Source: a virus
Length of the DNA stretch: 54,273 bases
Virus record (IMG/VR): IMGVR_UViG_3300043431_000269
Location: 1-54,273 of that record
Reading direction: 5' to 3' (one strand)
Shown here in pieces: positions 1-54,273 of this stretch; position 1 is the stretch's first letter, and each line of letters starts with the position of its first letter. The notes beneath the pieces are model-generated. The model had not been told where the DNA came from and did not search any database. It saw only the letters and a list, made by a program, of their open reading frames with translations. The position numbers were made by a program, and so were the translations under genes.

Positions 1-166
1 GGGACACGGAGGCCCGCCAAAAAGCTGTCCCGAAAATTTCGAAACCTGATACATCTCGCACCTACCATTCAGGACACGCATAGATGTATTGTGTACTTTA
101 ATCAGTAGAGTAAAGTAAACAAAAAGCGGTCTTGTATGGCAGACGCGAAACAGCGATAATCTGCTA
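1..166. promoter_or_regulatory. left-end non-coding region, possible cos/terminase-binding DNA
   Basis: No gene is seen before the small terminase gene at 167. The stretch has three inverted repeats: GGGACA/TGTCCC at 1-6 and 27-32, ATACATCT/AGATGTAT at 49-56 and 82-89, and TACTTTA/TAAAGTA at 94-100 and 111-117. In lambda-type phages the DNA just upstream of the small terminase gene carries cos and the small-subunit binding sites, so a packaging role is a reasonable inference. The AT-rich part at about 85-125 is unlike the flanking coding DNA. I cannot locate a nick site by eye, so cos itself is not proven. Confidence 0.4.
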
Positions 167-571
167 ATGCACGCAGACTTCGAACTCACGCCAGACGGCC
201 GCGTCAAGTCGTCGAATTACGGCGGGCGCCGCGAAGGCGCCGGGCGCAAGCCACCCGGCTACGTCAAACCGCAGGAAGTGGTCGATTACGACCGCGAGCG
301 CGCGCGCAACGAGAAAGCCAAGGCCGACCTGAACGAGCTGGACTTCAAGGTGAAGTCGGGCGAGTACGTGCCGCGCGAATCGGTACAGCAGGCTGCCGCG
401 ACGCTGCTGTCCACACTGGCTCAAACGCTGAGATCGCTGCCGGACAAGATCGAGCGAAAGCTCAACGCCTCGGCCGAGATCACCGAGCTGATCGAACAGG
501 AAATCGACGCCTGTCTGGAAGACCTGTCGAAAGACCTACAAATGCTGGCAGGGGAGCCTGACGATGTTTGA
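167..571 (+). CDS. terminase small subunit
   Basis: A 134-residue protein that should bind the packaging start site and recruit the large subunit. It begins with a basic, glycine-rich stretch (GGRREGAGRKPPGY, residues 19-32) typical of phage small terminases, followed by a long charged helical region (DYDRERARNEKAKADLNELD) and an acidic C-terminus. Its place directly before the GpA-type large subunit supports the call. Its stop overlaps the next start by 8 bases, which suggests coupled translation. The family assignment rests on composition, size and position; the DNA-binding fold itself is not directly visible. Confidence 0.8.
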   Translation: MHADFELTPDGRVKSSNYGGRREGAGRKPPGYVKPQEVVDYDRERARNEKAKADLNELDFKVKSGEYVPRESVQQAAATLLSTLAQTLRSLPDKIERKLNASAEITELIEQEIDACLEDLSKDLQMLAGEPDDV

Positions 572-767
572 CATAGCCATCGAGCGAACGATGTTCGAGG
601 ACTCGATCTGGAGCTACTACCAGAACCTCAAACTGAACGGTTGGTCTGACCCAGCAGAAGGCGACAACAAACGGGGGTGCCTGTTTTGGCGTGACGAGAA
701 CGGGCAGTACGGCGTGAAATCGATCGAGGCCGCCTGGTCGGGTTGGCAAATGAGGGCGCGATTTTGA
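564..767 (+). CDS. small hypothetical protein between the terminase genes
   Basis: A 67-residue aromatic-rich protein (for example SIWSYYQNLKLNGW) that overlaps the small terminase gene by 8 bases and the large terminase gene by 25 bases. Such tight overlaps on both sides suggest a translated gene in the packaging operon. It has no membrane segment or motif I recognise. Small proteins in this position sometimes act as terminase accessory factors, but there is no direct sign of that here. Confidence 0.55.
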   Translation: MFDIAIERTMFEDSIWSYYQNLKLNGWSDPAEGDNKRGCLFWRDENGQYGVKSIEAAWSGWQMRARF

Positions 768-2968
768 ACACCGATCAAGGCTACGCCGTCGCGCTCGGCG
801 ATATGTGCATGGGGTACAGCGCGCTGAAGCCGCCGAAGCGCGTGACGGTCGCGCAAGGCGCTGCCGAGTGCCTGGTCATCAAGCAGCCCGGCGCGGCGGG
901 CGGGCCGTGGAGCGCCGCCGAGACGCCCTACATGGTCGAGCCGATGAACATGCTCGCCAGCCGCAAGCATGAGGCGCTGGTGTTCTCCGGCCCGGCCCGC
1001 ACTGGAAAGACGCAGGGCCTGTTGCTCGGGTGGCTCGGCCATGCGGTAGTGAACGACCCCGGCGACATGCTGTTCGTGCAAATGACGAAGGAGAAGGCCC
1101 GCGAGTTCTCGAAGACGGACGTGGATCGAGCGATCCGCAATAGCCCGGCTATCTACGCGATGAAAGGGACGCGGGCTATCGACAGCAACACGTTCGACTC
1201 GATGTTCCGGCACGGCATGTTCCTGCGCATTGCCTGGCCCACGGTGTCGAACGTCTCAGGCTCGACCTATCGCTACGTGGCAATCACCGATCTCGACCGG
1301 ATGGAGAACGCCGAGAACGTCGATGGGGAAGGGCCGCTTTTCGACCTGGCGCGCAAACGGACGACCACGTTTCTCTCGCGCGGCATGTGCCTGGCCGAGT
1401 CCTCGCCTGGCATCGAGATCGAGATTCCAAACTGGCGCCCGGCCACGCCCCATGAAGCGCCCCCGGTGAAGGGTATCCTCGGGCTCTACAACAGAAGCGA
1501 CAGACGGCGCTGGTACTGGCAATGCCCGGACTGCCGCGACGGGTTCGAAGCGGCGCCTGGGCTTGGGCTGTTCAACCTGCCCAGCGAGCCTGAGCTGATC
1601 GAGGCCGTGCGCAACATGTCGATCCCGAAGATGGCCGCCGAGTGGGGTAGCCGGATCGTCTGCCCGCACTGCGGAAGCCTGATCGACGCGAAGTGGAAGA
1701 CGAACCTCAACCGGCGAGGCGAATGGCTGGCCGAGGGCCAGACCATCGACTCGGACTGGACCAAGCACGGAGAACCAGCGCCAGCGACGATCGCCGGCTA
1801 TTGGCTTGGCGGCGTTGCGGCGACCTACCAGAAGTGGTCGAGCCTGATCGAGCGGTATCTCCAGGGTCTGCGCGACTACTCGCTGACGGGCTCCGAAGAA
1901 ACGCTCAAAGTGACGACGAACACCGACCAGGGCATGCCGTACATCGCGCGCCACCTCGTCGAGTCGCAGTCGCGCGCTGGCGCGCCGGAGGACCGCGCGA
2001 ACGCGACGCTCCAGAGGTATGTCGTGCCGGCCGAGGCGCGCTGCGTGATCGTCGCGGTTGACGTGCAGGGCGGCGTCACCTCGCGCTTCATCGTTCAGGT
2101 CCACGCCGTTGGCGCGCACATGGAGCAGTGGCTGATAGATCGCTTCGAGATCAAGCGGTCAATGCGCGAGGGCATGGGCTCCGACTTCGCGCCGATCGAC
2201 CCGGCCTCCTACCCGGAGGATTGGGACGTGCTGACCGAAAAGCTGCTGCGCGCGACCTGGCGCACGCCGGACGAAGGCCGTGAGATCAAGCTCAAGATGC
2301 TGGTCGTTGACTCTGGCGGCGAAGATGGCGTCACCGCGAACGCTTACCAGTGGTTCCGGCGCGTGCGCGCGGAGAAGCTGGGCGATCGGATCATGCTCTA
2401 CAAGGGCGCGAGCACGCCGCGCGCCCCGATCCTGAAGCTCTCGATGGTCGGCAAGCGCGGCGCGAAGGACCGGCCGGACGTGCCGCTCTACGTCTGCAAC
2501 CCGAACCTGCTCACCGACGCCGTTGACGCCGGCCTGCGCCGGTCAACGCCTGGGCCGAACTACATCCACTTCCCGGCACCGAAGCACCCGACGCAGAACC
2601 CTGAAGGCTGGCTGCCGCAGTCCTTCTTCGATGAGCTGAAGGCCGAGGTGCGCCAGAAGAACGGGACTTGGGCACAGGTTCGCAAGCGCAACGAGTCGAT
2701 CGACCTGTGCCGCATGATCCGGGCGGCCATGCTGCGGCTGGGCCTGGACAAGATTAAGGACTGGTCAGTCGTGCCCGCCTGGCTGGCGCCGCTGCCGATC
2801 AACAGCGAGGTCATGGCTTCTGAAGACCGCCGCGAGATGAAGGCGAACGAGCGGGCCGAGCCCGCGCCGGCCTCGGCCGACGCTACCGTGGCCGAGCAGT
2901 CGGTGAGGATCGTGCCCGCGCGGGTGAAGCGCCAGCGTCGTTCGTCGGTGCCGGGCTTCTTGCGCTAA
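743..2968 (+). CDS. terminase large subunit, lambda GpA family
   Basis: A 741-residue packaging ATPase-nuclease. Residues about 80-90 carry the Walker A loop SGPARTGKTQ, followed by a Walker B-like ITDLDRME. A zinc-ribbon (CPDC ... CPHCG, about residues 262-314) is typical of GpA proteins. The C-terminal nuclease half contains VVAVDVQGG and LVVDSGGEDG, which could supply catalytic acidic residues. The length fits the family. The frame opens at a TTG (743) with no strong ribosome-binding site; an ATG at 803 is the alternative and would still keep all motifs. It packages DNA into proheads through the portal. Confidence 0.93.
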   Translation: MANEGAILNTDQGYAVALGDMCMGYSALKPPKRVTVAQGAAECLVIKQPGAAGGPWSAAETPYMVEPMNMLASRKHEALVFSGPARTGKTQGLLLGWLGHAVVNDPGDMLFVQMTKEKAREFSKTDVDRAIRNSPAIYAMKGTRAIDSNTFDSMFRHGMFLRIAWPTVSNVSGSTYRYVAITDLDRMENAENVDGEGPLFDLARKRTTTFLSRGMCLAESSPGIEIEIPNWRPATPHEAPPVKGILGLYNRSDRRRWYWQCPDCRDGFEAAPGLGLFNLPSEPELIEAVRNMSIPKMAAEWGSRIVCPHCGSLIDAKWKTNLNRRGEWLAEGQTIDSDWTKHGEPAPATIAGYWLGGVAATYQKWSSLIERYLQGLRDYSLTGSEETLKVTTNTDQGMPYIARHLVESQSRAGAPEDRANATLQRYVVPAEARCVIVAVDVQGGVTSRFIVQVHAVGAHMEQWLIDRFEIKRSMREGMGSDFAPIDPASYPEDWDVLTEKLLRATWRTPDEGREIKLKMLVVDSGGEDGVTANAYQWFRRVRAEKLGDRIMLYKGASTPRAPILKLSMVGKRGAKDRPDVPLYVCNPNLLTDAVDAGLRRSTPGPNYIHFPAPKHPTQNPEGWLPQSFFDELKAEVRQKNGTWAQVRKRNESIDLCRMIRAAMLRLGLDKIKDWSVVPAWLAPLPINSEVMASEDRREMKANERAEPAPASADATVAEQSVRIVPARVKRQRRSSVPGFLR

Positions 2969-2988
2969 GTTAGCAAACGCGATATAAT
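2960..2988 (+). promoter_or_regulatory. sigma70-like promoter downstream of the terminase gene
   Basis: TTGCGC at 2960-2965, a 17-base spacer and a perfect TATAAT at 2983-2988. The spacer ends in GCAAACGCGATA (2973-2984), and the same 12 bases lie in the cro-type promoter at 44939-44950. This suggests the immunity repressor or Cro binds here. A start near 2995 would fall on the first base of the long RNA stem that follows. Confidence 0.65.
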
Positions 2989-2994
2989 TTACTC

Positions 2995-3191
2995 GACACT
3001 GAAAACCGCCTCGGGTTAGCGCCGGGGCAGCGTTTCATGACTGGAATGGACCCCTCACTCAACAGCGAAAGACTGCTTCATGTCAGGGTTTTCAGTGTCA
3101 TCACGAGTGGCGATTGCCTAGACGAAACAGCCATATCTCCTTTAGGGCAGCCAAAGAGGTGTTTCGTTTTGGGAAAGGGCAGTCGTCACTC
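2995..3191 (+). ncRNA. structured non-coding RNA or leader between terminase and head-joining genes
   Basis: No convincing gene fills 2969-3412. A transcript from the promoter just upstream would fold into two large hairpins. The first has a perfect 13-bp stem, GACACTGAAAACC (2995-3007) with its complement at 3087-3099. The second has a 14-bp stem with two G-U pairs at 3105-3118 and 3178-3191, with an inner 8-bp stem ACGAAACA/TGTTTCGT at 3122-3129 and 3160-3167. No U-tract follows, so this is not a simple terminator. The two G-U pairs favour selection on RNA over DNA. Function unknown: a small RNA, an attenuating leader for the head genes, or a packaging-related RNA are all open. Confidence 0.55.
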
Positions 3192-3318
3192 TTGATCGTG
3201 AATGCGAACCCGGGGCGCGCCGAATGCGCGCGTTGCTCCGCAGAGCATGTGTGGCGCCTGGCGGCCCGCTTGCACCGTACTGCATGACACCTCGGAAAGA
3301 CGAGGCCGTCTTCTAGGT

Positions 3319-3368
3319 GAATTTCACTCGAAATTCGACCTTCGTGCGCTGAATTTCGCACGAAATTG
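3319..3368. promoter_or_regulatory. pair of AATTTC-N4-GAAATT palindromes
   Basis: Two similar palindromes, GAATTTCACTCGAAATTC (3319-3336) and GAATTTCGCACGAAATTG (3351-3368), start 32 bases apart, close to three DNA turns. Same-face spacing is typical of paired operator sites. They lie 45-95 bases before the gpW-like gene. A related shorter palindrome (ATTTC-N4-GAAAT) lies at 28668-28681, after the last tail gene. The binding protein is unknown. Confidence 0.45.
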
Positions 3369-3412
3369 TGCCGCAGTGTCCCAATCGCCAAACGCGCGAT
3401 GATCGGGCCACT

Positions 3413-3634
3413 ATGGCAGTCACCCAAACCGACATCGACTCACTGAACGCCGCGATCGCAAGCGGCGCCCGTTCCGTGACCATTGGCGGCCAGACCGTCA
3501 TCTACAACACCACGGAATCGCTGATCAAGGCCCGGGACGACGCGCAGCGCCAGCTCAACGCGCAAACCGCAGCCGAATCGGGCGCCCGCCGCCGCAAGCA
3601 GTTCTATCTCATTCACGGCGGCCGGGGATACTAA
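3413..3634 (+). CDS. gpW-like head-tail joining protein
   Basis: A 73-residue protein with the pattern of the gpW family: an N-terminal helix (DIDSLNAAIASG), a short beta hairpin (SVTIGGQTVIYN), a second helix (SLIKARDDAQRQLNAQ) and a basic tail ending in RRRKQFYLIHGGRGY. In lambda, gpW sits between the large terminase and the portal gene, exactly as here, and plugs the portal channel before tail joining. I chose the ATG at 3413; an in-frame ATG at 3368 would add 15 residues that overlap the palindrome region and look non-native. Confidence 0.8.
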   Translation: MAVTQTDIDSLNAAIASGARSVTIGGQTVIYNTTESLIKARDDAQRQLNAQTAAESGARRRKQFYLIHGGRGY

Positions 3635-5629
3635 ATGGCGACACGCGGCAGACCGCCTAAGCAGGAAACGCTGGTCGCGCGCGCGGCCGTCGAGATGTTC
3701 CGGGAAGCCCAGGGCGTGCTCCCCGGGCAAAGCGGCAAGCAGGTGCTGCAGCCGCGCGCCAAGTACGACGCGGCCGGGCAGGGCCGGCGCCTTGCCGGAT
3801 GGAACCCTCCGTCGAGCGGCCCGAACCGGGCCATCGAGGGGCTGCAGACAATCCGCAACCGCTCGCGCGATTCTTCGCGCAACGACTGGTCGGGCTCGTC
3901 GGCGACGCAGAAGTGGGTCACGAACTTGATCGGTATCGGCATCACGCCGCGCTTCAAGCGCATCACCAGCCCGGAGCGCAAGAGCAAGCTGCAGGACCTG
4001 TGGGCCGATTTCGTGCAGGTCTGCGATGCGGACTGCGTGCTCAACTACTACGGGCTCCAGACCCTTGGCACGCGCTCGCTGCTGGATGCTGGCGAGGTGT
4101 TCGTGCGGCGCCGAGCGCGCTTTGAGAGCGACGGCCTGCCGGTCCCTCTGCAGTACCAAATCATTGAAGCCGAGATGGTCCCGATGTTGGACGCGGACAC
4201 CTACAAGGGTCTGCCGGCCGGCAACAAGATTCGCTCAGGTATCGAGCTGGACAAACGCGGGCGCCGGGTGGCGTATTGGGTCCACAAGGAGCACCCGAAC
4301 GAGAAGTCGATGGGCTACATCGACCCTGGCGCGCTGGTGCGCGTGCTGGCCGGCGACATGATTCACGTCTTCGAGCCGTTGCGCGCCGGGCAGTTGCGCG
4401 GCGTGTCGATGCTCGCGCCGATCCTCACGCGCTTGAGGAACATCGAGAACTACGACGACGCGACGCTGACGCGACAGCAGCTCGCCAACCTGATCGTGGC
4501 CTTCATCACGCGCAAGCTGCCGCCGCTGACTGGCGACGAGGACATCAACGGCATGACCGGCGAGCCGTATCAGGTCGATGAAACCGGCACGCCGCTGGCC
4601 GCGCTGCAGCCTGGTCTGGTGCAAGAACTCGATGACGGCCAAGAGGTGACGTGGAGCAACCCGCCCGAGGCCGGGACCAACTACAGCGACTACATGCGGA
4701 CTCAGCATATGGGCACCGCTGCTGGGACCGGACTGCCCTATGAGCTGTTCTCGGGCGACATCAAGGAGGTGAGCGACCGCACCCTGCGGATCATCATCAA
4801 CGACTTCCGGCGCCATGCCGAGCAGCGCCAGTGGCAGATCATCATTCCGCAGTTCTGCCAGCGGACCCTGGAGTGGTTCGTCGATGCCGCCGTGCTCGCG
4901 GGTAAGGTGTCCGTCGCAGAAGCCGACCTGGCGCGCCGTGTCGAGTGGGCTACCCACGGCTGGGCTCACATTCACCCGGTTCAAGACCCGCAGGGCAAGC
5001 AGCTTGAGGTGGATGCAGGCTTCCGCAGCCGGTCGAGCGTGATCGCGGATCGCGGTGACGACCCTGACGAAGTGGATGCCGAGCGCGCAGCGGACAAGAA
5101 GCGCGCCGAAGACCTCGGCCTCAGTGTCGATCCTGCGGCTGCCGCTGCCTCTGCGACGGCGGACCAACAGCAGCAGTCTGACCAGCAGCAGCAACAGCAG
5201 CAGCAGGATCAACAAGTCCGGGCCTTGGCGATCCTGGCCTCGCTACAGGAGCAAATGCGCGGCCAGCAGGAGGCGATGCAAGCCGCGATGGCCGCGCTGA
5301 ACCAGAAGCCTGCTGACCCGGTGCAGTTGACCATCAACAACCACATCCCGCAGACGGTCGTGGAGAACTCGGTCCAACCGAGCGCCGTGACCGTGCAGAA
5401 CAACATCGAGCCGACGCCACTCAACGTCTCGGTGCAGAACAACGTCGAGCCCACGCCGCTCAACGTCTCGGTGGCCGCGCCGACCGTGGAAGTTCACAAC
5501 GACGTGCAACCCGCCGAGGTCAACGTGAACATCCCGGCGCGCAAGACCGACACGACCATCGTGCGCGATTCGAGCGGGAACATCGTGCGCGCAACTCAGA
5601 TCGAAACCGACGCCGACCCGGCGCAATAA
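3635..5629 (+). CDS. portal protein, lambda GpB family
   Basis: A 664-residue portal protein that forms the dodecameric DNA channel. It starts 1 base after the gpW gene. The body has features of lambda portals (ARSRDSSRND-type arginine-rich segment near residue 75, GTGLPYELFSGDIKEVSDRTLR near residues 370-390). The C-terminus is unusual: a poly-glutamine run (about residues 510-526) and then near repeats of NNVEPTPLNVSV (about residues 587-612) that end in a charged tail. Such repetitive portal tails are common and vary between phages. Unlike lambda, the prohead protease is not fused or adjacent but 5 kb downstream. Confidence 0.93.
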   Translation: MATRGRPPKQETLVARAAVEMFREAQGVLPGQSGKQVLQPRAKYDAAGQGRRLAGWNPPSSGPNRAIEGLQTIRNRSRDSSRNDWSGSSATQKWVTNLIGIGITPRFKRITSPERKSKLQDLWADFVQVCDADCVLNYYGLQTLGTRSLLDAGEVFVRRRARFESDGLPVPLQYQIIEAEMVPMLDADTYKGLPAGNKIRSGIELDKRGRRVAYWVHKEHPNEKSMGYIDPGALVRVLAGDMIHVFEPLRAGQLRGVSMLAPILTRLRNIENYDDATLTRQQLANLIVAFITRKLPPLTGDEDINGMTGEPYQVDETGTPLAALQPGLVQELDDGQEVTWSNPPEAGTNYSDYMRTQHMGTAAGTGLPYELFSGDIKEVSDRTLRIIINDFRRHAEQRQWQIIIPQFCQRTLEWFVDAAVLAGKVSVAEADLARRVEWATHGWAHIHPVQDPQGKQLEVDAGFRSRSSVIADRGDDPDEVDAERAADKKRAEDLGLSVDPAAAAASATADQQQQSDQQQQQQQQDQQVRALAILASLQEQMRGQQEAMQAAMAALNQKPADPVQLTINNHIPQTVVENSVQPSAVTVQNNIEPTPLNVSVQNNVEPTPLNVSVAAPTVEVHNDVQPAEVNVNIPARKTDTTIVRDSSGNIVRATQIETDADPAQ

Positions 5630-5638
5630 GGAGAAACC

Positions 5639-6010
5639 ATGTCCGTCAACTACACGACCGCAGTCAAGAACGCGCGCCTGGGCGCCGTCGTCACTGCCAT
5701 CGGCACAGCCGGCGTGCTGGAAATCGGCACCACCGGCATGGGAACCGTGCTGGCGACGATTCCGCTTGCCAACCCGGCCGGGACCACTTCCGGCGGGGTG
5801 CTGACCTTCTCGGGCTTCCCGAGCAGCGACACGTCGGCCGACAACACCGGCACTGCAGCGGCCGCGCGCATTCGCACTGCCTCGGGCGGCACCGACATCC
5901 TGACCGGCCTGACCGTGGGCACGTCGGGCACCGATGTGATCCTCGACAGCGTGAGCATCACTGCCGGCCAGACCGTGACGCTCACCAGCGCCACCATCAC
6001 GCACGCCTGA
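5639..6010 (+). CDS. hypothetical virion-type protein
   Basis: A 123-residue protein made mostly of Gly, Thr, Ser, Ala and Val, with alternating hydrophobic segments that suggest an all-beta fold (for example ILTGLTVGTSGTDVILDSVS). It has a good ribosome-binding site (AAGGAG) and sits just after the portal gene. The composition resembles decoration or fibre-associated proteins. It shares its style with the 150-residue protein at 6844, and the two may be related. No family recognised. Confidence 0.7.
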   Translation: MSVNYTTAVKNARLGAVVTAIGTAGVLEIGTTGMGTVLATIPLANPAGTTSGGVLTFSGFPSSDTSADNTGTAAAARIRTASGGTDILTGLTVGTSGTDVILDSVSITAGQTVTLTSATITHA

Positions 6011-6012
6011 TC

Positions 6013-6444
6013 ATGACCGGGCTGCGCATGGCGTTCCAGCATTCGGGCCGTGTCGGTCCGATGAAGTTGGTCGCGCCGGTTGCCGCGCTGCTCGACCACG
6101 GACCATACAGCCACACCGAGATTCAGCTCCCTGACGGAACGTGCTGCAGCTCCGTCCCTGGTAGCGGGGTAGTCATGCGCAAGTTGCACCTCGACCCAGC
6201 GCATTTCGACTTCCTGCCGTTGTCCAATGGGCTGCTTCAGCAGGTCGTCAACTGGTACGAGGCCCACCAGGGTCATGCGTATGACTGGCGCGGGAACCTG
6301 CGATTCCTGGCTCCGCTCGTGCGCGAGTCGAGCGCGCGCTGGTTCTGCTCGGAATCGAATCTCGCTGCGTTGGGCGTTCCGCAGCCGTGGCGCCACGGTC
6401 CGACCGGCGCCTATCACTTGATCAAATGGAGGTACGTCGCATGA
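6013..6444 (+). CDS. NlpC/P60-type papain-like hydrolase or amidase-like protein
   Basis: A 143-residue protein with the pattern of the permuted NlpC/P60 (YiiX/C92-like) fold. A His-x-Glu appears in YSHTEIQL (about residues 32-39), and a Cys in RWFCSESNLAAL (about residues 112-123) is the likely nucleophile. Such enzymes cut peptide or amide bonds, often in peptidoglycan. Here it could be a virion-associated wall hydrolase or act on a lipid or peptide substrate. The order of catalytic residues is seen; the substrate is inferred. Its stop overlaps the next start (ATGA). Confidence 0.6.
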   Translation: MTGLRMAFQHSGRVGPMKLVAPVAALLDHGPYSHTEIQLPDGTCCSSVPGSGVVMRKLHLDPAHFDFLPLSNGLLQQVVNWYEAHQGHAYDWRGNLRFLAPLVRESSARWFCSESNLAALGVPQPWRHGPTGAYHLIKWRYVA

Positions 6445-6842
6445 CGCTACTCGCTGAAATCCAGGCGAAGTGCTCGCCGGAACTGATTGCCTCGAAGGAG
6501 CACGGTGCCATCGCTGCGCTGGTGTCCGAAGGGCGCACGAAAATCGTAGAGCGCATCGGCGGCATTGGCACGGTGCTGCGGCATCTTGGCCCGGTCGATG
6601 GTCCGGCGCTGCTCGATGCTCTTGACGCGCTGCGCACCACGGTGCCGGCGATCCGTTGGGGTTGGGTGCTGCTGGATCGCGGGCAACTCGATTTCGGTAG
6701 CCCGGTTGTGCGCCAGTTGATCGACCAGTTGGCAATCGACGGCGTGATGACCTCGGCCCATGCCGAGCTTCTGAAGGGCCTGGCCGTCGAGCCTGACCCG
6801 GTTAGCGTGCAGGAAGTCGCGTCGGCGATGGAGGGTCTGTGA
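6441..6842 (+). CDS. hypothetical protein
   Basis: A 133-residue mostly helical protein (TLLAEIQAKCSPELIASK..., then several Leu/Ala-rich helices). The ATG at 6441 overlaps the stop of the previous gene, so translation is probably coupled. No motif is recognised and there is no membrane segment. Its pairing with the NlpC/P60-like gene suggests the two work together, but there is no direct evidence. Confidence 0.65.
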   Translation: MTLLAEIQAKCSPELIASKEHGAIAALVSEGRTKIVERIGGIGTVLRHLGPVDGPALLDALDALRTTVPAIRWGWVLLDRGQLDFGSPVVRQLIDQLAIDGVMTSAHAELLKGLAVEPDPVSVQEVASAMEGL

Positions 6843-6843
6843 G

Positions 6844-7296
6844 ATGACGACGATTACCGCGGCGGCAGGTAGCCGCACCAACCTCACGAGCAGCGCGCTC
6901 AACTCGCTCGCCAGCGCGACCTACGTCAGCGCCGGCACCATCGACGTGAGCGCCACCGACCCGCTGGACGTGGTGATCGAAGTCGAGGCAACGCCCGGCA
7001 CGGTGTCGGGCAACAAGCAGCTCGTCGTGTTCTTGAAGGTGAGCTTCGACAACACGAACTTCAGCACGGGTCCGGAAAGCGGGACGACCACGACTGATGA
7101 GACAAATCTGCGCTTTCTCGGCACGTTGCCGTTGGGCACCAGCTCGGCGCAACAGCGCGGCGCGTACAGCGTTATGGGTGCCCTGGGCTATGTGCCACCG
7201 TATTTCAAGGTCGTGGTCAAGAATGACTCGGGCGCGGCGCTGGCTTCGTCGGGCCACGCAGTCAACTACACCGCTTACGTCGGCAACGCGGCCTGA
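6844..7296 (+). CDS. hypothetical beta-rich structural protein
   Basis: A 150-residue Ser/Thr/Gly/Ala-rich protein with regular short hydrophobic strands (DPLDVVIEVEATPG, KQLVVFLKVSFDN, YFKVVVKNDSG), as in beta-sandwich virion proteins. It starts 1 base after the previous stop. It likely belongs to the same module as the LamG-repeat protein that follows, possibly as a fibre subunit or decoration. No family recognised. Confidence 0.65.
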   Translation: MTTITAAAGSRTNLTSSALNSLASATYVSAGTIDVSATDPLDVVIEVEATPGTVSGNKQLVVFLKVSFDNTNFSTGPESGTTTTDETNLRFLGTLPLGTSSAQQRGAYSVMGALGYVPPYFKVVVKNDSGAALASSGHAVNYTAYVGNAA

Positions 7297-7308
7297 TCGG
7301 ACACCATA

Positions 7309-8967
7309 ATGGCCCACTTGATTCTCCCCTGGCGTCGGGTAGTCCAGCCGCAAGGTGCGGTCGAGATCGACTGGGGCAATCCGCTGGCCCCGGCCCGAAC
7401 TCTCAGTGGGGTTTGGACGCCAGATCGGAACTTTGTCACGGGAAAGGGTATCTCGTTTTCCGGTAGCGGCGGTGCGCCGACAAAGGCCATCGAGGCTTCA
7501 GGTGTAGCCATCGCCACAACGGGTCAGTATATTCAGACGGACGTACCGGCCACATCATTCAGTGCCGCCACGTTCGTGGCCGTAATCACGCCGGCAGCAG
7601 CGCCAACAAACGCCAACTACAGTTCGTTCTTGCAGACCGGGGGGATTACGCTCAACTGGAACCACCAAGACAACAATTTTGCTGGCGCGCTAACCATTTA
7701 CTCGGGCGGTAGTTTTCGAACGCTAAAATGGGCAGGCGGATTCACGGCAGGTAAAGAAGTCGTCATAGCGGGTAGCTGGCAGGCTGCTACTACGACAAGC
7801 AAGATTTTTCGCAACGGGGTGCTTGAGAACTCCAGAAGCGATCACGCGGCTACGCTTTCTGGTACGCAAGTGGCGTTGCAGTTCCTTGGCGGACAGGGTG
7901 GCACGGCGGCATGGTCTGGGTCGTCGTGCTTCCTATACTTTGACGGAACGCGCGCGCGCAGCGATGCCGAAATCAAGGCGCTATCCGAGAACCCTTGGCA
8001 GATTTTCAAGCCCCTGCAACGACGCATTTGGGTTCCGGTGTCAAGCACGGGCGGGGATGTCACTGGCTCGGTCACAGCCAGCGAAGCCGGGCTTGACACG
8101 GCTGCGCTGACCGGGCAGGTGCTGACGAGCGGGTCCGTGGCGGCGGTCGAGAGCGGGTACGACAGCGCCAGCGCGTCGGGCGCCGTGCGCGTGGCCGGCA
8201 CCCTGGCGGTGTCCGAGGCTGGCGGTGACTCAGCGGACTGCGCGGGTTGGGTGTTCGTCCAGGGCACCCTGGTGGCCTCGGAATCTGGCGCGGACGAGGC
8301 TGCCGTTGCCGGGCTAGTGCTGTCTGGCGGACGACTGGCCGCCCAAGAGTCCGGCGCTGACACCGCCAGCGCCCAGGGCGCTGTGCGCGTGGCCGGAGCA
8401 ATCGCTGCGCAAGAGGCGGGCGATGACACCGCCAGCGCCCAGGGTGCCGTGCTCGTCTCTGGCGCCGTGGCAGTGCAAGAGACGGGTCAGGATGGCATGG
8501 CGGCGTCTGGCGGCCGTGTCTCGGCAGGTGTGCTGTCTTCGCAAGAGGCCGGTGAGGACAGCGCCAGCGCGTCGGGTGCTGTGCGTGTGGCTGGCGCAAT
8601 TGCTGCGCAAGAGGCCGGCGCTGACACCGCGAGCGCGGCGGGCGCCGTGCGCGTGGCCGGCGTGGTAGCGGCCAGTGAAGCGTCGGACAGCGCCAGCGCA
8701 TCGGGATTCGTGCTCGTTCTCGGCGGCCTGTCTGCGGACGAGGGGGCCGACACGGCCGCCGCTGAAGGCGTCGTCGAGGCCGCCGCCTTGCCGCTCTCAG
8801 ACCGCGAGATGCGGGACCTCTACAAGTGGGTCTCCGAGCTGGCAAAGCTGCACGGCCTGATCAAGACAGCACCCCTCCAAGTGTCCGCCACGGAGCGCCG
8901 GGCCGGCGACATCGTGCAAACGGTAGTCACTGCCCCGGGCGGTATCACGACAGTCACACGCTCGTAA
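7309..8967 (+). CDS. LamG-like protein with eleven 22-residue repeats
   Basis: A 552-residue protein. Residues about 40-240 look like a concanavalin/LamG sandwich (FTAGKEVVIAGSW..., SKIFRNGVLENSR..., SCFLYFDGTRARSDAEIKAL), a fold that often binds glycans. Residues about 252-490 hold about eleven tandem repeats of roughly 22 residues with the pattern G-x-V-x-x-x-G-x-L-x-x-x-E-x-G-x-D-x-A-x-A (for example AGAIAAQEAGADTASAAGAV). The final 60 residues are helical, then charged. Likely a tail-fibre or capsid-surface adhesin. Repeat number could vary between related phages because the DNA repeats are also similar. Confidence 0.65.
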   Translation: MAHLILPWRRVVQPQGAVEIDWGNPLAPARTLSGVWTPDRNFVTGKGISFSGSGGAPTKAIEASGVAIATTGQYIQTDVPATSFSAATFVAVITPAAAPTNANYSSFLQTGGITLNWNHQDNNFAGALTIYSGGSFRTLKWAGGFTAGKEVVIAGSWQAATTTSKIFRNGVLENSRSDHAATLSGTQVALQFLGGQGGTAAWSGSSCFLYFDGTRARSDAEIKALSENPWQIFKPLQRRIWVPVSSTGGDVTGSVTASEAGLDTAALTGQVLTSGSVAAVESGYDSASASGAVRVAGTLAVSEAGGDSADCAGWVFVQGTLVASESGADEAAVAGLVLSGGRLAAQESGADTASAQGAVRVAGAIAAQEAGDDTASAQGAVLVSGAVAVQETGQDGMAASGGRVSAGVLSSQEAGEDSASASGAVRVAGAIAAQEAGADTASAAGAVRVAGVVAASEASDSASASGFVLVLGGLSADEGADTAAAEGVVEAAALPLSDREMRDLYKWVSELAKLHGLIKTAPLQVSATERRAGDIVQTVVTAPGGITTVTRS

Positions 8968-9167
8968 TGCTAGACCCGCTCGCCATCGCACTGCAGGGGG
9001 TCGGCTTCGGCCCGGCAGTATTCGCGCTCCAGGGCTTCGTCGAGGACGACGAGGCGCAAGGCGAGCCTGGTCTGACTGCTGCGTGGGTGCCAGCGCCCGA
9101 GCGGAAGAAGAAGCGCAAGCGCCGCGACACCGACGACGACGCGATCTTCCTCTTTTTGCTTTCCTAA
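8967..9167 (+). CDS. small hypothetical protein with basic C-terminus
   Basis: A 66-residue protein whose ATG shares one base with the stop of the LamG-repeat gene. It has a hydrophobic N-terminus (LDPLAIALQGVGFGPAVFALQGF), a basic run (RKKKRKRRD) and an acidic-hydrophobic end. Too little to assign a role. Its coupling to the upstream gene suggests it belongs to the same fibre or surface module. Confidence 0.55.
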   Translation: MLDPLAIALQGVGFGPAVFALQGFVEDDEAQGEPGLTAAWVPAPERKKKRKRRDTDDDAIFLFLLS

Positions 9168-9170
9168 CTG

Positions 9171-9186
9171 CGAAATATGGCCGCAG
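9171..9186 (+). promoter_or_regulatory. copy of the 16-bp CGAAAT-N3-GCCGCAG motif
   Basis: CGAAATATGGCCGCAG lies 3 bases after a stop codon and before the next gene. Four other copies lie at 3361-3376, 10854-10869, 14786-14801 and 20043-20058, all on the plus strand within the virion arm. Function unknown; see findings. Confidence 0.4.
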
Positions 9187-9246
9187 GCGTGATTCGCTCG
9201 CGTGCGCGAGACTTCAGGCATTCGTCAACAAGAATATCGCCGCGCC

Positions 9247-9633
9247 ATGAACGACAAATTCGTGCCGCAGCCGAAGTCCCGCGAAGTTGAGGGTGCGTGC
9301 GATACGTGCGTAAAGCGTCTGCTGACCGAGGATCAGGCTGCAAGAATGATCGAAACCTCTATCGAGGAAGCAGTCGAGTGTTACGACTCGACGATCAAGC
9401 ATTTCATCGACGAGAAAGTTTCCGAACTCAATAAGCAGTTGAAGGACAGCTTTCCAAATGGTGATGCGGCAGGGCATCGCGTTGCTCATGAAGCGTTCAT
9501 CAAAGCTGCTATTGCAAGAAGCCAACTGCAGCAGAGCGTTCTGGAGAAGACGATCGGTGGAATTGTCTGGAGCTTGGCGATCTTAGTTGCCGTGTGCGTT
9601 TGGGAATACGCCAAGGGAGCAATCCGCAAATGA
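9247..9633 (+). CDS. hypothetical protein with C-terminal membrane segment
   Basis: A 128-residue protein. Its N-terminal half is charged and holds a CDTC pair (near residues 18-21); the C-terminus has one clear membrane segment (GGIVWSLAILVAVCVWEY). It opens the lysis cluster. It might be a lysis accessory or anti-holin-like protein, but only its topology supports that. The ATG at 9247 is preferred over an in-frame ATG at 9202, whose extension is arginine-rich and lies over the conserved intergenic motif region. Confidence 0.65.
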   Translation: MNDKFVPQPKSREVEGACDTCVKRLLTEDQAARMIETSIEEAVECYDSTIKHFIDEKVSELNKQLKDSFPNGDAAGHRVAHEAFIKAAIARSQLQQSVLEKTIGGIVWSLAILVAVCVWEYAKGAIRK

Positions 9634-10064
9634 GCCGTTCCGTAGTGCTGGCCCTGCGGTTCTGGCCGTTTGTCCTGGGGATTCTGATCGTCTTCTTGCT
9701 CAACTTCGCGGAGCGGGCAGTTTACCCGGTGATTCGAGACTTCGTGATCTCGGAAATCCAGTACGAAGGCGACTCGATGTTCGTCCGAGGCTACATGCGC
9801 AAAACACGCGCGTGCAAGTTTGTCGGTGTATCGACTGAAGCCTGGGATGGATCGACATGGGTCGAACTGCCATTGCAGTTCATGGACACCGCTAACCACA
9901 AGGCGACCCGACCCACTGGAACTCAAGCATGGGGTCCGTGGCGTATCGAGCTACCGATTAGATCGCAAGCGGCAGCGATTCGCATGTCTGCCCTTCACAG
10001 TTGCCACCCGGCATGGTCAACCGAGACCCGGCTGACTCAATTTCCCTTGGAGCACCGCAAATGA
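9630..10064 (+). CDS. hypothetical N-terminally anchored membrane protein
   Basis: A 144-residue protein whose ATG overlaps the previous stop (ATGA). Residues about 4-24 are a strong hydrophobic segment (LALRFWPFVLGILIVFLLNF). The remaining 110 residues have Cys (KTRACKF, LHSCHP) and aromatic residues and probably lie in the periplasm. It is translationally coupled on both sides to small membrane proteins. A lysis-timing or host-envelope role is an inference from position. Confidence 0.65.
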   Translation: MSRSVVLALRFWPFVLGILIVFLLNFAERAVYPVIRDFVISEIQYEGDSMFVRGYMRKTRACKFVGVSTEAWDGSTWVELPLQFMDTANHKATRPTGTQAWGPWRIELPIRSQAAAIRMSALHSCHPAWSTETRLTQFPLEHRK

Positions 10065-10120
10065 TCCTGTTCTGGATGATCTTTCCGCGCCTCTTTCAAC
10101 TCTTTTGGATGAAACCATGA
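10061..10120 (+). CDS. 19-residue hydrophobic micro-protein
   Basis: A reading frame coding for MILFWMIFPRLFQLFWMKP, bounded by ATGA overlaps at both ends (10061 with the previous gene, 10117-10120 with the holin gene). That double coupling is the main reason to think it is translated. It is almost entirely hydrophobic and could insert in the membrane, or only carry ribosomes through to the holin start. Many gene finders would miss it. Confidence 0.45.
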   Translation: MILFWMIFPRLFQLFWMKP

Positions 10121-10320
10121 AGCTCTACGACAACTGGCAGTCGATCATCACGAAAGCGTGGTCGGTGCGACTCATGAGCTTGACCGTCGTGCTGCAGGTC
10201 ATCGACGCCGCGCTGCCGGTGCTCGCAACTGTCCTCCCGCATGGCGCAGTGAGCGCGCTCACAGCGATCTCAGCTATCGGCGCCATCGTGGCGCGCGTTG
10301 TGCCGCAGAGCGACCTGTGA
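10117..10320 (+). CDS. putative holin
   Basis: A 67-residue protein with an amphipathic N-terminus (KLYDNWQSIITKAWSVR), one clear membrane segment (LTVVLQVIDAALPVLATVL) and a second hydrophobic stretch (AVSALTAISAIGAIVARVV). It sits directly before the lysozyme gene, with a GTGA overlap. Size, topology and context fit a small class II-type phage holin or pinholin that depolarises the membrane and releases the SAR endolysin. Confidence 0.75.
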   Translation: MKLYDNWQSIITKAWSVRLMSLTVVLQVIDAALPVLATVLPHGAVSALTAISAIGAIVARVVPQSDL

Positions 10321-10826
10321 GCCGCAGCAGCCGCATCGTCGTCGCATCGCTGGCCTTGTCGGCTGCTGCATTCGTCGGGATCGTTTCGGAGGAAGGCTAC
10401 ACGACCTCTGCTGTGATCCCGACGAAGAACGACCGCCCGACCGTCGGGTTCGGCAGCACCTTCCGAGAGGACGGCACGCGCGTCGAGATGGGTGACACCA
10501 TCGACCCCGTGCGCGCCGTTCAACGCAGCGCCGCGCACATCGCCAAGGGCGAGACCGGCTTGAAGTCCTGTCTCACCGCGCCGCTGCACCAAGCCGAATA
10601 CGACACGCTCGTCGATTTTGCTTACCAGTACGGCGCATCTGCGACCTGCAAGTCGTCGATGGTGCGCCACGCGAATGCTGGCGATTACGCGCAGTCGTGC
10701 GAGGCGTACACGCTCTATCGATTCAGCGGCGGCTACGACTGCTCGACACCGGGAAACAAGGTTTGCTCCGGGGTCTGGTTGCGAAACCTCGCCCGGCGCG
10801 ATCGCTGCCGAGCAGCGTCGAAGTAG
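10317..10826 (+). CDS. SAR-type endolysin, GH24-like lysozyme
   Basis: A 170-residue lysozyme starting at GTG 10317 that overlaps the holin stop. Residues 7-23 (IVVASLALSAAAFVGIV) are a weakly hydrophobic signal-anchor-release segment. It is followed by the catalytic region EEGYTTSAVIPTKNDRPTVGFG, where E26, D39 and T42 fit the Glu-Asp-Thr triad of phage lysozymes. Several cysteines follow, as in SAR endolysins that refold in the periplasm. It cuts peptidoglycan glycan strands. No Rz/Rz1 spanin pair is visible next to it. Confidence 0.85.
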   Translation: MSRSSRIVVASLALSAAAFVGIVSEEGYTTSAVIPTKNDRPTVGFGSTFREDGTRVEMGDTIDPVRAVQRSAAHIAKGETGLKSCLTAPLHQAEYDTLVDFAYQYGASATCKSSMVRHANAGDYAQSCEAYTLYRFSGGYDCSTPGNKVCSGVWLRNLARRDRCRAASK

Positions 10827-10853
10827 CTGCATTGGGAGCGCTGTGCATGCGCG

Positions 10854-10905
10854 CGAAATCGTGCCGCAGGCCCCCAACTTGAGGTGCGAATACAGTTCGC
10901 CTCAA
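10854..10905 (+). promoter_or_regulatory. 16-bp motif followed by a hairpin before the protease gene
   Basis: The 97-base gap after the endolysin holds CGAAATCGTGCCGCAG (10854-10869) and then an imperfect hairpin: TTGAGG-TG-CGAA (10879-10890) with TTCGCCTCAA (10896-10905). The ribosome-binding site AAAGGA of the protease follows. The hairpin could protect or insulate the messenger 5' end. No T-tract, so it is not a terminator. Confidence 0.4.
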
Positions 10906-10923
10906 TTAGTAAAGGATTCGCAC

Positions 10924-11949
10924 ATGCGCCCGTGCTTCGCATTCAAAAACCTCGCGTCGGCCGACGACACGCCTGCGGTTTTGTCGATCTACGACGAGAT
11001 CGGTTTTTGGGGCGTGCAAGCTAAGGACTTCATCAAGGACCTGGGTGCAGTCAAGAGCGCTGTACTGAACGTCGAGATCAACTCTCCGGGCGGCGACGTG
11101 TTTGCCGGCCTGGCGATCTACAACGCGCTCAAAGGCTCCGGCAAAGAGATCGTCGTGAAAGTCATGGGCGTTGCCGCAAGCGCCGCGTCGCTGATTGCGA
11201 TGGCCGGCGACAAGATCGTGATGCCCAAAAACACGTTCATGATGGTGCATAACCCGTGGTCGTTTGCGATGGGCAACGCCGAGGAACTGCGTCAGCAGGC
11301 CGACGTGCTCGACAAGATCGGTAGCTCGCTGCTGGCGACCTATGTCGCTCGCACCGGCAAGCCCGAAGACGAGATCGCACCGTTGCTGGCGAAGGATACG
11401 TGGCTCACCGCCGACGAGGCCTTGGCCCTGGGCTTCGCAACCGAGGTCGTCTCCGACATCACCGCCAACGCGCGCTTTGACATGGCGCGCGCGGAGCTGC
11501 CGGAGGCCGTCAAGGCGGTCTTCGCGCTGACGGCGCCGGCCGATCCGGCTGCGGCCGCTCCGGTCCCGGCAGTGAACGTGGCGCTGGCCGACCAGATCGA
11601 GGCACGTGCGAAGGCGGCCGACATGGGCGGTTATGCGGCCATGTGGGCAGTTACCTGCGACTCGCTCGCCCAGGTCGATTCGCGCATCGCCGATGCGCGC
11701 GAGATCGTGGCGCTGTGCGCGGTGGCGAAGAATCCCGCGATGGCGGACGCATCGATTCGCGCGGGCATGCCCGTCTCGGCGGTTCGCGCAGCACTCGTTC
11801 AGGCCCTCGCCGAACACGACGCCGATACGCACACCAGCACGGCGCGATCCACTACCAACGAGCAACCGACCGGCGATGCGAAGCCTGCTACGACCGCCGC
11901 TCTTTGGGCTTCCCACACCAACGGTCGTAAAGAAAGGACCAAGAAATGA
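10924..11949 (+). CDS. ClpP/S49-like prohead protease
   Basis: A 341-residue serine protease of the ClpP/crotonase fold used to mature proheads. Visible motifs are the oxyanion strand NSPGGDVFAG (about residues 59-68), the nucleophile region GVAASAASLIAMAGD (about residues 83-97), the catalytic His in FMMVHNPW (about residues 105-112) and downstream helices through WLTADEALALGFATEV. The last 120 residues are Ala-rich and probably serve as a scaffold, as in lambda C/Nu3. Its ATG at 10924 has a good ribosome-binding site. Its separation from the portal gene by a lysis cassette is unusual. Confidence 0.92.
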   Translation: MRPCFAFKNLASADDTPAVLSIYDEIGFWGVQAKDFIKDLGAVKSAVLNVEINSPGGDVFAGLAIYNALKGSGKEIVVKVMGVAASAASLIAMAGDKIVMPKNTFMMVHNPWSFAMGNAEELRQQADVLDKIGSSLLATYVARTGKPEDEIAPLLAKDTWLTADEALALGFATEVVSDITANARFDMARAELPEAVKAVFALTAPADPAAAAPVPAVNVALADQIEARAKAADMGGYAAMWAVTCDSLAQVDSRIADAREIVALCAVAKNPAMADASIRAGMPVSAVRAALVQALAEHDADTHTSTARSTTNEQPTGDAKPATTAALWASHTNGRKERTKK

Positions 11950-12314
11950 CCACTACCCTGACCTCCGTCCCTCGCGTGGAGGAATTCGTCCTCTCCGAAG
12001 GCAATGGCTTTATCAGCCGTGAAGAAGTGACCGTCACCCTCGGCGCCAGCGCGCTGAAGTCGGGCACGGTGATGTCCAAGCTGACCGCCACCGGCAAGTG
12101 GGTGGCCTATGACGACTCCGGCACCGATGGCACCGAGACCGCCTCGGGCATCCTCTACACCGCCCTGCCGATCGGCACTGGCGATGTGTCCGCCGTGATG
12201 TTCGTGCGCGACTGCGAAGTGGTGCGCGCGGCCCTGACGGGCCTGAACGCCAACGCGGAAGCGGACCTCGCGGCCAAGGGCGTCATCGTCCGTGGCACCT
12301 ACACGACCAAGTAA
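11946..12314 (+). CDS. head decoration protein, lambda gpD family
   Basis: A 122-residue protein with gpD-like order: an N-terminal arm (EEFVLSEGNGFISREEVTV), then a beta-tulip fold segment (SGTVMSKLTATGKWVAYDD), GILYTALPIGTG, VMFVRDCEVVRAAL and a C-terminal GVIVRGTY. gpD trimers clamp the expanded capsid. Its position between the protease and major capsid genes is the same as in lambda. The start overlaps the protease stop (ATGA). Confidence 0.88.
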   Translation: MTTTLTSVPRVEEFVLSEGNGFISREEVTVTLGASALKSGTVMSKLTATGKWVAYDDSGTDGTETASGILYTALPIGTGDVSAVMFVRDCEVVRAALTGLNANAEADLAAKGVIVRGTYTTK

Positions 12315-12337
12315 TCGGCCAGCAGGAGAAAATCAAA

Positions 12338-13333
12338 ATGGCATCTCTCGACATCTTCAACAACGACGCATTCAGCGTCACCAACCTGACCCGGACGCTG
12401 GTCGATCTGCCGCGCGTCCCGACTCGCATCGGCGAGCTGGGGCTGTTCGAAGAAAACGGCATCCCCACCACGACCATGATGATCGAGCGCACGGGCGACA
12501 CGCTGCGCCTGGTGCCGAGCGCCGAGCGCGGTTCGTCCGGTGAGCCCGTGACCACCAAGGGTCGCGTCCTGATCCCGGTGAAGGCGATCCACTTGCCGCA
12601 GCGCGGCTCGGTGCTGGCCGACGAGGTGCAGAACGTGCGCGCTTTCGGCTCGGAGACCGAGGTCGAGGCGGTCACGAACCTCGTGACCAAGAAGCTGAAC
12701 AAGATGAAGCGGCAACTGGACCTGACGCTGGAATACCACCGCGTCGGTGCCATCCGTGGTTTGGTCAAGGACGCGGACGGTTCGACTCTGCTGAACGTGT
12801 ACGATGTGTTCGGCATGACCCAAACCGTGCAGAACTTCGCCCTGAGCACCACGTCCACCAAGGTCAAGCAGAAGATTCTGGACCTCAAGCGCGCCGTGCA
12901 GAACAAGCTGGGTGGCCTGGCCTATCAGCGCGTGCATGTCCTGTGCTCCAGCTCGTTCTTCGACGATCTGATCGGGCACAGCGCGGTCGAAAAGGCGTTC
13001 GAGCTGCAGGCCGCCAACAGCTTCGCGCGCACCGATCCGAACGGCGTGTTCGAGATGGCGGGCGTCACCTTCGAGGAATACTCGGGCGGTGTGGGCGGCA
13101 CCGACTTCCTGGCCGCTGGTGAAGCCTACGCCTTCCCGGTTGGCGTTCCGGGTCTGTTCACGAGCGACTTCGCTCCGGCCGACTACATGGAGACCGTCAA
13201 TACGATGGGCCTCCCGTACTATGCCAAGCAGGAAGCCATGCGCATGAACAAGGGCATCGAGCTGGAATCTCAGTCGAACCCGATCACGCTCTGCACCCGG
13301 CCGGAAGCGGTCATCAAGCTGACCAATGCTTAA
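12338..13333 (+). CDS. major capsid protein, lambda gpE family
   Basis: A 331-residue HK97-fold capsid protein. Its N-terminal helix and E-loop region (NLTRTLVDLPRVPTRIGELGLFEENGIPTTT) and the long spine helix region (KKLNKMKRQLDLTLEYHRVGAIRGLVKDADG) match gpE-type proteins. The C-terminal P- and A-domain segments include GVGGTDFLAAGEAYAFPVGVPGLF. The ribosome-binding site is good (AGGAG). This is the main shell protein that the protease-matured prohead is built from. Confidence 0.92.
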   Translation: MASLDIFNNDAFSVTNLTRTLVDLPRVPTRIGELGLFEENGIPTTTMMIERTGDTLRLVPSAERGSSGEPVTTKGRVLIPVKAIHLPQRGSVLADEVQNVRAFGSETEVEAVTNLVTKKLNKMKRQLDLTLEYHRVGAIRGLVKDADGSTLLNVYDVFGMTQTVQNFALSTTSTKVKQKILDLKRAVQNKLGGLAYQRVHVLCSSSFFDDLIGHSAVEKAFELQAANSFARTDPNGVFEMAGVTFEEYSGGVGGTDFLAAGEAYAFPVGVPGLFTSDFAPADYMETVNTMGLPYYAKQEAMRMNKGIELESQSNPITLCTRPEAVIKLTNA

Positions 13334-13625
13334 CCTGTTCGCCAGGGCGACCAAGAGTGCGCTCTCCCTGTTGGGGGAGAGCGCCCTTTTGCGCGGTAGC
13401 GAAGCCTGCCAAGTGAACATCGAGCGCGGTGTTCAGTTGGAAGGTCTGGAGTCCGACACGGCCCGCGAGCAGTATGCGGTCGTCCACCGGGACGTTGCGA
13501 CGATCGACTCGGGCTACAACCCCAAGGTCGGCGACACGCTCGCGCACCCGGACGGCAACTTTGTGCTCGACGTGCTGCTGGAGGATCGCGGCGCTTTCCG
13601 CAGATTCGTGCTCAGAAAGGCATGA
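13326..13625 (+). CDS. head-tail connector, gpFII-like
   Basis: A 99-residue protein that overlaps the end of the major capsid gene by 8 bases. It is a compact, mostly beta protein (VQLEGLESDTAREQYAVVHRDVATIDSGYNPKVGDTLAHPDG, then LDVLLEDRGAFRRFVL). In lambda the small gene after the capsid gene codes for the head-tail joining protein gpFII. Position, length and the beta-barrel-like pattern support this; direct motif evidence is weak. Confidence 0.65.
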   Translation: MLNLFARATKSALSLLGESALLRGSEACQVNIERGVQLEGLESDTAREQYAVVHRDVATIDSGYNPKVGDTLAHPDGNFVLDVLLEDRGAFRRFVLRKA

Positions 13626-13626
13626 G

Positions 13627-14322
13627 ATGGCTCGGCTTGGAATCTTCAACGTCAAGCTGGATGCCAGCCAGATCGAGGAACTTGCTGACAGCCTCGGCCA
13701 GTTCGACGCCGACGCGCTCGGGCAGCGGCTCGTCGAGACGGTCAACGATGTCGCAGATCGCACCTATGACCTCGCGCGCAGGTCCATCCTCTCCGGCATC
13801 AACCTCGACCGCGACTACCTCGAATCGAGGTTCGAGGTAGTTCACGCGACAGGAAAGAAGCCGGTGGCCGAGATCGTCACGCCGGTTCGCGGAAAGTCCG
13901 CATTCTCGAATCTGAGCCGCTACGGCGCCGTGCGCTTCATGCAGCCGGTAAAGCACCCTGAGCGCGCGCAGGGCGATCCAGGGCGCAAGTTCCCGGTCGG
14001 CCAGAAGGCTGGCGTGATGGCTGCGGAGGTGACGCGCGGCGACGTGAAATCAGTGGGCAAGAAGTTCGTCATCCCGTCTATCAAGGACAGGAGCGGCAAC
14101 CCGATCGTCTTCCGTGGGCTCGGCGTGCCGGGCACCCCGAAGAACCCGCGCGACAAGGGCCGGCGCAAGACGCCTCGCCAGGCAATCGAGCCTGTGCTCG
14201 GGCCGTCCGTTTACCAGTTGTTCCGCTTCACGGCCGGGCAGATTCAGGAGCGGGTCATGGATGACCTCGAATCGGCGGTCGTGGAGATGGCCCGCAAGGA
14301 ATTCGAAAAGGCACTCTCATGA
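13627..14322 (+). CDS. minor tail protein, gpZ-like
   Basis: A 231-residue protein with the order expected for gpZ/tail-completion proteins: helical N-terminus (SQIEELADSLGQFDADALGQRLVETVNDVADRTYDLARRS), a basic middle, and a C-terminal helix (QIQERVMDDLESAVVEMARKEFEKAL). It sits between the connector and the gpU-like gene, as in lambda. It likely closes the head-proximal tail end. The start at 13627 has GAG two bases before and follows the previous stop closely. Confidence 0.75.
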   Translation: MARLGIFNVKLDASQIEELADSLGQFDADALGQRLVETVNDVADRTYDLARRSILSGINLDRDYLESRFEVVHATGKKPVAEIVTPVRGKSAFSNLSRYGAVRFMQPVKHPERAQGDPGRKFPVGQKAGVMAAEVTRGDVKSVGKKFVIPSIKDRSGNPIVFRGLGVPGTPKNPRDKGRRKTPRQAIEPVLGPSVYQLFRFTAGQIQERVMDDLESAVVEMARKEFEKALS

Positions 14323-14783
14323 CAGTCTTCGTCAAGGCCGCCGACGTGGCGATCGAGATCACCTCGCGCCTGGCCGGCATATTGGTTGCCAACGGGCACG
14401 AGTCCGACATCGGCAGCACCGTGCATCGCGGCAAGCGCAAGCTGCCGATGGAAGACGAGGTGCCGTGCTGCATCCTGATCGAAGGCGCAGACGAGATCGA
14501 GGATACGGCGGGCCGCTCGCAGACCGCGCTGGTGAAGGTGCGCCAGACGTACTACATCGACGCCTTCAGCGCCTGCGACCCGGACAACCCCAACGACGCC
14601 GCGCACGCGATGATCCGCGACATCAAGCGCGTGCTGTTCAAGGGCGGCCGCACTTTCGACGGCAAGGTGGCCGAGGTCTCGTATTTGGGCCGCGACATCG
14701 GGCCGCGCCCCGATGGCGTTGCGCTCGTGCAGGCCCGGGTGATGATCGATGTCTCGTTCGCCGAGGACTTGGCGAACCCATAG
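14319..14783 (+). CDS. tail terminator, gpU-like
   Basis: A 154-residue protein in the tail-terminator position directly before the tail tube gene. It has the alpha-beta pattern of this group (AADVAIEITSRLAGILV, then CCILIEGADEIEDT, VKVRQTYYIDAFSA, VALVQARVMIDVSF). gpU hexamers cap the tail tube and set the joining interface. The gene overlaps the previous stop (ATGA). Assignment rests on position, size and strand pattern. Confidence 0.7.
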   Translation: MTVFVKAADVAIEITSRLAGILVANGHESDIGSTVHRGKRKLPMEDEVPCCILIEGADEIEDTAGRSQTALVKVRQTYYIDAFSACDPDNPNDAAHAMIRDIKRVLFKGGRTFDGKVAEVSYLGRDIGPRPDGVALVQARVMIDVSFAEDLANP

Positions 14784-14808
14784 CGCGAAATGGTGCCGCA
14801 GGCTTGCA

Positions 14809-14883
14809 ATGAGCAACCTCGGCAAACTTCGCATCGTAACGGCTAATGAAGCCAAATTGCCCGAACTGGCACAGAAGGAGTAG
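14809..14883 (+). CDS. 24-residue possible micro-protein
   Basis: A short frame (MSNLGKLRIVTANEAKLPEL...) that fills the gap between the tail terminator and tail tube genes, 7 bases after a copy of the 16-bp CGAAAT-N3-GCCGCAG motif (14786-14801). Its stop lies 5 bases before the tail tube ATG and contains that gene's AAGGAG. It could be a real coupled leader peptide or chance. Confidence 0.3.
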   Translation: MSNLGKLRIVTANEAKLPELAQKE

Positions 14884-14888
14884 ATCAA

Positions 14889-15638
14889 ATGGCAGCACGC
14901 GGATTCTTGGGTGCCGGCGACCTGTATATCGCACGGTATGTCGGCGGTACTTTGCAGGCTTGGCAAGGCCCCTACGAATGCACCAAGTTCGAGATCAAGC
15001 CGAACGTGGACATCAAGCAGATGACCTCGAAGGGTCGCTCGACCTACGGCCAGGTCATCGAGACCGTGGCGATCCCGAAGCCGGCGGACCTGACCGTCGA
15101 GCTGCCGGAAATCAACAAGGAATCGCTGTCGATCGCGCTGCTGGGCACCGTCGCCGCCGTCTCGCAGACTGGCGGCACGCTCACCAACGAAGTCGTGACC
15201 ATCACTACCCTGGATACTTGGTATCCGCTGTCGAAAGCGTCGTTCACCGCGATCACCGCGAAGACCTCGGCCGACATTGATCTGACCGAGGGCATCGACT
15301 TCATCGTGGACAAGCAGCTCGGCTGGGTCAAGGTGCTCTCGACCAACGACAACAGCGTCGTGGCCGGCAACACGATCAAGGTCTCCGGTGCCTACGCCTC
15401 GACCACGGGCGACGAGATCAAGGGTGCCACCAACGCACAGTTGCGCGCCAAGTTCAAGCTGGTCGGCAAGAACTTCGCCGATGACCTGCCGTATGTCGTA
15501 ACGGTCCACGAAGCCGTGATCGCCGCCGACTCTGCCTTCGACTTCCTGCAGGACGATTTCTCGTCCGTGACCCTGCCGGGCAGCATGAAGACGCCGGCTG
15601 GCTTCACCGAGCCCTTCACTGTGGTGCTGCAGCGTTAA
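14889..15638 (+). CDS. major tail tube protein
   Basis: A 249-residue tail tube protein of the gpV-like family, with the typical opening GFLGAGDLYIARYVGGTLQAWQGPYECTKFEIKPN and alternating strands (TVELPEINKESLSIALLGT). Tube proteins stack as hexamers around the tape measure. It has a good ribosome-binding site (AAGGAG) and is followed at once by a strong terminator, which would let it be made in much larger amounts than the tape measure. Position is exactly as in other siphoviruses. Confidence 0.85.
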   Translation: MAARGFLGAGDLYIARYVGGTLQAWQGPYECTKFEIKPNVDIKQMTSKGRSTYGQVIETVAIPKPADLTVELPEINKESLSIALLGTVAAVSQTGGTLTNEVVTITTLDTWYPLSKASFTAITAKTSADIDLTEGIDFIVDKQLGWVKVLSTNDNSVVAGNTIKVSGAYASTTGDEIKGATNAQLRAKFKLVGKNFADDLPYVVTVHEAVIAADSAFDFLQDDFSSVTLPGSMKTPAGFTEPFTVVLQR

Positions 15639-15675
15639 GCCACCGCGACGGCGCGGCGGGCTCCGGCCCGCACCC

Positions 15676-15715
15676 AAACCCGCCAGGACCGTGAGGCTCT
15701 GGCGGGTTTTTGTTT
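15676..15715 (+). terminator. Rho-independent terminator after the tail tube gene
   Basis: A perfect 11-bp stem, AAACCCGCCAG (15676-15686) with CTGGCGGGTTT (15699-15709), a 12-base loop and a T-rich run (TTTTTGTTT). It probably lowers read-through from the abundant head and tail tube messages into the tape measure gene. Confidence 0.85.
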
Positions 15716-15732
15716 GAGAAGGACCGATCAAC

Positions 15733-18700
15733 ATGGCGACCAGCAACACCCGCGACGTGAAGATGACCCTGAGCGTCGAAACGCTCGGGGCTGACGAGAT
15801 CAAGAAGCTGCAAGACAGCGTGGCGCGACTAGCGCGAGAGGGTGGCGACGCCGCGCCAGAGTTCCAGCGGCTCGCCGACGAGATCGGGCGGCTCGGCGAA
15901 CAGGCCAACGCTCTGCGCACGTTCGAAGAACTGTCGGCGACGATGGGCGAGCTGGCCGGCAAGCAGCAGCAGGCCACGCAGCGTGTCGATGAACTCCGGG
16001 TGGCGCTTGACCTGGCGCGCGAGGCCACCACGCGCGATGCGGAGGCCCAGCGCGCGGCCGCCGCCGAAGTGGACAACGCGAAGAAGGTCAAACAAGACCT
16101 GGCCGCCGCACTGCGCAAGCTCAACACCGAGTACGACCTGGCGGGCAAGAAGACGAGAGAATACAAGGCGGCGCTGAACGACCTGATCGACAAGCAGGCG
16201 ACGAATGCGAAGTCGCTGGTTGATCTGGTCTCGGCCCGGCGCAACGCGAATGCCGCCCTGGCCGAATCGGCGGGTGCGGAGCAACGTCTGGAGGCGCAGT
16301 ACAACAAGTCGGCCAAGTCGCTCGCCCAGGTATCCACGGCGCTGGCCGACCAGCAGCGCGCGCTCGATCTCCAAAGCGCCGCAGCGGCGCAACTCGGTGT
16401 TTCGACCGAGAACATGGCTACGGCCCAGGCCGAGCTGATCAAGGCGCTCAACGAGACCGGCGCGAGCGCCACGCGAGCGGCCGGCGCGCTCGACGGGGTT
16501 GGCTTCCAGCGCCAGATTGACGAGGCCAAGCGCTTGCGTGAGTCCGCTGAGTACGTCCAGTTTTGGGAGCAGGCGCTGCGCGACGCCGACCTGGCCGCGA
16601 AAGAGATGGCGGACCAGCAGGCGTTCCAGCGGCAGATCGATGAAGCGCAGCGACTGCGCGAGGCAGCCGACTACGTGCAGTTTTGGGAGCAGGCGCTGCG
16701 CGAGGCGGACCTTGCTGCCAAAGAGCTGGCCGACCAAAAGGCATTCACGCAGCAACTGGCCGAGGCCGAGCGTCTGCGCACGGCAGCCGAGTACGTGCAG
16801 TTTTGGGAGCAGGCGCTGCGCGAGGCGAACCTGGCCTCAGAAGCTGCAGCGGAATCGGCCAAGCGCCTGGGAAATGCGTTCGATACGGTTGGCGCTCGCA
16901 GCGCCAGCGGCCTGCGGGCAGAGATCGATCAGGTCAGGGCCGCGATGCAGACCCTCGGCACGCAGGCCGGGCTCACCGGGGGCGAGCTGGCAAGCGCGAT
17001 GGCTGCCGGCAACGCGCGCATCGCCGAGTTGGAGCGGCAGCTCCGCGAGGCCACCGGGCAGCTCACGCTTGCGGACAAGGCCGCCAAGCTGTTCTCGAAC
17101 TCGATGGGCCAGATTGCGGCAGGCAACCTCATTGCTGACGGCATCGGCTACTTGGTCGAGAAGGTCAAGGAGATGGGCCGCGAGTTTGTTGCGGTCAACG
17201 TGCAAGCTGACTCAATGCGCAGGGCGCTCAACGCCGTCTATAAGGACACCGAGATCACGGCCCAGCAGATCGACTTTCTGCGCAAGACGGCGACCACGGC
17301 CGGCGTGTCGATCTCGGGCATCACCGACGACTTCGTGAAGTTCGCAGCGGCCACGCGCTCGTCGAATATTGACCTCAAGACCACCGACGAGGTGTTCCGG
17401 TCCGTGACGCTGGCCGCCTCGTCGCTCGGGCTCGGCGCCGAGAAGACCAGCCTTGCGCTCAATGCCCTCGGCCAGATCGCTTCAAAGGGCGTCGTGTCGA
17501 TGGAAGAACTGCGGCAGCAGCTCGGCGATGCCGTGCCTGGCGCGCTGTCGCTCACGGCAAAGGGTCTCGGGATCACCGACGCCGAGCTGGTCAAGTTGGT
17601 CGAGAGCGGCAAGCTCGCCGCGCGCGACTTCTTCCCGGCGTTCGCCAAGGGCCTGTCCACGCTGCAGGGGGAGACAGACGGCCTGCGGCAGACGTGGGAG
17701 CGGTTCAAGAACGTCCTGACCATCACGGCGACCAACGCGGGCGACGCCGGCTGGGTTCAGATTCTGACGCTTGGCCTGAAGGGGCTCGGCGTCGTCGTGA
17801 GTGTCGTCACCCTGGGCTTCAGCCAAATGTACGAGGGGGTGATGACGATCACGCGCGGAGTGATCGTCTTCTACGAGACGCTGGCAGGGCGCGGCGCGCA
17901 GGCGCTTGAATTCTTCAACGAGGAAGTCGCCAAGACGAACTCCCGCCTGGAGGAACAGCGGCTGGCAATCGCCTACATGCTGAACCCGACGGAGGAACTG
18001 CGAGCCAAGCTCACTACTGCCGGATTGGCGAACAGGGATTTCAGCTCGTCGGCGCTGGCTACGTCCGACGCGCTGAAGCTCAACACCACGGCGCTGCAGG
18101 AGAGCGCCCAGGCCGCGCTCGGCGTGCAGGCCGGGCAGTCGGCGGCGGCAAAGGCGCTGCAGATCACTGGCGACGCGAGCCGCGAGGCCGGCTCGAAGTG
18201 GGTGCAGTTGAACGTCGAGATGCTGAAGCTCCGCGACACCCAGGAGCAGGCCGTCGCGGTCTCCGAGAAGGCAAGGACAGCGGCCGAGCACGAGGCCGAG
18301 GCCGTGTCTCGGTTGGGTGCTCTGCGCGGCGACTCGGTGGCAAAGCTCGAATCCGAGGCCAGGGCAGCGACCATCAATGAGTCGGCGCTGGCCGCCGTGG
18401 CGAAGGCACGCGAGGCCGAGGCCGCCGTCATCACCGTGCAGCTCAACGAGATGGTGAAGCTGGCGCTGGCCCAGGACGGATCGCTTGAGAAGCGCCGACA
18501 GGAGATCGAGTCCATCAAGAAGAAGGCCGACACGTCGCAGGAAGAAGCCGCCGCTGCACGCAGCGCCGCCGAGGGTGCGCGCATCGAGCGCCAGCAGCGC
18601 GAGCTGCTGGTGCAGACCTACCGCGACAACTCGGGTGCGGTCGAGCAACTGCGCCGGGCGATGGAGCTGGCAAACGAGGCCGCGAATCTCACGGTGGCGA

Positions 18701-19821
18701 ACCAGCGCCTCGGCATCGCCACGACGCAAGAGGTGGCGGCCGCGAACGAGGAAGCCGCCCGCACGACGGTGCTGTACCGCGATGCGCTCTCGGACACGAC
18801 CGCGAAGCTGCAGGCCAACAACGACTCGAAGCAGGCCGACTACCAGATCACCCTGGCCGGCTTGAACGTGCGGGCCGCGCAGATTCGATCGCTGGAGGCC
18901 ACGGCCAAAGCGGTGGGCGACGAGAACCTGCTCACCTACGCCAAGATCGAGGCCAAGAACATCGAGATCGCCATCCTCAAGGCAACGACTGCGATGCAGA
19001 CGGCCGAGGCCGAGGGCACGATCGCGGTGAGCAAGGCGAAGCTGGAAGAACTCAAGGCGACCGAGCCGCTGAACGCGGTCAAGCGGATCGAGTTGGAAAC
19101 GTCGATCAAGGTGGCCGAGGCCAAGGTCATGGAGGCCAAGGCGCGCGGGCAGGGCGTTGACATCCTGCTGCGCGAGATTCAGGCGCTGCGCGAGGGCACG
19201 GCTGCGAAAGAGTCGAACGCCGCATCGTCGAACAACGCGAGCGGGATGATCGCCCGCGAGTCGCAGAGCCGGTCCACAAATGCCGACGCTATCCAGCGCG
19301 AGAACGACGCCCTGGAGCGCCAGGAGAAGCTGGCTGACGGCGTGCGGCGCTCCGGTGGCGGGTTCGTCAACAAGGAGGGTTGGTCGAGCGACGCGAAGGG
19401 TAACGCTGTGTCTGCCGCCATGCCGACTTGGATGTCGCTCTACAACTTCACGAAGCAAATGGGCGTCTCCGATGCACAGGCACGAGAGATCTCAGACAAG
19501 GGCTTCGACGAGTTCGGCAACTACAAGCAGCAGCTCCAGGCCAACAACATGCGCAGCAACATCGACGGCATCGACATGTACGAAGCCGCGCGGCGTGAAG
19601 TTGAAAAGATCATGCGCAATGCGCCGCCTGAGTCGGCGAAGACAACGACCAACACGCCGCAGAACACCACGACGCAGCAGCCGCAGACGAATGCACCGCG
19701 CCCCGTAACGATCAATCTCAACGGCACCAGCCGAACGGTAAACGTAAGCAGTCAGAGTGACGTAAATGCTCTCGAAGGTCTGCTGCGCGAACTCACCAAC
19801 TCACAAACGAGGGCGACCTAA
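15733..19821 (+). CDS. tape measure protein
   Basis: A 1362-residue protein that sets tail length and is ejected during infection. The first 420 residues are coiled coil and contain three 40-residue repeats built on YVQFWEQALREADLAAKE (about residues 257-376, coding period 120 bases). Residues about 500-650 match the conserved tape-measure domain (KTATTAGVSISGITDDFVKFAAATRS, then ASKGVVSMEELRQQLGDAVPGAL). A hydrophobic patch follows near residues 675-720. The rest is coiled coil with a Thr/Gln-rich end. There are no tail-assembly chaperone genes between it and the tail tube gene, which is unusual. Confidence 0.93.
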   Translation: MATSNTRDVKMTLSVETLGADEIKKLQDSVARLAREGGDAAPEFQRLADEIGRLGEQANALRTFEELSATMGELAGKQQQATQRVDELRVALDLAREATTRDAEAQRAAAAEVDNAKKVKQDLAAALRKLNTEYDLAGKKTREYKAALNDLIDKQATNAKSLVDLVSARRNANAALAESAGAEQRLEAQYNKSAKSLAQVSTALADQQRALDLQSAAAAQLGVSTENMATAQAELIKALNETGASATRAAGALDGVGFQRQIDEAKRLRESAEYVQFWEQALRDADLAAKEMADQQAFQRQIDEAQRLREAADYVQFWEQALREADLAAKELADQKAFTQQLAEAERLRTAAEYVQFWEQALREANLASEAAAESAKRLGNAFDTVGARSASGLRAEIDQVRAAMQTLGTQAGLTGGELASAMAAGNARIAELERQLREATGQLTLADKAAKLFSNSMGQIAAGNLIADGIGYLVEKVKEMGREFVAVNVQADSMRRALNAVYKDTEITAQQIDFLRKTATTAGVSISGITDDFVKFAAATRSSNIDLKTTDEVFRSVTLAASSLGLGAEKTSLALNALGQIASKGVVSMEELRQQLGDAVPGALSLTAKGLGITDAELVKLVESGKLAARDFFPAFAKGLSTLQGETDGLRQTWERFKNVLTITATNAGDAGWVQILTLGLKGLGVVVSVVTLGFSQMYEGVMTITRGVIVFYETLAGRGAQALEFFNEEVAKTNSRLEEQRLAIAYMLNPTEELRAKLTTAGLANRDFSSSALATSDALKLNTTALQESAQAALGVQAGQSAAAKALQITGDASREAGSKWVQLNVEMLKLRDTQEQAVAVSEKARTAAEHEAEAVSRLGALRGDSVAKLESEARAATINESALAAVAKAREAEAAVITVQLNEMVKLALAQDGSLEKRRQEIESIKKKADTSQEEAAAARSAAEGARIERQQRELLVQTYRDNSGAVEQLRRAMELANEAANLTVANQRLGIATTQEVAAANEEAARTTVLYRDALSDTTAKLQANNDSKQADYQITLAGLNVRAAQIRSLEATAKAVGDENLLTYAKIEAKNIEIAILKATTAMQTAEAEGTIAVSKAKLEELKATEPLNAVKRIELETSIKVAEAKVMEAKARGQGVDILLREIQALREGTAAKESNAASSNNASGMIARESQSRSTNADAIQRENDALERQEKLADGVRRSGGGFVNKEGWSSDAKGNAVSAAMPTWMSLYNFTKQMGVSDAQAREISDKGFDEFGNYKQQLQANNMRSNIDGIDMYEAARREVEKIMRNAPPESAKTTTNTPQNTTTQQPQTNAPRPVTINLNGTSRTVNVSSQSDVNALEGLLRELTNSQTRAT

Positions 19822-20219
19822 TGACCATCTCACTCAACGACGGGACCACAACCATAACGCTACCGTCTGACCTCTATTGGGAGGACGAGGCATCGTGGGC
19901 GCCGGTCGAGCAGAGCATCGAGCGGACCATCACCGGGGCGCTGATCGTCAACGTCGCGTCGCGCAGCGGCGGCCGGCTGATCACGCTGAAGCCCGAAGAC
20001 GAGGGTAGTGCGTGGGTGACGCGCTCAGTGCTGGAGCAGTTGCGAAATTGGGCCGCAGTTCCTGGCAAAACAGCGACCCTTACACTTCGAGGGACTACTC
20101 GCAGTGTGATGTTTCGGCATCACGACGGCTCGGCGCTCGAAGCATCGCCGGTAGTGCATTTCAACGATGTGGACAGCGGCGACTACTACCGCTGCACCAT
20201 TCGACTCATGGAACTATGA
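19821..20219 (+). CDS. minor tail protein
   Basis: A 132-residue protein starting on the last base of the tape measure stop. It is rich in beta strands (TTTITLPSDLYWEDEASWAPVEQS, TITGALIVNVASRSGGRLITL, CTIRLMEL). Proteins of this size and pattern after the tape measure often form the distal tail ring. The conserved 16-bp motif (20043-20058) lies inside its coding sequence, the only copy inside a gene. Confidence 0.65.
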   Translation: MTISLNDGTTTITLPSDLYWEDEASWAPVEQSIERTITGALIVNVASRSGGRLITLKPEDEGSAWVTRSVLEQLRNWAAVPGKTATLTLRGTTRSVMFRHHDGSALEASPVVHFNDVDSGDYYRCTIRLMEL

Positions 20220-20220
20220 T

Positions 20221-23200
20221 ATGCCGATCCAATCTGGTGATGTGAAATTGTTGAAGTCGGCGATCATGACCGACTCCGATCAGGGCGGCGGCGCAATCAG
20301 CGGCAACCAGATCGAAGATGGGGTGAGCAATTCGATCTTCCCCGACATCTCGGAACTCGACCGCGCGGGTGGCCGCGTCTCGCTGCGCAAGACCTTCGCT
20401 GCCGTACAGACCGACGACACAGACACCTACTTCGGCGCGAATGTCATCGTCGCCGAGCCGCCCGAAGACCCGCTGGTGAGCGTGACGCTGTTCTCCAATG
20501 GGCTGGCGTTCGACACGCGCCAGGAGGCGCAGTCGCGCGTCGAGGCGTATCTCAACAAGGGGCCAGAGGCCGCAGGGTTCCTCTACGAGAATCACATCGC
20601 GGGCCAACGCATCATCCAACTGTTCCAGCGGCCCAGCGATGTGGTGCCCGTGGTTGGGCAGACCGTGGTGCTGGTCCACGACGAGGGCCTTGGGACCGAA
20701 ACCGAACAGTACGTCCGGGCCACCAAGGTCACGGTCGTCGAGCGGACCTTCACCTACGACACGGACAAGGACTACAAGGCCGCCATCGTGTCGCTGGAAA
20801 TCAGCGACGCACTGCGCTCGGACTTCGCGGGCTCGCCGGCCACTCGCACTTTCACGCGCCTGGCTACCGCCACCAAGATCCGGGAGACCGTGGTGGCGGA
20901 CGCCGGCACCTACGTCGGGGTGAGCCCGCTGGTGGCGACTGCGGCGCTTGGCGACTTCACGGTGCAGGCCGAGTCGATCTTCAGCCAGTTGGTGCCGTCC
21001 GCCCAAACTGAAACGCCGATCAGCGACGTTCGGGCCAATGGCCTGTCGGCCGCTCTTGCGGCCACCGGCTCGCCGGTTACGCAGTCGATGACGCTGGGCT
21101 TCACTACTGCGCAGAACTTGTACGTCGGCGCGCCGATCTACCCTGGCAGCCTGTCAATCGCGCGCGGCGGCGCGACCCTGGTGGACAACGGCGGGCGGCT
21201 GTTGAACGGCAGTGTCGAAGTCGGGCTGGTGGATTACGACAACGGCATCGTGTCACTGTCCACCAACGTCTTCGGCTCGTCGCCCGGGACGCATGCCGTG
21301 ACCTTTGTGCCGGCCGCCGTGCCCGACCTGATTTCTGACCAGCGCGCGATCCTCGTGACGCCCGAGTCCCGCTCGCTTTCCTACTCCTTCGTGATCGAGG
21401 ACAAAATCGCGCCGCGCACCCTCACGTTGAGCTACCTGGCACAAGGCACTTGGTACGTGCTGCGCGACAACGGCTCCGGTGCTCTGCGCGGCAGCGACAG
21501 CTCCTACGGTGCCGGCACGCTGAACTACTCGACGGGCGCTGTCGTCGTGACGCTTGGCGCACTGCCGGACGTGGGTAGCGCCATCGTGGTCTCGTCGTTC
21601 TCCGAAGTGTCGGTGATCGTGCAATCGAACACCGAGCTGGCAAACGGAGGCAAGGCGTACTTCGCTTTCAACACTGATTCCGTGGTCGGTGAGGACAAGG
21701 GTTCGAAGCAGATCACCCCTGGCGGTCTGACCGTGACGTGGACCAATGGCGGCGCCAAGACTGCCGCCGATGACGGTAACGGGAACCTTACGGGTGACGC
21801 TACGGGAACGGTCGATTACGCGGCTGGCGTGATTCGCATCTCACCCAACACGTTGCCACCTTCAGGTACTCTGTTCAGCGCGAACCTGAATGGGAAAACA
21901 AACGCCACGTCGGTGGGCGTCACGCTTGCATCGGGAACCCTCGGGGTCACGAGTATCGAGCCGGGGTCCATCTCGTTTATCGTCCCTGGATGCCGGTTTC
22001 GCTACTACACAAACTCTTACGGCGTCAATTTGTCTCAGTACGAGAGATTGGGCGTCTCGGTTGAAATCCGAGACGACGGCTCGGGGAACTTGAAGATTGT
22101 CGATCTAGACGGCTCGCTCACCAACTCGTTCGGGACTGTCAACTACTCGACAGGGGCCATTACTTCGTCTTTGTCGGGCGTGGTGTCGCCATTTAATGGC
22201 TACGTGGCTGCAGTTTCAGCAACCGACCCGCAGGGACCTGTTGTCTCCGTTTATGGTGGGCAAACTACTGTCTACGGAAAGATGTCGTGGGACAGCTATA
22301 CCGGATCGCGCATCCGTCACCTATACATACCGAGCGGAGTCGCATTCAACGTCACGTACTCGAATGCTGGCGCCAGTTCTGCATCGGTTACATCGGCCAC
22401 ACTGAACGAGCTGCGCCTTCGGGTTCCGTCCATCGCCAACTACACGCTGAAAGGCGTGCGTTTCGGTATCGGGTCCGACACGTTCGTGCAGTTGCCCGAT
22501 AACGTCCTGGCCCGCAACCAGTCACCCACCACGGGCGGGGGCACGCCGTCCGGCACGGTGTCGCCTGCGCTGGGGCTGGTGTCGTTGGCCTATTGGCCCA
22601 CTGGCGCAGCGCCAGCCGTCCTGAACTGGCGCGGCCTCATGCAGCCGCCGACAAGCGGCGTCAACACGCCATTCGGCGTGTCGCTCTCCATCTTCAGGAC
22701 CGTGGCGGCGCCGATCCGCCCTGCGAGCTTTTCGGTGCTCGGGACGCTGGCGGACGGCACGACGTTCAACGTCACGGCTGGAACCAACGGCAAGATCAAC
22801 GGCACGCGCGTCAAGGGTCGCATCGACTACGAGTTCGGGCTGGCCGAAATCTATTTCGTCAACCCGGACGGCGATCCGGCCTCCAACATCGATCTGTCGC
22901 ACCTCGGGATCAGCGGCCTGACGACGATTCCTGCCGACGTGGTGATGCTGCCGACGCTGCGCTACAACGCGGTCTCGTTTAGCTACCTGCCGCTGGACGC
23001 TGATATCCTGGGCCTGGACCCGGTTCGCTTGCCCAGCGACGGCCGCGTGCCGATCTTCCGGCCTGGCGGCTTCGCGGTCCTGGGCCACACGGGCGAGATC
23101 ACGGCAACGGTGTCGAACGGCCAGACGATCAACTGCGCGCGCGTGCGCTTGAGCCGTGTGCGCGTGGTCGGGAACGATGGCGTCGTGATCAACACCGGGT

Positions 23201-23844
23201 ACAGCGCCAATCTGGAGGCCGGCACGGTCATGTTCTCGAACGTCACCGGCTACTCGCAGCCAGTGACGGTGCAGCACCGGATCGAGGACATGGGCGTGGT
23301 GCGCGCGACGAACATCAACGGCGAGGTGTCGCTGACCCGGCCGATCACGCACGACTACCCGCTCGGCAGCTTCTTGTCGAGCGCGCTGATCGTCGGTGAC
23401 ATGTTCGCCGAGGTCAACACTGTCTTCGACCAGGCTTCGTGGGCCGGCGCTTTCAGCGATGTGCTGGTTGGCGACGCGGCCACGGGCACCTTCAACCTGG
23501 CCGTCAACCCGATCGTGGTCACGAATCGCGGCGCGATCACCGAGCGTTGGGTCGTCCGATTCACGAGCACCAGCGCGTTCGAGATCATCGGTGAGCACGT
23601 CGGCGTCATCGCCACGGGGAACACTGGCACGAACTGCGCACCGAACAACCCGACGACCGGGGTGCCGTACTTCACGATCCCTGCGGTCGGCTGGGGCTCC
23701 GGCTGGTCGATTGGCAACATGCTGCGATTCAACACCGAGGGCGCGAACTTCCCGGTATGGGTCGTTCGCACGGTTCAACAAGGGCCGGAATCAGTGCCCG
23801 ACGACAATTTCACGCTGCTGATCCGTGGCGATGTGGACGCATAA
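20221..23844 (+). CDS. large tail protein, probable fibre or tip component
   Basis: A 1207-residue protein with no membrane segment. After a charged N-terminal 200 residues (SDQGGGAISGNQIEDGVSNSIFPDISELD is near residue 20), it is built of repeated beta-sandwich-like units. Several contain DNGSGALRGSDSSYGAGTLNYSTGAVVVTL-like segments (short form: DG.GNL.G...GT.NY.TG.I), which recur at about residues 420-450, 515-545 and 620-660. The repeats suggest stacked Ig-like or fibre domains. It takes the place of lambda gpL/gpK/gpJ-type hub genes but looks unlike them. The ATG at 20221 follows the previous stop by 1 base. Confidence 0.65.
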   Translation: MPIQSGDVKLLKSAIMTDSDQGGGAISGNQIEDGVSNSIFPDISELDRAGGRVSLRKTFAAVQTDDTDTYFGANVIVAEPPEDPLVSVTLFSNGLAFDTRQEAQSRVEAYLNKGPEAAGFLYENHIAGQRIIQLFQRPSDVVPVVGQTVVLVHDEGLGTETEQYVRATKVTVVERTFTYDTDKDYKAAIVSLEISDALRSDFAGSPATRTFTRLATATKIRETVVADAGTYVGVSPLVATAALGDFTVQAESIFSQLVPSAQTETPISDVRANGLSAALAATGSPVTQSMTLGFTTAQNLYVGAPIYPGSLSIARGGATLVDNGGRLLNGSVEVGLVDYDNGIVSLSTNVFGSSPGTHAVTFVPAAVPDLISDQRAILVTPESRSLSYSFVIEDKIAPRTLTLSYLAQGTWYVLRDNGSGALRGSDSSYGAGTLNYSTGAVVVTLGALPDVGSAIVVSSFSEVSVIVQSNTELANGGKAYFAFNTDSVVGEDKGSKQITPGGLTVTWTNGGAKTAADDGNGNLTGDATGTVDYAAGVIRISPNTLPPSGTLFSANLNGKTNATSVGVTLASGTLGVTSIEPGSISFIVPGCRFRYYTNSYGVNLSQYERLGVSVEIRDDGSGNLKIVDLDGSLTNSFGTVNYSTGAITSSLSGVVSPFNGYVAAVSATDPQGPVVSVYGGQTTVYGKMSWDSYTGSRIRHLYIPSGVAFNVTYSNAGASSASVTSATLNELRLRVPSIANYTLKGVRFGIGSDTFVQLPDNVLARNQSPTTGGGTPSGTVSPALGLVSLAYWPTGAAPAVLNWRGLMQPPTSGVNTPFGVSLSIFRTVAAPIRPASFSVLGTLADGTTFNVTAGTNGKINGTRVKGRIDYEFGLAEIYFVNPDGDPASNIDLSHLGISGLTTIPADVVMLPTLRYNAVSFSYLPLDADILGLDPVRLPSDGRVPIFRPGGFAVLGHTGEITATVSNGQTINCARVRLSRVRVVGNDGVVINTGYSANLEAGTVMFSNVTGYSQPVTVQHRIEDMGVVRATNINGEVSLTRPITHDYPLGSFLSSALIVGDMFAEVNTVFDQASWAGAFSDVLVGDAATGTFNLAVNPIVVTNRGAITERWVVRFTSTSAFEIIGEHVGVIATGNTGTNCAPNNPTTGVPYFTIPAVGWGSGWSIGNMLRFNTEGANFPVWVVRTVQQGPESVPDDNFTLLIRGDVDA

Positions 23845-23853
23845 GGAATTACC

Positions 23854-25053
23854 ATGCCGATGAACGCAAGTGTCAAGTATTTCTCGTCTGCGATGGCAAA
23901 TGCGCCGCAGCTTTCCGCCACCCCTGGATCGCTGATCGCAGTCCTCGATGCGTGCCTGGTCAACGGGTTCAACGTCACCTCAGTGGACAGCCTCGTCGTC
24001 GCGGACGGTGTGGTGACGGCCAACATCTCGGCGGGCCACCCGTTCGTCAAGCACCAAGTTATCGCTGTGGCCGGCGCGTCGCCTAGCGGGCTGAATGCCG
24101 AACATCGCGTGACGAACGTGACCACGACCACGGTGCAGTTCGAGGTCAGCGGAATCGCCAACGGCACGGCGACTGGCACGATCAGCATGAAGACGCCGCC
24201 GCTCAAGTGGGTCAAGCCGTTCGCTGGGACAAACAAGGGCGCGTACCGTATCGACCCGGCGCTGCATCCCGACTCGCCAACCCATCACATCAAGTTCGAC
24301 GAGAGCACGAGCACCTACAACGCCCGCGTCACGGGCTTCGAGTCGATGACTGGCATTGACTCAGGTGCCGGCGCCTTTCCGAGCGGCGGGCAGGCGCCTA
24401 GTGGGTTGTGGGTCTTCAAGACCTTCACTTCGACGACCACCAATTACAGACCCTGGTTCATCATTGGTGATAGCCGCTTCTTCTATATCGGCGTAGCTCA
24501 TTATCTAGACTCGAACTACGATTTAGGAATAACGTGGTCTGCGTTTGGTGAGTTCGAGAGTGTGCGCGAAAGCAACGCCCACGACTTTGTTCTTTGCGCC
24601 AATTGGACAACCGATAGTGTCAGTTCGTCCGAGGCCGCATACAGCGTCGCATCAACTCGGGAAAACTCCCAATACTTTCCACGTAGCTACGATGACTTCA
24701 ACGGAAGCGTAGCGGCGGTTAGTCGCTCTTGGCCGAGCAACTATGGTGCGTCAGGCGGAAGCGGACCGATCGCGTTCCCCAACGGACCGAATAACGGACT
24801 TTATCTCTGCAAACTCAATTTGATGGAAACCTCGCCCACAACTGGAGCCCTCCAGTATCGCGGGGATTGTCCCGGCATGTATATGCTCCCTCACAATGCG
24901 CAAAGGCGCATTGTCCCTGATCGAGTGACACCACTGTTTGACATGTCGATCTCAGGGTTCGAAGGGAAAGTGGTTGGGTTCTTCGCCTGCAATTACAGCA
25001 GTTCCGCCTACGGCGTCGTTGCATTCGACCTGACCGGGCCGTGGGGTCACTGA
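23854..25053 (+). CDS. tail-associated protein
   Basis: A 399-residue protein with a good ribosome-binding site. The N-terminal 130 residues are Val/Thr/Ala-rich strands (VTANISAGHPFVKHQVIAVAG), and the rest is aromatic-rich with HIKFDESTSTYNARVTGFESMTG. This pattern is found in phage tail proteins that present adhesion domains. It belongs to the same run of tail genes and probably decorates the tail tip or fibre. No catalytic motif is seen. Confidence 0.6.
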   Translation: MPMNASVKYFSSAMANAPQLSATPGSLIAVLDACLVNGFNVTSVDSLVVADGVVTANISAGHPFVKHQVIAVAGASPSGLNAEHRVTNVTTTTVQFEVSGIANGTATGTISMKTPPLKWVKPFAGTNKGAYRIDPALHPDSPTHHIKFDESTSTYNARVTGFESMTGIDSGAGAFPSGGQAPSGLWVFKTFTSTTTNYRPWFIIGDSRFFYIGVAHYLDSNYDLGITWSAFGEFESVRESNAHDFVLCANWTTDSVSSSEAAYSVASTRENSQYFPRSYDDFNGSVAAVSRSWPSNYGASGGSGPIAFPNGPNNGLYLCKLNLMETSPTTGALQYRGDCPGMYMLPHNAQRRIVPDRVTPLFDMSISGFEGKVVGFFACNYSSSAYGVVAFDLTGPWGH

Positions 25054-25054
25054 A

Positions 25055-26179
25055 ATGGCAGTCCTTGCCGGGGGAACATCCCTACTGCTGCACATGAACG
25101 GGGCTGACAACGGAGCGACGTTCCCTGACAGCTCACCCACTGCGACCTCGGTCTATCGTTCGGGGAGCGTGGTAACGAAGACCGGTACGTTCAAGTACGG
25201 TGGCGCGTCTGCGTACTTTGATGGGAGCAGCTACTTGTACGGCACCCCATCGGATGCAAGCGCATTCGATTTCGGTCGCTCCGATTTCTCGATTGAGTCC
25301 TGGGTCAACTTCGACTCTCTTTCCGATTCACCCACTTTGCTCAGCATCGGAACATCATCGTCGAACAGGCTTGATGTTTACTGGAGCGGCGGATATTGCA
25401 AAGTCAAAAGCGTCATTGGCGGTACGGCAACTGACGTACTGACTTCAAGCGTTGCATCGAACACGGGCGCTTTCGAGTTCTGGTCGCTCGATATCGTAGG
25501 CGGTGTTGCTACCTTGCGAAAGGACGGGGTGACGGTAGCGTCCATCACCAACGCCGATTATTTCGCACTTGGCAATGGGTGCTGGCCGACTATCGGCTAC
25601 CAGGGTTTAGGCGGGGGTTCGTCTGCAAACTATCTCCGTGGTTTTGTTGACGATCTTCGAATCCTTCGTCTCGTGGCCGCGCATTCAGCAGACTTCACGC
25701 CACCCACGGCGGAACTGCCCATCGCGCCTGGCCGCCCGGTCACGGCCAGCCGGTTTGGCAGCGCCCAGGTTCTCGGCTCCGGGAATCCGAACCGGGTCAG
25801 CACGCCCGCGATCCAAAAGCTCGAACAGGGGTTGATCGATCGCGTGCCGTTTGGCTTGCCGATCACCACGTCAGAACTCGGTTCTCCCGGCTCTGCAGTG
25901 CCGGCCCAGCGCCCGTGGCAGACCAAGGGGCGCGGCCGCGTCGCAGGCACGGTCAAGGAGAAGGCCACGCCATCCAACGTGCCGGTGCATCGCCGCGTGC
26001 GCCTGTATCGGGAATTGGACGGGCAACTGGTTTGCACGGTATGGAGCGACCCGATCACCGGGGCTTACGAGTTCTATGGCGTTCCCCTGGGTGTGAAGTT
26101 CACGGTGATTTCGCACGACTACGCTGGCATTTTCCGAGCCGTCCTGGCCGACAACATCGAAGCGGAGGTCATCCCGTGA
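25055..26179 (+). CDS. LamG-domain tail protein
   Basis: A 374-residue protein. Residues about 8-210 fit a LamG/concanavalin-like domain (SLLLHMNGADNG, SAYFDGSSYLYG, FSIESWVNFDSL, FVDDLRILR). The last 80 residues form a carboxypeptidase-regulatory-like beta domain (GRVAGTVKEKATPSNVPVHRRVRLYRE, then VWSDPITGAYEFYGVPLG), common at the C-terminus of phage receptor-binding or tail proteins. It probably binds surface sugars of the host. It is the second LamG protein in the genome (the first is at 7309). Confidence 0.75.
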   Translation: MAVLAGGTSLLLHMNGADNGATFPDSSPTATSVYRSGSVVTKTGTFKYGGASAYFDGSSYLYGTPSDASAFDFGRSDFSIESWVNFDSLSDSPTLLSIGTSSSNRLDVYWSGGYCKVKSVIGGTATDVLTSSVASNTGAFEFWSLDIVGGVATLRKDGVTVASITNADYFALGNGCWPTIGYQGLGGGSSANYLRGFVDDLRILRLVAAHSADFTPPTAELPIAPGRPVTASRFGSAQVLGSGNPNRVSTPAIQKLEQGLIDRVPFGLPITTSELGSPGSAVPAQRPWQTKGRGRVAGTVKEKATPSNVPVHRRVRLYRELDGQLVCTVWSDPITGAYEFYGVPLGVKFTVISHDYAGIFRAVLADNIEAEVIP

Positions 26180-26568
26180 TAAGCGAATCCACCAGCTCCC
26201 GCGAGGCCGCTCTGGCCGGGCGCCTGACCTTCCTCAATGCGGGCACAGGCACGGCAGCGATCAACATCTACGACGGCACGCGCCCGGCTGACGGCGATGC
26301 GGCAGCGACTGGCACCCTACTGGCGTCGGTGGAGCTGCAGGCGCCGGCCGGCGTTGTTGCTGGCGGCGCTCTGACCCTGGCGTGCGAGCCGGCGAACCTG
26401 ATCCTCGCTTCCGGGGTTGCAACCTGGGCGCGCGTCGTCACTCGCTCCGGCGCCAGCGCGTTCGACATGGATGTTGGCCTGTCCGGCTCTGGCGCGGAAT
26501 GCACGTTGCCGAGCACCACGCTCTACGCGGGCGGCGATGTGACGGTCCTGTCGGCCGTGCTGGGGTAA
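26176..26568 (+). CDS. small tail protein
   Basis: A 130-residue protein starting at GTG 26176 and overlapping the previous stop (GTGA). It is rich in Ala, Gly and Thr with strands such as AAINIYDGTRPADGDAAATG and GDVTVLSAVLG. The same kind of small beta protein often sits near the tail tip in related phages. No motif. Confidence 0.65.
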   Translation: MISESTSSREAALAGRLTFLNAGTGTAAINIYDGTRPADGDAAATGTLLASVELQAPAGVVAGGALTLACEPANLILASGVATWARVVTRSGASAFDMDVGLSGSGAECTLPSTTLYAGGDVTVLSAVLG

Positions 26569-26571
26569 CGG

Positions 26572-28443
26572 GTGGCCGTCGATCTCCAGTTCAACAGCCC
26601 GGCCAGCGGAGACCTAAATCTCGTCTTCGGGCTGTCCGAGGGGCCGGACCCAACGCATGCCGATGCGACGATTGCGGGGGCGTTTCCGGGGCTGGCCGCT
26701 GCGATCTCCGTCGTGCCGAACACCCGGGCCACGATCAGCGGCAGCTTCGCCGGCTTGTCGTGCAGCGCCAGCGCGGTCTATGCGTCGAACGCGGCGCGGC
26801 CAACTGTTGGGCAATCCTCGGCAACCTGGCAGTCCGCTGCCGGCGTGCAGACCGGGCCGCAGCACGACCAGCAATCGCCCAGGCCGGTACCCGCTGGATG
26901 GGACACGTTCTGGCAGCGGACGCTCAGCCTGCCGGCCGGCGTTGACCACTTGCTCCCTGACGTGCTGGCGCCCGCGCGAACCGCAGTCGCATGCGCGCAC
27001 CACGGCGCGGCGGAGATCAGCGCCGGCACAAGCAGCGCCAGCCAGGACGCAGCCCGGGTGCCGCGCTATGCCACCTCCGCGTTCGAGAATGCGCTGAACG
27101 CCGTCAAGTCGGCCGCACGGTTTCGGCACCAAGACGGAGACCGCACGATCCGCGCGCTCTACGTGTCGGATTGGGGTGAAGGTCTGCGGGCAATCGGCTG
27201 GCGCTGGTCGGCTTTCCAGCCGGCGCGGCACCAGCGCGAAGGCTGGGACGGTCGCTATCAGGAGGCCGTGCCGCCACCGGCCGGAATCACCATCCGGCCG
27301 CCCGCGCCATCGGGGCGGGAGCCATGCTACACGCCCGACCCAAACCTGCTGTTCGGCGAGCAGTTCGGCGCCACCACCGATCTCGTGTTCATTTGCGACA
27401 ACTATGTCGCACCCCCGGAGGCGACGGTCGTCGTTCCGGTCAGGAGGGTCTATATCGTGCTCAACTCCGCGTCCCTGGTCCGCATCTCGGACAGCCAGCC
27501 GATCCCCACGCTCTCGCTCTCGCTCTCGCTGGACGCCGACTCGTGGACCTGGGGCTTCAACGCCTCGCTGCCGGCCAGCGCCCAGGCCCTCGTCGAGCCC
27601 GGTGACGGCCCGGTGGAGCTGCTTGCCTCGGTGAACGGCGTGAGCTTCCGGCTGCTGGCCGAGAGCCTGAGCCGCGAGCGCACCTTCGGCCAGGCGTCGA
27701 TTCGCGTCTCCGGCCGTGGCCGCAACGCCATTCTCGACGCGCCCTACGCGCCGACGATGACGTTCCAGAACTCGTCGATGCGGACCGCTGCGCAGTTGGC
27801 CGGCGACGCGCTGACCTTCAACGGCGTGCCGCTGGGCTGGGCGGTCGAGTGGGGTCTGACCGACTGGTCGGTGCCGGCCGGCGCCTTCACCCACTTGGGC
27901 ACCCATATCAGCGCGCTCAACGCCATCGCGCAGGCGGCGGGCGGATACGTGCAGCCGCACCCGACCAGCCAGTCGCTGATCATCCTGCCGCGCTACCCTT
28001 CGGCACCCTGGAGCTGGTCGGGCGTCACGCCGGACTTCGAGCTGCCGTCCGCTGTCACCACGCGCGAGTCGATCCAGTGGGTTGACAAGCCGGTTTACAA
28101 CCGCGTCTTCGTGAGCGGTGAAAGCGTCGGCGTGCTGGGCCAGATCACGCGCGCGGGCACGGCCGGCGACGTGGCGGCGCAAATGGTGACGGACCCGCTG
28201 ATCACCCACGTCGATGCGGCGCGCCAGCGCGGGCTGGCCGTACTCGCAGATACCGGCCGCATCGCCACTGTGGGCCTTAGCCTGCCGGTGCTCGAATCGA
28301 CCGGCGTCATCACCCCGGGCAACTTCGTGCGGTATGTCGATGGCGGCGTGTCGCGGATCGGCATCGTCCGATCGACAGCCGTGTCGGTTGGTGAAAGCGC
28401 CAGGGAAGTCAGCCAGCAGATCGTCTTGGAGACCCACGAATGA
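26572..28443 (+). CDS. tail hub-like protein
   Basis: A 623-residue protein beginning at GTG 26572. The N-terminal third is low-complexity (Ala/Ser/Pro) and then aromatic. Residues about 280-620 look like a baseplate-hub or gp27-like segment: RRVYIVLNSASLVRISDSQPIP, WTWGFNASLPASAQ, RGRNAILDAPYAP, TAAQLAGDALTFNGVPLGW, AIAQAAGGYVQPHPTSQSLIILPRYP. Hub proteins join the tube to the tip and often include modules that help cross the cell wall. The C-terminus ends at the ATGA overlap with the next gene. Confidence 0.65.
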   Translation: MAVDLQFNSPASGDLNLVFGLSEGPDPTHADATIAGAFPGLAAAISVVPNTRATISGSFAGLSCSASAVYASNAARPTVGQSSATWQSAAGVQTGPQHDQQSPRPVPAGWDTFWQRTLSLPAGVDHLLPDVLAPARTAVACAHHGAAEISAGTSSASQDAARVPRYATSAFENALNAVKSAARFRHQDGDRTIRALYVSDWGEGLRAIGWRWSAFQPARHQREGWDGRYQEAVPPPAGITIRPPAPSGREPCYTPDPNLLFGEQFGATTDLVFICDNYVAPPEATVVVPVRRVYIVLNSASLVRISDSQPIPTLSLSLSLDADSWTWGFNASLPASAQALVEPGDGPVELLASVNGVSFRLLAESLSRERTFGQASIRVSGRGRNAILDAPYAPTMTFQNSSMRTAAQLAGDALTFNGVPLGWAVEWGLTDWSVPAGAFTHLGTHISALNAIAQAAGGYVQPHPTSQSLIILPRYPSAPWSWSGVTPDFELPSAVTTRESIQWVDKPVYNRVFVSGESVGVLGQITRAGTAGDVAAQMVTDPLITHVDAARQRGLAVLADTGRIATVGLSLPVLESTGVITPGNFVRYVDGGVSRIGIVRSTAVSVGESAREVSQQIVLETHE

Positions 28444-28664
28444 GCACCAATCCCTACAAGCGCCTGCTGGCGCTGCTCCCCCAGCGCCCGCTGCAGATCG
28501 GAACGGTGCTGTCGATCAGCGGCGGCGTCGTGGTGCTGGAGATGCCTGGCGGCGGCCGGGCGACCGCGCGCGGGGCCGCCTCGGTCGGCCAGCGGGTGTT
28601 CTTTCGGGACGGCAACGTCGAGGGCATCGCGCCGAGCCTGACTCCGGTCAGCGCCGAGGTCTGA
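28440..28664 (+). CDS. small protein at the end of the tail operon
   Basis: A 74-residue basic protein that overlaps the hub gene by 4 bases. It has a compact beta pattern (LQIGTVLSISGGVVVLEMPGGGRATARGAASVGQRVFFRDG), like a small SH3- or OB-type barrel. It may be a tail-tip or spike-related component. It is the last virion gene before a 340-bp non-coding region. Confidence 0.65.
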   Translation: MSTNPYKRLLALLPQRPLQIGTVLSISGGVVVLEMPGGGRATARGAASVGQRVFFRDGNVEGIAPSLTPVSAEV

Positions 28665-29004
28665 GCAATTTCAACCGAAATCCGGTCGATTTACTCCGAA
28701 ATCCACTCCGATATGCGGGGAGTGACGGGGAACCGAGGGGCGCCAAGTCCTTGATCTACAAGCCGATTGCTACCCCTCGGTCCCCCTCGATTTCCCGTAA
28801 ATTGGGGTTCGAATCCCCTACAAGACGCCCGCTATGTATTTGATTACAAAGCGGTTTTAGCTGAAACCGGAGCATCTACTCTGGTTCTACTCCGAAATTA
28901 ACCAGCTAAGTGCCCGGTTGCGGCCGTGGGCCGCAGGTCCAGCGTCGGGCGAAGTTCGTGGCCCTTCCATTAGAGCCGCACTTCGATTCGGTCTCCGGCC
29001 GGCC
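28665..29004. other. non-coding region with attachment-site-like sequence
   Basis: No gene is seen. The region starts with ATTTC-N4-GAAAT (28668-28681) and GATTT-N6-AAATC (28688-28703). It then has an imperfect inverted repeat of GGGGAACCGAGGGG with CCCCTCGGTCCCC. At 28804-28818 lies GGGGTTCGAATCCCC, which looks like the T-arm of a tRNA gene, followed by TACAAGACGCCCGC. This would fit a phage attachment core copied from a tRNA 3' end, and its place after the tail genes and before an excisionase-like gene is the lambda attP position. No full tRNA fold could be built, so the rest of a tRNA is absent. Confidence 0.4.
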
Positions 29005-29199
29005 TCACGCCGCCGTTGACGACCTTTCTACCCATTTGGAGTATTCCTGCATGTCGATATGGATGCGCCCGTCCGGGGCGCGTCGGTACTGCTTGCCTTC
29101 GAGCCAAATCCCGTCTTCGATTTTGCGCCGCACCGCCTTCTCGGTATAGCCGGTGGCGGCGCAAAATCTCGGGATCAAGACGTACCTACAGTCGCTCAC
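29005..29199 (-). CDS. excisionase-like small DNA-binding protein
   Basis: A 64-residue protein starting at GTG 29199, overlapping the previous stop (GTGA). It resembles the DUF1233/Xis-type winged-helix excisionases: CRYVLIPRFCAATGYTEKAVRRKIEDGIW, then LEGKQYRRAPDGRIHIDMQEYSKWVE. In lambda-like phages xis is next to int and attP, and here a tRNA-like site lies 175 bases away. No integrase gene is visible anywhere. It may still direct excision by an integrase outside the window, or act only as a regulator. Confidence 0.65.
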   Translation of the reverse strand: MSDCRYVLIPRFCAATGYTEKAVRRKIEDGIWLEGKQYRRAPDGRIHIDMQEYSKWVERSSTAA

Positions 29200-29399
29200 G
29201 ATTGGTTCAGTCGGCGGCGCTGCTCGCGCTCCCAGCCATCGCGGCACTCGTGGTTGCAGAAGCGCGCCGTGGGATCGACCTGCTCGTCGCAGTAGTGACA
29301 CTTGCCGGACGGCGCGGGGCCTGCCGGCCGCCTGCTGTTGGACAGGTTGGCGAGCATGTCGGACTCGGCGCGGGCTTCGGTGATGTCAGCGTCGTCCAT
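29196..29399 (-). CDS. small zinc-ribbon protein
   Basis: A 67-residue protein with a four-cysteine zinc-ribbon, CHYCDE-x8-FCNHEC, and a helical basic C-terminus (RDGWEREQRRRLNQS). Such proteins are common in phage early arms and may bind nucleic acid or RNA polymerase. It overlaps the next gene (excisionase-like) by its stop codon. Function not assigned. Confidence 0.7.
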   Translation of the reverse strand: MDDADITEARAESDMLANLSNSRRPAGPAPSGKCHYCDEQVDPTARFCNHECRDGWEREQRRRLNQS

Positions 29400-29400
29400 G

Positions 29401-29742
29401 TCATGCCACCTTCTGTTCCAGTTGCTCGATGTCGGCCTTGAGTTCAGCGGCTGCTTCGGCTTGCTTGGCTGCGCGCGCGCGGTCGATCACGTCGCGCACG
29501 TCAGCCCCCGGGGTGCCAATGACGCGCGGGGTCGGGTTCTTCTCGACGACCGCCCAGGCGCTACCGATGCAGGTCAGCGAGAACTCGCCGTTGCCGAGGA
29601 AGTCGAGCCGGGCGGTTTCGAGGTTTTCGTGCAGCTCGTCGTCCGACGATCGCCCAATGTTCATCATCGCCATGAGCATCACACCGCAGATGGCCCCGAC
29701 AAAGAGGCCGATCACGGCGCTCCAGAGAGAAAAGTTGCCCAT
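29401..29742 (-). CDS. membrane-anchored DUF3789-like protein
   Basis: A 113-residue protein. The first 26 residues (NFSLWSAVIGLFVGAICGVMLMAMM) form a membrane segment with glycines, like DUF3789 proteins of phages. The rest is soluble with a C-terminal coiled coil (ARAAKQAEAAAELKADIEQLEQ). It probably sits on the inner membrane facing the cytoplasm. Its role in phage biology is unknown. Confidence 0.65.
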   Translation of the reverse strand: MGNFSLWSAVIGLFVGAICGVMLMAMMNIGRSSDDELHENLETARLDFLGNGEFSLTCIGSAWAVVEKNPTPRVIGTPGADVRDVIDRARAAKQAEAAAELKADIEQLEQKVA

Positions 29743-29747
29743 GATGT

Positions 29748-30359
29748 TCAGACCTCACCGCGTTCTTTGAGCACCGCCATGCCGGCGTACACGATCGCGC
29801 CGAGCACTTCGGTGATGAAGGCGTCACCTTGGCGCAGGCTCGCCGCTTCTTCGAGCTTCTTGGCCGACTGGCCGGTCAGGAAGCCGCGCCCGTGCAGGCG
29901 CGCGTAGTGCGCCCAGGGCTGCTCGGTGAACGGCGCCACGGCGCCGCCGTGGCGCTTGCCCTTGCCATACATGGCCTGCTCGATCGCATCCATGAAGACA
30001 GCGTGCAGGGGATGGCCGGAAGGGCTGTCGGCGACAGCATCCTGGACCCAGCACTGGCCGTCGAAACGGAATCCCAGGCCGTTCAGCGTTTCCACGGCCA
30101 GCGCCTCGGCGTCAACCTTCGCGGGGGACAGGCTGACCAGCTCGATCAGATCGTGCAGCTCGTTCCGGCAGACGCGACCGGGGTCGGCTTTGCCGTCGCC
30201 GTCAACTTCGTAAACCCAGCTTTCGCGGATTCCGTCATCGACCTTGACCGAGAACTGTTTGGTGAAACCAGCCCACATCCAGGCTTGCACCGTCCCGTAC
30301 ACGCCACTGCGCATCTTCCACGTCTGACCCACTTGTATCTCTTGGTTGCCTACTGCCAT
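29748..30359 (-). CDS. hypothetical early protein
   Basis: A 203-residue protein. The N-terminal part has a small beta domain (IQVGQTWKMRSGVYGTVQAWMW...), and the C-terminal half is helical with AFMDAIEQAMYGKGKRHGG-like and SAKKLEEAASLRQGDAFITEVLGAIVYAGMAVLKERG segments. No catalytic motif recognised. It is the last gene before the helicase-leading part of the minus operon, separated by an operator-like repeat. Confidence 0.65.
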   Translation of the reverse strand: MAVGNQEIQVGQTWKMRSGVYGTVQAWMWAGFTKQFSVKVDDGIRESWVYEVDGDGKADPGRVCRNELHDLIELVSLSPAKVDAEALAVETLNGLGFRFDGQCWVQDAVADSPSGHPLHAVFMDAIEQAMYGKGKRHGGAVAPFTEQPWAHYARLHGRGFLTGQSAKKLEEAASLRQGDAFITEVLGAIVYAGMAVLKERGEV

Positions 30360-30394
30360 CTACCTCTCCTGTTGCTGGTTGGGATGGCTTATTG

Positions 30395-30418
30395 TTTCGC
30401 AACTGCTAAATTTTAGCA
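30395..30418. promoter_or_regulatory. operator-like repeat between the helicase and 203-residue genes
   Basis: The 96-base gap holds TTTCGCAA (30395-30402), the same half-site as in the immunity-region operator (44935-44942), followed by a near palindrome TGCTAAA-T-TTTAGCA (30404-30418). It could bind the repressor or another dimer, or form a short RNA hairpin. It lacks a U-tract long enough for a terminator. Confidence 0.4.
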
Positions 30419-30455
30419 AGTGGTTTTTGTCGAGGAACGCAACATTTTTGCGAGC

Positions 30456-31883
30456 TTACCGCTGGGACTTCATAGCCGCCTTGAGCGAGTCCTGCACGCT
30501 CATTTTGTGCTTCAGGCGCGGCAGGACCGAGTGTTCCTCGATCGTGTCCCTGGCGACGATCCGGTAGCGAAAAACCGAGCGGTTGTAGCCCGATTGAAGC
30601 TGTCGGGTCGGACCCAGGCGCTCGATGACCTGCTCGTCGTATTCGAGGTTGAAGCCGCTGGCGAAGTCCACGAGGATGCGCCCACCGTGCTGCAGGGAGA
30701 GGCCGTGACCGGCGCTCTGCGGGTGGCAGACCAGCATCTTGATCTGCCCGGTGTTCCACTGGTCCTCGGTGCGCGGATTCGTGTCGAGGAAGCGCGCTTT
30801 CGGGAATGCCTTGAGGATGCGCTGCAGATCGGATTGGAACTGGTAGGTGACGAGCAGGTTCTCGCCGTTGGTTTCCTCTACGATCGACTTCAGTGCCTCG
30901 ATCTTCTCGTCGTGTACGGCCTCCCAGGCTTTGCTGTCGGTGTCGTGGATCACGGCGCCATGCGCGATCTGCAGGCACTTGTTCAACTTGGCGCCAGCAT
31001 TGAACACCTCCACCGGGATACCCTGGCCCACGAGCGTGAACAGCTCCTTCTCCATCTCGCGGTACTTCTTGCGAGCTGGCGCTGGAAGATCGACCATGAT
31101 GTGCCGCTCGATCACGTCCTCGATTGGGAACCAGTCGCGTGCATCGACGGTGATGCTGGTCTGCGCGAGTAGGGCCTCAACCTCGCGCTGGGCGAACGGC
31201 AGCGGCTCAATCTGCGAGTAGCCGTCGCCGCCAGGGACTGCGCGGAACCAGCGGTTCGTGAACGCAGTGAACGACGATCCCAGGCGCAGCCCGGCGTCCA
31301 CGAACCACTGCTGGCCCCAGCAGTCAACGATTCCGTTGGGCGCCGGGGAGCCGGTCAAGTTGATCCAGTTCTTGACCTTAGTGTGCGCCACGCGCGCCAG
31401 CAGCTTGGCGCGGCCGGCGCCCTGGCCGGTGATGTATTGCTTGCCCTTGCTGCTCGTCTGGATTGAGATTCGCAGACCCTTGAGGCGCGTTGACTCGTCT
31501 GCAAAAACAGTGTCGAACGGCCATTCTTCCCCGTACTGATCCATCAACCACTCGATGTTGTCGTAGTTGATCGACAGAATATCGGGCGTGGATCGAAGTG
31601 CGGCCAGGCGCTGATCTGGCGTGCCGATAGCGGCCGCCACGCGCAGGTGGCCGAAGCTCTCGGCCCACTTCTCGCGCTCGCGCGGCCAGGCCGACAGCGC
31701 CACGCGCTTGGGTGCCAAGACCAGCGCGCGCTTGGCCTCGCCCATCATGCGCTTGGCGTCGAAGATCGAGTAGGCCGCTGCGGTCTTGCCCATCCCGGGC
31801 GAAGCGAAGACGTTGCAGCGGTCGTGATTGAGCGCGAAGTGTTCGATCAGGCGTTGGTATTCGCGCGCGGTGAAACAGCTCAC
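30456..31883 (-). CDS. SF2/SNF2-like DNA helicase
   Basis: A 475-residue helicase with Walker A ASPGMGKT (about residues 27-34), a DExx box in VFADESTRLKG (about residues 126-136) and C-terminal helicase motifs (GHGLSLQHGGRILVDF, QVIERLGPTRQ, then YRIVARDTIEEHSVL). These match the phage-type SNF2 helicases that sit in replication cassettes with VRR-NUC, a polymerase, DUF2815 and DUF2800. It likely unwinds or remodels DNA at forks or during recombination. Its start overlaps the next gene's stop, consistent with one operon. Confidence 0.9.
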   Translation of the reverse strand: MSCFTAREYQRLIEHFALNHDRCNVFASPGMGKTAAAYSIFDAKRMMGEAKRALVLAPKRVALSAWPREREKWAESFGHLRVAAAIGTPDQRLAALRSTPDILSINYDNIEWLMDQYGEEWPFDTVFADESTRLKGLRISIQTSSKGKQYITGQGAGRAKLLARVAHTKVKNWINLTGSPAPNGIVDCWGQQWFVDAGLRLGSSFTAFTNRWFRAVPGGDGYSQIEPLPFAQREVEALLAQTSITVDARDWFPIEDVIERHIMVDLPAPARKKYREMEKELFTLVGQGIPVEVFNAGAKLNKCLQIAHGAVIHDTDSKAWEAVHDEKIEALKSIVEETNGENLLVTYQFQSDLQRILKAFPKARFLDTNPRTEDQWNTGQIKMLVCHPQSAGHGLSLQHGGRILVDFASGFNLEYDEQVIERLGPTRQLQSGYNRSVFRYRIVARDTIEEHSVLPRLKHKMSVQDSLKAAMKSQR

Positions 31884-32320
31884 ACGAAGTCCGTGAGATT
31901 CGGCTTGAAGTAGAGCGGCCCCTTGGCAATCTTGCCGTTGGCATCGAAGACCGGCTTGCCGTCAGCGTCGAACTTCGACCAGTTGCTCGCGTTGACCTCG
32001 CACAGCGCGCCGTCCGCGTCCATGCCGTGCATGTGCGCGCAGCCGGCCGCCGTCACGATCTGGTCGCACACCGAGTCGATGAACTCGACCCGGTTGGTCA
32101 CTTCGACCGCGAGGTTCATCGACTTCAGGCCGTTGGCGAGCGACGACACGGCGCGCAGCGCCTCGTCCAGAGCCAGGCGGCTCTCGCGGTCAGTGCCGCG
32201 CAGCGCCTCCAACATCTCGGCGACTTCTTCGAGATGCACACCAAGCTGGACGTTGCGGTTCCTGTTGGACGGCTCGGGCACGGCACGCTTGAACCAGAGT
32301 TGAATCAGGGAGATGGTCAC
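31880..32320 (-). CDS. MazG-like NTP pyrophosphohydrolase family protein
   Basis: A 146-residue protein. The N-terminal helix carries HLEEVAEMLEALRG (about residues 28-41), which fits the EEXXE metal-binding motif of MazG-like pyrophosphohydrolases. The rest includes GKIAKGPLYFKPNLTDFV-like segments. It may hydrolyse nucleoside triphosphates and affect nucleotide pools or the alarmone response. Only one EXXE-type helix is evident, so activity is uncertain. It is coupled to the nuclease and helicase genes in the replication operon. Confidence 0.65.
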   Translation of the reverse strand: MTISLIQLWFKRAVPEPSNRNRNVQLGVHLEEVAEMLEALRGTDRESRLALDEALRAVSSLANGLKSMNLAVEVTNRVEFIDSVCDQIVTAAGCAHMHGMDADGALCEVNASNWSKFDADGKPVFDANGKIAKGPLYFKPNLTDFV

Positions 32321-32607
32321 GGTTTACCTTTCGGTTTTGGGGGAAGAATTCGGTCGATGTCGGCGAACGTGGCGACGACATGCACCTCGAAGCCGGCCGC
32401 GCGCAGCCGCTCGTGCTCGCGCGCCTGGTGGGGCTCTGGCACCTCGCCGGGCCGCTTGCACTCGACCAGCATGTGCCGGCCTGGCAGCAGGATCAGGTCA
32501 TCGTTGGCGGCGCGCCGGCCGATCCACTTCAGGCGCCGATAGTCGCCGCCGAGTTCCTTGGCTCGGCGGTGCAGGTACGCCTCGATCTGGCTCTCTCGGA
32601 TCGTCAT
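32317..32607 (-). CDS. VRR-NUC nuclease
   Basis: A 96-residue protein with the core of a VRR-NUC (PD-(D/E)XK) nuclease: ESQIEAYLHRRAKELG, RRAANDDLILLPGRHMLVECKRPGE (active Asp, then Glu-Cys-Lys) and HQAREHERLRAAGFEVHVVAT. In phages this small single-domain nuclease is usually next to the polymerase and SNF2-helicase genes. It probably cuts branched or flap DNA during replication. The overlap with the polymerase start is 4 bases. Confidence 0.88.
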   Translation of the reverse strand: MTIRESQIEAYLHRRAKELGGDYRRLKWIGRRAANDDLILLPGRHMLVECKRPGEVPEPHQAREHERLRAAGFEVHVVATFADIDRILPPKPKGKP

Positions 32608-34637
32608 GCCATCGCCCCGATGTCGGCCAGGATGCCGTTGGCGGTTGCGATATAGCGCGTATAGTCGATGTCCGATGGGAATTCATCGGTCAAATCCATG
32701 AGCACGGCAGCACCCTCGCTGTTTGGGACCTTGTTGCGGTTCCCCTTCGAGTTCTTGGTCTTGTAGTGCAGAGCGCGCTGCTCGCCAGCGGAGAAATACC
32801 AGCGCACGACCTTGCCGTAGAAGTAGGTCTCGTCTTCGCCGCAGTGCATGCGGTATGCCGTCTCGGCGTCGTAGCCGCACCCGTCAGGGATGTAGTCGAA
32901 TTTGGCCGTTGCGAGCGGTCCCGGGGCTGTCTGAATCCAGCCTGCCGCGAGCAGCGCGTCGCGCTTGCGGCCGAGGGTCAGGGTGTCGTCGTAGGAGGTG
33001 CGGGTGACACGCACGCAGCCGCCCTGGACCGTGCGGACGGTGAGGAACTGGCGGATGTCCCGGCAGCGCAAGATCGTCTCGGCCACCGGCACGCCGCGCT
33101 CCAAGTAGAGCTTTACCGCCTCAGAGCAAATCGAGTCCTGCGGGTTCTTTGAAATCGACACTTTGCCAAAGGCGCCTTTTCCCTTGATCCAGCCCTCGCG
33201 CTCCATTTCAGCAAACGCTTTGGAGTCGGCGCCGAGCTTGTTCATGTAGTAGTCCCGGTCCTTGATGGCGATGTAGTTGTTCACGTCACGAGACGCGAGC
33301 AGCTTGTATCGGGTGTCCTCCATCTCGAAGCCAGTGTTGCGCTCCCACTCAGCAACGATGTTCCGCACATCGCCCTCACGAGAGGCGTCGAACTTCAGCA
33401 CAATGCCGTCAGTGTTGGCAGACACCACGGAGATTCCAGCGCGCTCCAACCGCTCAATGAGCATGAGCAGCGCCAATTGTCCGGTGACAGTCACTTGGAT
33501 CATTAGGTCGGGCGCGTACAGCGCCGACCACATAGAGCCCAATTTCCCAAAAGACCCATTGATCACGATCTTGAGGAAGTTAGCCGCAACGCTGTCGCCA
33601 GATCGCTTGGCCGCCAGGCGCCGAGAGACGATCGAGCTATAGACCTTGAGGAAGGCGTCAGTGAGGTGCTTCGGGAACAGGCCGCAATTGAGCACGATCC
33701 TCGGATAGTAGCTCGCCACGTCGAAGTCCGACAGCACCGTCGAGCCCTCGGCGACATGCGCCTGGCGCTGCTCGCTGCTGTGCAGGCCGCCGATGCCCAT
33801 GCGGTAGTCGCTGGTGCCGATCTTGATGACAGCGCCAGCGAGGCACGCCGGCTCAATCGGCGCGCCGTTCTTGTCGATGACGAACTCAGCCCGCTCGATC
33901 TCGGCCAGCTTCTCGCGCAGCACCGGGCTCTCGAATCCCAGGAACGCTGGCGCCTTGTAGCGGAACACTGTCCCCGGCGGGATGGTCGGCCGGGTGACGC
34001 GGTGGCCGAGGATCGCGCTGACCTCCTTGCGGATCACGGCCTCTGCGACCTGGGCGTCGGACTTCGAGCGCAGGTCCACGCCGTACTCCGCGCTCATTAC
34101 CGCGCGCAGGTCGATCTGCTTGCGTAGGTGCTTGAACAGGTCGATCGTGGTGTCTAGGTCGTTCTCGCAGTAGCGGTCGATGCCTTCGCGCTGCTCGGGT
34201 GCGATGCGCGCGCCTGGGTCGAGCGGCAGGTCTTGGAGGCGCCGGCTGTGCAACCGGCCGCCGTACAGCTTCAGCGACGCCTGGCCCGGGGCCACTTCGA
34301 TCAGGTCGATGTGGTCGATCCAATCCGGTCGCTCCAGGTCGTAGTGCTCGTAGAACTCCCAACTGGTGTGGTTCCCTACGATCACCCAATCGGTCGCGGC
34401 CTTCAGTTCGTCGATGCTGGCGCCACGCAGGGCTAGCATGAGCATCGGGATGTCGTAGCCGTTGCCGTTGAAGGTGATGATGGTGTGGGTAGCCAGGATT
34501 CGACGGATCGTTGCCGTGTCGAGGGCTTTCCCAGGGTAGGCGTCGTAGGACCGAGTGACCCCGGATTCGATGGCCTTGAACTTAGCGAGGTAGAAGTCGT
34601 AGAAACATTCTGTGTCGAGTACGAGCAGCTTTTTCAT
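32604..34637 (-). CDS. DNA polymerase, family B type with proofreading domain
   Basis: A 677-residue polymerase. The N-terminal exonuclease has LVLDTE (residues about 5-10), TFNGNGYDIPML (about residues 55-66) and YCENDLDTTIDLF, all consistent with a DEDD proofreading site. The polymerase part has motif A LSDFDVASYYPRIV, motif B FLKIVINGSFGKLGS and motif C SANTDGIVLKF, which fit family B. It lacks obvious terminal-protein features. With the primase-helicase at 45647 it would allow largely host-independent replication. The two catalytic Asp residues of motifs A and C are present. Confidence 0.88.
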   Translation of the reverse strand: MKKLLVLDTECFYDFYLAKFKAIESGVTRSYDAYPGKALDTATIRRILATHTIITFNGNGYDIPMLMLALRGASIDELKAATDWVIVGNHTSWEFYEHYDLERPDWIDHIDLIEVAPGQASLKLYGGRLHSRRLQDLPLDPGARIAPEQREGIDRYCENDLDTTIDLFKHLRKQIDLRAVMSAEYGVDLRSKSDAQVAEAVIRKEVSAILGHRVTRPTIPPGTVFRYKAPAFLGFESPVLREKLAEIERAEFVIDKNGAPIEPACLAGAVIKIGTSDYRMGIGGLHSSEQRQAHVAEGSTVLSDFDVASYYPRIVLNCGLFPKHLTDAFLKVYSSIVSRRLAAKRSGDSVAANFLKIVINGSFGKLGSMWSALYAPDLMIQVTVTGQLALLMLIERLERAGISVVSANTDGIVLKFDASREGDVRNIVAEWERNTGFEMEDTRYKLLASRDVNNYIAIKDRDYYMNKLGADSKAFAEMEREGWIKGKGAFGKVSISKNPQDSICSEAVKLYLERGVPVAETILRCRDIRQFLTVRTVQGGCVRVTRTSYDDTLTLGRKRDALLAAGWIQTAPGPLATAKFDYIPDGCGYDAETAYRMHCGEDETYFYGKVVRWYFSAGEQRALHYKTKNSKGNRNKVPNSEGAAVLMDLTDEFPSDIDYTRYIATANGILADIGAMA

Positions 34638-34653
34638 CGGTCAATCAGTTCAG

Positions 34654-34690
34654 GTTTTTAGCGAAGGCGCACAACACCCTCGCTAAAAAC
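34654..34690. repeat. 11-bp inverted repeat between polymerase and 93-residue gene
   Basis: GTTTTTAGCGA (34654-34664) and TCGCTAAAAAC (34680-34690) are perfectly inverted with a 15-base loop. In the messenger it makes a hairpin directly before the polymerase start. The run of T comes at the 5' side, so it does not have the U-tract of a terminator. It may modulate polymerase expression or bind a protein; TAGCGA-type half-sites recur in the early regions. Confidence 0.5.
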
Positions 34691-34727
34691 CCCCGGCAGT
34701 TGGCCGGGAGCTGGCTGGCGCTGGAGA

Positions 34728-35009
34728 TCAGGCCACGCGCCAGACGCCGACGACGGACTCGCCGGTTTCCGGGTGGGTGGCGGCGCGCGCGCGGAACTTG
34801 CGGCCCGGGAACTTCTTGCTCACGCGGACGCAGGCGCTCGCCATGCGCTTGACGGCGTGCTCGGTGGTTTCGGCTTCGTTCTTCTCGTCGGCCGGGTTGG
34901 TCTCGATGAAGAAGCTCTGGCCCACTTCGAGGTCTTCCGTGGGGTAGCGGGCCGATGGGCCTTTGCGGACGACGTTGGGGATAGAGACGCCGTTGAAAAC
35001 GCGGATCAT
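34728..35009 (-). CDS. hypothetical early protein
   Basis: A 93-residue basic protein. It has a beta-rich first half (IRVFNGVSIPNVVRKGPSARYP) and a C-terminal half (FFIETNPADEK..., VRVSKKFPGRKFRARAA). It looks like a small nucleic acid-associated protein, but no motif is recognised. I chose the ATG at 35009, which has a ribosome-binding site (AAAGGAAAT), over a longer frame whose extension is arginine-rich noise. Confidence 0.65.
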   Translation of the reverse strand: MIRVFNGVSIPNVVRKGPSARYPTEDLEVGQSFFIETNPADEKNEAETTEHAVKRMASACVRVSKKFPGRKFRARAATHPETGESVVGVWRVA

Positions 35010-35071
35010 GGTGATTTCCTTTCGGTGAAGACTGCCGGCAGCGGCCGGCGCGTGAGGTTTTGGATTGAGGG

Positions 35072-35353
35072 TCAGCGGTTCCTGAGCAGCCCGACCGCGA
35101 CGACGGGCCACCAGAAGATGAAATAGAGGTAGGTGACGAACAGGGCGACGGCCGCGACGGCGGCGAGCTTGGCGGCAGTCACCATGCCGAGCTGCAGTGC
35201 GTCGTGCTTCAAGGTGCCATTGCGCATGGCCGCCTCGTTGTCGCGCTCCTGCAGGTGGATGAAGAATCCACGGACGGCCGAGCACGTTGCGATCGCAGCG
35301 CACACTGCGCCGAGCAGCAGGTAAGTGGAGAGGGCGAAGATCATGTTGATCAT
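35072..35353 (-). CDS. small membrane protein with two hydrophobic segments
   Basis: A 93-residue protein with two membrane segments: MIFALSTYLLLGAVCAAIATC near the N-terminus and TAAKLAAVAAVALFVTYLYFIFWWPVVAV at the C-terminus, joined by a charged loop (HLQERDNEAAMRNG). It lies inside the replication operon. It might place phage proteins at the membrane or be a superinfection-type protein; neither is supported directly. Confidence 0.6.
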   Translation of the reverse strand: MINMIFALSTYLLLGAVCAAIATCSAVRGFFIHLQERDNEAAMRNGTLKHDALQLGMVTAAKLAAVAAVALFVTYLYFIFWWPVVAVGLLRNR

Positions 35354-35374
35354 GGGGCCGGAGCCCCACGTCCC

Positions 35375-35977
35375 TTAGAACAGATCGGCCTCGGAGATCG
35401 CGCCAACTGGCTCGGCGCCTTCCACGTCGTCGAAGCCGTCAGCCGTGCCAGGTGCGGCGCCGAACGATTCGCCGTCCGCGACGAACTGGACCGTCAGCAG
35501 CGTGGCGTAAATCTGGTTCGGAATCTTCTCCTTGGCCTTCATAGCCTTGATGTCCACCTTCACGTTCACGTAGCAGCCGCCGTAGGGCTTGCCGCCTTCT
35601 TCAGTGAGCACCGGGAACTGGCCGTCTGCGCCCTTGCGCGGGCCGATCAGCAGCGGCTTGGCGCGGTTGCGGGCCACGAGGTACAGCTTGCCGTGGTAGC
35701 CGTCACGCACGGCGCCGTCCTTGGTCAAGTTGTCGTCGCCCTTGCGCAAGCACTTCTTGGACTTCTCCATCGCGCCAACGATGGCTTGCCAGTTGGCGCC
35801 GAAGGTTTCCTGGGCAGCCTGCGTCAAGGCGTCCTTGGCTTGTTTGGCGGCATCGCTTTCCATGTCGATGATGAACTGCGCGCCGTACTTCGGTGCGTCG
35901 CCTTCGTTCATGGGCTTGCCCGGCTTGAACAGATCGGGGTAGGAGAGACGCACGTTCTTGAGGATGACGATGGACAT
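35375..35977 (-). CDS. DUF2815 ssDNA-binding protein
   Basis: A 200-residue protein that matches the DUF2815 family of phage replication cassettes: MSIVILKNVRLSYPDLFKPG, then GAQFIIDMESDAAKQAK and KPLLIGPRKGADGQFPVLTEEGGKPYGGCYVNVKVDI. These proteins are OB-fold-like and are thought to bind single-stranded DNA. Its C-terminus ends in an acidic patch (EGAEPVGAISEADLF), common in SSBs for partner contacts. It is next to the DUF2800 nuclease gene. Confidence 0.88.
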   Translation of the reverse strand: MSIVILKNVRLSYPDLFKPGKPMNEGDAPKYGAQFIIDMESDAAKQAKDALTQAAQETFGANWQAIVGAMEKSKKCLRKGDDNLTKDGAVRDGYHGKLYLVARNRAKPLLIGPRKGADGQFPVLTEEGGKPYGGCYVNVKVDIKAMKAKEKIPNQIYATLLTVQFVADGESFGAAPGTADGFDDVEGAEPVGAISEADLF

Positions 35978-36006
35978 TTTGTTTCTCAGTATTGCAAGTT
36001 GAAGAT

Positions 36007-37365
36007 TCAGAACAGGTCACTGTTGTCGGTTGGCGGTACGTCTCCGAAGCCTTCGCTCGAAATATCGAGCTTGGGGCGCGGGTCAGTGTGTGGCGCGATG
36101 ACGGGTTTAGCGTCAGGCGTATAGATGTGTTCTGCTAAACGCTTCCACTTTATTTTACCAATGGGTTTAGCGGATTGTCCATCTTTTCTTTTACCTTTTT
36201 GCGTCTCGGCGAGTTTTTCTGCTGCCGAGGGAGTGATCAGCTTGCGGGTGTACATGACATCGGGCTTGATCCGCATCTCAAGCATGAGGGCTTCGATAGC
36301 GGATTCGTCCACCCATTGCCGATGCGGCGCGCGGCCCGCGACGAGCTTGTAGCGCATACCCTCGGAGTCAAGCAGCGTTTTCCCAGCGGCCAGCTCGTTT
36401 AACGCCTTTTTCTCCACGTCGTTGCACCACTGGCGAATCAACCCGACCTTGCTGTAGAGCAAACCCAGGTTGGGCAATGCGATTGGCTTAGGCCGCGCGC
36501 TCGACACGTCCTCGAAGCCCTCCAAACACGACGACAGGGCCATCGCTTGTCGCGCGTGGCAGTCCATGCGCGCCCGGCAGAAGTGGCAGTTGTCTTGCGA
36601 CGGTACGAACTCGGGTTTGTTGTCTGCCAGCCAGGCGCGGCTCTTGATCCATTCACCGAGTTCGAGCAGTTCTTCCAGGCTGCATGTGTACTCGCTCACC
36701 GCGCGCAGGTAGGGCTGGACGATGATGGTTTTCACCGTCTTGAAGTCACCCATCAACCCGTACTTCTCGTAGGCGCCGAGCAGGTACATTGCACATTGCA
36801 GGTTCATGCGCAGCTTCGGCGGTATGGGCGTGCCATCCATCACGTCGAACGACGCTTCCTCAATTTCGTCGTAGGCGGGCACCCGGCCACGGCCGAACTT
36901 TGCGTCGATGCAAATCAGGGTGTCGCCTGCAATCAGAATCACGTCTGAGGTGCCAGTGGCCCCTGTCTCGCCCGTGATGTGGCTGATCGGGACCCGCTGC
37001 TCGACGATCATCTCGGCGCCCTGGGTGGCGACGAGATCGCGGACGAAGGTGATGTAGATGCGGCAAGCATCCACCATGTCCTGATCGATCTCGACAATCG
37101 CGCGCCCCGGCGTGCCGGGCGGGAACGCGCTGATCCAGTCTTCCCGGCCGCCGTCCGCAGGAAACAGCATCCCCCGGCCGAGATACGTCTGCGGGTCAGC
37201 GCCGCTGATCAGGCACTCGGCGGAAACTTGGTGGCAGGCGGTCCCGTTGCGCGCCGCCTCGCTGCCGGAATCAGGCTTGCCATCTTGAGCGGCAACCGAT
37301 GCTGTGCATGAAGTCCAACGAAACGCCGATGACGGCGACTTGCTGGCGTGGAGCTTCACGGTCAT
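36007..37365 (-). CDS. DUF2800 nuclease, PD-(D/E)XK type
   Basis: A 452-residue protein typical of DUF2800: an N-terminal serine-rich helix (LHASKSPSSAFRWTSC), then GTSDVILIAGDTLICIDAKFGRG, an Asp ... Asp-x-Lys nuclease core, and a cysteine cluster (CHFCRARMDCHARQ) that could hold an iron-sulfur site, as in AddB-like nucleases. It probably trims or recombines DNA with the ssDNA-binding protein encoded next door. I chose the ATG at 37365, which has GGGAG 7 bases upstream; a longer frame to 37455 reads through the 45-residue membrane gene. Confidence 0.85.
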   Translation of the reverse strand: MTVKLHASKSPSSAFRWTSCTASVAAQDGKPDSGSEAARNGTACHQVSAECLISGADPQTYLGRGMLFPADGGREDWISAFPPGTPGRAIVEIDQDMVDACRIYITFVRDLVATQGAEMIVEQRVPISHITGETGATGTSDVILIAGDTLICIDAKFGRGRVPAYDEIEEASFDVMDGTPIPPKLRMNLQCAMYLLGAYEKYGLMGDFKTVKTIIVQPYLRAVSEYTCSLEELLELGEWIKSRAWLADNKPEFVPSQDNCHFCRARMDCHARQAMALSSCLEGFEDVSSARPKPIALPNLGLLYSKVGLIRQWCNDVEKKALNELAAGKTLLDSEGMRYKLVAGRAPHRQWVDESAIEALMLEMRIKPDVMYTRKLITPSAAEKLAETQKGKRKDGQSAKPIGKIKWKRLAEHIYTPDAKPVIAPHTDPRPKLDISSEGFGDVPPTDNSDLF

Positions 37366-37412
37366 TGGGCACTCCCTTCTGCTGCTTTGGCAGCGGCTTC
37401 TTGCGTGCTCAT
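37362..37412 (-). CDS. 16-residue coupling micro-ORF
   Basis: A very short frame (MSTQEAAAKAAEGSAQ) whose start overlaps the stop of the 45-residue membrane gene and whose stop overlaps the ATG of the DUF2800 gene (both ATGA). Its codons also cover the ribosome-binding site of DUF2800. It may only serve to couple translation. The start context is weak. Confidence 0.35.
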   Translation of the reverse strand: MSTQEAAAKAAEGSAQ

Positions 37413-37546
37413 TTGACCCCCGAGACGAAGTAGAGATAGATCGTCCAGAGGACAATGCAGAAATTAAGCAGTCGAGCCACTTTGTCGTGCGTCGTCATCA
37501 TGCCGAAGGCATGAATGACCGCCATCGCAATGAGAAAGGCGGTCAT
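37409..37546 (-). CDS. 45-residue membrane protein
   Basis: A small protein with two likely hydrophobic stretches: MTAFLIAMAVIHAFGMM and LNFCIVLWTIYLYFVSG. It begins 6 bases after the stop of the preceding gene. It is too small to be found easily but is free of in-frame stops and sits in the exact gap between two larger genes. Function unknown; small early membrane proteins often change host physiology. Confidence 0.55.
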   Translation of the reverse strand: MTAFLIAMAVIHAFGMMTTHDKVARLLNFCIVLWTIYLYFVSGVK

Positions 37547-37551
37547 GACGA

Positions 37552-38523
37552 TCAACCGAGTGGGTCAAACTCGTCGGCGGCGGCCGTGGCGACCGGCTGC
37601 GTGAGCAGCACTTCGACATCGGCCAGGATCGCGCTGTTCTTGCCCAGCGGCTGCAGCTTCGTGACGGTGGGGCGTTCTTCGCCCGGCAGCCACTTGTTCA
37701 GGATCGACAGCACGCCTTCGCGGCCGTGCCCTGGCTTGTCCGACTTGTTCAGCGCCGTGATGCGCTCGACCAGCTTGGCGAACGGGGTGTCTTCGGCTGG
37801 CGCTGCTGCAGCTTCGACCGGGGCTGCCGGCGCGGCAGCAGCGGGAGTCTGGTCAGGCGCTGCAGCGGAGGGCGTCGAGGATGCAGTGGACGCAGCGGGG
37901 GTGGACGGTGCAGGGGCCGGCGCAGCATCGGTAGCGGGTGCTGCCCCCAAGCCACGCAGCGCCTCCTGGGTCTTTTTTTCGAAGGCCGCCTTGCATTCCA
38001 GATACTTCTGAGCGGTGACGATCAGCTTGCCCTCGATTGTGCAGTCCATGTCGCCGGGCCGCTGCGCGTACACGGTGTTGAACTTCTCGATCACGAAGTA
38101 GCGCGTGCCGACAGGATCGCCATCGACGAGGCCGAGCGGGCTCGCGTCGGTGCGATACCAGCCGTCGCCGACATTCAGGCCCGGGGGCGTGGCTTCCGGC
38201 TGGGCCTGGGAGGGTTCGGCTGTCACTGCGGGCTGCTCGACCTGGCCGGCAGCCTGCAGCTCTTGCACAGCCTCGGTCAGCTCATGCGCGCCGACGATGG
38301 CGGCTGCTTGCGCTGCTTGCGCTGCTTGCGCGAGACCGTCGCCGAGGGCTTCCGTCACGAGTTCGGCCACTGCGGTCTTGGTCGGGCGGCCGCGACGCTT
38401 CGGCGCGTCGCCATCGGCGGGGCTGGCGCTGGGCTGCGCTTCGCGCTGCAGGCCGGCTTGCATGAGCGCAATGATCTGCGTCAAGAGGACGTTGGTTTGT
38501 TCGATGGTCTGTTCGAGAGACAT
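37552..38523 (-). CDS. Ala/Pro-rich early protein, first gene of the replication operon
   Basis: A 323-residue protein with a helical N-terminus (MSLEQTIEQTNVLLTQIIALMQAGLQ), a basic AT-hook-like motif (PKRRGRPTKTAVAE), long Ala/Pro-rich linkers and two folded segments (DGWYRTDASPLGLVDGDPVGTRYFVIEKFNTVYAQRPGD, and a C-terminal FAKLVERITALNKSDKPG). The RGRP motif suggests DNA binding. The start at 38523 has GGAG 7 bases before it; an ATG at 38535 is possible. Role unknown, likely replication or regulation. Confidence 0.65.
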   Translation of the reverse strand: MSLEQTIEQTNVLLTQIIALMQAGLQREAQPSASPADGDAPKRRGRPTKTAVAELVTEALGDGLAQAAQAAQAAAIVGAHELTEAVQELQAAGQVEQPAVTAEPSQAQPEATPPGLNVGDGWYRTDASPLGLVDGDPVGTRYFVIEKFNTVYAQRPGDMDCTIEGKLIVTAQKYLECKAAFEKKTQEALRGLGAAPATDAAPAPAPSTPAASTASSTPSAAAPDQTPAAAAPAAPVEAAAAPAEDTPFAKLVERITALNKSDKPGHGREGVLSILNKWLPGEERPTVTKLQPLGKNSAILADVEVLLTQPVATAAADEFDPLG

Positions 38524-38576
38524 GTGGTACTCCAAGGAAAAGTTGCGCGAAATCGTTTGTGCGAAACGCGAAACTG

Positions 38577-38605
38577 AGTATATGTGCCTTTCGCAAACTT
38601 AGCAA
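38577..38605 (-). promoter_or_regulatory. promoter of the minus-strand replication operon
   Basis: On the minus strand, TTGCTA (38605-38600), a 17-base spacer and TATACT (38582-38577) form a good sigma70 promoter about 47 bases before the first gene. The spacer includes TTGCGAAA (38596-38589), the half-site of the repressor-type operator, and TTTCGCGTTTCGC lies just downstream. It is therefore likely to be repressed in the lysogenic state. The divergent plus-strand genes start 115 bases away. Confidence 0.65.
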
Positions 38606-38719
38606 CGGCGAAATCACGAGTAAACAAAAATTTCCGTTATTAAGCGGCTTGCGCTAAACTAAGGTCACGGCACGCAGCGGTCTTGCGTGTCGAAAGTCGA
38701 AACCTTGGAGTACCAGCCA

Positions 38720-38779
38720 ATGAAGAATCCCAGCGCAACCAACCGGCAGATCGCCGGCCATAAGACGGGGGGCGTCTGA
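38720..38779 (+). CDS. 19-residue leader-like micro-ORF
   Basis: A frame MKNPSATNRQIAGHKTGGV with a TTGGAG ribosome-binding site and a stop 1 base before the next ATG. Its ribosome-binding segment CCTTGGAGTACCA (38703-38715) is the exact inverted repeat of that of the divergent operon (38525-38537). It may be a leader peptide for the helix-turn-helix gene that follows. Confidence 0.4.
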   Translation: MKNPSATNRQIAGHKTGGV

Positions 38780-38780
38780 C

Positions 38781-39041
38781 ATGCGCCTCCAGCCATCTCA
38801 CGCAGTCATCCTCACGCGGCTGCTGCACAGCGGCCCGACCAGCCTGGCGAAGCTGCAGGCCAACACCGGGCTCTCGGGGCCGACCATCACGCGCTGGCTG
38901 AAGAACCTGCGCGACGAGAACTACGTCTATGTGGCCGGCTACGGGCCTGACGCGCGCGGCCGCATGTTCACGCCGCTCTACGCCTGGGGCAACCAGCCTG
39001 ACGCTGCGCGCCCGGGGCGCTCTGGCGGTCCGGCCGCCTGA
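38781..39041 (+). CDS. helix-turn-helix regulator
   Basis: An 86-residue protein with a clear helix-turn-helix: LTRLLHSGPTSLAKLQANTGLSGPTITRWLKNLRDENYVY (about residues 11-50), where the recognition helix is likely GPTITRWLKNL. The C-terminal tail is Gly/Pro-rich. It is the first folded protein of the divergent plus-strand arm, so it likely regulates this control region or the genes after it. It starts 1 base after the micro-ORF stop. Confidence 0.7.
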   Translation: MRLQPSHAVILTRLLHSGPTSLAKLQANTGLSGPTITRWLKNLRDENYVYVAGYGPDARGRMFTPLYAWGNQPDAARPGRSGGPAA

Positions 39042-39052
39042 AGGAGCACGGA

Positions 39053-39610
39053 ATGGACGTGATGATCGTGGACAGGCGGACCATCAAGGTGCCCTTGCTG
39101 GAGCGCGTGCGCGCCAAGGTGATCGAGGACGGCGACTGCTGGGAGTGGCAGGGCTGCATGGGCAACAATCGCATCCCGCAGATCAGCTACCGCAACCAGA
39201 CGATGACCGTGCGCCGGGCGCTGCTAATTGACTCCGGCCATGCCATCAAGGGAACGAGCCAGGTCAGATCGAGCTGCGGCAACCAGCAGTGCGTCAACCC
39301 GGCGCACGCAGTCGTCGTGGATACCCGGGCGTTCATGCGGCAGCACGGGCGGGCGATGACCGACACCGCCAAGAACGTGCTGCGGTGCGCGCGCATCGCG
39401 GCCGCCCAGCGCGACAACTCGAACCTGTCATTCAACGACGTGACCGCCATTCGCGCGAGCACTGAAAGCTACCGGACGCTCGGCGAGCGTTACGGCGTAT
39501 GCAAGGACTACATCGGGAAGATCAAGCGGGGCGAGGTCTGGAAAGACTTCAGTGCCGCCAGCAACCCGTTCGCCGCCATGATCGGAGCACTGACATGCCA
39601 ACCACACTGA
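39053..39610 (+). CDS. HNH-type nuclease-like protein
   Basis: A 185-residue protein with an HNH_3-like zinc domain: DGDCWEWQGCMGNNRIPQ near residue 27, then SSCGNQQCVNPAHAVVV (about residues 72-88), with the Cys-Cys and Asn-Pro-Ala-His elements. The usual first His (in RHKCDNP-like motifs) is replaced by Ser, which may abolish cutting. The C-terminus carries a helix-turn-helix-like segment (YRTLGERYGVCKDYIGKIKRGEVWKDFS), as in free-standing homing-type HNH proteins. It could be a homing nuclease or a regulator made from one. Confidence 0.7.
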   Translation: MDVMIVDRRTIKVPLLERVRAKVIEDGDCWEWQGCMGNNRIPQISYRNQTMTVRRALLIDSGHAIKGTSQVRSSCGNQQCVNPAHAVVVDTRAFMRQHGRAMTDTAKNVLRCARIAAAQRDNSNLSFNDVTAIRASTESYRTLGERYGVCKDYIGKIKRGEVWKDFSAASNPFAAMIGALTCQPH

Positions 39611-39927
39611 AGCTCGACCTCACCAACCCGGAGTGCAACCCGCTGCCGGAGCAACTGCAGCAGCTCGTTCAGCTCATGCTCGACGGCCGCGTGTCCACGC
39701 TCGCCATACTGGCCGAGGTCAAGCAGGACGACCAGCACACCCTGGGCTGGATCAACATGTTCGAGACGGACATCGACGACAGTGAATCTGACGTGCCGGC
39801 GCTGATCGGCCACCTCCAGATTCTGCAGCGCGAGGTGATGCGCGCGTGCGTGCCGAGCGACATCGAGTACCTGTCGCTCAACAACGTGACGTTCCGCGAC
39901 GGCGACGAAGACGAAGACGAGGGCTGA
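39595..39927 (+). CDS. acidic hypothetical protein
   Basis: A 110-residue protein starting at ATG 39595 and overlapping the HNH gene's last 16 bases. It is mostly helical with an acidic tail (FRDGDEDEDEG). Such a tail is found in phage proteins that mimic DNA or bind basic partners, but no family is recognised. The longer in-frame start at 39499 would lie deep in the HNH gene. Confidence 0.6.
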   Translation: MPTTLKLDLTNPECNPLPEQLQQLVQLMLDGRVSTLAILAEVKQDDQHTLGWINMFETDIDDSESDVPALIGHLQILQREVMRACVPSDIEYLSLNNVTFRDGDEDEDEG

Positions 39928-39930
39928 CCA

Positions 39931-40140
39931 ATGGCTGACGGCATCAAGATCAACTCGGCGCGCACGGCCGCCGTGGACCAGACCTTCTTCTGGAAGGACG
40001 CCAGCACCAGCCCCCCACCGAGAGGCGTGCGGCTGCTCGTGATCTCCGAAAAGACGGGCGTCGCCACGATCTCGCAGTGGAGCGACCACTTCGGCTGGTC
40101 GCATTGGGCCGGCCTGCCCAAGTTCAGGGAGGCTGCGTGA
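39931..40140 (+). CDS. hypothetical small protein (DUF551-like)
   Basis: A 69-residue protein with an aromatic-rich pattern: DASTSPPPRGVRLLVISEKTGVATISQWSDHFGWSHWAGLPKFREA. The string P-P-RG-x-RLLVISEKTGVATIS...W...W resembles small phage proteins of the DUF551 type that carry a WxPLP-like core. The match is weak. It is coupled to the next gene by a GTGA overlap. Confidence 0.55.
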   Translation: MADGIKINSARTAAVDQTFFWKDASTSPPPRGVRLLVISEKTGVATISQWSDHFGWSHWAGLPKFREAA

Positions 40141-40364
40141 AGAAACCCGTAGCCAGGCGCGGGCCGCCCGCCAATCTGGTGGAATCCCACCAGATTAAAA
40201 AGCCGGCCAGTCGCACCCTGGGCGACCTGCGGCCGAACGCCACCATCAAGTGCCTCGTGTGCGCCGAGGACAAGCCGCAGGTCGGCTCCACCAAGTTCCA
40301 CGCGCACCACGTCTGCGCGCCATGTACGCAAAAGCTCCAATCGAAAGGTGATCACCATGCCTAA
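40137..40364 (+). CDS. zinc-finger-like small protein
   Basis: A 75-residue protein starting at GTG 40137 (overlap with the previous stop). The C-terminal half has two Cys pairs (IKCLVCAED ... HHVCAPCTQ), typical of a zinc ribbon with His nearby (HAHHVC). The N-terminus is basic. Probably a nucleic acid- or protein-binding factor in the early arm. Confidence 0.6.
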   Translation: MKKPVARRGPPANLVESHQIKKPASRTLGDLRPNATIKCLVCAEDKPQVGSTKFHAHHVCAPCTQKLQSKGDHHA

Positions 40365-40860
40365 GTCCGCCGCCCCGCGCAAGAAGTACCGCCCGAAGGG
40401 TGTGATCCGCGACACGATGGGCTGGGTCCGCGAGACCCACATGCCGATCAGGGAGCACGACAACTACGTGTTCAACCTCAAGATCAAGAACCACGGAGCG
40501 ATGCGCGCGTTGTTCACTGGCAAGGCCACCTTCGAGGACATTCGGACGCTGATCGCCATGCACAATCTCTGCGAGGGGTTGTGGCAAATGGAGATCGGCA
40601 AGGACTACGGTGGCTACATCATTCGCGGCAAGGTGGCGCTGCTCGACGTGCATGAGCGCGGGGAGTCCAGCGGCAAATACATTCTTCACGCGGCCGAGAT
40701 GCAAGCACTCAACGACTTGCTGGAGCTGTTCGACGAGCAAATGGAAGTCTGCACGTTGGGCGACATCGAGAAGGCACGCGAGCTGGCGCTGAAAAGCGTG
40801 CGCGACAAGAAAGCATTTGTCTTGCGAACAAAACAGCAACTGCTTGAGGCTGCTCGATAG
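40357..40860 (+). CDS. hypothetical early protein
   Basis: A 167-residue protein with a basic N-terminus (KSAAPRKKYRPKGVIRD) and a helical body (FEDIRTLIAMHNLCEGLWQM, AEMQALNDLLELFDEQMEV, EKARELALKSVRDKKAFVLRTKQQLLEAA). It starts at ATG 40357 after AAAGGTG. It ends at a short hairpin. The pattern suggests a small DNA-binding protein, but no motif settles it. Confidence 0.65.
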   Translation: MPKSAAPRKKYRPKGVIRDTMGWVRETHMPIREHDNYVFNLKIKNHGAMRALFTGKATFEDIRTLIAMHNLCEGLWQMEIGKDYGGYIIRGKVALLDVHERGESSGKYILHAAEMQALNDLLELFDEQMEVCTLGDIEKARELALKSVRDKKAFVLRTKQQLLEAAR

Positions 40861-40874
40861 AAATTTACAATGAC

Positions 40875-40902
40875 AAAAGAGGGGTGACTCTCTTTTACTT
40901 TT
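40875..40902 (+). terminator. short terminator-like hairpin
   Basis: AAAAGAG (40875-40881) and CTCTTTT (40890-40896) form a 7-bp stem, followed by ACTTTT. The stem is AT-rich and the T-run is interrupted, so this is a weak terminator at best. About 40 bases on there is an excellent ribosome-binding sequence (AAAAGGAGGT, 40938-40947) with no start codon at the right distance, perhaps a remnant. Confidence 0.35.
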
Positions 40903-40986
40903 AGGTAAATTCGTACACAATAGTCTCACAGCAGCGAGAAAAGGAGGTCAGTAAGGCAAAACGGAGCATCAACTCAAGAGGACAAC

Positions 40987-41157
40987 GTGAACAGCAAAAA
41001 GTATCGACCTGAATCCACAACAATCGGTCGGCCTCCGCTCAAGGAGGGTGAGCGAACACTCCCTGTGACGATTCGCTTGACCGAGAAGCAACGAGAGAAA
41101 TTCATTCAACTCGGCGGTGTCAACTGGCTAAGAAATCTACTCGATCAAACCAAGTGA
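40987..41157 (+). CDS. small ribbon-helix-helix-like protein
   Basis: A 56-residue protein starting at GTG 40987 after AGAGGA. The core TLPVTIRLTEKQREKFIQLGGVNWLRNLLDQ reads as a beta strand followed by two helices, as in Arc/MetJ-type regulators. A GRPPLKEGER stretch before it is typical of small phage proteins of this type. Probably a DNA-binding regulator in the early arm. Confidence 0.6.
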   Translation: MNSKKYRPESTTIGRPPLKEGERTLPVTIRLTEKQREKFIQLGGVNWLRNLLDQTK

Positions 41158-41166
41158 GAAGCAACA

Positions 41167-41637
41167 ATGACTAACAAGAACCAATGCCTGCACGACATGA
41201 TCTCCCGCCTGGAGCGCGGGGCGTCCGGCATGGAGGACCAGGCGGCGATTGCCGGGGAGATGCGAACCCTGATCGCCAAGATCGCGCTCATGGAGGAACG
41301 CGACGCCAGCATGTTCGAGAACTGCGTGAAGCTGCACGCGACGATCGACCTGTTGGAGACGAAGGTGAGCAACCTGACGCTGCAGGCCACGATGTCGAGC
41401 AACCTGCACGCGCTGGCGCTGAAGCAACGCGATGACGCCTGGGCGCAGGTCAGCGAGATGCGCGAGGCGCTGACGCGCAGCGAGGTGCGCGCAGCGACGC
41501 CGCAAGGTGAAGGTACCGCGCCCGGCTGCGAAAAGCTCTGCGAGGACGAGGGCTGCCCGCATCACGGCCAGGATCACGTCTGCATCGACTCCACGCGCCA
41601 GCGGCGCGCCGCCAAGCGCCTGGGGATGAAATCATGA
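41167..41637 (+). CDS. coiled-coil early protein with C-terminal cysteines
   Basis: A 156-residue protein, mainly coiled coil (MISRLERGASGMEDQAAIAGEMRTLIAKIALMEERD..., then LETKVSNLTLQATM). The C-terminal part has CEKLCEDEGCPHHGQDHVC, a possible metal site. Common in phage early arms but of unknown role. Confidence 0.6.
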   Translation: MTNKNQCLHDMISRLERGASGMEDQAAIAGEMRTLIAKIALMEERDASMFENCVKLHATIDLLETKVSNLTLQATMSSNLHALALKQRDDAWAQVSEMREALTRSEVRAATPQGEGTAPGCEKLCEDEGCPHHGQDHVCIDSTRQRRAAKRLGMKS

Positions 41638-42002
41638 GCCGCCCCGAGGTGACGATGACCGAGCCCCGGGCAATCATCCTTGAGCGCCTGAAGACCATCG
41701 GGCCGATGCTGGCGAAGGAGATCGAGGCCGAGTGCGGCCTGGGCCACGAGGGCACGCGCAAGGCAATCAACGCCATGCACGCGGCCGGCCTGATCTACGT
41801 GAAGGACTGGCCGCACCTGACGGTGCAGCGCGCGCGGCTGTGGGCGCTGAAGACGAGCCGCAACCAGATCGACGCGCCGAAGCCCGCCAAGGGCACCAAC
41901 GCCGAGTACCAGGCGACCTACCGCGCGCGCCACAAGCGCGTGCTGAAGGCCCGCCGCTCGGCGGTTGCACGCACCAACCCGTTCGCCGACCTGATCGGCT
42001 GA
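41634..42002 (+). CDS. winged-helix DNA-binding protein
   Basis: A 122-residue protein whose core (PRAIILERLKTIGPMLAKEIEAECGLGHEGTRKAINAMHAAGLIYVKDW) reads as a winged helix-turn-helix. The C-terminus is basic (YQATYRARHKRVLKARR). It overlaps the previous gene (ATGA) and probably controls early genes or binds the replication region. Confidence 0.65.
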   Translation: MSRPEVTMTEPRAIILERLKTIGPMLAKEIEAECGLGHEGTRKAINAMHAAGLIYVKDWPHLTVQRARLWALKTSRNQIDAPKPAKGTNAEYQATYRARHKRVLKARRSAVARTNPFADLIG

Positions 42003-42012
42003 AAGCAAGACC

Positions 42013-42357
42013 ATGAGCACGAAAAGCGTTAGCCAGGAGGTGCGTGACGCCATCACGCACGAGTTGAACATCGCACGGTGCCACTCGAACCGAGTCGTCG
42101 GCAACGGGGAACTGTGCATTTCCGACGCCGCTAAGACCATGCAGATCCAGCCGCGCAAGCTGTTTGCCTGGATGGAGCAGCACCAGTGGATCTTCCGCCG
42201 TGGCAACAAGTGGGTGGCCTACCAGGACCGCATCCAGTCCGGCTACCTGACGCACCGCGTCACCCTGGTGGAGCGCAAGGACGGAACCGACAAGGAAGTG
42301 GCCCAAGTGCTGGTGACGGCCAAGGGTCAGGCCAAGCTGGCCGAGGTGGCGGCATGA
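42013..42357 (+). CDS. KilAC-domain antirepressor-like protein
   Basis: A 114-residue protein with the C-terminal domain of phage antirepressors (KilAC): LCISDAAKTMQIQPRKLFAWMEQHQWIFRRGNKWVAYQDRIQSGYLTHRVTLVERKD. The N-terminal BRO/AntA half is missing, so it is a KilAC-only protein. Such proteins bind DNA or repressors. It overlaps the methyltransferase start (ATGA). It may relieve the repressor of this phage or of others. Confidence 0.75.
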   Translation: MSTKSVSQEVRDAITHELNIARCHSNRVVGNGELCISDAAKTMQIQPRKLFAWMEQHQWIFRRGNKWVAYQDRIQSGYLTHRVTLVERKDGTDKEVAQVLVTAKGQAKLAEVAA

Positions 42358-43781
42358 ACGTCATCAGATTCGGTTCTGTGTGCAGCGGGATCGAGGCCGC
42401 ATCGGTAGCTTGGCATCCGCTTGGCTGGCGCGCCGCATGGCTCGCCGAGATTGAGCCGTTCCCCTGCGCAGTGCTGGCACACCATTACCCGGACGTTCCC
42501 AACCTGGGCGACATGACAGCCCTGCCCGACCGCATCGCCAGCGGCGAGATTGAAGCGCCTGAAATCTTCTGTGGCGGCACCCCGTGCCAAGCTTTTTCCG
42601 TAGCCGGCCTGCGCAAGTCTCTTGATGACGCGCGCGGGAACCTCTCCCTGACCTTCTGTGAAATCTCAAATGCAATTGATTCAGCTCGACATGTTCGCGG
42701 AGAGCAGCCCGCCATCATTTTCTGGGAAAACGTCCCCGGAGTCCTCAACACCAAAGACAACGCATTCGGCTGCTTTCTTGGAGCGCTTGCCGGCGAAGAT
42801 GATCCGCTCGTCGCACCAGGGGGCAAATGGACGAACGCAGGTTGTGTGTATGGACCTCAAAGAGCAGTGGCGTGGCGCATCCTCGACGCCCAATATTTCG
42901 GAGTGGCCCAACGACGCCGACGTGTGTTCGTTGTCGCAAGTGCTCGAACAGGGTTCGATCCCGCAGCGGTTCTTTTTGAGTTCGACGGCGTGCGCCGGGA
43001 TACTGCGCCGAGCCGAGAAGCGGGGAAAGAGCCTACCGTCGGCACTATCCGCAGCACTGACGGCGGTTGCGACGTTGACCACATCCGAGCCGGACACGCC
43101 GTAGCCTTCGGCGGAAACAACCAGTCCGGCCCCATCGACGTGGCCACTGCCCGCAACGCATGCGCCAGCGCCAGCGGGAGGATGGACTTTGAAACCGAGA
43201 CGTTCCTGGTGCAACCGGCCTTTGCCATCCAAGCAGGCGCTCTGCGCACAAACCCAGCTAGTGGCCCCGATGGTATCAGTGTTCAAGCAGACCACGCCTA
43301 CACCCTGGAAGCCAGATCCGAAGTGCAGGCGGTCGCCTTCCACCCCACGCAAGACCCGATCAGCAACACAGACGGCACCACACACGCGCTGGGATGCGGA
43401 TCGTCAGGCGGGCAGGCCAGCATTGCGGTGGCAATGATCAATATGCAGGGAAGCAAAGGCAACGCCGTGGCGCAGGCTGACAGCCCGAGCTTCACACTCA
43501 ACGCCATGCACGGGCATGACGTTCATGCCGTGGTCGCACCGCCCATCATGCAAGTCCGCCGCCTGACCCCACGGGAATGTGAGGCACTTCAGGGATTTCC
43601 GCAGAATTACACCGCCATCCCCTGGCGCAAGAAGCCGGCCAGCGAGTGCCCGGACGGCCCGCGCTACAAGGCCCTGGGCAACAGTTGGGCGGTGCCGAAC
43701 GTGCGCTGGATCGGTCGGCGCATCGACGCGCATTTGCGTGCTCTGAGCGGTTCGGAAATCGAACCAGGAGAGGACGCATGA
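42354..43781 (+). CDS. DNA cytosine-5 methyltransferase
   Basis: A 475-residue Dcm-type enzyme. Visible motifs are motif I FGSVCSGIEAASVAW (residues about 5-19), motif IV GGTPCQAFSVAG with the catalytic Cys, motif VI WENVPG, motif VIII QRRRRVFVV, motif IX RRLTPRECEALQGFP and motif X ALGNSWAVP. It transfers a methyl group to a cytosine of a target that cannot be read from sequence, probably to protect phage DNA from restriction. It begins with an ATGA overlap with the KilAC gene and contains a second frame with its own conserved protein (see next). Confidence 0.92.
   Translation: MNVIRFGSVCSGIEAASVAWHPLGWRAAWLAEIEPFPCAVLAHHYPDVPNLGDMTALPDRIASGEIEAPEIFCGGTPCQAFSVAGLRKSLDDARGNLSLTFCEISNAIDSARHVRGEQPAIIFWENVPGVLNTKDNAFGCFLGALAGEDDPLVAPGGKWTNAGCVYGPQRAVAWRILDAQYFGVAQRRRRVFVVASARTGFDPAAVLFEFDGVRRDTAPSREAGKEPTVGTIRSTDGGCDVDHIRAGHAVAFGGNNQSGPIDVATARNACASASGRMDFETETFLVQPAFAIQAGALRTNPASGPDGISVQADHAYTLEARSEVQAVAFHPTQDPISNTDGTTHALGCGSSGGQASIAVAMINMQGSKGNAVAQADSPSFTLNAMHGHDVHAVVAPPIMQVRRLTPRECEALQGFPQNYTAIPWRKKPASECPDGPRYKALGNSWAVPNVRWIGRRIDAHLRALSGSEIEPGEDA
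42658..43104 (+). CDS. overlapping gene inside the methyltransferase, +1 frame
   Basis: A 148-residue frame (or 144 from ATG 42670) that lies wholly inside the methyltransferase gene in the +1 frame. It codes for a protein with the segments SSPPSFSGKTSPESSTPKTTH, NGRTQVVCMDLKEQW, CSLSQVLEQGSIPQRFFLSS and TACAGILRRAEKRGKSLPSAL. I recognise the string FFLS..ACAGILRRA.KRG..LP as one found in hypothetical proteins that overlap phage cytosine methyltransferases. This makes a real dual-coding gene likely. The methyltransferase frame across the same bases carries motif VIII, so both frames are under constraint. Function unknown. Confidence 0.6.
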   Translation: MKSQMQLIQLDMFAESSPPSFSGKTSPESSTPKTTHSAAFLERLPAKMIRSSHQGANGRTQVVCMDLKEQWRGASSTPNISEWPNDADVCSLSQVLEQGSIPQRFFLSSTACAGILRRAEKRGKSLPSALSAALTAVATLTTSEPDTP

Positions 43782-44040
43782 GCTTCCAGGCCATGACGTG
43801 GGCTATCGAGCAGACGTGCAGCAGCTCGGGCCAGAAGCTGGCGCTGCTGATGCTGGCCAACCACAGCAACCGTTCGCCGGCCCGAACGGTGAGTTCCCGG
43901 TGCTCCAGCACTCCAACGGCAGCTTTGTCGAATGCGGCGGGGAACTCGCCACGTTCGCGCGCTTGCTCGATGCGGACCGGGCCGCTGAGATCGCAGCGGC
44001 CGTGGCCGCCGAGCGCAAGGCTATCCAGGCCAGGGGGTAG
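43778..44040 (+). pseudogene. remnant of replication-initiator-like gene
   Basis: From ATG 43778 the frame reads MSFQAMTWAIEQTCSSSGQ, KLALLMLANHSN, the start of a typical phage helix-turn-helix replication protein (DnaD-like or HTH_36). After residue 31 it degenerates. From about 43855 the -1 frame reads QPFAGPNGEFPVLQHSNGSF and ELATFARLLDADRAAEIAAAVAAERK to a stop at 44040, which looks like protein. No ATG or GTG lies near the second segment. This suggests a deletion that joined two genes out of frame. The functional initiator is probably the primase-helicase at 45647. Confidence 0.55.
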
Positions 44041-44042
44041 TC

Positions 44043-44252
44043 GTGATCACAAGCAGCGCGATCTTCGCGGGCATGGCATACCTGCTCGGTGCTGTCGGCG
44101 GGTTCGTCGTGGGCTGGTGCGCCTGCAAGACCCAGCGAGAGCCCTGGCCCGAGTACCGCGTGCGTCGAGCGCCGTCCTCGCAGATTCCGCCCAGGCGCGC
44201 CCCTGGCTACGCAAACGCTGAATCGAAAAAAGATTTGGCAGACGCTAAATAA
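44043..44252 (+). CDS. small membrane protein
   Basis: A 69-residue protein starting at GTG 44043. Residues about 4-27 form a membrane segment (SSAIFAGMAYLLGAVGGFVVGWCA), with a basic tail (KTQREPWPEYRVRRAP, ESKKDLADAK). It is the last gene of the plus arm before the immunity region. Possibly a superinfection-type membrane protein, but there is no motif. Confidence 0.6.
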   Translation: MITSSAIFAGMAYLLGAVGGFVVGWCACKTQREPWPEYRVRRAPSSQIPPRRAPGYANAESKKDLADAK

Positions 44253-44264
44253 ACGCGCTACAAT
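44235..44264 (+). promoter_or_regulatory. sigma70 promoter of the small RNA
   Basis: TTGGCA (44235-44240), an 18-base spacer and TACAAT (44259-44264), preceded by AAACGCGC. Its AAACGCG-core resembles the promoters at 2983 and 44947. A start near 44271 would fall at the first base of the first small RNA hairpin. Confidence 0.6.
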
Positions 44265-44270
44265 CCAGTC

Positions 44271-44357
44271 ACCGAGTTAACCCCTCTCGGCACACCGCAC
44301 AGAGCGGTGTCACTTCCAACCCCGCACGACGCTACGATCTGTGCGGGGTTATTTTTT
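44271..44357 (+). ncRNA. small RNA with three hairpins, convergent with the repressor
   Basis: A transcript of about 87 bases would contain CCGAG/CTCGG (44272-44276, 44286-44290), CACCGC/GCGGTG (44294-44299, 44304-44309) and a terminator: AACCCCGCAC (44319-44328) with GTGCGGGGTT (44341-44350) and an ATTTTTTT tail. A good promoter lies just upstream. It ends 4 bases before the end of the repressor gene on the other strand, so it is antisense to the repressor message's 3' part. Lambda OOP RNA is a comparable case. It may also only be a terminator for the upstream operon with a chance promoter. Confidence 0.55.
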
Positions 44358-44360
44358 TGC

Positions 44361-44832
44361 CTACTTCAGCAGCCGGGCCAACTGCTTGACGTGGTGCTCG
44401 CGCGGCCGCCCGCCGTGGTCCACGGTGTCGAGGTAGGCCAGGGCCACCACGTCGGCGAACTTGTCCGCGCTCGGGTGGACGCCCTCGTTCTCGCACGCAG
44501 CGCCGACCATGCGGATCACGGCCGTGATCATCGCCGTGATGTCGTCGGGCGCGGCCTCGGCCGCCTGGGCTGCTGGCGCTGGGGCGGCCGGCGCCGCGCG
44601 GGCCGGCTGCCCGGGGCGGTGAGCCATCCAGCGCACCGTCCGGCAGGCCGAGCAGTTGCTCGAACTTGCGCGCCGTCTTCTCGGTGATGTCGCGGCTGGG
44701 CTTCGGGCCGATCATTTGCGAAATGAACGACGGATTCGCGTAGCCCAGGGTCTTGGCGACCTTCGTGACGCCGCCGCGCTGATCGACGACGACCCGCAGG
44801 TTTTCGCGTCGGCGCTGTGCAACTTCGCTCAT
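44361..44832 (-). pseudogene. CI-like repressor, frameshifted
   Basis: The N-terminal frame from 44832 encodes a helix-turn-helix: ENLRVVVDQRGGVTKVAKTLGYANPSFISQMIG, then ITEKTARKFEQLLGLPDGALDG. After residue 70 this frame turns into arginine-rich noise. The frame one base further reads DDITAMITAVIRMVGAACENE, then EGVHPSADKFADVVALAYLDTVDHGG...HVKQLARLLK, a typical C-terminal helical domain of such repressors, ending at 44361. One extra base in the GGGG run at 44613-44616 would explain the change. It could be a real loss, a phase-variable tract or a sequencing error. Confidence 0.75.
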
Positions 44833-44923
44833 GTGTAGGCCCTAGCCAAAGTGATTCGAATGGTGATGTTCCTAAAACTATCAAATACAAACACATTTGT
44901 AAAGAGCACTTTTGCGAGAAACA

Positions 44924-44959
44924 TTGACAGAAAGTTTCGCAAACGCGATACTTGCGAAA
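44924..44959 (+). promoter_or_regulatory. early rightward promoter and operator of the Cro-like gene
   Basis: TTGACA (44924-44929), a 17-base spacer and GATACT (44947-44952). The operator TTTCGCAA (44935-44942) and TTGCGAAA (44952-44959) is a perfect inverted repeat with a 9-base centre, and its right arm overlaps the -10 box and the start codon. The predicted start (about 44959) is the A of the ATG, so the message may be leaderless. The repressor and Cro are the likely ligands. Confidence 0.7.
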
Positions 44960-45210
44960 TGGAACACAAAAGCATCACCCCTTTGCTGGAGTTGCTGCGA
45001 ACCTGCACCGTGGAAGAACAGGTCGAACTGGCCTCCCTGGCGAAGACTACCCGCAACTACCTCTACCAGATCGCCACGCAGCACCGCTGCGCGATCAGCG
45101 CGCTCATGGCCCTGCGCATCGAGCGAGCGGCGACCAAGATGCACGTCAAGTCGCTGGGGCGCATCCCGAAGATTTGCATGGAAGAACTGGCTTTGATGGC
45201 CGAAAAATAA
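44959..45210 (+). CDS. Cro-like YdaS-family regulator
   Basis: An 83-residue protein read from the repressor's divergent promoter. The middle (EEQVELASLAKTTRNYLYQIATQHRCAISALMALRIERA) is a helix-turn-helix like those of YdaS/Cro proteins. It likely competes with the repressor for TTTCGCAA half-sites and commits the phage to lysis. No ribosome-binding site is present, consistent with a leaderless message. A longer frame from 44851 would cover the promoter and is rejected. Confidence 0.7.
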   Translation: MEHKSITPLLELLRTCTVEEQVELASLAKTTRNYLYQIATQHRCAISALMALRIERAATKMHVKSLGRIPKICMEELALMAEK

Positions 45211-45222
45211 CGTCGCAGTTTC

Positions 45223-45372
45223 GCAATTGCGATATAAAATGGGTCTCGCCAGCTAAATTCCCAAGCACCTGCAGAGTTCAGCGGCGAGGGGAGGGCACCT
45301 CGTTTTGCGGCGAGGTTTGGCTGGCGTCTAGGCCCTCCCCTCACCCATGGGCACAAGAAAGGCACGCCAGCC
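45223..45372 (+). promoter_or_regulatory. repressor-type promoter and structured leader
   Basis: GCAATTGCGATA-TAAAAT (45223-45240) is a version of the operator-promoter core, with the palindrome TCGCAATTGCGA (45222-45233). The leader after it has an 11-bp inverted repeat GAGGGGAGGGC (45286-45296) with GCCCTCCCCTC (45332-45342), and inside it ACCTCG/CGAGGT (45297-45302, 45311-45316). CGCCAGC (45247-45253) can pair with GCTGGCG (45320-45326), and the second also pairs with ACGCCAGC near the start codon of the next gene. Two exclusive folds are thus possible. This is typical of attenuation or a switch. Confidence 0.55.
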
Positions 45373-45645
45373 ATGAACCCAACCATTTTTTGCGTCGAGT
45401 CCCTCGCCGGGATACTCGCCGCGCTGTCAGCGGCCGCATGCGACAGCGAGGCCGCATGCGACAGCGAGGCCGACGCGCGCGCCAACCCGTTCGAAATCCA
45501 CCTGCAAGACACCCACTTCAAGATGCGCTTCCCGAAGGGCTTGCGCGAAGCCCGGCGCGCCAACATCTCGCGCCTGATCCGTCGCACACCGAAGTCGGCT
45601 TTCATTTCCAGCAGGCCCGCCGTGGGAGAAAGCGCGGGGTCCTGA
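45373..45645 (+). CDS. hypothetical protein with ACDSEA repeat
   Basis: A 90-residue protein with N-terminal MNPTIFCVESLAGILAALSA, then a tandem ACDSEAACDSEADA (about residues 22-35) and a basic helical end (RFPKGLREARRANISRLIRRTPK). Its leader is highly structured. It precedes the primase gene by 1 base, so it may be an operon leader or a small primase partner. No family known to me. Confidence 0.55.
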   Translation: MNPTIFCVESLAGILAALSAAACDSEAACDSEADARANPFEIHLQDTHFKMRFPKGLREARRANISRLIRRTPKSAFISSRPAVGESAGS

Positions 45646-45646
45646 T

Positions 45647-48361
45647 ATGGCGGACGCATCCAACACCCCTCTCGCGCGCGCGCTGACCCCGCTGGTGCGC
45701 CGGGTCCGCACCGATGTCACGGCGGTCAAGCGGGCCGACGGCAGCCGCTGGACCAACGAGCCGCTGACCGACGAGGCGCTGCTGCGCCATGTGAACGGCG
45801 GGCCGGCGCGCGGCGTCTGCCCGATCAAGGCCGGCGAGAGCGTGACGATGGTCGCGCTGCTGGACTTCGACAGCCACAAGGGCGAGACGACCTGGCCCGA
45901 GATGATCGCGTGCGCGCGCGCCGTGATCGAGCTGCTGGAGTGCGACGGCAACAAGCCGGTGGCGTTCCGCTCGTCGGGCGGCAAGGGCATTCACATTTAC
46001 CTGCTGTGGGAGCAGCCGCAGGACGCATACAGCGTGCGAGCCTACCTGGCCGACGTGCTCGCGTGCCTGGGCTACGCGAACGGCACCAAGGGCGTGAAAT
46101 TCAGGCAAGTCGAGATTTTCCCCAAGCAAGACGTGGTGGAAATCGGGGGCTACGGAAACCAGTTCATCCTGCCGCTGGCCGGCAAGTCCGAGCCGCTTGA
46201 TCCGCTGTTCGACTACGAGCCGATGGGCAAGGCGTTCATCACGCAGATCGCCTGGGAGGACTCGCCCCCGGTCGAGCGCCGGGCGCGCGAGGAGCGCCAG
46301 ACCGTCAGCGCCAGCAACGACGGGGGGTTCGAGCCGCTGGCGCGCGTGCGCAGCGCGCTGTTCGCCGTGCCCAACCAGCCGGGCGAGTTCGCCGACGCGC
46401 CGGACTACGACCGCTGGCGCGACCTCGTGTTCGCGGTGCATGAAGCCACTGGCGGCTCGCAGGCTGGTCTGGACCTTGTGCTGGAGTGGTCCGAGCAGAA
46501 CCCGGACAAGCACGACCCCAAGTTCCTGACCGAGCGGGTCTGGCCCTACATCAACAGCGCGCAGCAGCGTCGCGGCAGCGCCATCACGCGCGGCACGCTG
46601 TTCGCCGAGGCGGCGCGCCACGATTGGGCCGACACGACCGGGATCGACTCCGATGGCTTCGAGGACGTGCCCCAGCAGCAGATCGCCGAGGCCCGGGCGC
46701 TGATCACGCGCGACAAGGCCGCCGCCGCCGAGACGCGCGCCGAGTCCCTGGGCGAGCGGCGTGACGCCCTGGTGCGCCTGCGCGAGCAGTTCACGGCCGC
46801 CGAGGACTCGATCGCGCTGAAGGCCGTGGCCGTGCCGGCCGCGCGGCTGGTGCTGCAGCAGTTCCCCGACCTGCGCACCGAGGTCTCGGCCATGATCAAG
46901 GCCAGGGCCAAGGACTTCGAGCTGGCGCTGACGCAGAGCGACCTGACGAAGATGCTGGCCGGCCCGAGCCAGCCGACCGTCAAGACGGCGCGCCCGCTCA
47001 CCGAGTTCGGCAATGCCCAGCGCATGCTCGACAAGTTCGGCGACGGGCTGATGTACGTGCCCGAGATCGAGCAGTGGTACGTATGGACCGGCGTCTATTG
47101 GCGCAAGGCCAACGGCGTCGAGATCGAGCACTGCGCCAAGGAGGCCGTGCTGGCGCTGGTTGACGAGATCGACGACATCGACCCCGACAAGTTGGCCGAC
47201 TTCTTCGAGCACTGCCGGCAGTCGCAGCGCGCGGCGATGGTGCGCAATATGGTCACACTCGCTGCCAGCGACCCGAAGGTCATGGTGCCCGTGGCCGAGC
47301 TGGACAAGCACGCGCACTATCTGGGCGTGAAAAACGGCGTGGTGGACCTGCGCACCGGCCAGCTCCTGCCGCCCTCGCAAGAGTGCCGCGTGACGCTCAC
47401 GGCAGGCTGCAACTACGACCCGAACGCCAAGTGCCCGCTGTTCGACCAGACGCTGCTCGACGTGTTCTGCGGCGATCAGGACATGGCCGACTACATGATG
47501 ACGTGCTTCGGGTATGCACTGTGCGGCGAGCCTACGGAAGACAAGATGTTCATCGCCTTCGGCAATGGCTCCAATGGCAAAAGCACAATATTCAACGCCG
47601 TCCGAAAAGCATTCGGTCAATACGCGCGGTCCGCTGACGCCAGTACGTTTTTGTCCGATGGTAAAGGAGGCGGGGCGGGCGGGCCTCGGGAAGACCTCGT
47701 GCGTTTGATGGGAGCCCGATTTGTCTATGTCAACGAGCCGGACGAGAACGGCGAACTGAAGGAGGGCACGGTCAAGTCGATGACAGGCGGCGACGCCATC
47801 CCTGCGCGCGCCATGTTCGCCAAGACCTCGGTCGAGATCGAGCCGACGTGGACCGTGTTCATGCCGACCAACCACAAGCCGATCATCAAGGGCACCGATA
47901 ACGGTATCTGGCGGCGCCTGGTGCTGCTGCCGTTCGAGCGGAATTTCGACGAGGACAAGTCCATCCAGAAAGACCCCCTCCGACAATCCAAGCTGGCGGC
48001 CGAACTGGAAGGAATCCTGGCAGCTCTGGTGCGAGCCGCGATCCGCTTCAAGAAGACGGGTTTCTTCGCTCCTGCGAAGGTTCAGGCTGCCCGGGACGCC
48101 TATCGGACCAACATGGACCTGCTTGCCGAGTGGCTTGAAGAATGCTGCGAGGTCGGAGCCAGCTTTGAGGTGCCGACCCAGCATTTGTGGGCATCGTGGG
48201 AAAGTTACGCGAAAAGTCGCGGACTTTTGAACTACATCAATTCGAGCGTGCGCCTAAGTCGCAGGTTGGACGGCCGGTTTGAGACAAGGAAGGGCACTGG
48301 AGGCATTCGCATGCGAATGGGACTTCGACTAAAGGATGACTTTAGCGAGGTCTTGCCCTAA
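45647..48361 (+). CDS. primase-helicase: archaeo-eukaryotic primase plus SF3 helicase
   Basis: A 904-residue replicative protein. The N-terminal primase has VALLDFDSHKGE (metal-binding Asp residues, about residue 70), FRSSGGKGIHIYLLW (about residues 107-121) and VEIFPKQ. A middle helical domain (WRDLVFAVHEATGGSQAGLDLVLEWSEQNPD) resembles PriCT. The C-terminal SF3 helicase has GNGSNGKS (Walker A, about residues 642-649), RFVYVNEPDENGEL (Walker B region) and VFMPTNHKPIIKG (sensor). It resembles P4-type plasmid primase-helicases. Together with family B polymerase it should suffice for phage replication initiation. Two repeat structures downstream may be its origin. Confidence 0.9.
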   Translation: MADASNTPLARALTPLVRRVRTDVTAVKRADGSRWTNEPLTDEALLRHVNGGPARGVCPIKAGESVTMVALLDFDSHKGETTWPEMIACARAVIELLECDGNKPVAFRSSGGKGIHIYLLWEQPQDAYSVRAYLADVLACLGYANGTKGVKFRQVEIFPKQDVVEIGGYGNQFILPLAGKSEPLDPLFDYEPMGKAFITQIAWEDSPPVERRAREERQTVSASNDGGFEPLARVRSALFAVPNQPGEFADAPDYDRWRDLVFAVHEATGGSQAGLDLVLEWSEQNPDKHDPKFLTERVWPYINSAQQRRGSAITRGTLFAEAARHDWADTTGIDSDGFEDVPQQQIAEARALITRDKAAAAETRAESLGERRDALVRLREQFTAAEDSIALKAVAVPAARLVLQQFPDLRTEVSAMIKARAKDFELALTQSDLTKMLAGPSQPTVKTARPLTEFGNAQRMLDKFGDGLMYVPEIEQWYVWTGVYWRKANGVEIEHCAKEAVLALVDEIDDIDPDKLADFFEHCRQSQRAAMVRNMVTLAASDPKVMVPVAELDKHAHYLGVKNGVVDLRTGQLLPPSQECRVTLTAGCNYDPNAKCPLFDQTLLDVFCGDQDMADYMMTCFGYALCGEPTEDKMFIAFGNGSNGKSTIFNAVRKAFGQYARSADASTFLSDGKGGGAGGPREDLVRLMGARFVYVNEPDENGELKEGTVKSMTGGDAIPARAMFAKTSVEIEPTWTVFMPTNHKPIIKGTDNGIWRRLVLLPFERNFDEDKSIQKDPLRQSKLAAELEGILAALVRAAIRFKKTGFFAPAKVQAARDAYRTNMDLLAEWLEECCEVGASFEVPTQHLWASWESYAKSRGLLNYINSSVRLSRRLDGRFETRKGTGGIRMRMGLRLKDDFSEVLP

Positions 48362-48363
48362 AT

Positions 48364-48461
48364 AGTGGCGGCAGTGGCAGTTTGACCCCATTTTTAAAGT
48401 CTTTCTCACCTCATGTAAGAGAGAGACTTAAAAATGACCTTAATCCGCCACTGCCGCCACT
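48364..48461. repeat. 98-bp nested palindrome after the primase-helicase gene
   Basis: The outer arms AGTGGCGGCAGTGGC (48364-48378) and GCCACTGCCGCCACT (48447-48461) are a perfect 15-bp inverted repeat. Inside, a 12-base spacer on each side leads to an inner stem TTTTTAA-A-GTCTTTCTC (48391-48407) pairing with GAGAGAGACTTAAAAA (48419-48434), with one bulged A and one G-U pair. The loop is 11 bases (48408-48418). Such a large symmetrical structure could be a replication origin, cruciform, or a transcript hairpin. Its end covers an ATG at 48434, which I do not use as a start. Confidence 0.65.
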
Positions 48462-48595
48462 CTGACGAAGTTGTGCAGTTTTTGCGTGGAAATAGAGAGC
48501 TGTTGAGCAATACGCTGGCCGGGCACCAAGCCCTGCCGTCCGAAGAAAGTCCTGCAAAAGATCGCAGGGAAAATTGGTGCAGAGAAAGGTCTGTC

Positions 48596-49051
48596 ATGGA
48601 ACTCAAGAACTCAACCCTCGACGACGTGGCCGCAGTGATCGGCTTCAGCGCGACGCTGCGCCTGGCCGCCTGGTTCGGCGACGGCAGCAACATCTACGTG
48701 CCGGAGAAGATCAGCGAGGGGCAGGTCCTGGCGAACCTGATCGGCCTCACGGCGGCGCGCCGGCTGTGCGACGAGTGGGGCGGCCAGCACCTCGCGCTGC
48801 CGCGCCTGCGGGCCTACGAGGACGACGTGAAGCGCCGCATCATCGCCAGGATGCTGGAGCACAACTTCAGCACCCGCGAGGTGGCGACGCACATGAGGAT
48901 GACCGAGCGCCGGATTCAGCAGATCGCGCGCGAGCTGGAGGCCGCAGGGCTGATCGACGTGATCGCGCCGAAGCGCAAGAAGCCGGTCGAGGCGATGCCG
49001 GCAAAGACGGGCGGGATTTGGGGCGGGATTTGGGACGGGCTCGGGAGCTGA
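48596..49051 (+). CDS. Mor-like transcriptional activator
   Basis: A 151-residue protein with Mor/C-type features: LDDVAAVIGFSATLRLAAWFGDGSNIYVPE, then IGLTAARRLCDEWGGQHLALPR and a C-terminal helix-turn-helix (FSTREVATHMRMTERRIQQIARELEAAG). In Mu and related phages these activate middle and late promoters. It is a good candidate for activating the virion arm. I chose ATG 48596 after GAAAGG; a longer frame from 48434 begins in the large hairpin and its first 54 residues look random. Confidence 0.75.
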   Translation: MELKNSTLDDVAAVIGFSATLRLAAWFGDGSNIYVPEKISEGQVLANLIGLTAARRLCDEWGGQHLALPRLRAYEDDVKRRIIARMLEHNFSTREVATHMRMTERRIQQIARELEAAGLIDVIAPKRKKPVEAMPAKTGGIWGGIWDGLGS

Positions 49052-49068
49052 AACTGCAGCAAAAATAC

Positions 49069-49152
49069 CCCTGCAAAAACCTCCCTGAAAAAACCTCCCT
49101 GAAAAAACCTCCCTGAAAAAACCTTCCTGAAAAAGACCCCTGCAAAAAGCGC
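49069..49152. repeat. six 14-bp tandem repeats (iteron-like)
   Basis: Units of CCCTGAAAAAACCT repeat head-to-tail from 49069 to 49152: three exact copies (49083-49124) flanked by variants (CCCTGCAAAAACCT at 49069-49082, TCCTGAAAAAGACC at 49125-49138, a degenerate last unit). They lie after the primase-helicase and Mor-like genes. Short direct repeats of this kind next to a replication gene are typical of iteron-type origins. The 14-bp period (about 1.3 turns) is unlike the 20-22 bp of classical iterons. The minus strand would read T-rich runs (TTTTTTCAGGGAGG). Confidence 0.6.
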
Positions 49153-49223
49153 CAGTGGAAACACCACTTTCGAGAGCTTTGCACTTAGCTGCAGAACCCA
49201 GCCGCACCAACTGAAAGACCGCG

Positions 49224-49439
49224 ATGGACGACAAGATTCGCATAGCACTGCAAGACATCATCGACAAGCAGATCAGGCCGTTGTTCGGCGACTCGACGGT
49301 GCTGCTCACGCTGGTCGCCCGGCACTCGGCAGGGCAGCGCAGCGGCTTCGCCGTGTTGAGCAACGACCCCGAGATTGCGGCGATCTTTCAGGTCGATGGC
49401 GCGAGCTTGGCGGCCCAGCACGGGCAGCGGCTGCAGTGA
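49224..49439 (+). CDS. small hypothetical protein
   Basis: A 71-residue protein (KIRIALQDIIDKQIRPLFGDSTVLLTLVARHS, then GFAVLSNDPEIAAIFQVDG), a small alpha-beta protein. It begins 72 bases after the 14-bp repeats and is followed by a strong hairpin. No ribosome-binding site stronger than GAAAGACC is visible. No family recognised. Confidence 0.55.
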   Translation: MDDKIRIALQDIIDKQIRPLFGDSTVLLTLVARHSAGQRSGFAVLSNDPEIAAIFQVDGASLAAQHGQRLQ

Positions 49440-49442
49440 GGT

Positions 49443-49486
49443 GGCCCGCAGGCGGCGATGCGGAGGATCATGGCCGCCTGCGGGCC
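49443..49486. terminator. 14-bp hairpin between convergent genes
   Basis: GGCCCGCAGGCGGC (49443-49456) and GCCGCCTGCGGGCC (49473-49486) are a perfect inverted repeat with a 16-base loop. It lies between the plus-strand gene ending at 49439 and the minus-strand gene ending at 49491. No T-run follows on either strand, so it may need Rho or act as a barrier or RNA stabiliser. Confidence 0.5.
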
Positions 49487-49490
49487 GAGA

Positions 49491-49778
49491 TCAGTCCGGT
49501 AGGCTGTGCATGTACCGGACCGTGCTCGCGGCGCGCTCCAGCGCCCGTACAGCGGCCCACACGGGGCCTGGGCTGAGACTGTTGCCCTTCAGATAGGCCG
49601 AGACACAAGCGTCACCTAAGTCCATCAGGCTTTTCAAGTCTACCTTCTTGCGTCTCGCCACCTCCGCAAGTGCCGACCTACTCAAGTAGATCATGCACGC
49701 TAGGCGTAGCTCTTGTTCAGTGTGCTCAGTTGCGAGGGCCGATACGATGGCGAGTTCTTCCTCTCTTTCTAATGCCAT
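49491..49778 (-). CDS. hypothetical protein
   Basis: A 95-residue protein, mostly helical with acidic start (EREEELAIVSALATEHTEQELRLACMIYL, RSALAEVARRKKVDLKSLM, PVWAAVRALERAAS). Possibly a small DNA-binding or regulatory protein. A TTGACA box lies just upstream on the minus strand but no -10 follows at a suitable distance. No ribosome-binding site is clear. Confidence 0.5.
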   Translation of the reverse strand: MALEREEELAIVSALATEHTEQELRLACMIYLSRSALAEVARRKKVDLKSLMDLGDACVSAYLKGNSLSPGPVWAAVRALERAASTVRYMHSLPD

Positions 49779-50130
49779 GTTCGTGCCACTGATTTGTCAA
49801 GACTTCTACTGCACTACACTTAATCCTCCTGCTTCTGAGGTTGCAACGTGTCCCGCCGTGTAGCCGACAACCCTCAGTTGCTGGCGCTGCTAGGCGTATA
49901 GGAATAAAAATTGAACGGGAGGGTACTCCCACCCCCGGGGTGTTCAATTCTATACATTGTGTTGCACCGCAGTAAAGCCGTTTATGACAATCAGCAACTG
50001 CTACGGGTCTTTACCGATCAAGAAGTTGCCGGAGATTGTTGCGAAAAAGCGCGAGCCCCTTTCCGGTTGATCCCCGTCAATCCATCCCCGTCCCGTTCGC
50101 GCTGGCGCTGCAGCGCCTGGCGGTCCCAGA
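49779..50130. other. non-coding region left of the 29-bp array
   Basis: No gene is supported. The stretch has a nested hairpin: ATTGAAC (49910-49916) with GTTCAAT (49942-49948), enclosing GGGAG/CTCCC (49917-49921, 49926-49930). Next it holds a leading degenerate copy of the 29-bp unit near 50101-50130. With the array it forms a 900-bp gap. I see no -10/-35 pair I would trust here. Confidence 0.4.
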
Positions 50131-50560
50131 GCTCGACCTGCAGCGCCAGCGGTCCCAGAGCTCGACCTGCAGCGCCAGCGGTCCCAGAGCTCGACCTGCA
50201 GCGCCAGCGGTCCCAGAGCTCGACCTGCAGCGCCAGCGGTCACTAGGCTCGACCTGCAGCGCCAGCGGTCCCTAGGCTCGACCTGCAGTGCCAGCGGTCC
50301 CTAGGCTCGACCTGCAGCGCCAGCGGTCCCAGAGCTCGACCTGCAGCGCCAGCGGTCCCTAGGCTCGACCTGCAGCGCCAGCGGTCCCTAGGCTCGACCT
50401 GCAGCGCCAGCGGTCCCTAGGCTCGACCTGCAGCGCCAGCGGTCCCTAGGCTCGACCTGCAGCGCCTGGCGGTCCCTAGGCTCGACCTGCAGCGCCAGCG
50501 GTCTCTAGGCTCGACCTGCAGCGCCAGCGGCCCCAGAGCTCGACCTGCAGCGGCTATCGG
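50131..50560. repeat. 29-bp tandem array, 15 copies
   Basis: Fifteen head-to-tail units of about 29 bp starting with GCTCGACCTGCAGCGCCAGC at 50131, 50160, 50189, 50218, 50247, 50276, 50305, 50334, 50363, 50392, 50421, 50450, 50480, 50509 and 50538 (the last is partial). Two main types alternate in the last bases (CCCAGA or CCCTAG). Each unit has GACC/GGTC arms and a CTGCAG. There are no spacers, so it is not a CRISPR array. The period does not favour coding because 29 is not a multiple of 3. Possible roles are a partition or origin-like array, a protein-binding array, or a recombination site. Confidence 0.9.
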
Positions 50561-50610
50561 CCTGCGCCTGGCAGGCTTTAGTGCGCGGGTTCGAAACCGA
50601 AACGCGAAAA

Positions 50611-50656
50611 AGCCTAGGGGTCGCCATGCTTTCGCATGACGACCCCTAGGCGCTTT
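50611..50656. terminator. bidirectional terminator
   Basis: A 12-bp stem GCCTAGGGGTCG (50612-50623) with CGACCCCTAGGC (50640-50651), plus CATG/CATG inside (50625-50628, 50635-50638) and a 6-base loop. On the plus strand TTTCATTTTTT follows; on the minus strand TTTTT follows at once. It should end the minus-strand accessory operon and stop any plus-strand transcript from the repeat array. Confidence 0.85.
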
Positions 50657-50727
50657 CATTTTTTGGCCGTGGCGGCCGGGTTACATGGTAAACCCCTCAA
50701 CACCCGGAACTTCCCGGGTCAGCAATC

Positions 50728-50958
50728 CTACTTCATTGCGGTCTTCATGTGCCGCGTCCAGCCGAAAAGAAGCTCTATCGCCGCGTCCACATGCGCGGGG
50801 GATGTCGCAGGCTCGCACTTGCGCATGTAGGCCCTGCACGCCGTCCCGCTCGCATCGTCTGCCGTATGACAGGTGATTTCGTGCGGCCGGTCCTTCGGGT
50901 TGTCCAGCCAGAAAATAGCAGGCTTTCCACTGGCGTTTATTTTGATTTCGAGTTTCAT
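50728..50958 (-). CDS. hypothetical protein, last gene of the accessory operon
   Basis: A 76-residue protein (MKLEIKINASGKPAIFWLDNPKD, then CHTADDASGTACRAYMRK, AIELLFGWTRHMKT). It has a beta-hairpin-like start and two Cys. The ribosome-binding site is AAGGGAAA. A bidirectional terminator follows. The gap before it holds a 9-codon micro-ORF. Confidence 0.6.
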   Translation of the reverse strand: MKLEIKINASGKPAIFWLDNPKDRPHEITCHTADDASGTACRAYMRKCEPATSPAHVDAAIELLFGWTRHMKTAMK

Positions 50959-50977
50959 GGTTTCCCTTCAGTCAGAT

Positions 50978-51007
50978 TCAATCGACATTGAATTTCCCAG
51001 TCAACAT
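50978..51007 (-). other. 9-codon micro-ORF after the first repeat cassette
   Basis: The first intergenic cassette ends in a ribosome-binding site and ATG at 51007, like the other copies. Here the frame is only MLTGKFNVD and a stop. In the other three copies the ATG/GTG opens a full gene. It may be the remnant of a lost gene, or a leader peptide for the 76-residue gene. Confidence 0.4.
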
Positions 51008-51092
51008 TTTGATTTCCCCTTTTGCGGCACCGTGCCGGACATGCCCACTGCAGGAATGGGCAAGTGCGACTATCGCGACTAGCGCGAGATCA
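51008..51092 (-). repeat. intergenic cassette, copy 1 (diverged)
   Basis: An 85-bp copy of the intergenic cassette, more diverged than the others. On the minus strand it starts with the TGA stop of the 198-residue gene, then CTCGCGCTAGTCGC, a TTGCCCATTCCTGCAGTGGG segment, CGGCACGGTGCCG and GGGGAAATCAAAATG. It lacks the TAATAT present in the other copies. Confidence 0.75.
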
Positions 51093-51686
51093 CGCCGTGA
51101 CGATATCGCGTGTTTCCCAGTAACGACGCTGTCGAGCTTCGCGCAACGCCGCGCGCCAGGCTTGCCGCTTTTGATCGAACACTGATTCGGCGATTCTGGC
51201 GGCCATTTCCTTTGCCTCGTTCTCGACATAGTCCATGTCTTCGCGCGAGCATCCGTAATCGAAACCCCAGCACGAGTCGGACTCGATTTCTTCGCCGTCA
51301 GCATTCAGCGCAGTAACAGTGATCCCGATGTAATACCGTTCACCAGTCAACCATTCGCGGCAATGCTCCATATCCCGCATCACGGCAGCGCGGACAATCT
51401 GGCGCTTAGTCATCACAGAAGTGTTGCCAGAGATTCCCCAGCCTTCAGACTTCGCCTTTTCGGTCGTTCCTTTGAAGTCATACAACCAGTAATGCCCACG
51501 GTCGGAATGGATGATCACCTCCCCGGGCGATTTCTCGGGGCGGCCGTAATGGGCGATAGCTTTGCGAATAATCCCGTGGCCGTCGCATTCATCCCATGGC
51601 ATGCCGTGGTCATTGTCATATGCGAGTTCAATTCGCACGGGTATCCCGTGAAGAACGATGGTTTCTGTATTAAAGGCTTCAGACAC
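51090..51686 (-). CDS. hypothetical accessory protein
   Basis: A 198-residue protein that begins at GTG 51686 directly after a cassette. It is aromatic- and acidic-rich (VRIELAYDNDHGMPWDECDGHG, GEVIIHSDRGHYWLYDFKGTTEKAKSEGWG, ITVTALNADGEEIESDSCWGFDYGCSREDMDYVENEAKEMAARIAE). It looks like a cytosolic alpha-beta protein. Such accessory genes in phages often act on host functions. I recognise no family. Confidence 0.65.
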   Translation of the reverse strand: MSEAFNTETIVLHGIPVRIELAYDNDHGMPWDECDGHGIIRKAIAHYGRPEKSPGEVIIHSDRGHYWLYDFKGTTEKAKSEGWGISGNTSVMTKRQIVRAAVMRDMEHCREWLTGERYYIGITVTALNADGEEIESDSCWGFDYGCSREDMDYVENEAKEMAARIAESVFDQKRQAWRAALREARQRRYWETRDIVTA

Positions 51687-51762
51687 TTCGATTTCCCCTT
51701 TTGCGGCACTGTGCCGATATTACCCACTGCGAGAATGGGCAATAGCGACTAGCGCGAGATCA
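51687..51762 (-). repeat. intergenic cassette, copy 2
   Basis: A 76-bp cassette that is the whole gap between two genes. Minus-strand order: the TGA of the 299-residue gene, CTCGCGCTAGTCGCTATTGCC, GTGGGTAATATCGGC, CGGCACAGTGCCG (6-bp stem with 1-base loop), AAAAGGGGAAATCGAA and GTG. It differs from copy 3 at only two positions. Confidence 0.85.
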
Positions 51763-52659
51763 AGCGGCCTGTCCCAGTTCGGAGCTGATCAGTCCGAGGG
51801 ATTCGGCCATTTTGTAAATCTCGGAATAGGGGATGTCGTGGCAACCAACGACAATCGACCCATTGGCGCGAATCATCTCCAGCATGTAATGACCAACGCG
51901 CGTACCGTTGATGGCGACATCCCTGCCGGTACGCCTAGCGGCTTCGATCATCGGCCAGATACTTGATGCCGCCGAAACGGGGATGTCAGCGCCGCGCGAC
52001 GTTTGGATGACCTGCAGTTCGATATTGACCCGAAGCGCAACCGGGAAGTCAGAAAACCCCGAAACGCTCACCTGCTTGCCTTGAATCCAGGCATTCAACC
52101 TACCTTCTGCTTCGCGCATGCGGGCGATACGCGCGATTTCCTCGCGTTCGCGCCGGCCAGCCTCATATTTGAGCATCACCTCGCGGAGGTATTCGAGGTT
52201 GCTCGTATCGAACGGGGTACATCCGCCACGCTCACCTTCAGGAAGCGCCGCCAGGTAGGCGTTAGCGTTCGCTGCCGTCAGGAGTGCGGCCGCCTTTCGA
52301 GCATCTCGCGTCCGTTGCAGAATCCGTGGCGCTTCGGCGGATCCGAGGGCCGCGACGATTTCTTCTTGCGCCTGGCGCATGTTGGCGGCCGCAGTGTTGG
52401 CCGGGTCATGGCAAAAGACGACCTTGTAATGGCGCGCAGCGGAACGGGCGCAACGGATGTGCGCCGCCGTGGTATTGCTATAGATTCGAGTCGTGAAGGC
52501 GACTGCGCCGGACGGCAGAATGCGGGCTATGCAGAAATGACGCCCGTAACTGAAGCAACTATCCCCGTTGAAAAACACGTTTCCCGAACGGCCCTCGGAT
52601 TGGACTTGATTCGCCCAGTAATGAAAAACCTCATTCGATGACTTAAGAGCTTTGCGCAT
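51760..52659 (-). CDS. hypothetical accessory protein
   Basis: A 299-residue protein starting at ATG 52659, directly after a cassette. The N-terminal half contains CFSYGRHFCIARIL, HYKVVFCHDPANTAAANMRQAQEEIVAAL, and the middle has a charged coiled coil (EAGRREREEIARIARMREAEGRLNAW). The C-terminus is alpha-beta (MIRANGSIVVGCHDIPYSEIYKMAESLGL). I recognise no family with certainty. A related-looking style of His/Cys residues is seen in the neighbours. Confidence 0.65.
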   Translation of the reverse strand: MRKALKSSNEVFHYWANQVQSEGRSGNVFFNGDSCFSYGRHFCIARILPSGAVAFTTRIYSNTTAAHIRCARSAARHYKVVFCHDPANTAAANMRQAQEEIVAALGSAEAPRILQRTRDARKAAALLTAANANAYLAALPEGERGGCTPFDTSNLEYLREVMLKYEAGRREREEIARIARMREAEGRLNAWIQGKQVSVSGFSDFPVALRVNIELQVIQTSRGADIPVSAASSIWPMIEAARRTGRDVAINGTRVGHYMLEMIRANGSIVVGCHDIPYSEIYKMAESLGLISSELGQAA

Positions 52660-52735
52660 TTCGATTTCCCCTTTTTCGGCACCGTGCCGATATTACCCAC
52701 TGCGAGAATGGGCAATAGCGACTAGCGCGAGATCA
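52660..52735 (-). repeat. intergenic cassette, copy 3
   Basis: A 76-bp cassette, nearly the same as copy 2. It begins at the TGA stop of the 150-residue gene and ends at AAAAAGGGGAAATCGAA just before ATG 52659. It contains CGGCACGGTGCCG, a perfect hairpin, and TAATAT. Confidence 0.85.
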
Positions 52736-53185
52736 GATCGGGGCGTATTTAAGCGCGTAGCCGCCCGCATTGTCTGGCACGCCGTTACGTGTACCGTGAG
52801 GTTCCGGCGTACCGTGAGGCCACATTGCGGAGCCGAGGTAATAAAAACCCATGTCCATGCTGCAACCGGAAACTTTCAATCCACCGTCGCGCCCTATTTT
52901 CCATCCCAACAAGACAGACGCCCTGCAAGTGATATCCACCATTTTGCCATGGTAGACGACAAAAAGGCTGATTGTGCGAGACATGCCCGAGGACGAAACG
53001 GACCGAACCCGCGCGTAAATGGTGGACCCTGGCTCAATCATTTCGAGCAGGCTGGCGCGAGCTTGATTGTATAGCTCGCGATCGCCTTCGGCGGCCGACA
53101 CGCGGACCGAATCATTGTAGTATTCAGGATGTTCAGTGGTGAACACTCGCCCGTTGGGTGCTTTTAAGTATTGAAGTTTCGCCAT
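52733..53185 (-). CDS. hypothetical accessory protein
   Basis: A 150-residue protein beginning right after a cassette. The middle, IYARVRSVSSSGMSRTISLFVVYHGKMVDIT, reads like a small beta domain found in some phage proteins with the SSSGMSR pattern. The C-terminus is Gly-rich (GCSMDMGFYYLGSAMWPHGTPEPHG). Function unknown. Confidence 0.65.
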   Translation of the reverse strand: MAKLQYLKAPNGRVFTTEHPEYYNDSVRVSAAEGDRELYNQARASLLEMIEPGSTIYARVRSVSSSGMSRTISLFVVYHGKMVDITCRASVLLGWKIGRDGGLKVSGCSMDMGFYYLGSAMWPHGTPEPHGTRNGVPDNAGGYALKYAPI

Positions 53186-53254
53186 TTTATTTCCCCTTTT
53201 TCGGCACCGTGCCGATATTACCCACTGCGAGAATGGGCAATAGCGACTAGCGCG
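53186..53254 (-). repeat. intergenic cassette, copy 4
   Basis: A 69-bp copy that ends with AAAAAGGGGAAATAAA before ATG 53185 and is otherwise like copies 2 and 3 through CGGCACGGTGCCG, GTGGGTAATATCGGC and CGCGCTAGTCGCTATTGCCC. The far end differs and runs into the TAA stop region of the 78-residue gene. Confidence 0.85.
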
Positions 53255-53262
53255 GGCGAATG

Positions 53263-53499
53263 TTATTCGCTATCTTCATCCTGCAATTCTTGAGGGCTCA
53301 ACAGTCCGATAAGGGCCTCCCTGTTGCGGATTATGTTTTCCACGATGGTGATGCGCTCGCGCGGAGACAATCCCATGGAGTTCAGAACGTTAGCCTGGAC
53401 AAACTCACCAATCACGTCGAGCTCGTGACTTACCGCCTTTTCGAGCGTGGGGAACTGCCTATTCCCAACAATGAAAACTTTGACACTCGTGATTTTCAT
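53263..53499 (-). CDS. hypothetical accessory protein
   Basis: A 78-residue protein (VKVFIVGNRQFPTLEKAVSHELDVIGEFV, then VLNSMGLSPRERITIVENIIRNREALIGLLS), a small helical protein. The start has a strong GGAGGT site. It is the gene before cassette 4. Function unknown. Confidence 0.65.
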   Translation of the reverse strand: MKITSVKVFIVGNRQFPTLEKAVSHELDVIGEFVQANVLNSMGLSPRERITIVENIIRNREALIGLLSPQELQDEDSE

Positions 53500-53548
53500 T
53501 ATTTACCTCCATCGATTCATGTTTGAAGATTGATTTGCCCCGAATGAT

Positions 53549-53716
53549 TCAGTCCCGATAGGCGACCATAGCCAGGGCAAAAAAGATCGTCGAGGCCGTC
53601 ACGGCGCCGATGGTTTCGCCGTAGGTCATGGCGCCTTCAATGAATGCACCAGCAAGAGCCGACTGCATGAAGACAACCCCGAGAATTCCGAAAAAGATCG
53701 AAGCCAAATTGTTCAT
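53549..53716 (-). CDS. 55-residue membrane protein
   Basis: A small protein with two hydrophobic segments (LASIFFGILGVVFMQSALAGAFI and ASTIFFALAMVAYRD). The upstream AAAAGGGGAACGTC resembles the end of the cassette family (AAAAGGGGAAA), so this gene may belong to the same regulon. It was easy to overlook because of its size. Confidence 0.55.
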   Translation of the reverse strand: MNNLASIFFGILGVVFMQSALAGAFIEGAMTYGETIGAVTASTIFFALAMVAYRD

Positions 53717-53776
53717 GACGTTCCCCTTTTGTGTACGAAAGTGGTTATGAAAATCAGCGATTTCTGCATTTGTCGG

Positions 53777-54273
53777 TCATTCATCCGAATCAACTGACCT
53801 GACCTCGATGCAGTTCCCCCCAAGCGCGTCGGCTTGCTCGACCATTGCGGCCCAACTCGCGTATCCTGCATCGTTGGCAAATGCCCCCATAGCGGCGGCT
53901 TTCGTCGCGCCAGAGTAGTCGCCGAAGTCCACGCATCCTGCGCTGAAATTGAAGGTCATGACCGTGGCCAGCATTGGCATTTCTGAGTTGACTTCAATCA
54001 CCTCCTGCGCCAGCCGTTCGCGCTCAACCGAGTTCATGGCCTCAAACTCCTCTCTCGTGTACGCGCCGTGCGGGTCGATAAACTCGCACCACAGTTGCCA
54101 GTTTCCGGCGTATTCGGAAGCGCGCGACTTGCTGGAAGCATCGGCGGCATCGGCGGCATCGGCGGCATCGGCGGCATCGGCGGCATCGGCGGCATCGGCG
54201 GCATCGGCGGCATCGGCGGCATCGGCGGCATCGGCGGCATCGGCGGCATCGGCGGCATCGGCGGCATCGGCGG
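53777..54273 (-). CDS. partial protein with N-terminal Ala-Ala-Asp repeats
   Basis: The minus-strand frame from the stop at 53777 stays open through ATG 54037 and upstream to the window edge. The extension reads EYAGNWQLWCEF, then DPHGAYTREEFEAM, which looks like real protein, after AADASSKSRAS and a run of AAD repeats. So the true start lies beyond 54273. The folded part includes VMTFNFSAGCVDFGDYSGATKAAAMGAFANDAGYASWAAMVEQADALGGNCIEVRSVD. The repeat (54138-54273) makes the length uncertain. No family recognised. Confidence 0.65.
   Translation of the reverse strand, partial: ADAADAADAADAADAADAADAADAADAADAADAADAADAADAADASSKSRASEYAGNWQLWCEFIDPHGAYTREEFEAMNSVERERLAQEVIEVNSEMPMLATVMTFNFSAGCVDFGDYSGATKAAAMGAFANDAGYASWAAMVEQADALGGNCIEVRSVDSDE
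54138..54273. repeat. 9-bp tandem repeat at the window edge
   Basis: About 15 copies of GCATCGGCG run to the last base of the window. In the minus-strand frame of the adjacent gene they code for Ala-Ala-Asp repeats. The pattern explains why the sequence stops here. The true copy number is unknown and could vary in a population. Confidence 0.9.

Follow-up and report, generated by a model that had tools for sequence, protein, structure and literature searches.

In the early region of bacteriophage T7, which served as a control in this work, the spacers 0.4/0.5, 1/1.1, and 1.2/1.3 are approximately 75 to 80% alike and run from at or near the stop codon of the upstream gene to the next ribosome site. 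We take these spacers to be the RNase III processing sites of T7, the record of which carries no such annotation. The SAS/ESAS repeats of cluster K mycobacteriophages measure 13 bp, occur in 11 to 19 copies, and are conserved across the cluster, combining a ribosome-site core with an upstream inverted repeat in about half of the cases (PMC3203893). Integron attC sites have also already been published in phages (PMC9892861). Here, we compare with these systems a repeated spacer that stands ahead of four consecutive reading frames in a phage genome and that is a lineage-specific form of a known kind, the repeated structured spacers of phage operons.

The window, i.e., the whole stretch of DNA analyzed, is a 54,273-base linear virus record of a tailed phage, in which a terminase, portal, major head protein, tape measure, DNA polymerase, helicase, exonuclease, and primase were identified. 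Four minus-strand copies of the spacer, 70 to 85 nt in length, sit toward the right end of the window, in a group of small genes that run leftward, where they fill the intergenic gaps ahead of the starts at 53185, 52659, 51686, and 51007 (Table 1), exactly where the first-pass annotation had placed them. All four are confined to 2.2 kb of this one contig. Copies 2 and 3 differ at 2 of 76 positions, a count that had been given previously and was reproduced here; copies 3 and 4 show no difference over 66 nt, and copies 2 and 4 are 97% identical (97 to 100% for copies 2 to 4 overall, across the part that they share). Copy 1 is diverged, with 83 to 84% identity to each of the others, 9 extra bases, and 12 substitutions in 75 positions aligned with copy 3. 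A 26-nt block at the 3' end (CGGCACNGTGCCGNAAAAGGGGAAAT) was observed four times, against 0.00 occurrences expected from shuffled sequences, and by this test the repeat itself is real beyond doubt. Copies 1 to 3 open with the stop codon TGA of the upstream gene, as had been claimed for the element as a whole, while copy 4 opens approximately 8 bases past a TAA. Similarly, the element ends at the start of the next gene in copies 2 to 4 and not in copy 1, where the start at 51007 opens only a 9-codon frame. The sequence ahead of the starts is AAAAGGGGAAAT, the ribosome site AAAAGGGGAAA following the small hairpin described below. The flanking proteins had been called unrelated, and they do belong to different PHROG families (12365, 7247, and 11104).

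Table 1. Repeated spacer copies, their predicted hairpins, and neighboring features (window coordinates)
Feature	Positions	Strand	Remarks
Copy 4	53186-53255	-	Between gene 53499-53263 and gene 53185-52733; without leading TGATCT
Copy 3	52660-52735	-	From TGA of gene 53185-52733 to start of gene 52659-51760
Copy 2	51687-51762	-	From TGA of gene 52659-51760 to GTG of gene 51686-51090
Copy 1	51008-51092	-	Diverged, 9 additional bases; from TGA of gene 51686-51090 to ATG of 9-codon frame
Hairpin I of copy 4	53211-53247	-	11-bp stem, 1x1 C.U, lower stem GUCG/CGGC, 5-nt loop
Hairpin I of copy 3	52686-52722	-	
Hairpin I of copy 2	51713-51749	-	
Hairpin I of copy 1	51034-51070	-	Two pairs changed on both sides yet paired, one GU to GC, one broken (U.U), mismatch C.C
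Hairpin II of copy 4	53202-53214	-	CGGCACGGTGCCG; CGGC common with lower stem of hairpin I
Hairpin II of copy 3	52677-52689	-	
Hairpin II of copy 2	51704-51716	-	CGGCACAGTGCCG
Hairpin II of copy 1	51025-51037	-	
Gene after copy 4	52733-53185	-	Small phage protein, phrog_12365, no known function
Gene after copy 3	51760-52659	-	phrog_7247, no known function; YIMV22061 homologue also between repeated spacers
Gene after copy 2	51090-51686	-	phrog_11104, no known function; GTG start
9-codon frame (MLTGKFNVD*)	50978-51007	-	Right after copy 1
76-aa gene	50728-50958	-	Next real start past copy 1; own ribosome site
Intrinsic terminator	50612-50651	-	Strong, 18-bp stem and T tract; closes operon

Close protein relatives of two of the genes were not found in IMG/VR. 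In Achromobacter phage AchV4, homologues of the genes at 53185-52733 and 51686-51090 are adjacent, with a 52-nt gap, whereas in the window a third gene, with a spacer copy on each side, stands between them. Since the two genes are adjacent in AchV4, a gene plus a spacer copy has been either gained in the window phage or lost in AchV4, which fits a spacer that helps genes to plug into the operon and does not require a dedicated recombinase. Repeats of other kinds were also seen on the contig: a 29-bp tandem array (GCTGGCGCTGCAGGTCGAGC...) at 50108-50552, just past the operon terminator; a short AAAAACCTCCCTG array with a 14-base period at 49061-49144; and, at the contig end (54138-54273), where the assembly probably stopped, a perfect repeat of 9 bases, (CCGCCGATG)n, one frame of which gives repeated Pro-Pro-Met.

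Just upstream of the small palindrome CGGCACGGTGCCG lies a larger inverted repeat that the first-pass annotation had overlooked. This hairpin I, TATTGCCCATT-CTCGC-AGTGGGTAATA, comprises an 11-bp upper stem, a 5-nt loop, a 1x1 C.U mismatch, and a 4-bp lower stem, GUCG/CGGC; 20 positions are paired in copies 2 to 4, with 1x1 and 1x2 internal loops, and copy 1 is weaker. The palindrome, hairpin II, had been reported as a 6-bp hairpin around one base, which is correct for the DNA, where CGGCAC-N-GTGCCG is a perfect odd palindrome, and not for the RNA, where the hairpin has 5 bp and a 3-nt loop. The two hairpins are mutually exclusive, because CGGC is both the lower-stem arm of hairpin I and the first half of the hairpin II palindrome. 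The competing structures are of similar predicted stability in several copies, the balance varying with the copy and its flanks, and a fragment beginning at CGGC is predicted to fold hairpin II in all four copies, with the ribosome site right after it. A hidden ribosome site was also considered as the regulatory principle and was set aside as inconsistent between copies.

In the upper stem, the comparison of copy 1 with copies 2 to 4 revealed two neighboring pairs in which both bases have been replaced without loss of pairing (UA to AU and AU to CG), one G-U that is replaced by G-C, and one pair that is broken. Across the alignment of hairpin I, 98.3% of the cells are paired, compared with 33 to 48% for slid partners, and none of the 12 substitutions in copy 1 falls in hairpin II or in the competing GUCG arm (chance probability of approximately 0.03). 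In every copy, folding is better for the mRNA-sense strand than for its complement; for hairpin I of copies 2 to 4, the free energies are -25 kcal/mol for the mRNA strand versus -16 to -20 kcal/mol for the opposite one. The folding z-scores are modest (-0.8 to -2.0), and the observed covariation values, which derive from a single divergence, that of copy 1 from the three near-identical others, are reached by 48 of 500 shuffles. Taken together, these sequence comparisons are suggestive, not strong, evidence that the pairing in the element matters.

A survey of phages with homologues of these genes revealed that it is not unusual for such operons to contain repeated cassettes ahead of start codons. 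Limnohabitans phage YIMV22061 (PQ492660), a member of the Autographiviridae, encodes a homologue of the gene at 52659-51760 (45% identity) that has one hairpin spacer copy on each side. The phage holds three such repeated spacers (7451-7548, 7898-8000, and 8912-9014 of the stretch examined), all ahead of the phage RNA polymerase gene, and the remaining, first copy lies between a sigma-70-like promoter and the first gene of the cluster. A geometric hairpin scan, which passes the T7 site at 6414-6452 and copies 2 to 4 of the window, found in this first spacer 11 bp, a 1x1 C.C mismatch, 7 bp, and a 5-nt loop, matching the window geometry; copies 2 and 3 of YIMV22061 form shorter hairpins. The spacers are not mentioned in the paper on the phage (PMC12195039). 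A different, GC-rich repeat array adjoins the YIMV22061 operon (7087-7310 of the stretch examined). In Sphingobium phage Lacusarx (16551-23760), approximately ten repeats of 70 to 110 nt in the terminal-repeat region end at start codons and contain CtrA-type boxes and a -35-like CTTGAC; the promoter-like and CtrA-type boxes represent a different solution, and these repeats were rejected as the same thing as the window element. In Caulobacter phage CcrRogue (2606-9556), GTTAAG...CTAGNGT boxes recur before several early genes, with GC-rich hairpin leaders downstream of them.

The explanation that we favor, with a confidence somewhat short of even, is that the element is a T7-like intercistronic cassette with an RNA-processing or RNA-stabilizing hairpin, spread through one operon of small genes. 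It is supported by the conserved and partly compensated pairings, by the better folding of the mRNA strand, by the lack of promoter and attC signatures, by the strong terminator past the last gene, and by the layouts seen in T7 and YIMV22061; the shorter hairpins of YIMV22061 copies 2 and 3 and the absence of the element from the nearest relatives count against it. Most likely, the spacer lets one long message be cut or protected gene by gene; we infer that the operon is transcribed as one unit, and likewise the nuclease, the point of cleavage, and the stabilizing role. The proposed course of events would be the following: (i) directly past the stop codon of the upstream gene, the mRNA would fold into the bulged hairpin I, presenting a putative double-stranded processing site of the RNase III type that would be cut in or near the internal mismatch; (ii) this cut, or alternatively strand exchange, would free CGGC; (iii) the downstream message would then start with hairpin II (CGGCA-CGG-UGCCG), which may protect its 5' end and would stand just ahead of the open AAAAGGGGAAA ribosome site, and a 3' structure would remain on the upstream message; and (iv) copies of the cassette would have been placed ahead of several genes and been kept alike.

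Alternatively, the element could act at the level of DNA, as a regulatory site repeated at gene starts, either a promoter or an operator serving a regulator of the phage or its host, in the manner of the ESAS of cluster K mycobacteriophages or the CtrA-box promoters of Lacusarx and CcrRogue; we consider this unlikely. The perfect odd palindrome, with its free center base (G or A), is in favor of such a site, as are the promoter-like hexamers included in the start-proximal repeats of Lacusarx, CcrRogue, and Gordonia phage Flapper and the published predictions of CtrA sites in Lacusarx and the phiCbK group (PMC9437464). A sigma-70 promoter scan, however, detected no -35/-10 pair (16- to 18-nt spacing) inside any of the four copies. 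The first-pass annotation had proposed that the element carries its own regulation, with TAATAT as a possible -10 box; this hexamer is part of the 3' arm of the hairpin I stem, is absent from copy 1, is without a -35 in copies 2 to 4, and was not flagged by the scan, and a promoter within the element was rejected on these grounds. The virion RNA polymerase of phage N4 recognizes a hairpin promoter with a 5-bp stem and a 3-base loop with a purine center. A promoter of this type is not favored here, given that the window encodes no protein near 3,500 aa (the largest frame is 1,362 aa) and that a transcription start there would remove the ribosome site. The DNA-level explanation is further opposed by the changes in the large inverted repeat, most of which preserve pairing and one of which, a GU step, is sensible only for coding-strand RNA, and by the statement of the ESAS authors that their own repeats do not support RNA pairing (PMC3203893).

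Outside the four copies, the element was not found in the rest of the contig or in plasmids, phages, IMG/VR, or GTDB species genomes. A search of the 76-bp unit across phage genomes, which had been proposed as a check, yielded no copy elsewhere; plasmid and phage DNA similarity searches returned short chance matches only, and pattern scans of IMG/VR and GTDB gave either no matches or chance matches to a 16-base pattern without the rest of the element, these scans of large collections being for exact patterns, which could miss diverged copies. The Rfam 15 covariance models gave no relevant match even at E values of up to 5, and a covariance model of the element detected no further copy in the window, 17 other phage stretches, or 15 related contigs, weak matches of 10 to 19 bits being taken as chance; the nearest relatives of the window phage, represented by these 15 contigs, are without the element. 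It has been suggested by the first-pass annotation that the element is a mobile unit, and the related idea of a recombination seam, at which units of gene plus element are added or shuffled between copies in the manner of integron cassettes or boundaries, with regulation secondary, can draw on the near-identical stop-to-start spacers that separate unrelated genes, on the arrangement in AchV4 relative to the window, and on the four attC-like sites that the related phage IMGVR_UViG_3300043430_000111 holds between tiny genes. We nevertheless regard a seam as decidedly improbable. The attC core GTTRRRY/RYYYAAC is missing, no GTT or AAC occurs anywhere in the element, GTTAGGC is absent from the whole window, and a tyrosine recombinase (PF00589) had no match in the contig, which may be incomplete and on which a host integrase could act; among four related contigs tested, three had a PF00589 match. 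In view of the absent core trinucleotides and recombinase, the identity of the element as an attC site was rejected, and the mobile unit is left unsupported by the same absences as well as by the lack of copies found beyond the contig. In addition, a seam does not need conserved competing hairpins. It is, in our judgment, quite unlikely that a single spacer underwent neutral, recent, tandem-type spread and was kept only for its good ribosome site, as could be argued from the near identity of copies 2 to 4 within such a short region and from the use of the ribosome-site motif AAAAGGGGAA without the element at 53716; in copy 1, which is older, hairpin II and the GUCG arm have been retained along with most of the stem, and in YIMV22061, an unrelated phage, a homologous gene is framed by spacers of the same layout. 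The simple local duplication of recent date that the first-pass annotation had named as the outcome, should the unit occur only here and RNA mapping show neither start sites nor processing in it, agrees with the restriction of the element to this contig but does not fully account for the divergence of copy 1, the stem changes of which mostly keep pairing.

Phage accessory operons quickly gain and lose small genes of no known function, and a ready-made isolating spacer, consisting of a stop codon, a protective or processing hairpin, and a ribosome site, would explain how unrelated genes are plugged into one transcript without losing their expression. If the favored explanation of a processing or stabilizing cassette is true, lineage-specific hairpin spacers around accessory genes would provide a simple marker for such operons as well as a source of natural insulator parts. 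A bolder generalization, which we hold to be very doubtful, is that there may be a class of phage intercistronic RNA switches with lineage-specific sequences and a common plan, in which a bulged hairpin competes with a short palindrome by the ribosome site and in which cutting or opening the first would free the second as a downstream 5' cap, unrelated phages having evolved such switches independently of one another around the same small accessory genes.

To conclude, the element can be placed among the known systems as follows. The likeness to SAS/ESAS drawn by the first-pass annotation is fair as an analogy, as both are repeats at the translation starts of non-structural genes of different families; unlike in SAS/ESAS, the 13-bp GGGATAGGAGCCC is not found 3 to 7 bp before the start, where the window has its own sequence, and the inverted repeats of ESAS are without an RNA-pairing signature, whereas the pairing in the window is mostly kept. 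With attC sites, the element shares a stop-to-start spacer of approximately 55 to 80 nt, imperfect inverted repeats, and small unrelated genes, but it has neither the conserved core trinucleotides nor a recombinase. The attC-like sites of IMGVR_UViG_3300043430_000111 (1-12000; terminase 76% identical to that of the window phage) lie on the minus strand at approximately 7209-7262, 7661-7718, 8003-8058, and 8431-8484 and consist of GCCTAAC ... GTTAGGC with internal boxes, forming a cassette array. The spacers of YIMV22061 likewise begin at or near a stop codon and combine a bulged hairpin with a short palindrome before the ribosome site, while no sequence similarity to the window element was found and their first copy follows a host-type promoter. 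Compared with T7, the sequence is different, a palindromic hairpin is added right before the ribosome site, the cleavage is only predicted, and the phage is siphovirus-like, with no RNA polymerase gene among the proteins examined. As in T7 R0.3 to R1.3, several similar hairpin spacers, here four related copies in 2.2 kb of one presumably early operon, run from the end of a gene to the next ribosome site, each with an irregular intercistronic hairpin of approximately 20 bp (weaker in copy 1), the upper stem of which resembles the 10- to 13-bp upper stems of the T7 RNase III sites.
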